In this document: in pieces, positions 1 to 37,766 of the stretch
Layout of the letters: every line of letters begins with the position of its first letter
Numbering within the stretch: the first letter of the stretch is position 1
NCBI GenBank assembly: GCA_947166895.1
Contig: CAMVFY010000006.1
Location: 1 to 37,766 of the forward strand
Direction of reading: 5' to 3'
DNA from: an uncultured Candidatus Saccharibacteria bacterium
GTDB lineage: Bacteria; Patescibacteriota; Saccharimonadia; Saccharimonadales; Saccharimonadaceae
Length of the DNA: 37,766 nucleotides
The notes under the pieces: model-generated
What the model was told of the DNA's origin: nothing
Seen by the model: the letters and a program-made list of their open reading frames with translations, nothing else
The model's database searches: none
Program-made: the position numbers and the translations under genes

Positions 1-23
1 CTTTGGTTTTCTCCGGCGCCATC
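1..23 (+). repeat. 23-nt repeat copy A, likely the flank just downstream of the DGR variable repeat (target gene lies left of the window)
   Basis: ctttggttttctccggcgccatc matches 2883-2905 (ctttggttttctccgacgccatc) at 22 of 23 positions; copy B lies just downstream of the template repeat. Confidence 0.7.
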
Positions 24-111
24 TCCCTGGAATAATGCGCCCCCTTCCCGCGAGCCACTGCGAGCGTGGAAGAGGCGGCGCGGAACAAAAAAATAAATAA
101 AGTGATAACGT

Positions 112-1098
112 ATGCAAAAGAAACTACCGATGGATTGGTATTTACACCAACAGGATGCACAAAAGAAAAATGATGCTCGTCGGCAGGAGCCGGCGTCGGA
201 GCTGATGAAGGTGGTGGCGGCGAAGGTTCCAGTAAAAAGTAAAATCAAGAAGGATTTTAGTGCTAACGAACAAGAGGAAATCCAGCAGAAGATACGGAAA
301 TTGGCGATACAGAAATCCACTGTTGAGAAGGAAAAGAGTGAGGAGACAATTGAGAGACGAAAGAAAATTGTAGCTATCAAGAAAAAAGCTAAGGAAATGG
401 AAAAAGGAAATCAGTCGAAGATAATTTTGTTCCCTTCGTATTCCAGAGATTCTGATAAGTTGGAGTGGTATAAGATGGGGGAGTTTTCGGCGATGTATTA
501 TGTATACAGAATGGCGGCACGCATGGGTAGGACGGCAAAGCTACAGAAAGATACGGACAAATTTTGGAGGATGAGTACAGTTGCTAGTATTAAGATGATA
601 GACAAATTTCTGGAGCTCGCGAAAGGATTAAATGAAATAGATCGACACGAGGAGACGATGGATGGATTTCATTTATTGTACTTGAAGAAGCCATTAACGG
701 ATGAGGAGGTGGGGGTACTGCGTCGGACTGAGGCCATGCGTAAAGAAATGATGCATAATGTTTTGAAACCGAAGAAAGCTGATACGGGAGTATACCAAGC
801 GATATTGATGGTAGATAGGCAGGTGCTGCCTAAGGTAAATAATATGCAGAAGGGGTATTTTATAACAGTAGGTGATAAGATGGCGCAGAGTATACATGAG
901 CTTACTACAACGTATTTTTTGTATGCGGACGGGGCGATAAGAGTGGAGTTGGCGCGAGAGAAACTATTGGAATCGATAATGTGTTTGATGTCCGGGGTGG
1001 CGTTACTTGGTGAAGTAGATGCGTGGAGTGCCGATACGGCAACTGCAGTAGGTGAAAACGTGAATCATTTGAAAAAATTAATACAAGAGATGAAGTGA
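112..1098 (+). CDS. avd: Avd-like DGR accessory protein with a long N-terminal extension
   Basis: ORF of 328 aa directly upstream of and overlapping the RT; C-terminal ~110 aa (VYQAILMVDRQVLPKVNNMQKGYFITVGDKMAQSIHELTTTYFLYADG...LLESIMCLMSGVALL) has the helical-bundle pattern of Avd proteins. Confidence 0.7.
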   Translation: MQKKLPMDWYLHQQDAQKKNDARRQEPASELMKVVAAKVPVKSKIKKDFSANEQEEIQQKIRKLAIQKSTVEKEKSEETIERRKKIVAIKKKAKEMEKGNQSKIILFPSYSRDSDKLEWYKMGEFSAMYYVYRMAARMGRTAKLQKDTDKFWRMSTVASIKMIDKFLELAKGLNEIDRHEETMDGFHLLYLKKPLTDEEVGVLRRTEAMRKEMMHNVLKPKKADTGVYQAILMVDRQVLPKVNNMQKGYFITVGDKMAQSIHELTTTYFLYADGAIRVELAREKLLESIMCLMSGVALLGEVDAWSADTATAVGENVNHLKKLIQEMK

Positions 1099-2399
1099 TG
1101 TTAGAACACGATAAAAACAAGCCTTTAATGTGCACGGGCGTCAGGAAAACAAATGCTGAAGCGACCAAATTGATGAGTAATGCGGACATGCGCGTACCAG
1201 AGAATATAACGAATAATGGATTTCAGGATTTTTTCGGTTATAAAAAATTGTATAGTGATGGCAACAATGAGGAATGGCTGGAAAATCCAAAAAACTTACT
1301 ACTGTTAGAGTTGTATAATGCTGAGAAAATAGCACGGCGAGGTGGTAAACGAAAGACCATGGATACGCATGGGTTTGAGGTGAATCTGTTTGAAAACTTG
1401 GTGCGGTTAAGAGATGCGTTGTGGGAAGGAGTATATTATCCAAATAGAGGCACGGTGCATGTTATATTTGACCCAGTACAGAGAGAAATTTTTGCGGCAC
1501 CGTATGTAGATAGAATTTTGCATCACTGGGTTGTTGGTACGATTATGAAATGGTGGGAGCCGAGACTTAGCTACGATTCTTATTCTTGTAGAAAGGGTAA
1601 GGGAACTTTGTTTGGAATAAAACGTTTGCAAAAACATATATTGTCAGTGTCTCAGAATTGTACCAAAACTGCCTACGTAATACAGCTAGATATATCCGGG
1701 TACTTTATGCATATTAAACGGGATATTTTATATGAAAAGGTGATGTGGGGGTTAGATCAACAATTTTCGCCTGAGAAAAGAGATAAACGATACGAGATAC
1801 TCAAGTGGGCTATAGCGCAAATTATCTTTGATGATCCGACGGATGGGGTAAAGTTGCAAGGTTCATATAGGGATTGGATTGGACTACCGGAGGACAAGAG
1901 CTTGATGCTACAACCAGAAGGACAAGGAATGGTGATTGGAAATTACACATCACAGACTTTTTCTAATGTTTATCTAGATGGTTTGGACAGGTTTATTACT
2001 TTTGATTTGGGTTATAAACACTATGGAAGGTATGTGGACGATTTTTATTATGTGGTGACAGAAGAAGAGTTACCACAAGCAAAACAAGACATTCGGGCAA
2101 TTGCAGATTTCTTAATTGGGTATGGACTTAGATTGAATTTCAAAAAGACGCGGATTACGGAAGTGCACAAAGGGGTGAAATTTTTGGGGGCAGTAGTAAG
2201 AGGACGACAGATTTTTCCTGGGGAAAGAGTCGTGAAAAATTTTCGTGAGGCAGTGCGGCTGGTGGAAACGGGGGAGAAAGACCCAAGCGTGGTTGTTTCG
2301 TATTTGGGGATGTTCTCACATTACGATGCGGGAAAGATAATTGCTAAGGCATTTGGTAGCGTGGGGTGGAATTATGTATACGACAAAAAGCGAAGGTGA
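1098..2399 (+). CDS. DGR-type reverse transcriptase
   Basis: RT motifs: VFDPVQREIFAAPYVDRILHHWV, QGMVIGNYTSQTFSNVYLDGLD (DGR/IGNxTSQ-type), YGRYVDDFYYVV catalytic YxDD, KTRITEVHKGVKFLGAVV. Preferred ATG at 1098 overlaps the upstream TGA; the ORF track extends to a GTG at 1095. Confidence 0.92.
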   Translation: MLEHDKNKPLMCTGVRKTNAEATKLMSNADMRVPENITNNGFQDFFGYKKLYSDGNNEEWLENPKNLLLLELYNAEKIARRGGKRKTMDTHGFEVNLFENLVRLRDALWEGVYYPNRGTVHVIFDPVQREIFAAPYVDRILHHWVVGTIMKWWEPRLSYDSYSCRKGKGTLFGIKRLQKHILSVSQNCTKTAYVIQLDISGYFMHIKRDILYEKVMWGLDQQFSPEKRDKRYEILKWAIAQIIFDDPTDGVKLQGSYRDWIGLPEDKSLMLQPEGQGMVIGNYTSQTFSNVYLDGLDRFITFDLGYKHYGRYVDDFYYVVTEEELPQAKQDIRAIADFLIGYGLRLNFKKTRITEVHKGVKFLGAVVRGRQIFPGERVVKNFREAVRLVETGEKDPSVVVSYLGMFSHYDAGKIIAKAFGSVGWNYVYDKKRR

Positions 2400-2677
2400 T
2401 ATAATAATTTTGGAATGCTAGGGCGATAAAGAGGAATAAAAATAGACTTCGTCTTATCGTAAGTTCCTTAAGTGGAGATGGCGAAGAACGTACTTTGCGA
2501 GATAAGTTGAGTTTGCGACTAAGGTCAAACCTTCGGCTATCAAGGTAGCTTTGGTGGATTAAAAAGTGTTCTGTGGGCCGCATTCGCGGTTTTGTGTTTA
2601 TTGAAGAGAGGCGTGTGCGAATTTCGCAGGGTTTGCTGGAAGATGACTCCTATCTACTGATTGGAATATCTACCCCT

Positions 2678-2847
2678 CTGTCGGGCAACTTCTACAATAG
2701 CTCGGCGAACAATCAGAATGAATGGGGCAACTGGTGGTCATCTACTTACAACAATGGCAACAACATGTACAAACTAAACGTGAATCCAACGAACGTCAAC
2801 CCGAACAACAACAACAATCGCAACAACGGTAACTCGATGAGGTGCTT
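2678..2847 (+). other. DGR template repeat (TR); boundaries approximate
   Basis: Adenine-rich AAC-saturated region downstream of the RT. In the 2573 frame, 22 of 57 sense codons from 2687 to the stop are Asn (16 AAC, 6 AAT): GNWWSSTYNNGNNMYKLNVNPTNVNPNNNNNRNNGNSMRCL, the pattern of a TR for a C-type-lectin/FGE-like (Fib_succ_major type) variable region. Confidence 0.88.
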
Positions 2848-2882
2848 AGTAGGCGAGTAGCTGGTTTTGAGTTGTTTGGTTC

Positions 2883-2905
2883 CTTTGGTTTTCTCCGACG
2901 CCATC
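2883..2905 (+). repeat. 23-nt repeat copy B, flank of the template repeat
   Basis: 22/23 match to window positions 1-23. Confidence 0.7.
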
Positions 2906-2969
2906 CAGAGGGTTAAAAATTCCAGAGGGGTAGGTGTTTTAGTTCGGGTAGAAATTATGGCTTCAATAT

Positions 2970-3533
2970 TTACATCCTGTCGATGGATTCGACAAGGTAA
3001 AGAAGGGCCTCGGCGCGCCTTGATTCATCGGAGATTTCTTTGGCAGCTTTGTAGGCCGGCTCTAGAACAGTGTAGTCCTTGAGATTTTCGAAGATGTCGC
3101 GATAGAGGTTGAATTTTTGAGTGGGATCTAGTGAAAGATGATCTAGGAGCGGGACAAGGTCACGAAGGGCAGCCTCTTTGACCTGGTGCATGTTGAGGCT
3201 AGGTGTGGTGGTTGGAGTTTCGAATGAAGTAGGCGCTGTGGGGGCCGGAGCTACTGGAGCCGGAGCTGGCGTGAAGCCGGGAATCTCGAGTTCGGGAATG
3301 TTTGCGGTGTCGAGTGGAGCTATCGGCTCGGGCATTTCGGGCGCAGGAGCAACGACTGGAGGTTTTGGTTCGGGAAATGGACCGACTGGCTCGCCTAATT
3401 CTCCCGTGTCACCTTCGGGAACAGAAGAAGGAGCCGCTACGGGATCCGAAAAAACTGGGTCGACACTAGTCGTGTTAGTAATATCATCGATTGCTTTTTG
3501 TAGATCGTTGTCTACGGTTTGATTTTGGTCCAT
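2970..3533 (-). CDS. Hypothetical Pro/Ala-rich protein
   Basis: 187-aa ORF; acidic/proline-rich N-terminal half and helical C-terminal half; TATAAT and SD-like aaggtggg upstream on the minus strand. Confidence 0.65.
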   Translation of the reverse strand: MDQNQTVDNDLQKAIDDITNTTSVDPVFSDPVAAPSSVPEGDTGELGEPVGPFPEPKPPVVAPAPEMPEPIAPLDTANIPELEIPGFTPAPAPVAPAPTAPTSFETPTTTPSLNMHQVKEAALRDLVPLLDHLSLDPTQKFNLYRDIFENLKDYTVLEPAYKAAKEISDESRRAEALLYLVESIDRM

Positions 3534-3581
3534 TTATGCCCACCTTATTATTATACTTATGTTTATGATAGCACGGAATTT

Positions 3582-4046
3582 CTAAATACGCAAGAAATTT
3601 ACAATTTTATCGAGAAAATCGAGCTTAACTTCTTCCATAGGGAGACGTGCGCCTAAGTTATCCACAATGGCTTCGCCGCTACCTTCGGGGAAATACACTT
3701 TGACGCTGAGGCTAAAGCGTTTTTTGGGAATAAGAACGGCGGAAAAGTGCGAGCCTTCTTTTAGAATACCGAAGGCTTTGAAATCTTCATATTTGTGGAG
3801 ATTGTTGCCTTCTACTAGGCCGTCTTTATTTAGGGTGTATTTGATCTTGCGGGGTGGACGAAAAGTGGAAACTAGGATGGCGACGACGCTTAAAATGACC
3901 AGGACAAGAAATGTCCACCAGCTTAAGAATACGGCTAAGACGGAAAGAGCGATGCCAACGGCGAAGAGACCAATATACCACCAGGTGTTGTGGTCTCTTA
4001 AGATGTATTCTTCGGCTTCCCAAGAAATGTCACTTTGTTTTACCAT
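3582..4046 (-). CDS. Hypothetical membrane protein with two predicted TM segments
   Basis: 154-aa ORF, hydrophobic WWYIGLFAVGIALSVLAVFLSWWTFLVLVILSVVAILV; TATAAT (4053-4058 on minus) 6 nt upstream of ATG. Confidence 0.75.
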   Translation of the reverse strand: MVKQSDISWEAEEYILRDHNTWWYIGLFAVGIALSVLAVFLSWWTFLVLVILSVVAILVSTFRPPRKIKYTLNKDGLVEGNNLHKYEDFKAFGILKEGSHFSAVLIPKKRFSLSVKVYFPEGSGEAIVDNLGARLPMEEVKLDFLDKIVNFLRI

Positions 4047-4104
4047 AAGTTAATTATAACACATCGGTACTTTTTCTGTAAAATGTGATAAAATAGAGTA
4101 CATT

Positions 4105-4197
4105 GGAGGGTTACCCAAGTGGCTGAAGGGGACGGTTTGCTAAATCGTTAGTCTGGAGTGATCTGGAGCGGGAGTTCGAATCTCCCACCCTCCGCCA
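4105..4197 (+). tRNA. tRNA-Ser(GCT), CCA encoded
   Basis: Class II tRNA: acceptor GGAGGGT/ACCCTCC, anticodon loop ttGCTaa, long variable arm, GTTCGAATC T-arm, G73-CCA. Confidence 0.93.
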
Positions 4198-4251
4198 TGC
4201 ATCTAACGATGCATCATTAAAAATGGAATTCGGTTCTCGCTTCGCTCGAAG

Positions 4252-4274
4252 CGAATCTCCCACCCTCCGCCATG
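4252..4274 (+). repeat. Direct repeat of the tRNA-Ser 3' end
   Basis: cgaatctcccaccctccgccatg is identical to 4177-4199 (23/23), offset 75 bp. Confidence 0.9.
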
Positions 4275-4309
4275 TGGACAATATGGAGAAGGGGTGGTAT
4301 AATTGGATT

Positions 4310-4726
4310 ATGAAAAACGTTTTGAAAGTGATTTTATCAGTAGTAATGGTGGGGTTGATTAGCTTGACGGGTTTGTCGACGGTGTCGGCGTTGACTTTGC
4401 AGGATGGTGCGGAGGCGGCGAAGTGCGATGGTTGCCCGGAGAATTTATTCGGTAATACGGGGGTTTTTAAGCAGGTCACAAACACAATTTTGTATATTGT
4501 GGGTATTATCGCCGTAATCATGCTAATTATCGGTGGAATTAAGTATGTGGTGTCGGGCGGTGACTCTAAGAAGGTGACCGATGCAAAGAACACCGTGCTT
4601 TATGCAATTATTGGGCTTGTGATTGCGTTTTTGGCGTTTGCGATTGTAAACTTTGTAATAACGGCGTTGCCGAGTTCTGAAACTGAGGAACAAACTAGCT
4701 TGATTTTAAATTGTACTAACGGCTAA
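4310..4726 (+). CDS. VirB2/TrbC-like pilin family protein (T4SS pilin)
   Basis: Signal peptide plus two TM segments: NTILYIVGIIAVIMLIIGGIKYVVSGGDSKKVTDAKNTVLYAIIGLVIAFLAFAIVNFVI. ATG at 4310 preferred over the ORF-track start at 4223, which lies in the tRNA-tail repeat. Confidence 0.82.
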   Translation: MKNVLKVILSVVMVGLISLTGLSTVSALTLQDGAEAAKCDGCPENLFGNTGVFKQVTNTILYIVGIIAVIMLIIGGIKYVVSGGDSKKVTDAKNTVLYAIIGLVIAFLAFAIVNFVITALPSSETEEQTSLILNCTNG

Positions 4727-5395
4727 TATACCAACAGAGATTTGTGAAACTCCGGCTTGTCGGAGTTTTTTGATGGCGGCTTCCATGCTGGCGCCGGTGG
4801 TCCAAACGTCGTCGATGAGTAGATAGGTGGATTTTGGGTTGATTTTGATTTTGGGGTTGATTTCGTAGGCTTTGCTAGCTTGGGAAACACGATCTTTTTT
4901 GGTGGAGCCAACCTGGACGGTAGAGTTAGTGCGGATTAGGAGTTGTTTGACTTGCCAATTTGAGTGTTTTTTGGCAAGGTGCTTAGCAATGAGTTTAGTA
5001 TGGTCGAAACCACGTGCACGGAGGTGTTTGCTGATGGTGGGGAGTGGAACGACGATGGTCGGGCTACTGATGTGTGGCAAGCAATTGTCTAGAATGTCGG
5101 CGAGCGGCATTGCGAGGGAACGGTTGGAAGAATACTTATAGTCGTGGATTAATTCGTCGATTAGACCGGCGCGCTCTGTAGCGACAAAGATAGGGGGAAG
5201 GTCTTTGCAATGGTCACAAATTCCGGTGGGGGTGCTGGCTTTGCATCTTGGGCAAAAGTTGTGGTGTTGGTTATAGATGTAATTTTTACAACGATTACAT
5301 AAAGCTTCACCGATACACCCACAACCCCTACAAGAGTGGGGCACGAGAAGGTCTAAGAGTCCTGGAAATGTTGTATTTTTTACAATTAGAGGCAT
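4706..5395 (-). CDS. comF: ComF family phosphoribosyltransferase
   Basis: Paired CxxC zinc ribbon (CRGCGC...CNRC...CPRC...CDHC) and PRTase motif YLLIDDVWTTGASMEAA; start trimmed to the internal ATG at 5395. Confidence 0.88.
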   Translation of the reverse strand: MPLIVKNTTFPGLLDLLVPHSCRGCGCIGEALCNRCKNYIYNQHHNFCPRCKASTPTGICDHCKDLPPIFVATERAGLIDELIHDYKYSSNRSLAMPLADILDNCLPHISSPTIVVPLPTISKHLRARGFDHTKLIAKHLAKKHSNWQVKQLLIRTNSTVQVGSTKKDRVSQASKAYEINPKIKINPKSTYLLIDDVWTTGASMEAAIKKLRQAGVSQISVGILAVSTI

Positions 5396-5419
5396 GATTC
5401 TCTTGATTTTACTACGCGG

Positions 5420-5438
5420 ATGCTTTATAATAAAGCAT
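5420..5438. promoter_or_regulatory. Perfect 9-bp inverted repeat overlapping the hsp20 -10 box; candidate operator
   Basis: ATGCTTTAT-A-ATAAAGCAT contains TATAAT (5426-5431); TTGATT at 5403-5408 with 17-nt spacing. Confidence 0.6.
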
Positions 5439-5459
5439 AACAATATAAGTGGAGGAAAT

Positions 5460-5957
5460 ATGGCTCGTACAAACAGTGACGATTTGCTGATGGAAGATGA
5501 CCTCGCTGCTGCATTCCTTGGCGGAGATGATGAATTAGTCACTCCGGCTACACCAGAGGAGGTAGCTGAAGTCCCAGAAGAAGTCAGTGAACCAGTCGAA
5601 GATGAGTGGGAAAATACCGACGACTTTCCTGGACAGCTCGCCGTAGATGTCTACGAAACCGCCGATAAGTTGGTTGTTAAAGCTCGTACCGCTGGCATCT
5701 CGAAATCTGATCTCGATGTCAGTATTTCCGACAATATTCTGACGATTTCAGGCGTATTGTCTGGTGGCGAGGATGAGCAGACGACTAGATGGCACATCCA
5801 GGAATGCTATTGGGGTGAGTTTTCGCGAACGATTGCTTTGCCGGTGCAGGTAAAAGAGGATGAAAATAGCGTGAAGGCCGAACTAAAGGATGGTGTGCTT
5901 ACGATTACCTTCGAAAAGGAAAAGACGGAAGCTCCAAAGAAAATCGCGATTCAGTAG
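5460..5957 (+). CDS. Hsp20/alpha-crystallin family small heat shock protein
   Basis: Alpha-crystallin domain: LAVDVYETADKLVVKARTAGISKSDLDVSISDNILTISG...RTIALPVQV...AELKDGVLTITFEKE; ggaggaa SD upstream of ATG 5460. Confidence 0.93.
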   Translation: MARTNSDDLLMEDDLAAAFLGGDDELVTPATPEEVAEVPEEVSEPVEDEWENTDDFPGQLAVDVYETADKLVVKARTAGISKSDLDVSISDNILTISGVLSGGEDEQTTRWHIQECYWGEFSRTIALPVQVKEDENSVKAELKDGVLTITFEKEKTEAPKKIAIQ

Positions 5958-5972
5958 TTTTGTGAGATGACT

Positions 5973-5999
5973 AAAAAACGCCCGGCGGGGCGTTTTTTT
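5973..5999 (+). terminator. Rho-independent terminator after hsp20
   Basis: aaaaaacgcccggcggggcgttttttt, GC stem with T-run. Confidence 0.85.
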
Positions 6000-6022
6000 C
6001 ATGGGGGGATTTGATAGCTAAA

Positions 6023-6049
6023 AATATCTCCTCGGATTGAGGAGATATT
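6023..6049 (-). terminator. Rho-independent terminator for the minus-strand pilin gene
   Basis: aatatctcctc/gaggagatatt stem followed on the minus strand by a T-run. Confidence 0.75.
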
Positions 6050-6066
6050 AGACTCAAATTATGTTA

Positions 6067-6360
6067 TTAACCGTTGATGTTAGCGATAACGAAGTTGACG
6101 ATTGCAAAGGCAAGAATCACTACAACGAGGCCAATGACACCGTAAAGAATAGTGTCTTTGGCTTTTTTAACTTTGCCGGCGTCGCCGGTAGAAGTCATGT
6201 ATTGGATGCCACCAATGATGATAACGATAACGGCCACGATACCGAGAACACCAATTACTACGTTTAAAATGTTGGTGACATTCCCTGTAAGGTCGGAGGA
6301 GCCATCACCTACTGGGTTGGGTTTGGTGTTTTCTGCTAACTGTATAAGAAGATTCTTCAT
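6067..6360 (-). CDS. VirB2-like pilin family protein
   Basis: 97 aa; ILNVVIGVLGIVAVIVIIIGGIQYMTSTGDAGKVKKAKDTILYGVIGLVVVILAFAIVNFVIANI. Confidence 0.85.
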   Translation of the reverse strand: MKNLLIQLAENTKPNPVGDGSSDLTGNVTNILNVVIGVLGIVAVIVIIIGGIQYMTSTGDAGKVKKAKDTILYGVIGLVVVILAFAIVNFVIANING

Positions 6361-6475
6361 TTTGTTCCTTTATACTTAATTTAGGTTAATTGTATAATTT
6401 ATTTTAGTTTTTTGCAAGGGTAATTTGCAAATTATCTTTTTGTTATCCTTGGGGTTCCTTAGTTCGGCTGTTGGT

Positions 6476-6883
6476 TTATTCACCACCGATGTTGGCGATG
6501 ACGAAATTAACAATCACAAAGGATAGGATAACTACGATAAGGCCGATAACGGCATAGAGGATAGTGTCGCGGGCTTTTTTGGCTTTGCCGGTGTCACCAG
6601 CGGAAGTCATATACTGAACACCACCGATGATAATGAAAATAACAGCAATAATGCCGGTGATACTAATGACAACATTGAGGATGCCTTGGACGGCAGATGG
6701 GAGAGAATTTTCTGAAACTTCGTTTCCACAACCGGCGGCTTCTTTGACGGATTGAGCAACTTTACAATCTGGGCTGCAGATGTTGTCACAAGAATTGGCG
6801 GCGAAGGCTGGGGATATTGCAACGCCAAAGCCGAGAAGGCTGACAATTGCGACTGTCGCTAGTTTAATTAATTTTGATTTCAT
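6476..6883 (-). CDS. VirB2-like pilin family protein
   Basis: 135 aa; signal peptide, Cys-rich segment and the same GGVQYMTSAGDTGKAKKARDTILYAVIGLIVVILSFVIVNFVIANI module; SD aaggagg before ATG. Confidence 0.85.
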   Translation of the reverse strand: MKSKLIKLATVAIVSLLGFGVAISPAFAANSCDNICSPDCKVAQSVKEAAGCGNEVSENSLPSAVQGILNVVISITGIIAVIFIIIGGVQYMTSAGDTGKAKKARDTILYAVIGLIVVILSFVIVNFVIANIGGE

Positions 6884-7625
6884 GGACCTCCTTCGAGATG
6901 TAATTATCGTTTAATAAGCCGGTTTGATTTTGGTTGGCGTCGCGGATGGCGTTGGAAACAAAAGCGGTGATGACTGCGGCAAGAGCTACGATGATGAGAC
7001 CGATGAGTGAGTACATGATCATATCTTTGGCTTTTTTGGTTTTGCCCGGATCGCCGGAGGATGTCATATAGGTGATACCGCCGTAGACGAGGAAGATGGC
7101 TGAGACGATGCCAGCGATGGCGGTGAACCAATTGATAAGGTTTTGGACGAGGTTGCTTGGATCGATACAACCGGAACCGGTGATAGAGTCACAGTTGGCG
7201 AGATTGCCATTTTGGACAAGGAGAATGCGAATGGTGCCCATGATGAGATTTGCCGACATGACAATGGCGAGGCCGATGAAAGCTTGGAAAAGAGTCTTTT
7301 TGCCGGCGGCGACTTTGCCTGGATCACCACCGGAGAATGTATAGAGATAACCGCCATAAATGACATAGCCGAGGACTAGATAGGCAGCAACAACAGTGAT
7401 ATCGGTGGCGATGTTGGCGACTATTTGCCAGATGCCGGTTTTTAAGGAATTTTCATCGGAAATATTAACACCGCAATCCCAAGAAGTGAGACCGAGAAAA
7501 TTAGGGCATTCTTCGCCGTCGCGACCATCGAACGCGCGTGCGGCAAAGACGGGTGTAGAAATGCTCAGACAGAGAAAAGATATAATAGTTAGAGGAACGA
7601 AGATTTTTTTGAGTAAATTTTTCAT
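6864..7625 (-). CDS. Two-module VirB2-like pilin family membrane protein
   Basis: 253 aa with two related modules: VLGYVIYGGYLYTFSGGDPGKVAAGKKTLFQAFIGLAIVMSANLI and IFLVYGGITYMTSSGDPGKTKKAKDMIMYSLIGLIIVALAAVITAFV. Confidence 0.82.
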   Translation of the reverse strand: MKNLLKKIFVPLTIISFLCLSISTPVFAARAFDGRDGEECPNFLGLTSWDCGVNISDENSLKTGIWQIVANIATDITVVAAYLVLGYVIYGGYLYTFSGGDPGKVAAGKKTLFQAFIGLAIVMSANLIMGTIRILLVQNGNLANCDSITGSGCIDPSNLVQNLINWFTAIAGIVSAIFLVYGGITYMTSSGDPGKTKKAKDMIMYSLIGLIIVALAAVITAFVSNAIRDANQNQTGLLNDNYISKEVHEIKIN

Positions 7626-7727
7626 GCTAAATCCGTTTATTTATCATAATGGTATCATAAAATGCGGAAAAATCCAACAACGAGGAAAACATAAGCTTGA
7701 CTGAGGCTAAAAATAGAGTATTTCTTA

Positions 7728-7756
7728 TTGACAAAAACGCTTATGTGTGCTATAAT
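7728..7756 (+). promoter_or_regulatory. Consensus sigma70-type promoter
   Basis: TTGACA (7728-7733), 17 nt, TATAAT (7751-7756). Confidence 0.85.
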
Positions 7757-7790
7757 ACAGTCACGCCTTAAAAGGGAGGCGATTTTCATT

Positions 7791-10700
7791 ATGGTTATCA
7801 AAAAAAGATTAAAATCCGGACTGGTAAAGTTTGTTTTTGGTGTTTTTTTGGTAATGATGGGGCTAATTGGCGGCGTTACTGGTGTGGTCGGTGGCAACAT
7901 GCCTGTATATGCCGAACCAGTTCCGCAAGCTACTACGGACGATGTGACTCAGCCGACACCTGCAACTAACGAGGATGACCAGGCGAGTAACCAGACGAGC
8001 CAAAATGCAGCGCATGGCGATAGCTGTCAGAGTAGCCTTGGTGCGATTGGTTGGCTTGTTTGTCCTACGACTGGTAAGATTGCTGAAGCGGTGGACTGGC
8101 TATATGACAAGATTGAAAATATTTTGGTGATTAATCCGGTGCCGGCGGAGGATGGTTCACCGATTTTTGAGATTTGGAAATATTGTCGTGGAATTACGAA
8201 TATAGTATTTATTATATTCCTTCTTGTGGTGATTTATTCACAAATTACTGGGCTTGGAATATCGAATTACGGGATTAAGAAAACGTTACCGAAGCTAATT
8301 GTTGCGGCGGTGATGGTAAACCTATCTTTCTTGATTTGTTCGCTGGCGGTAGATTTGTCAAATGTGATTGGTAATGGAGTTCGAGGCGTGTTTACTTCGA
8401 TTGCGGAGTCGGCGGTAGCGGGGGGTGCATCGGGGTTCGCGGCGGGTGGTGATTTGACGCGCGAAATGAAGATGTCGTATGCGGGGATGTACGGCTCGCT
8501 GGCTGGTGGTGCGGCGCTTGCAGTGGGAGCGGGGGCAATTGCGATTGAATCTGGTGCGATCTGGATGCTTATCCCGACGGTGCTGGGTGCGATTGTGGCT
8601 GTGGCGACAGGGTTAATTACTATTGCTTTGCGACAGGCGGTGGTAGCATTACTTATTATGGTATCGCCACTTGCGATGGTGGCAAATATTTTGCCGAACA
8701 CGGAACAGTGGTTTAAGAAGTGGAAAGATTTGCTTTATAAGATGTTGATATTTTATCCAATGTTCTCGCTGTTATTTGGAGCATCGCAGTTGGCTGGATT
8801 TGCGATTATCGCCAGCGCTAAGGATGGCTTTGGGCTAATGCTGGGGATGGCGGTGCAAATTTTCCCGTTGTTTTTCTCGTGGAAATTAATGCAGATGTCG
8901 GGAACGTTCCTTGGGAATATCAATGCAAGATTGCGTGGACTTACGGCGGCACCGTTGGCGACGAACCGGTCGTGGGCGGAGTCGAGGCGGCAATTATCTA
9001 AACAGCGACATTTGGCGTCTGGACAGGCGTATACTCCGTCTTTGAGGTTGATGCAATTTATGTCAAATCGGAGAATTGCACGAGAGGCCGAGCTTGGTGA
9101 GGTTTCTGCTGAAGTAAAGAATAGAGGTTTGGCATATCACGCAAGCTCTCATTACCGTAAAGATGGTACGGTTGCGCGGAAGGGCGAAAGGGCCTACGCA
9201 GGACAGGCTAGGAATATGGAATACCAAAGAGCTATTGCACGGCACAGTAATAATATGAACAAAGGCCTTGGCGAGTTGGCAAGGGGATCTAGCCAGAAAG
9301 CCCGACTTGATGCTCTTGACACAAAGAACGTTAATGCGTCGGATTATTTGAAGGTAGAGCAAGCTCGAGGCGAAAAGATTGAGTATGACAATGCGGCTAG
9401 CTTCTATAAGAGAATGGAAGACGCGATGAATGTTCATATGGACGCAATTAATGGATTTGAATATCAAAGAAACAAAGACGGAAAGCTTGTTCTAGATGAA
9501 AATGGCAATAAAATATTGGTACCGAAGTCTACATATAAATTTCACTTTGATCCTAATAATCTCGCTAAGACTGCGGAAATGGCGCGCTATAATGCGATGA
9601 AACAAATCATGGATGGGAGCGAGGCTGACGTTCAGTTTGCGGCAGCGACGGCGGCGCAGGCCTTTGATACCCAAAAGAAGATTGTTGAGACGAAGATGCA
9701 GAAGTACTTTGAACTGGCTCCTCCAACTCAAGACGTGGTTTATAGATTGACTGAGCTGACGAACAGTGCTAGTGCAATAAAAGAGATTGATTCCATTTTG
9801 CCTGGGCTTAGGATTTTGAATCAGCGTGGCGATACGGACTTATTAAGGCAACAAATGAAAAATATTTTGGACCAGGGGCTTGATCTTGGGACCCATGCTT
9901 CGCAAGCACTTGCCAGTTTCTTGATGTTCGAAGTAAAGGATAGTGATCCGTGGCTTCGACGGTTTGGTAAATACATTAACCTTGAGACTGCTAACGTTTT
10001 TAACGAGAATAAACGTCAAGAGATGAAGGTTACTTATGATGAGTATATTAAAGGCTATCACAAAGAGCCAAACGGTAAATTAATGTATGCAAAGAGGCCG
10101 ATGTCGGTACTTATGGAAGGTACGTCACTTGATGGAGTTGAAAGAACAGCATATTCGAACTTTGATGATAGCCTAAAGGAAGTGTATAGCTATATTGGTG
10201 AGGATAAAGAGAAGCATTTGGATGTAGCGGAATATTTGAAAAAAAGAGAGGAAATACAGAATGCGATTGGTCCACAGTTTATTTCAGCAAGTTTGAAGTA
10301 TTTGTCGGGTAGCGAGCAACTTAAAAATGCTGTTAGCTTTTTGACCGGTTATTCTTATTCCCAGGTAAAGAATGATGATGGAAGTAATGTGCTTGATAAA
10401 AATGGTGATGTTGTATATGAGTGGAAGGCGCGATGGGAAAAAGAAGGAGATACTCTGTATGGTAGTGATGTCGCTGAGGAATATTTCCGTAGAAAGACGA
10501 TTGAGTATTTGAAAAATCAGACCCCGTCGCAGATTCTTGGACTCCGTTCGGATTATTATAGTTCGTTAGCGAATCATCTTGTAGAAGAATATGAAAATAC
10601 AGATATGAAAGATTGGACTCCAGAAGCGATTGCAGAGCGAGAGAGTTTAATGAGGGAGCGTGCGGAAATCCAGACGCGGTATGGCGATTTACCAGCAGAT

Positions 10701-11246
10701 AAAGCCCAAGAGATGCGTAAGGCGGATATGGCGGAGCTTAGAAAGAAAATGGCGGGAGCTCAATTTAGACAAGTGCTTGATTCGAAGGGGAAGTTGAACC
10801 AGATTTATAGAACGCGACGTTCTGGTGCGGCAAACAATGCGAAAGACTGGGTGCGAGATTGGCTCAATCTTGATGACGAGGCGTCGATTAACTTTAAGTT
10901 AAATGTAGATCGAGATAGGATGAATAAGCATCTTGATGAATTGAAGAAAAAAGTGATGGTGGAGAACGAAGCTGACCTAGATGGGCAAGTTCAGGGAAAC
11001 GGGATTTACACTGAGCATGATACAGTGAGGTTTACCACTGGGATAGAGGATATTTGGGATGATCTTAAAACTGATGATGATAGTGCGTTTTATGAGCAAT
11101 CACTAAGTTATCTAGAAGAAAATTTAGGCAAAGATAGTTATATCGTTGCGGAATATAAGAGATATCGTAAAGACGATCCATATGCAGATGGGTATACTTT
11201 GAAAGAGTTTCTGCTTAGCTTATTGAGTGATATAGATAATTATTAG
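7791..11246 (+). CDS. VirB6/TrbL-like T4SS membrane protein with long C-terminal soluble region
   Basis: Multiple TM segments in the N-terminal ~400 aa (GITNIVFIIFLLVVIYSQITG..., IVAVATGLITIALRQAVVALLIMVSPLAMVANILP) and a ~750-aa soluble tail. Start trimmed to ATG 7791 because the 7728 TTG lies inside the -35 box; SD gggagg. Confidence 0.78.
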   Translation: MVIKKRLKSGLVKFVFGVFLVMMGLIGGVTGVVGGNMPVYAEPVPQATTDDVTQPTPATNEDDQASNQTSQNAAHGDSCQSSLGAIGWLVCPTTGKIAEAVDWLYDKIENILVINPVPAEDGSPIFEIWKYCRGITNIVFIIFLLVVIYSQITGLGISNYGIKKTLPKLIVAAVMVNLSFLICSLAVDLSNVIGNGVRGVFTSIAESAVAGGASGFAAGGDLTREMKMSYAGMYGSLAGGAALAVGAGAIAIESGAIWMLIPTVLGAIVAVATGLITIALRQAVVALLIMVSPLAMVANILPNTEQWFKKWKDLLYKMLIFYPMFSLLFGASQLAGFAIIASAKDGFGLMLGMAVQIFPLFFSWKLMQMSGTFLGNINARLRGLTAAPLATNRSWAESRRQLSKQRHLASGQAYTPSLRLMQFMSNRRIAREAELGEVSAEVKNRGLAYHASSHYRKDGTVARKGERAYAGQARNMEYQRAIARHSNNMNKGLGELARGSSQKARLDALDTKNVNASDYLKVEQARGEKIEYDNAASFYKRMEDAMNVHMDAINGFEYQRNKDGKLVLDENGNKILVPKSTYKFHFDPNNLAKTAEMARYNAMKQIMDGSEADVQFAAATAAQAFDTQKKIVETKMQKYFELAPPTQDVVYRLTELTNSASAIKEIDSILPGLRILNQRGDTDLLRQQMKNILDQGLDLGTHASQALASFLMFEVKDSDPWLRRFGKYINLETANVFNENKRQEMKVTYDEYIKGYHKEPNGKLMYAKRPMSVLMEGTSLDGVERTAYSNFDDSLKEVYSYIGEDKEKHLDVAEYLKKREEIQNAIGPQFISASLKYLSGSEQLKNAVSFLTGYSYSQVKNDDGSNVLDKNGDVVYEWKARWEKEGDTLYGSDVAEEYFRRKTIEYLKNQTPSQILGLRSDYYSSLANHLVEEYENTDMKDWTPEAIAERESLMRERAEIQTRYGDLPADKAQEMRKADMAELRKKMAGAQFRQVLDSKGKLNQIYRTRRSGAANNAKDWVRDWLNLDDEASINFKLNVDRDRMNKHLDELKKKVMVENEADLDGQVQGNGIYTEHDTVRFTTGIEDIWDDLKTDDDSAFYEQSLSYLEENLGKDSYIVAEYKRYRKDDPYADGYTLKEFLLSLLSDIDNY

Positions 11247-11269
11247 AGTGCGCTGGCCAGTTAGTTATA

Positions 11270-11298
11270 TTGACAAAATGAGGAAAATTTGATATAAT
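11270..11298 (+). promoter_or_regulatory. Consensus sigma70-type promoter
   Basis: TTGACA (11270-11275), 17 nt, TATAAT (11293-11298). Confidence 0.82.
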
Positions 11299-11353
11299 AG
11301 TAGTGTAGGAAGTTTTTTGGTGGTTTAAAAAACTAGGACTTTTACAGAAAGAG

Positions 11354-12046
11354 GTGATTAAGATTAAGTATAAGAATGCGTACGAGAATTGTAAAAGATT
11401 GGTATCTTGTGGTGTGGGCGACAGAAGCCCTGGGTTTTCTGAGTACGAGGTATATGCGGATTCGTTTGGATGCGATTTAAAAGTGTATCGCAATGTGATA
11501 ACGTATTTTGGCACTGGTAAAATGATAGAATCCATAAAAGTTTATCTTGGAGGAAGAGAGGTTTATCGCTTTAATGAAGATGAACCGAGCTGGGAATTCA
11601 TTGTGAGAGGGTATTGGGAAAAATTAGTTGTAGAGCTTTGGCGTTATGAGTCTGCAATTTACTTTGAAGAATCTTATAGTGTGAATGGGGCGCTGGTTGA
11701 ATTATGTAAAAGAGAATCGATGAGAAACCGCAAAATGTTTGACAAGTATCGCGAGCTTTGCGTGCCCTTTGCTAGGAAGAATGGAGCTAAACTAGAATCA
11801 GAAGTCTCGTGTTCGTACCGATTTAGAAGACGAGTTGAGGGCCATGATCTAGAAATAGACTTAAGGGAGATGCCGCCTAAAGAGAAAATCGATTACGATG
11901 ATCGTATTGAGGTGTATTTTGATAAGAAGATTGTGTTTAAGTTCCATTATAATTGTAGTAACATTGGAGGTATTTTCGACGAGAAGGGCATGTACACTCC
12001 TGGCGAATGGGAGCAAATCGTCGAGAGGCTTATTAAAAATTCTTAA
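11354..12046 (+). CDS. Hypothetical protein
   Basis: 230-aa ORF with GTG start, own promoter and own terminator. Confidence 0.65.
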   Translation: MIKIKYKNAYENCKRLVSCGVGDRSPGFSEYEVYADSFGCDLKVYRNVITYFGTGKMIESIKVYLGGREVYRFNEDEPSWEFIVRGYWEKLVVELWRYESAIYFEESYSVNGALVELCKRESMRNRKMFDKYRELCVPFARKNGAKLESEVSCSYRFRRRVEGHDLEIDLREMPPKEKIDYDDRIEVYFDKKIVFKFHYNCSNIGGIFDEKGMYTPGEWEQIVERLIKNS

Positions 12047-12063
12047 ACACCACCAAACTTTCT

Positions 12064-12096
12064 AAAACCGTCAGATTGGGTTCTGGCGGTTTTTTA
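12064..12096 (+). terminator. Rho-independent terminator
   Basis: aaaaccgtcag...ctggcggtttttt. Confidence 0.82.
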
Positions 12097-12146
12097 TTGT
12101 GGTTGTGTTTTGAGAAGTGCGGATTTTAGTATGTTATAATAGGATT

Positions 12147-13013
12147 ATGGCGCAATATAAGGTGCCTCAAGATGTTGAGGCGGACGATAAATTACTCGGG
12201 CCGTTTAGTTTTCGGCAGTTTGTTTATCTTTTGATTGCGGCAGGACTCATTGCTTTGGCGGTGGGCTTGTTTCAGCTTTTTCCGTTACTTGCGATTATCC
12301 CTTTGCCGCCGGTTTTGCTTTTTCTTGCGTTAGCTTTGCCGATCAAAAAAGACCAGCCGATGGAAACATATTTGGCGGCTTTAGTATCATTTTATTTGAA
12401 ACCAAGGAAAAGAATATGGATGTCTGGGCAGAGAGAATCAACGATCACAATTACCGCTCCGAAGATAGTCGAGGATAATCGGACCAGAAATATTACAGGT
12501 GAGGAGGCTACGCACAGGTTGTCGTTTCTTGCAAACATTGTGGATACAGAAGGATATGCGATCAAAGGCGCAGCTTCTAACCCAATGCGCGAAGATTTGA
12601 TTGCTGAGGCTAATGCTACGACTGATATGTTTGAGACGAGTCATTTTAGTAATTTAGAAAATACGATTGCTCGCGATGAAAGTGAACGGCACGCAGAAGT
12701 GCTACGTGAAATGCGAGAAGCGATTGCAAAGAGCGAAAGTATGGGGTTCGGTGGGGGATTCGATCAATCTGCCACCAATAAACAAAGCCAGCCAGGAACG
12801 AATCCTTCAGTAGTGGTGCAGCCTGGGTTATCACCAGTGGAAAAACCAGTGGAAAAACCAGTGGAAAAATCCGAAGAAGTTGAATCTCAGCAGACGAAAC
12901 ATAGTATAATGGAATTAGCAAATAATCCTGATTTTTCGGTTGCGACGATTGCGAAGGAAGCTAATCGAATAAAAGAAAGGGACGAGGGCGAAGTTTTTAT
13001 TTCGTTACATTAG
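12147..13013 (+). CDS. PrgI family T4SS protein
   Basis: MAQYKVPQDVEADDKLLGPFSFRQFVYLLIAAGLIALAVGLF... with two TM segments; order next to TraC/VirB4 genes; contains a VEKP x3 repeat. Confidence 0.8.
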   Translation: MAQYKVPQDVEADDKLLGPFSFRQFVYLLIAAGLIALAVGLFQLFPLLAIIPLPPVLLFLALALPIKKDQPMETYLAALVSFYLKPRKRIWMSGQRESTITITAPKIVEDNRTRNITGEEATHRLSFLANIVDTEGYAIKGAASNPMREDLIAEANATTDMFETSHFSNLENTIARDESERHAEVLREMREAIAKSESMGFGGGFDQSATNKQSQPGTNPSVVVQPGLSPVEKPVEKPVEKSEEVESQQTKHSIMELANNPDFSVATIAKEANRIKERDEGEVFISLH

Positions 13014-13017
13014 ATAA

Positions 13018-13938
13018 ATGAATCCACAACAAAACAGTCAACCACAAATGATTTTACCTAACCAACCAGTTCAGCAGCCTGGTGTTCAGCCTGCGATGCA
13101 ACCGGCGATGCAACAGCAAATGCAACAAATGCCGATGCAACAATTTGCGCAGGCGCAACAGCAGAATGTGAATGCGGCGGGGCTTGGTTCGGCGGCAATG
13201 GTGGCTAATCAGGCTGCACCAGTTTCACCTAATAAGGAGTCGCCACTTTCGACACAGTCAACGCTTCTTATATCCGAACTTCGTGACAACGTGGTAATTA
13301 TGAAGGACGGCTCGTTTAGAGCGGTGGTGGCATGTAAATCAATCAACTTTGACCTTATGAGCGATATGGAACGGGAGGGGGTGGAATATTCGTATCAAAA
13401 TTTCTTGAACTCACTAAAATTTACTACGCAGATTTTGGTGCGTAGTCAGAGGGTGGACATTGGACCATATATTGAGAGATTAAGCGAGATCCGACGAAAT
13501 AACGATAACATGTTGCTGGGTGTCTTGATGGATGATTATATTAATTTTATCGATATTCTATCGCAAGAAGCGAACATTATGGATAAGTCGTTTTTCATTG
13601 TAATACCGTATTATAGCTCGGCGGATGCAGAGAAGGTGCTTCAACAGACTAAAAACTTTTTCAAGTCTTTTTCGAAATCGAAAGCACCAGAAATAACAAA
13701 AATCGATCGGGCGACCTACGAGAAGGCACTGTCGGAGTTGACTAATCGGGTGGACACCGTGATGTCGGGGCTTTTCCAAATCGGAATTCATTCGGTGCGA
13801 CTAAACACGAAAGAGCTTGCACAACTTTACTACAATTTCAATAATCCGGATACGGCCGTGCGACAACCTTTGGTTGATTTTTCGAAGGTTGCAACGATGT
13901 ATGTGAAAAAAGGTGAACGCCCGAAGGAGGAGAGGTAA
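13018..13938 (+). CDS. TraC-like / VirB4 N-terminal-like T4SS protein
   Basis: Gln/Met-rich N-terminus, then STLLISELRDNVVIMKDGSFRAVVACKSINFDLMSDMEREGVEYSYQNFLNSL; overlaps the start of the VirB4 gene. Confidence 0.72.
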   Translation: MNPQQNSQPQMILPNQPVQQPGVQPAMQPAMQQQMQQMPMQQFAQAQQQNVNAAGLGSAAMVANQAAPVSPNKESPLSTQSTLLISELRDNVVIMKDGSFRAVVACKSINFDLMSDMEREGVEYSYQNFLNSLKFTTQILVRSQRVDIGPYIERLSEIRRNNDNMLLGVLMDDYINFIDILSQEANIMDKSFFIVIPYYSSADAEKVLQQTKNFFKSFSKSKAPEITKIDRATYEKALSELTNRVDTVMSGLFQIGIHSVRLNTKELAQLYYNFNNPDTAVRQPLVDFSKVATMYVKKGERPKEER

Positions 13939-15758
13939 TGGCTAGGAAGAAAAAACAATTGACTGCGGCGGAAATGGCAGCACAAGCCGAAGCGCTTGAG
14001 ATGGCAGAGGTTCAAAGAGCATTTGAACAAGGAACTAATACTTTAAGAGATTTGATTTCACCGTCTGCAATTGAGATACATTCGGATTATTTTAGATTGG
14101 GGAATAAGTATGGACGTACATTATACATATATGGTTATCCACGTACGCTTTATACAGGGTGGCTTTCGCCGATTATCAATATTGACGAAGTGATTGACGT
14201 ATCGATGTATGTTTATCCGGTTGAGTCGGCAGTGGTGATGAAAAACTTGAGGACAAAAGTAACACAGCTTGAAGCATCACTGAACTTGAATGCGGAAAAG
14301 GGAAAGGTACGTGATCCAGAGCTTGAAGCGGCAATTTCGGATGCTGAGGAATTACGGGACCAGTTGCAAGTAGGGGCGGAAAGATTTTTCCGTTTTGGGC
14401 TTTATGTGACAATTTGGGCGGACTCACTTGATGAAATGAAGTTTGTGCAACAAAAGATCGAAACGATTTTTGGCCAACAGATGGTGTTTTCGAAAGTGGC
14501 AAGTTCTCAGCAGGAACAAGGGATGAATTCTGTGATGCCGCAATGTACGGATCAATTGCAGATTCGCCGAAACATGAATACCGGTGCGATTTCAACTTCT
14601 TTCCCATTTACGTCAGCTGATTTGACGCAAGATAAAGGGATTCTGTATGGTATTAACATGCATAACAATGGCCTGGTGATTTTTGATCGGTTTAGTCTTG
14701 AGAACGCTAATATGGTGGTGTTTGCGAAGTCTGGTGCAGGTAAATCGTTTACGGTAAAGCTCGAAGCTCTTAGGTCGATGATGGTGGGAGCGGAAATACT
14801 GATTATCGACCCGGAAAATGAATACCAAAAACTTTGTGATGCAGTGGGTGGATCGTATATTCGTTTATCTTTAAACTCGGATGTACGGATTAACCCGTTT
14901 GACCTTCCTAAAGTGGTGGATGCAGAGGATGCTGGCGATGCCTTGCGTGCCAATTTGGTGACTTTGCATGGGTTATTTAGATTAATGCTTGGTGGTAATC
15001 AAGTGGCAGCAAATGGCCAGGTAATGCCTGCGCTAACCGCTAATGAAGAGGCTGACCTTGATCAGGCGCTAATTGATACCTATGCGAGAGCGGGGATTAC
15101 GTCGGATCCTTTGACGCATCAGTCGACACCCCCAACGATTGCAAATTTGTATGATACTTTGCTTCATATGGAAGGAACGGGCCCACAACTAGCGCAGAGA
15201 CTTCGTAAGTATACGACCGGGACTTTTGCGGGGATTTTCTCGCAGCAGTCGAATGTGGATATAAATAACCAAATGGTGGTATTTAATATCCGAGACCTTG
15301 AGGATGAACTGCGCCCCGTGGCAATGTATATTGTGCTTTCGCATATTTGGAATATCGTAAGGGCTGAGCAAAAGAAACGCTTGTTGATTGTGGATGAGGC
15401 TTGGCAATTGATGAAGTATGAGGATTCAGCGAATTTCTTATTCTCACTTGCAAAGAGGGCGCGTAAGTATTATTTAGGGCTTACGACGATTACACAGGAT
15501 GTGGAAGATTTTATGGGTTCCAAGATGGGGCGCGCGATTGTGGCTAATTCTTCAATGCAGTTACTTTTGAAACAATCTGCTTCGGCGGTGGACGTACTAT
15601 CAGACGTGTTTAAATTGACGGAAGAAGAAAAAAGACGGCTATCGAACTTTCCAGTGGGGCAGGGTTTGTTCTTTGCGGGGCCAAATCATGTACATATTCA
15701 GGTGATTGCTTCGGAAACTGAGGAGAGCCTAATTACGACTAACCCTAATGCGAAATAA
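13938..15758 (+). CDS. virB4: VirB4/TraC-like T4SS ATPase
   Basis: Walker A VVFAKSGAGKSFTVK, ILIIDPENEYQKL, Walker B RLLIVDEAWQLMK, TTITQDVEDF. Confidence 0.92.
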   Translation: MARKKKQLTAAEMAAQAEALEMAEVQRAFEQGTNTLRDLISPSAIEIHSDYFRLGNKYGRTLYIYGYPRTLYTGWLSPIINIDEVIDVSMYVYPVESAVVMKNLRTKVTQLEASLNLNAEKGKVRDPELEAAISDAEELRDQLQVGAERFFRFGLYVTIWADSLDEMKFVQQKIETIFGQQMVFSKVASSQQEQGMNSVMPQCTDQLQIRRNMNTGAISTSFPFTSADLTQDKGILYGINMHNNGLVIFDRFSLENANMVVFAKSGAGKSFTVKLEALRSMMVGAEILIIDPENEYQKLCDAVGGSYIRLSLNSDVRINPFDLPKVVDAEDAGDALRANLVTLHGLFRLMLGGNQVAANGQVMPALTANEEADLDQALIDTYARAGITSDPLTHQSTPPTIANLYDTLLHMEGTGPQLAQRLRKYTTGTFAGIFSQQSNVDINNQMVVFNIRDLEDELRPVAMYIVLSHIWNIVRAEQKKRLLIVDEAWQLMKYEDSANFLFSLAKRARKYYLGLTTITQDVEDFMGSKMGRAIVANSSMQLLLKQSASAVDVLSDVFKLTEEEKRRLSNFPVGQGLFFAGPNHVHIQVIASETEESLITTNPNAK

Positions 15759-15777
15759 ATATGCTATAATGTAAAGT

Positions 15778-17199
15778 ATGAGAGGAAAAAGAATTTTCCG
15801 AAAGACTTTAGTTACGGTTTTAATGGCGATAATAACTGCTTTTTCGCCAATTAATGCTTTGGCATTAACTCCGTCGCAACTTGAGATGTTTTCGCAAAAT
15901 AATATTTTGTTTTATGATCCTGCGGGAAAGGTTAAAACTTGTTTTGGGACGCTTTCTGGCTCAACGCTTTACGAAAAGGTATTATCGTTTTTACTTTCAA
16001 TTGGCTTGAATGAAATCGGTGCCTCGGGAGTTTATGGCAATATGATGAGAGAGGGGTTGGGGAGTGGACAGCTCTTATCACACGAGGATGGAGTTGACTC
16101 GCGGAGCGATATCGGCACGTGGTATAGTGCGGCTACATATTATGGCCCAAACGGATTATATGTTCAGGAAAAGGACGTTAGAGATTTGGATGATCCGAGC
16201 GTAATGCACGGATTGGGATTTATTCAGTGGTCTTTTGGGCGGAGAGTAAATCTTCTTAAGGCTCTTGCGGATGCAGGAGGGTTAGACCAATATGCAAGGG
16301 AGTGGGATGATGCAAGCGGGCGATATGTTTATGACGGAATGACGTATGACCAGTTGGTCGAATCTATAGGTCAAGATACGACTGATGGAATTTTGACTGC
16401 TGAGTTGGAGTTTTTTAATTCCGAGCATCAAGGATACAACGTAACACAAGATGATATTGATGCACAGGGCCTAGCGCAATATGGAATTACGCGGGGCATG
16501 GGCATTTTCGAAGCACTAAACTTGGTTTCTACGCCAGAAGAAGCGGCGGAACTGTTTTATACGACTTCAGAAATGCCTGGTGCAACCAGGTTTAATTCGA
16601 CTGGGGAAGCACGAGCTAGCAGTGCAAGAGATGGCTATGATTTGATGGTGTCTGCTGGTATTATTGCGTCTGGAGCTACAGCGTGTGGTGAGGGTGGCGG
16701 TAGTATTGTTGAAACGGCCTTGGCTTTAGCATGGAATAGGGAAACTGAAGGTAGGCATGATAAGTCTGACCCAAAACCTGAATATGAGCAGGCTATGCAT
16801 CAGGTAGGGACTTGGTGGCCAGGCGGACCGTGCGGAAGTGATGGCTCTTGTGCGCCAAACGGTGCTAGCTGCGATGTATTTGTTGCAACGGTGATGAGGT
16901 ATTCGGGATCAGATCCGGATTTTCCAACTTATGGTCCTACACAACAGCGTGAACATATGATGAGCCACCCTGAAATGTATGAGGAAATAGAAAATTTGCA
17001 AGATGTATCGAATTTGCAGGCTGGTGATATATTTGTGGTGGATAATGCGTCGGGTAAACATATATTTATTTATATGGGGCTTGTTGATGGTAAATGGATG
17101 CAAGCCTCGGCATCGTTTAATGGGCGGACAGGCGAATATTTTGAGTATCAAAACTATACTGATTATGGCGAGTTGTACCGGATATTTAGGAGGATTTGA
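15778..17199 (+). CDS. Secreted cell-wall hydrolase (phage tail lysozyme-like plus CHAP/NlpC-like C-terminal domain), likely VirB1-like T4SS component
   Basis: Signal peptide; IGASGVYGNMMREG...HGLGFIQWSFGRRVNLL lysozyme-like region; C-terminal CDVFVATVMRYSG...LQAGDIFVVDNASGKHIFIYMG. Confidence 0.78.
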   Translation: MRGKRIFRKTLVTVLMAIITAFSPINALALTPSQLEMFSQNNILFYDPAGKVKTCFGTLSGSTLYEKVLSFLLSIGLNEIGASGVYGNMMREGLGSGQLLSHEDGVDSRSDIGTWYSAATYYGPNGLYVQEKDVRDLDDPSVMHGLGFIQWSFGRRVNLLKALADAGGLDQYAREWDDASGRYVYDGMTYDQLVESIGQDTTDGILTAELEFFNSEHQGYNVTQDDIDAQGLAQYGITRGMGIFEALNLVSTPEEAAELFYTTSEMPGATRFNSTGEARASSARDGYDLMVSAGIIASGATACGEGGGSIVETALALAWNRETEGRHDKSDPKPEYEQAMHQVGTWWPGGPCGSDGSCAPNGASCDVFVATVMRYSGSDPDFPTYGPTQQREHMMSHPEMYEEIENLQDVSNLQAGDIFVVDNASGKHIFIYMGLVDGKWMQASASFNGRTGEYFEYQNYTDYGELYRIFRRI

Positions 17200-18179
17200 T
17201 GGAAGATTTTATATTTAAGCACCGAAAAAAAATAATAGCTTTAGGAGTGGTGGCCTTGATCGCCATTGTCGCGGTGAGCGTATTCTTTATTGTGCGCGAC
17301 AGATTATATTCGGTAACCATTAATATTACGGTGGCTCCAACGATCGCAAAAGTGAAAATTGGTGATGATGAATATGGGGCAGTGGGTGAACACAAAATCC
17401 GTCCCGGAGAGTATGAAATAGAAGTTTATGCCGAGGGATTTATATCCAAAACCGGTAAATTGACAGCTGTGGCAGATGAGACAATCAACTTTTCTACTTA
17501 TCTTGAGCCGACTGAGGATAATTTAGACTGGTATAACAATCACCCGTGGGATGCAACCGTGCTTGGTGATATTAAAAATGACGATGAGATACAAAAATAT
17601 TACAGTTTGCGTCAAACGGAACCGATTTTGAATTATGTGCCATATAGTACTTATACTTATTCAATTAATTATGAGTACGACTGCGCCGAAAACGGTGGGG
17701 GGATTTGTTTGGTTTTAGATGGTGATATGGGACTTAGAAATGTGATGGTGAGGTATTTACAACGAAGTAATGAGGATTTGTCTCCTTACGAAGTGAAGAT
17801 TAAAAATTACGAAAAGCCGTTTAGTGATGCCGAGCTGAGTGTGCCGGAAGGTTTGGATTACGATGGTAATAGTGAAATGGATTTGTCAACGGAAGTGGCG
17901 GCAGTTAGGGAGTTGGCAAATAGTTTTGCTGAAAAACAATTAAGTATTAGTGGCTACGAAGTGAGTGTTGCTCAGATTAAATCTTACGGAAATTATTGTG
18001 GTGTGAAAGTTGATTTGAGCCCTGTTGGTGGCGACGGGAAGGTGTTTGATACATATAGGATGTTGATAGGTAAAATTGATGGTAGCTGGATGGTGATTAG
18101 TAATCTGGACTGGATACTTAGCCGGTTTGATAATCCAAAATTGCCGGCAGAATTATTGCGAGATGTGAACACTTTGTAA
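17199..18179 (+). CDS. Membrane-anchored protein with PEGA-like domain
   Basis: N-terminal TM, then APTIAKVKIGDDEYGAVGEHKIRPGEYEIEVYAEGFISKTG (PEGA-like); ATGA-type overlap with the upstream stop. Confidence 0.72.
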   Translation: MEDFIFKHRKKIIALGVVALIAIVAVSVFFIVRDRLYSVTINITVAPTIAKVKIGDDEYGAVGEHKIRPGEYEIEVYAEGFISKTGKLTAVADETINFSTYLEPTEDNLDWYNNHPWDATVLGDIKNDDEIQKYYSLRQTEPILNYVPYSTYTYSINYEYDCAENGGGICLVLDGDMGLRNVMVRYLQRSNEDLSPYEVKIKNYEKPFSDAELSVPEGLDYDGNSEMDLSTEVAAVRELANSFAEKQLSISGYEVSVAQIKSYGNYCGVKVDLSPVGGDGKVFDTYRMLIGKIDGSWMVISNLDWILSRFDNPKLPAELLRDVNTL

Positions 18180-18185
18180 AAGCGA

Positions 18186-18212
18186 TTGGCACTCTTGTAT
18201 TTTGAGTGCTAG
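18186..18212 (+). promoter_or_regulatory. CIRCE element (HrcA operator) upstream of the dnaJ-like gene
   Basis: TTGGCACTC-N9-GAGTGCTAG against consensus TTAGCACTC-N9-GAGTGCTAA; TATAAT at 18218-18223. Confidence 0.88.
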
Positions 18213-18232
18213 TGGTTTATAATAGTGATATT

Positions 18233-19144
18233 ATGGCTGGAAAACGAGATTATTATGAAGTTTTGGGTGTTTCGAAGAACGCCTCCGATGATGAAATAAA
18301 AAAAGCTTACCGAAAGTTAGCAATTAAATATCATCCGGATAAAAACCCGGGAGATAAGGAAGCCGAAGCCAAGTTTAAGGAAATTAATGAAGCGCATGAT
18401 GTTTTGTCGGATAAACAAAAGCGAGCGCGATATGATCAATTTGGCCACGCGGGCGTAGGCGGAGCTTCGGGTAGCCCGTTTGGCGGCGGGGCTGGGAATC
18501 CATTTGGTGGGTTTAATTACAATGGGCAGACGTTTAATTTTGATTTTGGTGGTGGAGGACTAGATGATATTCTTGGAAATATTTTTGGATTTGGTGCGGC
18601 AGGAGCGAGGCGGCCACGGCGAGGAGCGGATTATCAGACTGCGGTGACGCTAACTTTTGAGGAGGCGATTTTTGGGACTACAAAGGAAATATCGGCAAAT
18701 GGTGAAAACATTAAGGTGAAAATCCCGGCAGGGATTGATGATGGAATGTCGATAAAACTACGCGGTAAAGGCGGTGAAGCACCGGAGGGTGGAACAGAGC
18801 GGGGCGATTTGTATGTGCGAATTAGGGTGAAACCGCACAAGTCATTGACGCGTGAAGGAGCGATTATTCTGTCGGAAGAGAGAATTGATATGGTTGACGC
18901 AGCGTTGGGATGTGAAATTGAAGTTGAGACAGTGGACGGTCCAATCACGATGAAAGTACCGGCGGGGACTCAGTCGGGTACACCATTTAAGTTGTCTGGG
19001 CACGGGGTGCCGTTTAGGGCGGATGGCGATCGCGGGCCGCACATTGTGACGGTGATTGTAGAAACGCCGAAAAATCTTTCGCGAAAACAAAAAGAACTAT
19101 TAGAAGAGTTTAAGAAAAATAAGAAACGTGGATTCTGGGGTTAA
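18233..19144 (+). CDS. DnaJ-like chaperone lacking the zinc-finger domain (CbpA-type)
   Basis: J domain with HPD ([37 protein letters not shown]), G/F region and DnaJ C-terminal domains; no CxxCxGxG repeats. Confidence 0.92.
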
Positions 19145-19184
19145 CTAATTACAAAAAATTTTCAACGTTGATGTAATTAGTTAA
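19141..19184. terminator. Bidirectional hairpin between convergent genes
   Basis: Perfect 13-bp inverted repeat TTAACTAATTACA (19141-19153)/TGTAATTAGTTAA (19172-19184). Confidence 0.7.
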
Positions 19185-19396
19185 ACCGATAGTCTTGTTT
19201 CTACTAGACCAGTACTAACGTCACGGACGATGAGATCGACGCCATTTGATGCTCGTTCAATACGGTGAGTAACCCAACCGGATGAATTACGGATTACCAA
19301 AGAATTTGAAAGCAAGCTACCCTCAATGTAGGAAGTGCCATCACTCGAACGACTGATAAGGCCGTTTCTTAAAAGCATTTCTTCTACATACGTCAT
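19181..19396 (-). CDS. Small hypothetical protein
   Basis: 71-aa ORF from ATG 19396 (MTYVEEMLLRNGLISRSSDGTSYIEG...) preceded by strong SD aaaggaggt. Confidence 0.7.
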   Translation of the reverse strand: MTYVEEMLLRNGLISRSSDGTSYIEGSLLSNSLVIRNSSGWVTHRIERASNGVDLIVRDVSTGLVETRLSV

Positions 19397-19557
19397 TTTT
19401 ACCTCCTTTGTTTTCATTAGTGTAGTCTTCTAGACGTGGATTTGCAAGCATGGGCGGTATTTTGTGGTATAATAGAGATGGAAATTTATTAATTTGATTT
19501 TATTTGTTAAATCGTTGGTATCAGGAAAATACCGACAAAACAATTAGAAAGGGCGAT

Positions 19558-21075
19558 ATGGAAATAGTAATCCCAATTATTGCCGCCGTAGTGGGTGTAT
19601 GTGCTGGGGCTGGCGGGATTTTTGCATACAATAAAAGTAAGGAGAACGGCGGGAAGAATAAGGCTGAGGATTTGGTGCGAAAGGCGAAACACGAAGCTAG
19701 CGAGATTGTTTTAAATGCTAAAAAGGAAGCTGCGGCTTTGACAGAGAAGAATCAAGCCGAGGAAAACGATCGGCGCAAGGAATGGAAAAAAACCGAGAAC
19801 CGTTTGGCAGAGCGTGAGACGTCTCTTGACGCGAAGTTGGATCAGTTGGAGAAAAAGTCAGAGAAGCTTAATCGTGAGGAAAAGGAGATTGACGATCTTA
19901 AAAACGAGATTCGTGATATCAGAGTAAAACAGCATGAGAAGCTGGAGAAGATTGCAGGTTTATCAAAAGAACAGGCACGTGAAAAACTAATGACGATGAC
20001 TGAGAACGATATCAAGCAAGATTTGGTTGGGTTGATCGTGAAGGAACAAAAGGAGTTAAAGCACGATATTGATGAGACGGCGCAGGCGATGCTTCTTACT
20101 GCGATGGAGAGAATGTCGTCTGAGGTAACAGCGGACCGGACGATTACGGCTTTGAAACTACCGGATGACGATATGAAAGGTCGGATTATCGGTAAAGAGG
20201 GGCGGAATATTCAGGCTTTGCAGAGGGCAACTGGTGTTGATATCATGGTGGATGATACGCCAGGGATGGTGGTATTGTCGTCATTTGATCCGATTCGCCG
20301 GCAAGTGGCAAGGTATGCTTTGGAGCGCCTAATGAAGGACGGCCGGATTAACCCATCTTCGATTGAAGAAGCGGTGGCGAAGGCCGAGAAGGAAATCGAG
20401 AAAGAAGTAGTGCGTGCTGGCGAAGATGCGGCACGTGAAGTTGGAGTGGTGGGGATTCCACGAGAGATTTTGCATCTTCTAGGTGAACTGAAATTTAGGA
20501 CTTCGTACGGACAAAATGTACTTTTGCATTCGATTGAAATGGCGCACGTGGCGGGAATGATTGCAGAAGAAATTGGTGCAGATAAAAGGATTGCGAAGAC
20601 TGCAGCGCTGCTTCACGATATGGGTAAGGCAGTGACGCATAAGATTGAAGGGAAGCATGCTGACATTGGTGCGGAGCTCGCAAAGAAGTATGGAATGAGC
20701 GAGCCAATAGTGCATGCGATTGCGGCACATCATGATGATATTGAGCCGACTACGCCAGAAGCAATCATTGTGAAAATTTGTGATGCGATGAGTGCAGCGC
20801 GGCCGGGAGCACGTAATATTTCGGCAGAGAACTTTGCAGAAAGAATGCGTGATCTTGAAAATATTGCTACATCGTTTCCGGGCATTGATAAGGCCTATGC
20901 AATTTCGGCGGGACGAGAAATTCGTGTGATTGTGGAGCCAAAACAAATTGATGATTTGTCGGCTTTGAAGCTAGCGCGTGATATTGCGAACAAAATTGAA
21001 GCGACAATGTCTTATCCGGGCATCATCAAAGTGAATGTGATTCGTGAAACCCGGGCGGTGGAATACGCAAAGTAA
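19558..21075 (+). CDS. rny: Ribonuclease Y
   Basis: N-terminal TM, coiled coil, KH domain (GRIIGKEGRNIQALQRATGVDIMVDDTPGMVVLSSFDPIRRQVA) and HD domain (LLHDMGKAVTHKIEGKHADIGAELAKKYG). Confidence 0.95.
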   Translation: MEIVIPIIAAVVGVCAGAGGIFAYNKSKENGGKNKAEDLVRKAKHEASEIVLNAKKEAAALTEKNQAEENDRRKEWKKTENRLAERETSLDAKLDQLEKKSEKLNREEKEIDDLKNEIRDIRVKQHEKLEKIAGLSKEQAREKLMTMTENDIKQDLVGLIVKEQKELKHDIDETAQAMLLTAMERMSSEVTADRTITALKLPDDDMKGRIIGKEGRNIQALQRATGVDIMVDDTPGMVVLSSFDPIRRQVARYALERLMKDGRINPSSIEEAVAKAEKEIEKEVVRAGEDAAREVGVVGIPREILHLLGELKFRTSYGQNVLLHSIEMAHVAGMIAEEIGADKRIAKTAALLHDMGKAVTHKIEGKHADIGAELAKKYGMSEPIVHAIAAHHDDIEPTTPEAIIVKICDAMSAARPGARNISAENFAERMRDLENIATSFPGIDKAYAISAGREIRVIVEPKQIDDLSALKLARDIANKIEATMSYPGIIKVNVIRETRAVEYAK

Positions 21076-21117
21076 TTTTGATTTGATTGTGTATGTACGC
21101 GATTGCGATTGTGATGA

Positions 21118-22389
21118 TTATTTTTCGATGTAGCCGGAAATTGTTTCGGTGTACATGTTGTCGGTGATAGGCTGATAGCGGTTGCCGGTGTAGTCGTCGG
21201 TGAAACCGTTGTAGGCTTTGTAAATTTCGCCAGTTTCGGTGTCGTAGACTCTTTCGTAGCCTAAGGTAGCGTCGCTTTGTTTTTGGCTGATGATGTCGTA
21301 GGAGTTATTGCGTTTGTTCCAGGAGTCCATAATCATGTCGGAAATTTGGTCGTAAACTTTTTGGTTGGCCTGAATGGTTTTTAGGAGGGTGTCTTCTTCT
21401 TGGTTGAAGCCGGCGATGAAAGCGTTACTAAACTGAATGGTCGACAAGCAATGATCCAGGGGCTTTTGCCAGTTGATAAATTCGGCTTCGGGGGCGCTCA
21501 TAATCATAATATTGTAGATGTTGAGAGGGGAAACGTCGACCTGGGGGCCAAAGGGGTTCCAGATGTTTTCACTGATATAATATGTACCGACGGATTTTAC
21601 AGCGGCGGTAAAGAGGCCTTCAGCGGGTTTGCCGTTAACATCGGTGTAGGTTGCGCGTAAAATGTCGCCGCCCATCATGTCTTTGCCGAGGTTGTCGACA
21701 ACTTTGAAATTGTTTAGATGCGAGAAAAAGTTGGTGCCGAGGGAGCTGTTGTTGTAGTCAGAGTTTTGGTTCCAGATTTTATAGAAAGCTTCGGTAGTTT
21801 GGGGATCGATGGCGGCGATTTTGGAAAACGGAGCGTCAGGATAATAGCTGGCGTAAACTTGACGGGCACGTTCGCTTTTTAGGGCGCCTTCCATTTTCAT
21901 GCCGAATAGGAACATGTAGGTAGGATTTTCGGGGTTGTAGGCTTTGAAGGTGTAGTGGATGTAGTCGACCGGCGCAACTTCGACCTTCCAGCTGGCGGGG
22001 TGTTCGAACGAAACGAGGCCGTTGTCGTAAGTTTCGTATTGAATTTGGCTTACTTCGGTTTTGACGATTTTGGCTTGGCCTTGATCGCCGATGGGGATGG
22101 AGTCGCTGCTGGGTTGGTTGGTGGCTACGATGAGGACGATGGCAATGACGATGATGGTGACGACTGCTGTGACAATGAGGATGATGAGGTTTTTGGAGGG
22201 TTTGGGGGTGGTTGTGGTGTTGGTGTTTGGCTTAGGCTTGGTGCTGGTCTTTGTGTTGAGGCCGGTACCGGGGGCTGTTTTGGTAGTTTTGGTTTGGCTG
22301 GTCTTGTTAGCGTTATTGGTTTGGCCGGTTTTGTTGGCGTTATTAGTTTTGCCGGTCTTGTTGGCGTTATTATGGGCGGGTTTTTCCAT
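21118..22389 (-). CDS. Hypothetical membrane-anchored extracytoplasmic protein
   Basis: 423 aa; Asn/Lys/Thr-rich cytoplasmic N-terminus, one TM (NLIILIVTAVVTIIVIAIVLIV), soluble C-terminal region. Confidence 0.75.
   Translation of the reverse strand: MEKPAHNNANKTGKTNNANKTGQTNNANKTSQTKTTKTAPGTGLNTKTSTKPKPNTNTTTTPKPSKNLIILIVTAVVTIIVIAIVLIVATNQPSSDSIPIGDQGQAKIVKTEVSQIQYETYDNGLVSFEHPASWKVEVAPVDYIHYTFKAYNPENPTYMFLFGMKMEGALKSERARQVYASYYPDAPFSKIAAIDPQTTEAFYKIWNQNSDYNNSSLGTNFFSHLNNFKVVDNLGKDMMGGDILRATYTDVNGKPAEGLFTAAVKSVGTYYISENIWNPFGPQVDVSPLNIYNIMIMSAPEAEFINWQKPLDHCLSTIQFSNAFIAGFNQEEDTLLKTIQANQKVYDQISDMIMDSWNKRNNSYDIISQKQSDATLGYERVYDTETGEIYKAYNGFTDDYTGNRYQPITDNMYTETISGYIEK
22291..22371 (-). repeat. 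Three in-frame 27-nt tandem repeats
   Basis: Encodes NNANKTGKT / NNANKTGQT / NNANKTSQT. Confidence 0.85.
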
Positions 22390-22525
22390 AAGCGTTTTTC
22401 CTATTAATTATAATTTATTTATAACATAGGATGAGGGGTGTTTCAAATGGGCGGTGTGTATGCAAGGCGTTCGGTGCTGGGTATTGTGATTTTATGGTAG
22501 ATGTGGTATAATAATTGGAGTGAGC

Positions 22526-22602
22526 GGGCCGGTAGCTCAGCTGGTTAGAGCACGAGCCTCTTAAGCTTGGTGTCGTGGGTTCAAGTCCCACCCGGCTCAC
22601 CA
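22526..22602 (+). tRNA. tRNA-Lys(CTT), CCA encoded
   Basis: Acceptor GGGCCGG/CCGGCTC, anticodon stem CGAGC/GCTTG with loop CTCTTAA (anticodon CTT), T-arm GGGTTCAAGTCCC, ACCA end. Confidence 0.92.
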
Positions 22603-22610
22603 TTGACTTT

Positions 22611-22633
22611 TACGCAATTAATTGCGTATTTTT
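22611..22633 (+). terminator. Terminator after tRNA-Lys
   Basis: Palindrome tacgcaattaattgcgta followed by ttttt. Confidence 0.72.
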
Positions 22634-22658
22634 ATTGGCGTGATATAATTTAGGTATT

Positions 22659-23261
22659 ATGAGCAAGGGTGTTATTTATATAATGACGACTGCGGTTACT
22701 GGGTTGATTAAAATTGGAAAAACGCAGACAAAAAACTTCCAGGAGCGTATGAGATTTTTGGAGGCAAATGGTTATTACAATACGGTTGGGCTGAGGAGAT
22801 TTTTCGCTATTGAGGTTGAAGATTATGACGATAAAGAAGGTTTGCTACAAGAAGTTTTTTCTAAACATAGAGTAGAAGAAAGTGAGCTATTTGCGCTGGA
22901 CAAGGATTTAGTGAAAAGACTTTTGTTGTCTTTTGAGGGGAAAGTGGTTTTTCCTGAAAATGTGGATAGAGAAAAAGAATTTGATGAGGTTACTGTGGCA
23001 AAAAAACAAGATGCGTTATTCACTTTTTACAGAAAGGGCATAAAAAATGGAGATATAATACATTTTATTGATGACGATTCAATCACGGCGAAGGTAATTG
23101 GTGATCGTAAGGTTGAATATGAAGGTCAAGAATATCTTCTATCTCCGCTTACCTATAAAATTTATGAAGAACGTGGGCATCTAAGGGACAGCGGTTCTTA
23201 TCAAGGGGCGCGTCATTGGAGTTATGAAGGGGTGAGGTTAACGAAGATGAAGGATGTTTAG
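22659..23261 (+). CDS. GIY-YIG (T5orf172-like) protein with DUF4357-like C-terminus
   Basis: VIYIMTTAVTGLIKIGKTQTKNFQERMRFLEANGY...LLQEVFSKHRVEESELFAL and GDIIHFIDDDSITAKVIGDRKVEYEGQEYLLSPLTYKI. Confidence 0.75.
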   Translation: MSKGVIYIMTTAVTGLIKIGKTQTKNFQERMRFLEANGYYNTVGLRRFFAIEVEDYDDKEGLLQEVFSKHRVEESELFALDKDLVKRLLLSFEGKVVFPENVDREKEFDEVTVAKKQDALFTFYRKGIKNGDIIHFIDDDSITAKVIGDRKVEYEGQEYLLSPLTYKIYEERGHLRDSGSYQGARHWSYEGVRLTKMKDV

Positions 23262-23265
23262 AAAA

Positions 23266-23970
23266 TCACCCATATTTCAACTCTAATTCATCTTTGATCT
23301 TTTTCCAATTTGGGACGCGGGATTCTAAAAGAGTAAAGAAGTCCTTGTCGTGGTTTTTGTATTCTATATGGCATAGCTCGTGAGTTATCACGTATCGAAT
23401 GGCGGCTCTTGGAGCTTGTAAGAGTTTTGGATTTAAGTTGATAGTATTATTTTTCTGATAGCTGCCCCAGCGAGTTTTCATTTCGCGAATTTTAAGTTTT
23501 GGGATAGTATCAATATCGTAATCCCGAATCGCAGATATTAGTTCCTTTTTAAAAACCAATTCGCATTTTTCTAAATACCATTTTTCGTAAATCGCTTTAT
23601 TATGGTTGGTATTTCTTAATCCTAATCGCGTTTTTATAGTAATAATACCAGGTGATATACTGACTCCTTCTGCTGGGTTTTTCTCAACCTTTAGCATGTA
23701 TTGTCTTCCCAGGTAGTAGAAGCTTTCACCAGAAACATAGTTTTTAATCACTTGATTTTTCTTATAACGATTAAACTCTTTTAGTTGTTTATCTAGCCAA
23801 GTCCATTTTTTAACTAAAAAACTATTAATATCCGAATTGGATGCATCTAGTGGTACACGTAAAGATATTCTCATATTTGGAAAAACGACTAGACTGAACG
23901 TTTTTCTGTTAGAACGTTCTAAAACATAGTCATAGGTATGCTTACCATATCGGAACTTTTTTTGTTCCAT
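23266..23970 (-). CDS. YgjP/SprT-like zinc metallopeptidase
   Basis: KLKIREMKTRWGSYQKNNTINLNPKLLQAPRAAIRYVITHELCHIEYKNHDKDFFTLL (HExxH with downstream H). Confidence 0.88.
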   Translation of the reverse strand: MEQKKFRYGKHTYDYVLERSNRKTFSLVVFPNMRISLRVPLDASNSDINSFLVKKWTWLDKQLKEFNRYKKNQVIKNYVSGESFYYLGRQYMLKVEKNPAEGVSISPGIITIKTRLGLRNTNHNKAIYEKWYLEKCELVFKKELISAIRDYDIDTIPKLKIREMKTRWGSYQKNNTINLNPKLLQAPRAAIRYVITHELCHIEYKNHDKDFFTLLESRVPNWKKIKDELELKYG

Positions 23971-23972
23971 AA

Positions 23973-26900
23973 TTATTTTCCGAAAAGAGTGTAGTTATTT
24001 TCGGCAAGCTCTAGAACTTTTTCGCGGATTTTTTTATTAGTAGATTCTGGAACTTGCATATTGTCGTAGATATAATCATCTAAGTAGTTTTCGATAATGC
24101 GTTTTTGGTCGTAATTTTTCCACCAGTCAATAATAGCATTGTTTTGAATAATTTTTGCTAATGATAAGATGTGTTTGTCGTATTGTTCTGAAGGAACGAT
24201 GTCTTTTAAGTTGCGGTATAAAATATCGGCGCCGTTTTGTTTTTGAATGGCTTCTGGGAGCTCGTCGTCTTTACGAGAATTGATTTCGCTCGTAATAAGC
24301 GAAAGTTGTTTTAAGGCCTCGATATCAGCTAGTTTTTCTTCACGCAATGCGTCAATAATTGCTTGGATGCGATCTGAGAATTTTTGCCATAATACCACGT
24401 CACCATGTGCTTTGAAAATCTCGGTGATTCGGCGCTCTGTTTGCGCAGCAATTGCTTCGGCTCTAGATTTATTGCTGCCTAATTTTTCGATGGCTTTCTT
24501 AAATTCTTCTGAATTATTTATATCGATTGGCTGAATTAGTATTTCGGCCTGTTCTGCGGTGATATGGTCGTTTGTGATTCTTTTAAGCTCGCGTTCGTAT
24601 TGGCGAAGATCTATTTCGTCACCAAACTCTAGCTTGGCAGTTCTCTTAATTTCGACAAATTTTTTGAGATCTGAAGCTATGTTATCTACGAATCTGCTGT
24701 CGATATCTCTCAAACACGAATACTCTGCGAAGGTGTTTAAGAGGGAATTGAGTTGGTCGATGAATTCGCGACGAGTTGCGTCATCTCGTAATACTTCAAT
24801 ATAATCCTGTTGCGAATTCAATATCTTACCCCTAAACATGTCTAGAAGTTTTTGATATTTTTCTTCAACTTCAGCTTTCTTTTCGTTTGCATCGATTAAT
24901 GTGCCGTGGACATCATCTGGGTCAAAATTGCCAAATAACGCCATCGCTTCTTTAATTGCTGCAGCGTTGGATGAATAGTCTATTACGAAGCCAGCGGTTT
25001 TTTCAATCTTTTGGTTTTTGTTGCTAAATACTCGATTTACTCTTGCTATAGCCTGGAGTAAATTATGGTCTTTTAAGGGTTTCGCTAAATAGAGAACGGT
25101 GTTTCTAGGGGCATCAAAACCGGTTAGAAGTTTATCTACTACGATAAGTATCTCTATGCCTTCGTTATTATCTGTGAAATCGTCAACCACCATGTCCTCA
25201 TAGTTTTTGAGACTAGAAAATTTATATTTAATTTCATCGAGATAGTCTTTGACTTCAAGTTTATCTTCATCATCGGCTGAGATTTCGCCGTTTTCGTCAC
25301 TTATGACAAGGGCTGTTTTTATAGTATTGTCTGCCTTAAACCATTTTTGCATGAGGAGTGCGGATTTTTTATTCGGCGCAACAATCTGAGCTTTTAAACC
25401 AGTGTTCTGAAAGATTTTTTGGTAATGCTCTGCGATGTCGTAACATATTTCTTCGATACCAGCTTTGGCGCTACGCTTGATATCTTTCTCTACGCTTTTG
25501 GCAATCGATTCACGTTGCTCTTCGTTCAGTGTGGAGAGAAGCCTTTCGGCTTTGCGATTGATGGCGTTTTCGTCTTGTTCTAGAGGAATGAATCTTCCTT
25601 CATAAATTAGCGGGACGATAACTTTGTCAGCGAGAGCATCATCGATAGTGTATTTATCAATGAATTCGCCGAATTTATTCTCAGTTTTTTGTTTTTTGAG
25701 TAGGGGCGTGCCAGTGAATGCGATGTAACAGGCGTTTGGAATCATTTGAAGCATTTTGAGATTTGCTTCGCCACTTTGTGAACGATGGGCCTCATCTACT
25801 AGTACGAAAATGTTTGGATCTTCGTCGACAAAACTTTTACTGCGGTTACTGGCGGAATTAAATTTATCGATAATTGTAGTTAGTACGCTATCGTCCTTAT
25901 TCTTAATCCTGCGAAGTAAATCTTCACCACTAACGGTGCGGACTATATCTTTTTTGAGCCCACCGTTTTCAAAAGTACCTTTGATTTGTCGGTCTAGATT
26001 GATACGATCGGTTACGATAATGACGCGGGGATTTTTTATATTCTCGTCTTCAATGAGAGCGCGAACAAGCATAACCATAGTAAGCGACTTGCCGGAGCCT
26101 TGCGTATGCCAAATAATACCCCCCTTTCTGCGATTCGGATTTTTGGGGTCCATGGTGGAGATTTGCCTCAAAGTCTTCTTGACTGCAAAGTATTGTTGGT
26201 AACGTGCGACTTTTTTATGCAACCCGTCATAAAATACGAAATTACGAATAATATCCAAGATACGGTCTTTTCGCAACATGCCATAAATAAGTTCATCTTG
26301 AGGAAGGAAGTTCCGCGGTTCGATTGGTCTTACATAGCCATTGAGATCAGATTTAATTTGTGTGAGAATATCTTGGCTAAGCTTGAATGAAAGGATTTCT
26401 TCGATTTTATCTTTAGTCTTTGCTAGCCCTAGGTCTTTTTCTCGCCAACCGACAAAGAATTCGTCTGGAGTATCAGTAGTGCCATAAACTGCATTTAGTC
26501 CGTCCATGGCAATAAGAAGCTGTAGAAAAGTATATAGCTTTGGTGAATATTCTTTGCGTTGATACCGATGTAATTGGTTAATGGCTTTTATGTAGCCTTC
26601 ACTAGATTTTTTGTTTTCGATTTCGGCAATTGGAATTCCGTTGATGAAAAGTATGATATCGGCGCGAAGATTTTCTTCGTTGCCATTGACTTTGTACTCT
26701 ACGGTTACATGATAGTCATTGTTTTCTGGATTATCAAAGTCAATATAGCGGATAGAACGGTCTTGGTAGGTGCCGTTTTCGAAAACTTTGATAGTCCCAC
26801 CGCCGAGCTTCGGCATGATGCGGCCGCTGATTTCTCGGCAAGTATCGATAAGTCCGTTGAATTCGGTGTTTTCTAACTCGTCGACCTTGGCGGCAATATC

Positions 26901-27104
26901 TGGTTCGTCGAACTTTTTGCCGTCATAATCGTTGATGCGCATGAGCGCGTTTTTAGCGATATTGGTAAGAATTACTTTCCTTTGATCATTACCGCGGGCA
27001 TTGTCGGCTTCTTCGCGACTAAGGTATGTCCAGCCGAGTTTAACTAACAATTCTACGGCTGGGAATTGCGATTCGTTTACTTCGTCAAAATCTACATCTA
27101 TCAT
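23973..27104 (-). CDS. hsdR: Type I restriction endonuclease subunit R
   Basis: 1043 aa; Walker A HTQGSGKSLTMVML, DEAH (VLVDEAHRSQSG), AFTGTPL, helicase motif VI region LLQAIARVNRVF. Confidence 0.95.
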   Translation of the reverse strand: MIDVDFDEVNESQFPAVELLVKLGWTYLSREEADNARGNDQRKVILTNIAKNALMRINDYDGKKFDEPDIAAKVDELENTEFNGLIDTCREISGRIMPKLGGGTIKVFENGTYQDRSIRYIDFDNPENNDYHVTVEYKVNGNEENLRADIILFINGIPIAEIENKKSSEGYIKAINQLHRYQRKEYSPKLYTFLQLLIAMDGLNAVYGTTDTPDEFFVGWREKDLGLAKTKDKIEEILSFKLSQDILTQIKSDLNGYVRPIEPRNFLPQDELIYGMLRKDRILDIIRNFVFYDGLHKKVARYQQYFAVKKTLRQISTMDPKNPNRRKGGIIWHTQGSGKSLTMVMLVRALIEDENIKNPRVIIVTDRINLDRQIKGTFENGGLKKDIVRTVSGEDLLRRIKNKDDSVLTTIIDKFNSASNRSKSFVDEDPNIFVLVDEAHRSQSGEANLKMLQMIPNACYIAFTGTPLLKKQKTENKFGEFIDKYTIDDALADKVIVPLIYEGRFIPLEQDENAINRKAERLLSTLNEEQRESIAKSVEKDIKRSAKAGIEEICYDIAEHYQKIFQNTGLKAQIVAPNKKSALLMQKWFKADNTIKTALVISDENGEISADDEDKLEVKDYLDEIKYKFSSLKNYEDMVVDDFTDNNEGIEILIVVDKLLTGFDAPRNTVLYLAKPLKDHNLLQAIARVNRVFSNKNQKIEKTAGFVIDYSSNAAAIKEAMALFGNFDPDDVHGTLIDANEKKAEVEEKYQKLLDMFRGKILNSQQDYIEVLRDDATRREFIDQLNSLLNTFAEYSCLRDIDSRFVDNIASDLKKFVEIKRTAKLEFGDEIDLRQYERELKRITNDHITAEQAEILIQPIDINNSEEFKKAIEKLGSNKSRAEAIAAQTERRITEIFKAHGDVVLWQKFSDRIQAIIDALREEKLADIEALKQLSLITSEINSRKDDELPEAIQKQNGADILYRNLKDIVPSEQYDKHILSLAKIIQNNAIIDWWKNYDQKRIIENYLDDYIYDNMQVPESTNKKIREKVLELAENNYTLFGK

Positions 27105-27137
27105 TTTTATTCCTTTCCTTTTTCGAGTTTAATATTA

Positions 27138-28250
27138 CTAACATCTAAATCGCCAGGAATGAGGTGGTTGAGAAGAAACTGTTTTTTGAAGATCCATTGT
27201 GTATAGAATATTTTCATAAGTACTAACTATATTGTCTTCATCATTTAATATTTCAATGATTTTATCTATTTCTTGGTTATCTGGAACTGGCACTACAAAA
27301 TTTTTTAATGTCTCAAGTTTGATATACGGCATAGCACTCATTTGTTTTTGATGTTCTACCATTTCCTTGAACAAACTTTTGATTACATAGTTTAAATACT
27401 GCCCTGATATTATAAAATCGGTTAAAACATATGTTCGTTGATATGCCTCAAATTTGCCGTTATAATAAAAAGATTTTCCAATTTCACCATTTCCGGCAAT
27501 GCAAATTGCCTCTCCGTCGAAGGAATAATCGTTGCTCCAAGTATGTTCTTTTGCGCAAGTAAAAAATGGATATTTGCCATTGTCGCATCCTTGATTTACG
27601 TCTTTTTTACCAGTTGTTATTTTTGCTAAACTACATAGTTTTTCTGTCCTTGTATTTTCTTTGTTGCAGACTAATTTGTAAGTTAACCATCTCAGTTTGT
27701 CTTTTTCATGTTTTACTAGTTTTTCTACTTTATCAATGCAACTATCCCATGCCTCGAGAACTTGGACGATTTTTTGTTGCGTTTCTAAATCTGGTAATTC
27801 TGTAATCATTTTTTTTAGGTCGGTTACATGTATATGGACTATTGATTGCCCCTGGGCAGCTCGCCTGCGTTGTTTTTTCCATATCCTAGTTTCAAAATAA
27901 TATGCTAAAAATTTTGGGTCAACTTTCGTTTTATCTGGGCGAAAAACAATTATATCTCCACCGGCATATCCTTCGCTTAACAAGAATGCTGCAGATTTGC
28001 CTATATCTTCTGATGTTTCGCCAGAACCGGCGAACAGGATGTCTCCATATTGTAATTTAAGCGAGTCGTCTGCGATCTTATTTGAAATTGTAGATCGTGT
28101 TTTTCCAGTAACAAAAGTATTATAGTTAGTATAAAGTTCGCCATATCTGACTGCTGGTAAGCTGCCAGAGTCAACGCTGTCTCTAGGAATACCAAACCCC
28201 TTGAAAAATCCGCCAAGTTTTTGTAGCTCCATCTTTTGCCATCTATTCAT
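27138..28250 (-). CDS. hsdS: Type I restriction specificity subunit S; C-terminus altered by an A6-tract frameshift (restored frame would end at 27107)
   Basis: Two target-recognition-domain halves with LPDLETQQKIVQVLEAWDSCIDKVEKLV and VPVPDNQEIDKIIEILNDEDN; downstream +1 frame encodes the typical HsdS ending QFLLNHLIPGDLDV. Confidence 0.9.
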   Translation of the reverse strand: MNRWQKMELQKLGGFFKGFGIPRDSVDSGSLPAVRYGELYTNYNTFVTGKTRSTISNKIADDSLKLQYGDILFAGSGETSEDIGKSAAFLLSEGYAGGDIIVFRPDKTKVDPKFLAYYFETRIWKKQRRRAAQGQSIVHIHVTDLKKMITELPDLETQQKIVQVLEAWDSCIDKVEKLVKHEKDKLRWLTYKLVCNKENTRTEKLCSLAKITTGKKDVNQGCDNGKYPFFTCAKEHTWSNDYSFDGEAICIAGNGEIGKSFYYNGKFEAYQRTYVLTDFIISGQYLNYVIKSLFKEMVEHQKQMSAMPYIKLETLKNFVVPVPDNQEIDKIIEILNDEDNIVSTYENILYTMDLQKTVSSQPPHSWRFRC

Positions 28251-29313
28251 TTGAAACTCCTCTTTCCATCATCTTCAATAGTTTAGATTTATCAGGATCA
28301 AAACTGAACAATTCTTTATAGATTTGTTGGTAAAATGGTCTAAATTTACTATTGCTCGCTTTTGACAATTTATTAATTCTTTTTTTAATACTTGTGCGCG
28401 TCTCTTCGCTCGGATGAAAACAAGCCATTATCATTGTAGCGGCAGTGAGTGATTCATTTTCACCCTTTCTTGTGCCAAAGAAAAATAGATTAAAAGCAAT
28501 TAACCATTCATTTTTTTCTAGATTGCTCTCCTTTTCCATCTTTTCCAGTAAAAGTAATACTATGGCGTTAGACCATATAAAAATGCCATCTTTTTCCACA
28601 TTATTACTATCTATGTCTTCAATTAGATTGCTGCATATACAGTATGGTATTGTGTTAACTAATTGTCGAACAAGTGATTTATCATCGTATGCATTTAGTC
28701 TAATTTCTTTTTTGCTAATTTTATACAGGTCGTTCAAATTGTAATAGAATACATAGCAGCTCTTTTTTATATAATTCCAGTCTTCTTTTTTTACGTTATG
28801 GATAAAAGCAAAAAAGCTATCTATATATTTGCAAATATCGTGACCGAAGTATTCTATGTTTTTTTCGTCTGACCAAAATTGATACCATTTTTCGCCTCTT
28901 TCTTTAATGGACCCTTCTTCTAGGAACTCTGAGCGTATATTTTGTCGATAAAAGCCATGGAACGCCTCCTTGTTTTCTCCAGAAGAAATCCAAGCCATTA
29001 TTTTAGTAATTAGAAAAAAGACAGTGCTAGTTGTAACGACAGTTGTTGCGGCAACGATTACTCTAGTAATTGTACTTCCTAAGCTATCGCTGTAAAATAA
29101 CAAAAATTGTAATCCTGGTAGGATAAACGCACCTAAAAGCATGCCGAGGTACTTTATGGGGAAAATCTTTCTGAATAATATCTGTTTGTCTATATCTGGA
29201 GAATTATTCATATTTCCAATTAATAAAATAACCGCAGGTAAAAGTATGGCGACCAATAAACCATAGTATGCGATTATATTGTTTAGCATCCCGTCATATG
29301 TTGTGCTATTCAT
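28243..29313 (-). CDS. Hypothetical membrane protein embedded in the RM operon
   Basis: 356 aa with N-terminal TM segments, ATGA-type overlap with the upstream gene, overlap with hsdS start. Confidence 0.75.
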   Translation of the reverse strand: MNSTTYDGMLNNIIAYYGLLVAILLPAVILLIGNMNNSPDIDKQILFRKIFPIKYLGMLLGAFILPGLQFLLFYSDSLGSTITRVIVAATTVVTTSTVFFLITKIMAWISSGENKEAFHGFYRQNIRSEFLEEGSIKERGEKWYQFWSDEKNIEYFGHDICKYIDSFFAFIHNVKKEDWNYIKKSCYVFYYNLNDLYKISKKEIRLNAYDDKSLVRQLVNTIPYCICSNLIEDIDSNNVEKDGIFIWSNAIVLLLLEKMEKESNLEKNEWLIAFNLFFFGTRKGENESLTAATMIMACFHPSEETRTSIKKRINKLSKASNSKFRPFYQQIYKELFSFDPDKSKLLKMMERGVSNE

Positions 29314-30014
29314 TTTTGCTTTCTCTTTTCAGCTGCTTTCTTGGCTGATTCCGGCATAATGCTATCATAAAGCGTATCTACTTCTTTTGGCTCAGTAATC
29401 ATTTTTTCTGCAATAAAGTTTATGAGCTCAAAAAGCTTCGTGGCGATATTGACATTATCGGTCATGTCAAGATTCCCTGGGTGTACAGAATTATTGCCTG
29501 TTACTCTCAGAAGGTCCATTGCTTTTTGGACTTTTTCTGGTAGACCTTTTTTTACTAACTCGCTAATATCGTTATTTAAATTTTCACCTTTTTCTCCAAG
29601 ATGTTTACAAAGCTTTTGAATACAAAGACGAAGAAGTGCCGCTGCCCCACGCGGTGATTTATTTAGGATGGAAGCTGCTTCACGATAATCATTTTTAATA
29701 TCCTCTGGCAAATCTTCGTTTGGTTCATCTGTTATAATAATATCTGGGTAGATTAGCCCATCATTAAGCCACACGCAGATCCCACCGCAATTTTCGCAAG
29801 ACGAGACTATCCAGTCTCCACTTTCATCCAATAGGCTTCTCCATTGAGAGGTCCCTCTGAGCCATCCGGATTCAGCTATGGGCGCTATCCTAGGAATTCT
29901 AGAAACTCCATTAGATGCCGACATATTACCCCATAATTGGCTAGATATTGCCCCGCAATGCGGGCAGGTGAATTTTTCTAATCTAGCTTTTGGTGGAATT
30001 ATTTTGTTCTTCAT
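29310..30014 (-). CDS. DUF4145-like protein embedded in the RM operon
   Basis: CPHCG...CENCGG zinc-binding N-terminus; EDIKNDYREAASILNKSPRGAAALLRLCIQKLCKHLGEKG...RVTGNNSVHPG (DUF4145/HEPN-like pattern). Confidence 0.75.
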   Translation of the reverse strand: MKNKIIPPKARLEKFTCPHCGAISSQLWGNMSASNGVSRIPRIAPIAESGWLRGTSQWRSLLDESGDWIVSSCENCGGICVWLNDGLIYPDIIITDEPNEDLPEDIKNDYREAASILNKSPRGAAALLRLCIQKLCKHLGEKGENLNNDISELVKKGLPEKVQKAMDLLRVTGNNSVHPGNLDMTDNVNIATKLFELINFIAEKMITEPKEVDTLYDSIMPESAKKAAEKRKQK

Positions 30015-30015
30015 G

Positions 30016-31521
30016 CTATTTTACTCCTAATTCCTTTAGGTATTCGTCCATCTTTTTCTCGAGCTCCGCCAACTTCGGCTTCAGCTCCGCAATCTTCGCA
30101 AGCGTAGCTTTGATGTCGATTTCTGGCTCGGGCTCGAAAGTGTCCACGTAGCGTGTGATATTCAAGTTATAGTCGTTTTCGGCGATTTCAGAGATTGGGA
30201 CGAGGCGAGAGAAACGCTCAATTTCTTTGCGTTCATTGAATGTATTGAAAATTTTATCGGCGTTTTCCGGTTCGAGTGAGTTCATAGCCTTGCCAGGTTT
30301 GAATTCTTTAGAGGCTTCGATAAAGAGAATTTTATCTTCGTTTTCGCGTTCGCCACCTTTTTCCCGTGCGCGGTCTATGATCAAAATTGCGACTGGAATA
30401 CCGGTAGTTTGGAAAAGGCCAGCCGGCAAACCAATAACGGCATCAATTAAGTTTTCTTTAATTAGGCTCTCGCGAATTCTACCTTCGCTAGCTCCGCGGA
30501 AGAGAACGCCATGAGGAACAATAACTGCCATGCGGCCAGTTTTAGGCTTCAATGTTTCTACCATGTGGGAGATAAAGGCATAATCGCCTTTCGATTTTGG
30601 AGGTAGACCACGCCAAAAGCGATTGTATTTATCACTAGAAGCTTTTTCGTATCCCCATTTATCCAGCGAAAATGGCGGGTTGGCGACCTCGATGTCGAAT
30701 TTCATAAGATGGTCATCTTCTACGAGCATTGGTTCGTTTAAGGTGTCGCCCCATTCGATTTGCGCGGAGTCCATGCCGTGCAAATACATATTCATGCGGC
30801 AAAGTTGATACGTGGATCCCTTGGATTCTTGCCCGTAGAGGGCGAAGTTATTAGAGCCTTGTTTTTGGATTTCTTTACCAGCTAGGAGTAGGAGACCGCC
30901 GCTGCCTACCGTGGGATCGCAAATACGGTCACCCGGACGGGGGCGAGCAAGGCGAGCAACGAGTTCGGCGACTTGGGATTTGGTAAAGAATTCTCCCGCT
31001 TTCTTGCCGGCGTCGGCACCGAAGCGTTCAATGAGATACATATAGGCATTGCCAATAATATCTTCACTAGTATCGGCTAGTTCAATTTTATTAAAGTCGT
31101 TTAGGAGGTTGCGAACCATGCGGTTGCGGGCTTCAAGTTTACCAAGGACGGCCTCGGAGTTAAAATCTAGAGCGCCAAAGATGCCACGAAGTTTTTTGTC
31201 GTTTTGGTCTTCTACGGCGTGAAGGGCTTTGTTGAGAATCTCACCGATATTATCTTCTTCTTTCCTGGCGTAAACGTCTTCAAAGCGAGCACCTTCAGGT
31301 AAATAGAAGCGTGAGAGCTTCATTTTTTCGTTGATGCGATTTTCGTCGTCGCCAAAGCGTTCTTTGAGCTTTTTGACTTCTGCTTTGGATTTATCGCTTA
31401 GATATTTGAAAAATAATACTGCGAGCGCGTAGTCTTTATAGATAGAGGCGTCAACTTGGACACGAGAACTGTCGGCGGCGGCCCATAATGTTTGATTTAG
31501 TTGATCTTGAGAAATTGCCAT
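30016..31521 (-). CDS. hsdM: Type I DNA methyltransferase subunit M
   Basis: GEFFTKSQVAELVARLARPRPGDRICDPTVGSGGLLL and catalytic NPPF (VANPPFSLDKWGYE). Confidence 0.95.
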   Translation of the reverse strand: MAISQDQLNQTLWAAADSSRVQVDASIYKDYALAVLFFKYLSDKSKAEVKKLKERFGDDENRINEKMKLSRFYLPEGARFEDVYARKEEDNIGEILNKALHAVEDQNDKKLRGIFGALDFNSEAVLGKLEARNRMVRNLLNDFNKIELADTSEDIIGNAYMYLIERFGADAGKKAGEFFTKSQVAELVARLARPRPGDRICDPTVGSGGLLLLAGKEIQKQGSNNFALYGQESKGSTYQLCRMNMYLHGMDSAQIEWGDTLNEPMLVEDDHLMKFDIEVANPPFSLDKWGYEKASSDKYNRFWRGLPPKSKGDYAFISHMVETLKPKTGRMAVIVPHGVLFRGASEGRIRESLIKENLIDAVIGLPAGLFQTTGIPVAILIIDRAREKGGERENEDKILFIEASKEFKPGKAMNSLEPENADKIFNTFNERKEIERFSRLVPISEIAENDYNLNITRYVDTFEPEPEIDIKATLAKIAELKPKLAELEKKMDEYLKELGVK

Positions 31522-32084
31522 TATTTTACTCCTTTTATAAGTTCGTTTTTTAATGCTTTGGTTAGCTTATCGCTGGCTTCCTTATATTTGGCTATCGTTA
31601 TTTGGTAATCGTCGATCGTCCTGGTAATAATTTCGAGTTGGTCTTGCTTTTCTAGCGGGGTCTGGGGGCAATTAAGTAAGCCAAGCGAAGAAGGGGAGAG
31701 GATTGAAACGGTTTGGCCAGAAGAAAGGGAACGAAGGAACCGTTGGCTACCTGGTGCGTTGATGATTTCGGTTATGTAAGATGGTTTATAATTGGTCGAA
31801 GTTAGGTGGACGATAATCAGTGTATTAGCTGCAATATATCGATATTTTTGATTCGGAATTCTAAAAACTTTTGCTTCGTAGAGGGGCCCCCGGGATTTTA
31901 CTAGGATGTCGCCGTTTTGTAAATAGTTTTGGTAGGAGTTTGGGATATGTACTTCATCTACGTCGATAAAATTCGACGCTAAATCTTTGGCGGAAACGAG
32001 GCGGACTGCTTGTAAGTTAGTATTAGAAATGTTACGGGAATTGTAGCCTGTGTGGATTGTTGAAAGATTTTGTAACCTGTCCAT
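31521..32084 (-). CDS. Half-size type I specificity subunit S-like protein
   Basis: 187 aa with one TRD plus one coiled coil (TPLEKQDQLEIITRTIDDYQITIAKYKEASDKLTKALKNELIKG); overlaps hsdM start. Confidence 0.82.
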   Translation of the reverse strand: MDRLQNLSTIHTGYNSRNISNTNLQAVRLVSAKDLASNFIDVDEVHIPNSYQNYLQNGDILVKSRGPLYEAKVFRIPNQKYRYIAANTLIIVHLTSTNYKPSYITEIINAPGSQRFLRSLSSGQTVSILSPSSLGLLNCPQTPLEKQDQLEIITRTIDDYQITIAKYKEASDKLTKALKNELIKGVK

Positions 32085-32147
32085 GCTTTTATTGTAGCAC
32101 TAAGATAATGGAAAGTCAAGATTTTTCCTTGTATACAGTTTGTGTAT

Positions 32148-32783
32148 TCACTTTTTATTGTCCTTGTGTATTGTTTCCAAGTATAGCTGCGTAGTGAAAT
32201 CTTCTAAAGTTTCATATAAATCGTCGGTCCCGGTGTAAAAGTTGTATAAGTCGAGGGATGATTTTATGATGAAATAAATGATTAGTAAACCTATGGACGT
32301 TATTGTTGATAGCAGAATCGATTTAGCCATGGCTTCCGAGGTGTAATCTTTACTCGATATAAAAGACGTGAATATCGTTATGATTGCAAGCATTATTTCT
32401 GTGTGGTAATTTGGCTTTTGGCTTGAAACTTTTGCTAGGTAGTGGTTTTTGAATGCCCCGAGTGGTTCCTTTTTGAGGAGCTTCTGATTGCGAAAATAAT
32501 TTTTTATTAATGCGTAATCTTTGCCCGCAAGACTACTACTGTCTACTTCTCCGCGTTTTTTATTGTCATGCGTAATTAATAATAATGATATTTTGGCGGT
32601 TATAATAGTAATTATAATGACTAATGACAGGAAAATAATCGTTTTTACAACTGGATCACCGGGAGTCACCGAGTTAATTACTAGGAATGAAGCTATTATT
32701 AGTGCGTAAACCGAAACTACTCTTTTTCTGAATTTTATCTGTTGGCTATTTTTCTTGTAGTATTTTTCTAGATTATCGAACAT
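32148..32783 (-). CDS. Hypothetical membrane protein
   Basis: 211 aa, several TM segments. Confidence 0.65.
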   Translation of the reverse strand: MFDNLEKYYKKNSQQIKFRKRVVSVYALIIASFLVINSVTPGDPVVKTIIFLSLVIIITIITAKISLLLITHDNKKRGEVDSSSLAGKDYALIKNYFRNQKLLKKEPLGAFKNHYLAKVSSQKPNYHTEIMLAIITIFTSFISSKDYTSEAMAKSILLSTITSIGLLIIYFIIKSSLDLYNFYTGTDDLYETLEDFTTQLYLETIHKDNKK

Positions 32784-32860
32784 TAAGGACTTTCTACTCG
32801 CCTCCTTTATAAAAACTTCCCTATTTATATTGTATCATCGTATTGCTTAAGATGATGAAA

Positions 32861-32887
32861 AATTGCCACAATTATGTAGTGGCAATT
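32861..32887 (-). terminator. Hairpin, candidate terminator
   Basis: AATTGCCAC/GTGGCAATT 9-bp stem with 9-nt loop, followed on the minus strand by tttc. Confidence 0.55.
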
Positions 32888-32918
32888 CTACTTAGATTGT
32901 ACAAGGCTTAAACTGATT

Positions 32919-33290
32919 TTACTTACTATTATAGTATGGATGTCCTGAGGTACCTGGAGTATAAGACGGGTCAAGGGCTCTGGCCTGAGAATCTGACACA
33001 TATTTTACTTCGCCGGCGCTACTGGTGCAGCGATTATCGTCGTACGGATTTTTATTGTATGATGTAGCGTCAACGCAATGCCAAGAGATTGGTTGGGGTT
33101 CTTGTTTTGTAGGTTCTGTCTTAGCGGCTTTTGTTGTCGTGGTTGTAGTAGTTGCTTTTGTAGTAGTATAAGCTGGCTGCGTTTTTTTCGAATCGGTTCT
33201 CGGCGCTGAATTAAAGCTAATGCCGATAATCAATATAATAAAAGCAATAATAGCCAAAGTCCAACCTATAAACGAATTACTTTTGTTCAT
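32919..33290 (-). CDS. Hypothetical membrane-anchored Thr-rich protein
   Basis: Start trimmed to MNKSNSFIGWTLAIIAFIILIIGISF; one TM, then a Thr/Lys-rich linker. Confidence 0.6.
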   Translation of the reverse strand: MNKSNSFIGWTLAIIAFIILIIGISFNSAPRTDSKKTQPAYTTTKATTTTTTTKAAKTEPTKQEPQPISWHCVDATSYNKNPYDDNRCTSSAGEVKYVSDSQARALDPSYTPGTSGHPYYNSK

Positions 33291-33341
33291 AAAACTCCTT
33301 GTGATAATATATCTGTATTGTATCATACTTTTGCTTAAATG

Positions 33342-33764
33342 TCAATAATGTGTGATATTTTCCGGCTCAGCCCAGAGCGAAAGCTTGTGAACGCGCCACT
33401 TGCCAATGAAGAACATTTGAATTGTCGCGTCATTCACGTCGCGGCTATTTAGTGCGCGTGGAATGTATGCGAGGGAAAAGTAGTACCATTTGTCATCTTC
33501 GGCGTCCAACCTCGCAAAAACACGCTTACCGCGCCCGAAAAGGCGCACGTCGAAGCGCTGTGCTAGTGTTTCTAGGGAATAAGTCTTCAATTCGTGGATC
33601 GCGTCGCGAACGGGCGATTTCATTAGCTCCATGCGTTCGAACTTGTCGTAATCGCGTGAATTGAATCTGCCGTTATGTTCGAGCATAAAGCTTTCGAGCT
33701 CACGAGCAGTAACCAGCATTGGTTCGCCGGGTTTTACTTTCTTGAACGTGCGGCGTTTTGCCAT
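33342..33764 (-). CDS. Hypothetical protein
   Basis: ORF from MAKRRTFKKVKPGEPMLVTARELES; coding-like composition. Confidence 0.6.
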   Translation of the reverse strand: MAKRRTFKKVKPGEPMLVTARELESFMLEHNGRFNSRDYDKFERMELMKSPVRDAIHELKTYSLETLAQRFDVRLFGRGKRVFARLDAEDDKWYYFSLAYIPRALNSRDVNDATIQMFFIGKWRVHKLSLWAEPENITHY

Positions 33765-33805
33765 ATTGCCTTTTCGGTTAGAGGTTGCGCACGAAGCGGT
33801 ATGTA

Positions 33806-34522
33806 TCATCCGATATATTTTACAGATTCGTAATCGCCAAAATTGTGTGTAGCTTCAAAAACGTTTTCATCTTTTTCACTTTTATATACTTTAAACCACG
33901 GATAGAGTTCACATCTAACTTCTACCCCGAAAATATTTGTTGCGGCTATCGACATATCGAATACATACGTTTTACCTTTTTCGAATTTGATTCTGCTATG
34001 TGGGGTTGTAAAAGCGAATCTAGCATAGCAGAAACCATGTTTGTTCTCGATCCACTCTTTATCTAGGCCAGAATCAGTGTGTTCTATTTCTGTACATTCT
34101 TGCACAACTTTCATAGTTGCTATTTTTTTCCATTTATAATCTTCTGTGATTTGATGAACGACAATATCTTTTTCTAGTTTTATGCTACGTAGAATATTGT
34201 CGTCGTATTCTCTAATTTTTAGTTTTAGAGTATTTCCCTTAATCCTTTGATAATCTTTTATAAAATTTATCTTAAAGAATTTCTCAGAAGCTATTTTGTC
34301 TGCTTCTATGCGCCGTTGAGTCTTTGCGATAGTAAGAGTGAAGTGCAAAGTTAGCAATCCAAGAGAAAGTGTAAGGATATCACTAAGCCATTTGATACTA
34401 GATGTATTGAGCCCCAATGTGCTCGGGAAATTAAATAAATCTAGCACAGATAAAACTATAAATACGATAAGGATTGCAACTAAACTTTTGTTTTGATTAG
34501 CAAACGACAGTATCTTCTTCAT
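33806..34522 (-). CDS. Hypothetical membrane protein
   Basis: 238 aa, two N-terminal TM segments and a soluble C-terminal domain. Confidence 0.65.
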   Translation of the reverse strand: MKKILSFANQNKSLVAILIVFIVLSVLDLFNFPSTLGLNTSSIKWLSDILTLSLGLLTLHFTLTIAKTQRRIEADKIASEKFFKINFIKDYQRIKGNTLKLKIREYDDNILRSIKLEKDIVVHQITEDYKWKKIATMKVVQECTEIEHTDSGLDKEWIENKHGFCYARFAFTTPHSRIKFEKGKTYVFDMSIAATNIFGVEVRCELYPWFKVYKSEKDENVFEATHNFGDYESVKYIG

Positions 34523-34819
34523 ATTACTATTATATCATCCCTAGTAAGTCGGGCGTTCTCCCATCGATATTGTTATTCTTTTATTTTGTATAAATTAATA
34601 AGTATGGTTTGCCTACCATTCGGCATATGAAGAACTATTTAGATTAATGACAACGATATAGCAGACAGGATAACGGTGTTGGTATACTGAGTATTCTACT
34701 GGCTTTTGAGTTTAAATATGCTATAATTAAATAGGTGTAATGCCGAAACACAAACTAAAAATAAAAACTTGATATATTGCTATAAATATGGTAATATATA
34801 AACAATGTAGGAGTCATTT

Positions 34820-35140
34820 ATGACAGAGGAACAAAAGACGAAGTTGTCGTCGAGCGAAATAAATAAGGCGTTGGTTTTTGCTTATCAAAGTCTGCTTAAG
34901 TTTTTGGCAGATACTGGTAATAGTGCCGATTTGCAGACAATACACTTTGAGTCAATTAAAGAAAATACGGAGAAGTCTGGATTATGGGATGTTGTTTTTA
35001 GTTATAAGCAAACCCATGGCGAAAATACAAATAGTAAAGTCACTGCTTTTGATGCTATCTATGGTAATAAAAAAGTGTATCAAAAATTTATAGTGAATCC
35101 AGAAAGAGAAGAAGTTATCTCTGTAGAAAGTATTGAATAG
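34820..35140 (+). CDS. Small acidic hypothetical protein, two nt upstream of the PIN gene
   Basis: 106 aa, own promoter-like AT region, co-directional with the next gene. Confidence 0.65.
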   Translation: MTEEQKTKLSSSEINKALVFAYQSLLKFLADTGNSADLQTIHFESIKENTEKSGLWDVVFSYKQTHGENTNSKVTAFDAIYGNKKVYQKFIVNPEREEVISVESIE

Positions 35141-35142
35141 CC

Positions 35143-35709
35143 ATGGTTTTACCACCGGTTATAACACCAGATTTTTTTGTGGATGTGTGCCGGAGAAACG
35201 GTATAGTACTTGATACTAATATGTTACTGTTATATTTCGTTGGCGTAGCAACGGAAGGAAGATTAAAAAGTTATCCACGAATTAAAGAATATACAAACGA
35301 TGATTTTGAATATTTGGCCGCTTTGGTAAAGGAATCCAAGGGCGATAAACTTATGGTTTCTCCTCATTCGGTTACTGAAGTGCTGTATTTGATGGGAATT
35401 GATCCAAGAAAGGATGGTAGGGAATTTGGTACAGACACACTCGTTGAACGAATCAAAAATTTGTTTGATGTTACTTTGATGCTTTTAGATGAAGCCGAGG
35501 AATCTATTTATACTGACACTCCTAGCATCGTGAAAGAGAATAAAAAATGGAATATAAAGAAATTTGGAATGCCAGATCTATCATTTAAAAAGAGTCTATT
35601 GGAAAATGGGTATGCATTTTTGTCTTCCGATGGAATATATGTAAGCCATTTATACGAAAATGGTATTTGTGCAGCTTCGTTGGATATGCTGAGGTCAATA
35701 AAATATTGA
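35143..35709 (+). CDS. PIN-domain-like nuclease
   Basis: 188 aa; GIVLDTNMLLLYFVG N-terminal motif with further conserved acidic positions (SVTEVLYL, LSSDGIYVSHL). Confidence 0.65.
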   Translation: MVLPPVITPDFFVDVCRRNGIVLDTNMLLLYFVGVATEGRLKSYPRIKEYTNDDFEYLAALVKESKGDKLMVSPHSVTEVLYLMGIDPRKDGREFGTDTLVERIKNLFDVTLMLLDEAEESIYTDTPSIVKENKKWNIKKFGMPDLSFKKSLLENGYAFLSSDGIYVSHLYENGICAASLDMLRSIKY

Positions 35710-35806
35710 TTTTCTACTGTTGTTTTCTGTACGTGTTAATTTCTAATATTTGTCACTATTGCGTCATCGACATTGTATTTCTTTTATTTTCTTCATTGTC
35801 ATTGTT

Positions 35807-36025
35807 TTAAGCCTCTGCGGCTCCAATAAAGCTATATTTTCTTAAAAGTTCGAATCTCTTTGCCTGTATATGTATACCTCAGAACTCGCAAGGCATCAGA
35901 ATAGGGTAATCCTTTTTAGGTATAACCTTGATCTTCGCAGTGTATTCGGGGTGGTCGATACACCAGTCCACAACCATGCAAAGCCGAGCAACAACGTCTA
36001 CTCGCCCCTCGCCGGATGGGAAGTG
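35807..36025 (-). pseudogene. Coding-like remnant downstream of and in frame with the OLD-like gene, interrupted by TGA
   Basis: Frame reads HFPSGEGRVDVVARLCMVVDWCIDHPEYTAKIKVIPKKDYPILMPCEF*GIHIQAKRFELLRKYSFIGAAEA*; TGA at 35879-35881 on minus. Confidence 0.4.
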
Positions 36026-37465
36026 TTACTTTTGGAGAAAATATTGATTGATTTTTTGCATTTTTTCGTAATAGTCGTCTAGGGACCCATCTGGCTTTCG
36101 CTTTCCTTTAGTCGTAAAGTATCCTTCTACTGGGGGATAGTATTTTCCAGATTGATCTGCTTCATCTTTTAAATTTTCACGCCGACCATCTTTGTCTCTA
36201 ATATCGTGTCTGTTCCACTGCACAATTAAATACTTACCAAAGTCCTTCTCTAATTGTTTTGCTATTTTAGATTCTCTTTCGCCACCGTCTATAATGACTG
36301 CTGCTTTTTGTATGCCGATATCATCAGCTAGAGTGAGAGCTAGTTTAAAACTTTCGCATCCGCCCACTCCATAACTAAAAATATTTATATCGTCATCCAG
36401 TTGTCCATCATTGCTCAGTAGACAGGCATCATCTTTTCCTTCTGTAAACAGTATTTTATCTGAGAAGAAAATTTCTTTTGCCATGATGTTTGAGTTAAAT
36501 GGATGGTGCCAGTTATCTGCATGGACTAGTTTTTGATAAATTGAATACTCTTGTAGTTTATAAATATTGGATTCTTTTCCGTCATGCACTAAGCGATTAA
36601 CCCTCGCGCCATTTTTAATGTATTCCCAGTCGACCATATATGGGCTATGTGTAGCAATTAAAATTTGGCGTTTGTATGATTGTTTGGCTAAAAGTTTTAT
36701 CAATCTTTTTTGGGCTGTCGGATGCAGACTAAGCTCTGGCTCATCTATGACGAGCATAGATTTATTATTACTATTCATTAAATATGCCAGTATCAACATC
36801 ACTGAGGAGACTCCATCGCCAAGAAAGTCTACCCGATGTTTTATTTGATTGTCCGTAGTTTTGTACGTAACATATATCTGATCCTCATGCTCGGTGGTAA
36901 AAGACTGAAAGTTTGGAAATACAGAACGCATAAGTCTAAGAAACATATTTCTTTTTCCGTTATCAAGCTGTATTGTATGGAAATAATCTGCGATTGTGCT
37001 ATCATTAAAAGCCCCGTCATTTATTTGACGTCTTAGGCTCGTGTTCCTGTGTGAAAATGGAGTAGGCTGATTAGATGGATATTGGTTTAAAACTTGGGGG
37101 CTCCAATAACGTCTTGAGGGAATGAAAATTGGGGGGTTAGATAGATTAGCTCCTGTATTTTTAAGGACACAAGCATCTTTATGTAGTAAACTAAGTTGCT
37201 GGACCACCTTGCTGTTCATATCGTAAAAAGCAAAACGAATACTAGAGTTTAAGATATCTGATGAACGCAATGTTGAACTATCGATATTATTGTCTGCTGC
37301 AGAGAATTTCATAGCTTCCAATAAACTAGTTTTGCCGCTGTTGTTTTCGCCAACAAGAAAGGTAAGACCGCTGCCAACTTTTTTGTTTTTTGGGATTGCA
37401 AAAGATAATGTTTGTTTCTTTATAAAACATCTGAATGATTTGACTTCGAATTTAGAAATATACAT
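36026..37465 (-). CDS. OLD-family-like ATPase with TOPRIM domain
   Basis: Walker A LVGENNSGKTSLLEAM, ABC-type MLVIDEPELSLHPTAQKRL, THSPYMVDW, TOPRIM-like ILFTEGKDDACLL; SD upstream of ATG. Confidence 0.88.
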   Translation of the reverse strand: MYISKFEVKSFRCFIKKQTLSFAIPKNKKVGSGLTFLVGENNSGKTSLLEAMKFSAADNNIDSSTLRSSDILNSSIRFAFYDMNSKVVQQLSLLHKDACVLKNTGANLSNPPIFIPSRRYWSPQVLNQYPSNQPTPFSHRNTSLRRQINDGAFNDSTIADYFHTIQLDNGKRNMFLRLMRSVFPNFQSFTTEHEDQIYVTYKTTDNQIKHRVDFLGDGVSSVMLILAYLMNSNNKSMLVIDEPELSLHPTAQKRLIKLLAKQSYKRQILIATHSPYMVDWEYIKNGARVNRLVHDGKESNIYKLQEYSIYQKLVHADNWHHPFNSNIMAKEIFFSDKILFTEGKDDACLLSNDGQLDDDINIFSYGVGGCESFKLALTLADDIGIQKAAVIIDGGERESKIAKQLEKDFGKYLIVQWNRHDIRDKDGRRENLKDEADQSGKYYPPVEGYFTTKGKRKPDGSLDDYYEKMQKINQYFLQK

Positions 37466-37485
37466 AGATTAACTCCTTGGTATTT

Positions 37486-37766
37486 TTACAATATGGTATA
37501 TTTTTCATCAATCATCCAATGTCCTCTAACTCTAAACGCCGGTATAGTGCCACGGATGGCTTTATTGGTGGCGGATTGAAGGTTAATGTCATTATTTTTC
37601 GCCCAGTCAGCTACCGGAATAATTTTCTTAGCAGTAAGTTTCGCAATTCTACGATAGAGCGCCTCAATCAAAAGACTCGCAAATAGTTCAGTTAGTTTAT
37701 TTGCTTTGTTGGTTTTTGTATATTCATCAAGAGCAGGGTAATATTCATCAAATTTCGATTTATTCG
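37486..37766 (-). CDS. C-terminal part of a protein continuing beyond the window; HTH-like end
   Basis: Open to the window edge: NKSKFDEYYPALDEYTKTNKANKLTELFASLLIEALYRRIAKLTAKKIIPVADWAKNNDINLQSATNKAIRGTIPAFRVRGHWMIDEKYTIL*. Confidence 0.6.
   Translation of the reverse strand, partial: NKSKFDEYYPALDEYTKTNKANKLTELFASLLIEALYRRIAKLTAKKIIPVADWAKNNDINLQSATNKAIRGTIPAFRVRGHWMIDEKYTIL

Follow-up and report, generated by a model that had tools for sequence, protein, structure and literature searches.

A DGR locus in a Saccharibacteria genome whose contig begins in the tail of a variable repeat

The diversity-generating retroelement (DGR) locus described here carries an accessory gene, a reverse transcriptase (RT) gene and a template repeat (TR), and the question that it raises is where its target gene lies. 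The window, meaning the whole stretch of 37,766 nucleotides that was analysed, begins shortly upstream of the accessory gene, and an earlier note, having seen that its first letters resemble the end of the TR, proposed that it starts immediately after the variable repeat (VR) of a target gene lying just outside. The analysis confirms that the window opens inside the tail of a VR and that the target gene was cut by an assembly break, a reading that accounts both for the whereabouts of the missing target and for the cause of the break at this place. The features on which this reading first depends are the following.

1 to 23, forward strand: 3' end of the unmutated tail shared by VR and TR, matching the TR at 2883-2905 and identical to the tail that follows the stop codon in the VR on contig C18
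1 to 91, forward strand: flank following the VR, common to the VRs served in trans, with an exact 55-nt overlap with C18 and 89% agreement with C25 over 1-91
2667 to 2905, forward strand: TR, with four VR copies that carry adenine-biased mismatches; 22 of the 64 codons in frame are AAC or AAT
2834 to 2860, forward strand: unmutated 3' block (IMH-like), TCGATGAGGTGCTTAGTAGGCGAGTAG, with six adenines, unchanged in all four VRs in the alignment

The match from which the proposal started stands: positions 1-23 agree with 2883-2905 at 22 of 23 positions, the single difference being a G at 16 where the TR has an adenine (2898), and 2883 does lie 23 nt beyond the stop codon of the TR frame, a TAG at 2858-2860. 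With up to three mismatches allowed, the 23-mer occurs at just these two sites in the window, and it was matched in none of 100 dinucleotide shuffles of the window. What has to be corrected is the boundary. Positions 1-23 do not follow the VR but are the final 23 nt of the unmutated 3' tail that VR and TR share, which puts the end of the VR's coding portion, and the expected stop codon of the target, about 23 nt to the left of position 1, beyond the contig edge. Since the window is an entire contig (C6:1-37766, one of 33 in a genome of 659,739 bases), the assembly holds no sequence of its left flank. The cis target gene probably lies to the left of the contig, and the cis VR would lie there too, together with its adenine bias.

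Adenine-biased substitutions and a reading frame with an RCL-like end, both predicted by the earlier note for the missing flank, were looked at by proxy in four other VRs of the genome, where both turned out as predicted. These copies of the TR (C18:14874-15112, C7:30563-30764, C25:133-365 and C9:23115-23340) all encode, in frame, the C-terminal part of related FISUMP-type proteins ending in SMRCLVGE and a stop codon. Their mismatches fall at TR adenines in 21 of 22 cases on C18 (Fisher p 1e-11), 23 of 25 on C7 (p 1e-10), 35 of 41 on C25 (p 9e-17) and 30 of 53 on C9 (p 3e-6). In the block at 2834-2860 none of the 24 adenines summed over the four VRs is altered, and the first 20 nt of this block are found solely in the TR and the four VRs. 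The C9 copy is the most decayed, having 23 non-adenine mismatches and having lost the hairpin considered below, so that not all copies need be active. A FISUMP domain is recognisable in the targets, Fib_succ_major falls just under its Pfam cut-off in the targets of two related loci (L074 and L075), and a Listeria-Bacteroides repeat is recognisable in the target of L075; the TR frame itself gives a weak Pfam match, and the target fragment of this genome gives none. Many FISUMP-like paralogues, with open frames of about 480-960 aa, are present on C1, C2, C4, C10, C11 and C13, none of which matched the window TR. We hold it very probable that the locus is a DGR element in which positions 1-23 form the untranslated 3' tail of the VR in a gene for a FISUMP-type (C-type-lectin-like) surface protein left of the break, and in which a hairpin at 37-81 is linked to that VR.

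The nature of the break emerges from exact overlaps between contigs. Window positions 1-55 are identical to the sequence that follows the VR on C18, the run being exactly 55 nt; the starts of C18 and C25 have exactly 55 nt in common, and the start of C7 recurs in C9 across exactly 55 nt. These overlaps, at the window and at two other contig starts, suggest that position 1 is a 55-mer junction in the assembly graph, and from their lengths we infer a graph of k=55 that would break wherever near-identical target genes branch. The same overlap permits a second arrangement, in which the VR assembled on C18 really adjoins the left end of the window, having been misjoined at the 55-mer branch, and the genome has four VRs rather than five. 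It is in keeping with this that the run shared with C18 is the size of the other contig overlaps, that the C18 VR is the least decayed copy with the TR tail nearest to the window's, and that the outer 3' arm of the hairpin is present in the window and absent past the C18 junction. The target paralogues of this genome, however, have long identical stretches in common, so that it is just as possible for two real VRs to have identical tails, and assemblers settle such graph branches by read pairs; a misjoin deserves serious thought but is the arrangement that we would not bet on.

The sequence just beyond the shared tail folds as follows.

37 to 81, forward strand: hairpin or cruciform 3' of the VR, with a GC-rich stem and an apical GAGC-nnnn-GCGAG; DNA fold z = -3.1

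An equally good fold was obtained in 2 of 200 shuffles. Hairpins with other stems occupy the same place in relatives (z of -6.4 in L077, -3.5 in L076 and -4.4 in L078), the fold being weaker in L074 and on C25, and an apical GAGC-n-GCGAA pattern is frequent among the relatives. The arms of a hairpin pair with each other at 96% of positions, as against 46% when arms are exchanged between loci, a contrast that is biased towards structure because the arms were chosen from folds. It is rather unlikely that the hairpin instead terminates transcription, or controls the accessory gene, and stands outside the VR target site: it sits between two same-strand genes and has the kind of GC-rich stem that is typical of terminators, but in the window it is not followed by a run of T, and the C25 VR has the same hairpin with no accessory gene behind. 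Moreover, a hairpin at the equivalent place downstream of the VR is required for homing in BPP-1, where the stem sequence is free and the loop is GRNA (PMC3240598), a loop consensus from which hairpin 37-81 departs. The loss of the hairpin from the most decayed VR, that on C9, is a single case that fits a homing role for a VR-linked hairpin.

Downstream of the hairpin lie the two protein genes of the element.

112 to 1098, forward strand: accessory protein of 328 aa, with a predicted long helix at residues 51-97, an alpha/beta domain at about 103-195 and an Avd-like helical bundle at about 197-325
1098 to 2399, forward strand: DGR reverse transcriptase, with IGNYTSQ and YVDD motifs; RVT_1 at 8e-15; best PDB match the BPP-1 DGR RT, 8ub7, at 2.5e-19

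The accessory protein was modelled with AlphaFold2 from six sequences (mean pLDDT 75.8, pTM 0.43). In Foldseek its C-terminal bundle matched Avd (4dwl, TM(target) 0.78; 8ubb_D, 0.77) and also the S23-type proteins 2gsc and 2rld; E-values for these bundle matches are weak (0.03-0.5, with 0.26 for 4dwl), yet the best of them, 4dwl included, have a probability of 1.0. Searches with the protein against Pfam, NCBIfam and PDB sequences gave no match, and none to known Avd families, and no relatives of it were found in IMG/VR. An Avd-like fold is therefore predicted for the C-terminal domain only, from the modelled fold and not from sequence. The middle domain was considered as a MutS domain I, that is, as part of a "MutS-like" DGR accessory protein, in view of a WYKMGDF... 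motif that resembles MutS-I by eye and of the beta-alpha-beta layout of the model; this is quite unlikely, as the domain has no Pfam, NCBIfam, PDB sequence or Foldseek match to MutS and gives a poor model on its own (pLDDT 70), and the assignment was dropped for want of sequence or fold support. MutS_I was matched in 0 of 40 Saccharibacteria genomes (this one and relatives), versus 11 of 14 control genomes. As a separate observation, 5 of 27 accessory relatives (alignment A2), distant members, have an N-terminal HTH_3 domain (best E 1.9e-8), which is possibly a DNA-binding fusion.

The RT has the [ILV]GxxxSQ motif and is closest to bRT, which places it among DGR-type RTs. Among 174 genomes of the genus the RT is present in 96 and the accessory protein in 80. 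In the nearest relatives, L074, whose RT is 77% identical, and L075, the locus is intact across the position of the junction and begins with a target whose C-terminus carries the VR, followed by the accessory gene, the RT and the TR, with 21/22 and 25/29 of the VR mismatches, respectively, at TR adenines. In 23 of 26 DGR loci examined in the genus the VR immediately precedes the accessory gene and shares its strand, so that this order is the rule; in two of the other three the VR lies beyond the TR, and one gave no repeat pair. The order target(VR)-avd-RT-TR proposed by the earlier note thus agrees with L074 and L075, except that "avd" fits only the C-terminal third of the accessory protein, which is Avd-like by predicted fold. 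The TR is on the RT strand only in the window, L074 and L075, and on the opposite strand in the other loci. In the RT tree these three and L076-L078, in which the TR is flipped, make up a single supported group of six, and this grouping of both orientations implies at least two orientation changes on the tree as drawn. An origin of 1-23 from a second TR, or from a fragment of a TR, is most improbable: the same 23-mer does terminate the TR, but window 1-91 can be aligned with what follows the VRs of C25 and C18 to a point past the end of TR similarity, and so is of VR type, its positions 24-91 matching those two flanks and not that of the TR, and in L074 and L075 the equivalent place is occupied by the VR of the target gene.

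With 1-23 taken as the tail of a VR, the element would work as follows. RNA of the TR would be copied by the error-prone RT together with the accessory protein and its Avd domain, adenines being turned into random bases during the copying, and the cDNA would then take the place of the homologous VR, with the unmutated 3' block and the hairpin as guides. A single TR would serve the cis target and several targets in trans, with four VR copies to be seen on other contigs. These homing steps, and current activity of the DGR, are proposed from sequence, and display of the target at the surface for contact between epibiont and host is likewise a probable rather than an observed role.

Two further features precede the TR.

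2400 to 2405, forward strand: TATAAT, a putative -10 box belonging to a separate RNA gene for the TR, with similar boxes in relatives of both TR orientations
2412 to 2666, forward strand: 5' leader of the TR RNA, predicted to be structured, with P2 arms at 2484-2491/2566-2573 and P3 arms at 2492-2498/2506-2512

The -10-like box and the leader travel with the TR where it is inverted (L076, L077, L115-L123). With the 5' arm of P2 fixed by its position before P3, a perfect 8/8 Watson-Crick partner was found downstream in 6 of 14 close loci, compared with 0.26% of shuffles that preserve base composition only; among 7 distant loci, whose 5' arms were initially picked by eye, 6 had a perfect 7/7 partner, compared with 1.3% of such shuffles. 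In a hand-made alignment of the leader arms, 8 of 15 pairs show changes on both sides and pairing reaches 92%, versus 39-51% in slid controls. The P2 of the window itself is weak, its best Watson-Crick partner pairing at 5/8, or 7/8 with G-U in the hand alignment. A first automatic search for P2 arms with G-U allowed scored barely above shuffles, whereas the stricter Watson-Crick test was clear; automatic consensus folding recovered P3 and part of P4 only, because MAFFT had misplaced the 3' arms of P2. No Rfam family matched window 1-3100. A GGTTAAAATTCC-like motif lies 3' of the TR in the window and its nearest relatives, and a short hairpin with a GAGA-like loop was seen by eye after the TR tail in L115, L117, L118 and L120-L123.

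The TR thus resembles an RNA gene in its own right, equipped with a -10 box and a structured leader that covaries, and in most relatives it is flipped. A fuller proposal, which we put forward tentatively and at somewhat less than even confidence, is that in these Saccharibacteria the TR stands alone as a small-RNA gene under a promoter of its own, that the conserved leader scaffolds the enlarged Avd-fusion protein and the RT in place of the trailing RNA of BPP-1, and that this autonomy permits both flipping and many unlinked targets. The fused accessory protein and the TR leader may be new in a DGR that is itself of a known kind, and a conserved leader RNA with a fused accessory protein offers another layout for the DGR ribonucleoprotein that can be put to the test.

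The genome holds a second complete DGR on C1, spanning L079 10875-13365 (G000:C1:40874-43364) and comprising a VR, an accessory gene (C1:41236-41988), an RT gene (C1:42015-43136) and an inverted TR. This TR agrees at 90% with its cis VR, at 80% with a copy on C4 (L083:2240-2456) and at 75% with a partial copy on C10 (L084:3029-3135), the FISUMP-like paralogues of C4 and C10 being those that match it; the TRs of the two DGRs are just 66% alike over 116 nt. Cultured members of the Saccharibacteria lineage live on other bacteria, and a genome of about 0.66 Mb with two DGRs and at least seven hypervariable surface-type loci agrees with diversification of contact proteins. Elsewhere in the window (4223-4726, 6067-7625 and 7728-11246) a series of small membrane proteins, pilin-like or TrbC-like, and a large protein resembling VirB6 were noted by eye, possibly parts of a secretion system.

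Among known systems the BPP-1 DGR (mtd-avd-TR-brt) is alike in its adenine-specific differences between TR and VR, a C-type-lectin-like target that carries the VR at its C-terminus, an Avd-type partner, a DGR RT with the SQ motif, an unmutated 3' block and a hairpin after the VR (PMC3240598). It differs in that the window TR comes after the RT and is preceded by its own promoter-like box and structured leader, whereas the structured RNA of BPP-1 trails the TR (PMC8867640). The window TR also serves several unlinked targets, its accessory protein has 328 aa as against about 110-128 aa, and the hairpin apex is GAGC-n-GCGAA here and a GRNA tetraloop in BPP-1.

DGRs of Patescibacteria/CPR were reportedly also treated by Paul et al. 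in 2017. Those of DGR clade 2 (Roux et al. 2021, PMC8144416) are alike in being cellular DGRs in a CPR genome and in that no transmembrane domain was recognised in the target by family search. They are mostly aquatic, whereas the window DGR is host-associated, with relatives from the ruminant gut, and a FISUMP domain can be recognised, along with a Listeria-Bacteroides repeat in L075. Several VRs occur in 28.6% of DGRs (PMC6642488), and in the multi-target DGRs of Thiohalocapsa PB-PSB1 (PMC10907252) remote VRs are apparently served in trans by one RT and TR, as they are here; unlike such systems, the present genome combines two separate DGRs and at least seven VR-like loci in 0.66 Mb.

Follow-up and report, generated by a model that had tools for sequence, protein, structure and literature searches.

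The cassette at the start of the 37,766-nt stretch of DNA analysed in the present study (the window) can be regarded with high confidence as a genuine chromosomal diversity-generating retroelement (DGR) with multiple targets in a gut-associated Saccharibacterium. Its genome, of 0.66 Mb, is assembled in 33 contigs, of which the window is C6. The template repeat (TR), its variable repeats (VRs), the adenine bias, the reverse transcriptase (RT) and the Avd fold of the accessory protein are facts of the sequence (table 1). On a balance that tips only slightly in its favour, the data also suggest that Saccharibacterial DGRs use a rearranged template, namely a stand-alone non-coding RNA with its RT-recruiting or priming structure 5' and not 3' of the TR, with clamped TR ends, with a gene that can flip or move apart from the RT, and with an Avd protein that has gained an extra alpha/beta domain.

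Table 1. Features of the DGR in the window, and VRs of its TR on other contigs of the genome.
Feature	Position	Strand	Basis
Fifth VR, 3' end only (IMH part)	1-23	+	22/23 match to TR 3' end; flank common with C18 and C25
VR-specific 3' flank (TCTCCCTGGAATAATGCGCCCCCTTCCCGCGAGC..TGCGAGC), candidate target-recognition element	24-75	+	absent from TR flank
Avd-type accessory protein gene	112-1098	+	328 aa; ORF; AF2 and Foldseek
DGR reverse transcriptase gene	1095-2399	+	IGNYTSQ and YVDD; RVT_1 8e-15; best PDB match BPP-1 bRT
TATAAT, putative -10 box of TR RNA	2400-2405	+	sequence; directly 3' of RT stop codon
Structured 5' leader core of TR RNA, 4 helices	2461-2579	+	covariance model R1/R2 match, 78 bits; covariation
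Long-range stem within leader core	2485-2491 with 2566-2572	+	covariation
TR, with IMH* at 3' end	2667-2905	+	four A-specific VR copies elsewhere in genome
TR end clamp, 5' arm (CTACCCCTCTG)	2670-2680	+	perfect 11-bp complement of 2923-2933
TR 3' flank: conserved GGTTAAAAATTCC motif, then clamp 3' arm (CAGAGGGGTAG, 2923-2933)	2906-2933	+	conservation, pairing
VR	C18:14874-15112		changed: A 21/71, non-A 1/168
VR	C7:30563-30764		changed: A 23/68, non-A 2/134
VR	C25:133-365		changed: A 34/67, non-A 7/166
VR	C9:23115-23340		changed: A 29/69, non-A 18/157

A DNA search of the whole genome, with window positions 2560-2930 as the query, returned four further copies of the TR as well as the 23-bp end at window 1-23. 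Since the copies differ mainly where the window copy has an A, the latter was taken as the template and the other copies as VRs. When the four VRs were pooled, 107/275 TR adenines were changed, compared with 28/624 non-A sites, and Fisher p values for the A-specificity of the single VRs ranged from 5.5e-7 to 1.1e-15. The changes at TR adenines were predominantly A-to-G (68), followed by A-to-T (30) and A-to-C (9). The original prediction, which was made from the window sequence, had made itself dependent on A-specific near-copies of 2678-2860 in the genome, and the DNA search found such copies. The two ORFs (112-1098 and 1095-2399) and the A-rich stretch are present as it had described them. 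Its core of the TR is real, with homology extending somewhat beyond it on both sides, and its count of 22 AAC/AAT codons is correct, the total being 61 codons in 2678-2860 (58 from GNFYN) and not the 57 that had been given. The ORF at 2573-2860 was not regarded as a real gene, since it arises from reading the TR in the frame of the VRs. The C25 VR (L009:133-365) was found to be two whole codons shorter than the TR, its A-rich part having a 3-nt gap at two places; an in-frame loss of codons is unusual for a DGR VR.

A 3' flank past the end of the TR homology is common to the C18 VR, the C25 VR and the VR at the start of C6, and a part of it is retained at C9. In the window this flank (24-75) can form a modest hairpin, the DNA fold of which (z=-0.78) is not significant alone. 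A hairpin is typical of DGR targets (PMC3240598). The hairpins that follow the VRs of the window's TR (TR1) were not above shuffles, and that of the second DGR described below reached z=-5.5.

All VRs terminate ORFs with similarity to FISUMP / Fib_succ_major (Pfam/TIGR), and the VR domain forms the C-terminal end of that domain. A surface-display type of target had been expected, and the VRs do lie at the 3' ends of genes for surface-type proteins, except that these are several genes on other contigs and not a single one. The fifth VR is severed by the contig start, and its target gene lies outside the window. The TR1 target genes are likewise severed by contig ends near their VRs, a probable effect of upstream parts that recur among paralogues, and signal peptides would fall outside the assembled parts. 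The C7 and C9 targets are 73% identical over 250 aa. Many further FISUMP-domain proteins are encoded on contigs C1, C2, C4, C10, C11 and C13 of genome G000, most of them matched by neither TR, and several FISUMP proteins of this genome have two FISUMP domains together with Listeria-Bacteroides repeats.

The RT shows the DGR-type motifs that had been claimed for it (IGNxTSQ-type, here IGNYTSQ, and YVDD), and the motif is conserved in its relatives. Its best match in the PDB was 8ub7_A (E=2.5e-19), which was confirmed as the BPP-1 brt, ahead of a group II maturase (4.7e-6). Among solved structures the BPP-1 bRT thus outranks the group II maturase, which bears out the assignment of the enzyme to the DGR type and not to group II introns or retrons. 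Exactly two RTs were found in the genome; both are DGR RTs and each has its own TR.

An Avd-like gene had been proposed upstream of the RT, and the structural model agrees with this. The accessory protein had no Pfam match. Its AF2 model, built with 27 homologues, had a pLDDT of 91.7 (a single-sequence run, with a pLDDT of 39, was useless), and shows N-terminal helices, an alpha/beta domain (residues 103-191) and an Avd-like helical bundle (residues 197-325). In a Foldseek search of this model, residues ~197-325 matched the BPP-1 Avd 4dwl (TMt 0.79, rmsd 1.8, probability 1.00), and the domain also matched the DGR RNP chains 8ubb_D and 8ub7_E and S23-type bundles. The E-values were weak because the match covers only a third of the query. 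As modelled, the C-terminal domain has the Avd fold and folds like BPP-1 Avd, while the first ~195 residues are an extension made up of helices and the alpha/beta domain. For this extension a likeness to MutS domain I is at best hinted at (Pfam MutS_I, E=0.041 in 1/27 homologues), and a search for MutS domain I (MSL-type) gave no sequence match over the cut-off. A profile of the Avd family sequences returned only noise against the PDB. Three of the 27 Avd-type homologues carry HTH_3 (best E 2.3e-7), an N-terminal helix-turn-helix being present at L039:2640-3683, L047:2667-3689 and L055:473-1489, which suggests DNA binding or autoregulation by these homologues.

Other gene clusters were observed in the window. 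A T4SS-like cluster at 4223-18179 includes a pilin (PF18895), a TraG/VirB4-type ATPase and a lysozyme-type protein. The T4SS/pilus genes mentioned in the original prediction are therefore present, but nothing connects these genes with the DGR. For tRNA-Ser(GCT), the 3' end has an exact repeat 75 bp downstream (4177-4199 and 4252-4274), resembling an attachment-site duplication. Within a type I restriction-modification operon at 23973-32084, HsdS is encoded in full at 27138-28250, and a shorter HsdS-like ORF that lacks a Pfam match stands apart from it (31521-32084); no inverted repeats of >=16 nt indicative of HsdS shuffling were found in this operon.

A second, complete DGR was found in the same genome on contig C1 (L062:9499-13365). 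Its parts are an RT, an Avd-type gene, a TR and a FISUMP target whose VR is followed by a strong hairpin. In this pair 22/67 adenines and 0/151 other sites of the TR were changed, and the TR is encoded on the other strand from the RT. Two more VR matches, which were weaker, were detected on C4 and C10. Over the whole genome, the count is two TRs and no fewer than eight candidate VR sites.

A matching RT was present in 59 of 150 relatives, mostly within the genus. Those RT relatives that carry names are Candidatus Saccharibacteria, four of them from sheep or goat gut and one a MAG. A-specific TR/VR pairs were found near the RT in nearly all of the related loci that were scanned, no pair being found in L051 and L053. 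Within the genus clade, the TR lies opposite the RT strand in 27/30 Saccharibacteria loci; the exceptions, with a TR on the RT strand, are L057, L058 and the window, which are nested within this clade. In the distant Patescibacteria that were sampled, the TR was mostly upstream of the RT and on the RT strand.

A conserved structured leader of ~120 nt precedes the TR in the TR sense, whichever way the TR is oriented, and leader and TR are thus independent of the RT strand. The long-range stem of the leader covaries: its summed lengths were 169, compared with 117.6±4.8 when arms were swapped among systems (0/5000). For clade A alone, where the position of the arm was set by the alignment alone, the values were 84 and 58.7±3.8 (0/5000). 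In the second clade some 5' arms were picked by eye with complementarity in view, and for this reason only the clade A permutation and the covariance-model matches are free of arm-choice bias. Double-sided changes in the leader numbered 46 against 16.1±3.1 in shuffles, in a model-fitted alignment that leans to its own structure, and were far fewer in slid controls. The covariance model R1, built from 11 sequences, recovered two loci that had been excluded from it (L049 and L072), and the matches adjoin DGR RTs and lie on the TR strand (150 relatives; up to 393 genomes of the class). A search of Rfam gave no match for the leader. TATAAT was found upstream of 21/25 leaders, mostly 80-115 nt before the core, compared with a mean of 3.3 and a maximum of 8 in shuffles.

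The two ends of the TR can pair as a clamp in the window's clade, for which a permutation over 11 systems gave 99 against 68±4.8 (0/2000). In this clade the 3' partner of the TR 5' end often lies in a hairpin loop (L030-L035). The same permutation test did not find the clamp in the other clade (88 vs 88.5). The pairing appears in both the MFE and the centroid fold of window 2406-2960, and this region as a whole folds no better than shuffles (z=-0.18).

If the window is considered by itself, the data would also suit an ordinary DGR, in which the leader is the 3' UTR of the RT gene or regulates RT expression, and the avd-RT transcript supplies the TR RNA, as it does in BPP-1. Leader and TR are here on the RT strand, directly past the RT stop codon, and BPP-1 has all its parts on a single strand. 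This explanation is nevertheless unlikely. The leader cannot be an RT 3' UTR in the 27/30 relatives where the RT is on the other strand from leader and TR, and the covariance-model matches on the TR strand and the TATAAT before most leaders also speak against it. A group II intron, retron or antiviral RT, with the likeness of TR and VR due to a repeat family, can be dismissed almost entirely. Although the best NCBIfam match of the RT is a group II RT (far under the cut-off) and many DRT profiles match weakly, the A-specific substitutions in all four VRs already refute such a reading, the best solved match is BPP-1 bRT, the partner has an Avd fold, and loci across the genus repeat this layout, A-specific pairs included.

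The state of individual VRs bears on whether the system has decayed, with RT, Avd and TR remaining and the targets no longer diversified. The C7 VR lacks both the IMH end and the 3' flank, and the C9 VR combines 18 non-A changes with an altered flank. These two VRs may be retired sites, with 3' elements lost or altered; for C9 this fits the highest number of non-A changes among the VRs and the only partial 3' flank. Decay of the whole system is very unlikely, as the RT and Avd ORFs are intact, the RT motif is conserved, and the C18 VR has a single non-A change in 168 sites beside 21 A changes, which indicates that it was rewritten recently relative to drift.

For the preferred reading, a working DGR with a stand-alone template RNA, we infer from the known DGR mechanism that the RT and its Avd-domain partner would copy the TR RNA into cDNA with errors at adenines, and that in several FISUMP-domain genes the cDNA would replace, in trans, the VR, the 3' end that matches it. 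The C-terminal domain of putative secreted or surface proteins would thereby be diversified. Most likely, the TR is made as its own RNA from the putative promoter just 3' of the RT gene, and the fact that leader and TR do not keep to the RT strand supports a separate TR RNA gene. For recruitment and priming we likewise infer roles of the leader and the clamp. The folded 5' leader probably recruits RT-Avd or positions the primer, being proposed as the recruiting element because no large conserved structure other than this one, 5' of the TR, was found. The clamp of the window's subclade would join both TR ends, perhaps setting the start or stop of the cDNA.

The window system resembles the DGR of Bordetella phage BPP-1 (mtd-avd-TR-brt) in its RT family, Avd fold and A-specific TR/VR pairs, in a target gene whose 3' end is the VR and in an IMH-like common 3' end. 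It does not have the BPP-1 type of layout, in which the TR lies between avd and brt on one strand, whereas here it is 3' of the RT and, in relatives, usually on the opposite strand. In BPP-1, a structured spacer 3' of the TR shares a transcript with avd and brt and serves both to recruit RT-Avd and to prime the cDNA at IMH* (PMC12875486); in the window system the structured element is instead a leader 5' of the TR. The N-terminal extension of the Avd protein and the several remote FISUMP targets are also unlike BPP-1.

DGRs in Patescibacteria are already known (PMC8144416), as are multi-target DGRs elsewhere (PMC10907252). Like the CPR/Patescibacteria DGRs (DGR clade 2, Roux et al. 2021, PMC8144416), the present system belongs to the same supergroup, is chromosomal and is A-specific. 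The targets of CPR DGRs typically have no recognisable domains (Roux et al. 2021, PMC8144416), unlike those of the window system with their FISUMP matches (Pfam/TIGR). Thiohalocapsa PB-PSB1 (PMC10907252) likewise combines, within a single genome, more than one target with candidate diversification at a distance (trans), but is a large multicellular bacterium with conflict-system targets and transposon-spread loci, as opposed to FISUMP paralogues in a genome of 0.66 Mb. A literature search, which did not cover the main DGR surveys, found no account of an inverted TR with a 5' leader. The opposite-strand TR in most relatives, the covarying 5' leader, the TATAAT box and the TR end clamp go beyond what had originally been predicted for this locus.

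The biochemistry of DGR RNA rests largely on BPP-1, and a leader that is 5' of the TR and encoded apart from the RT provides a natural comparison for the essential parts of the RNA. The covariance model of the leader is a tool to find more such systems. The bacterial group concerned is known as small-celled and host-dependent, and here a genome of ~0.66 Mb holds two DGRs and, on FISUMP proteins, eight or more candidate VR sites. The diversification of surface-type proteins in such small bacteria thus becomes directly testable.
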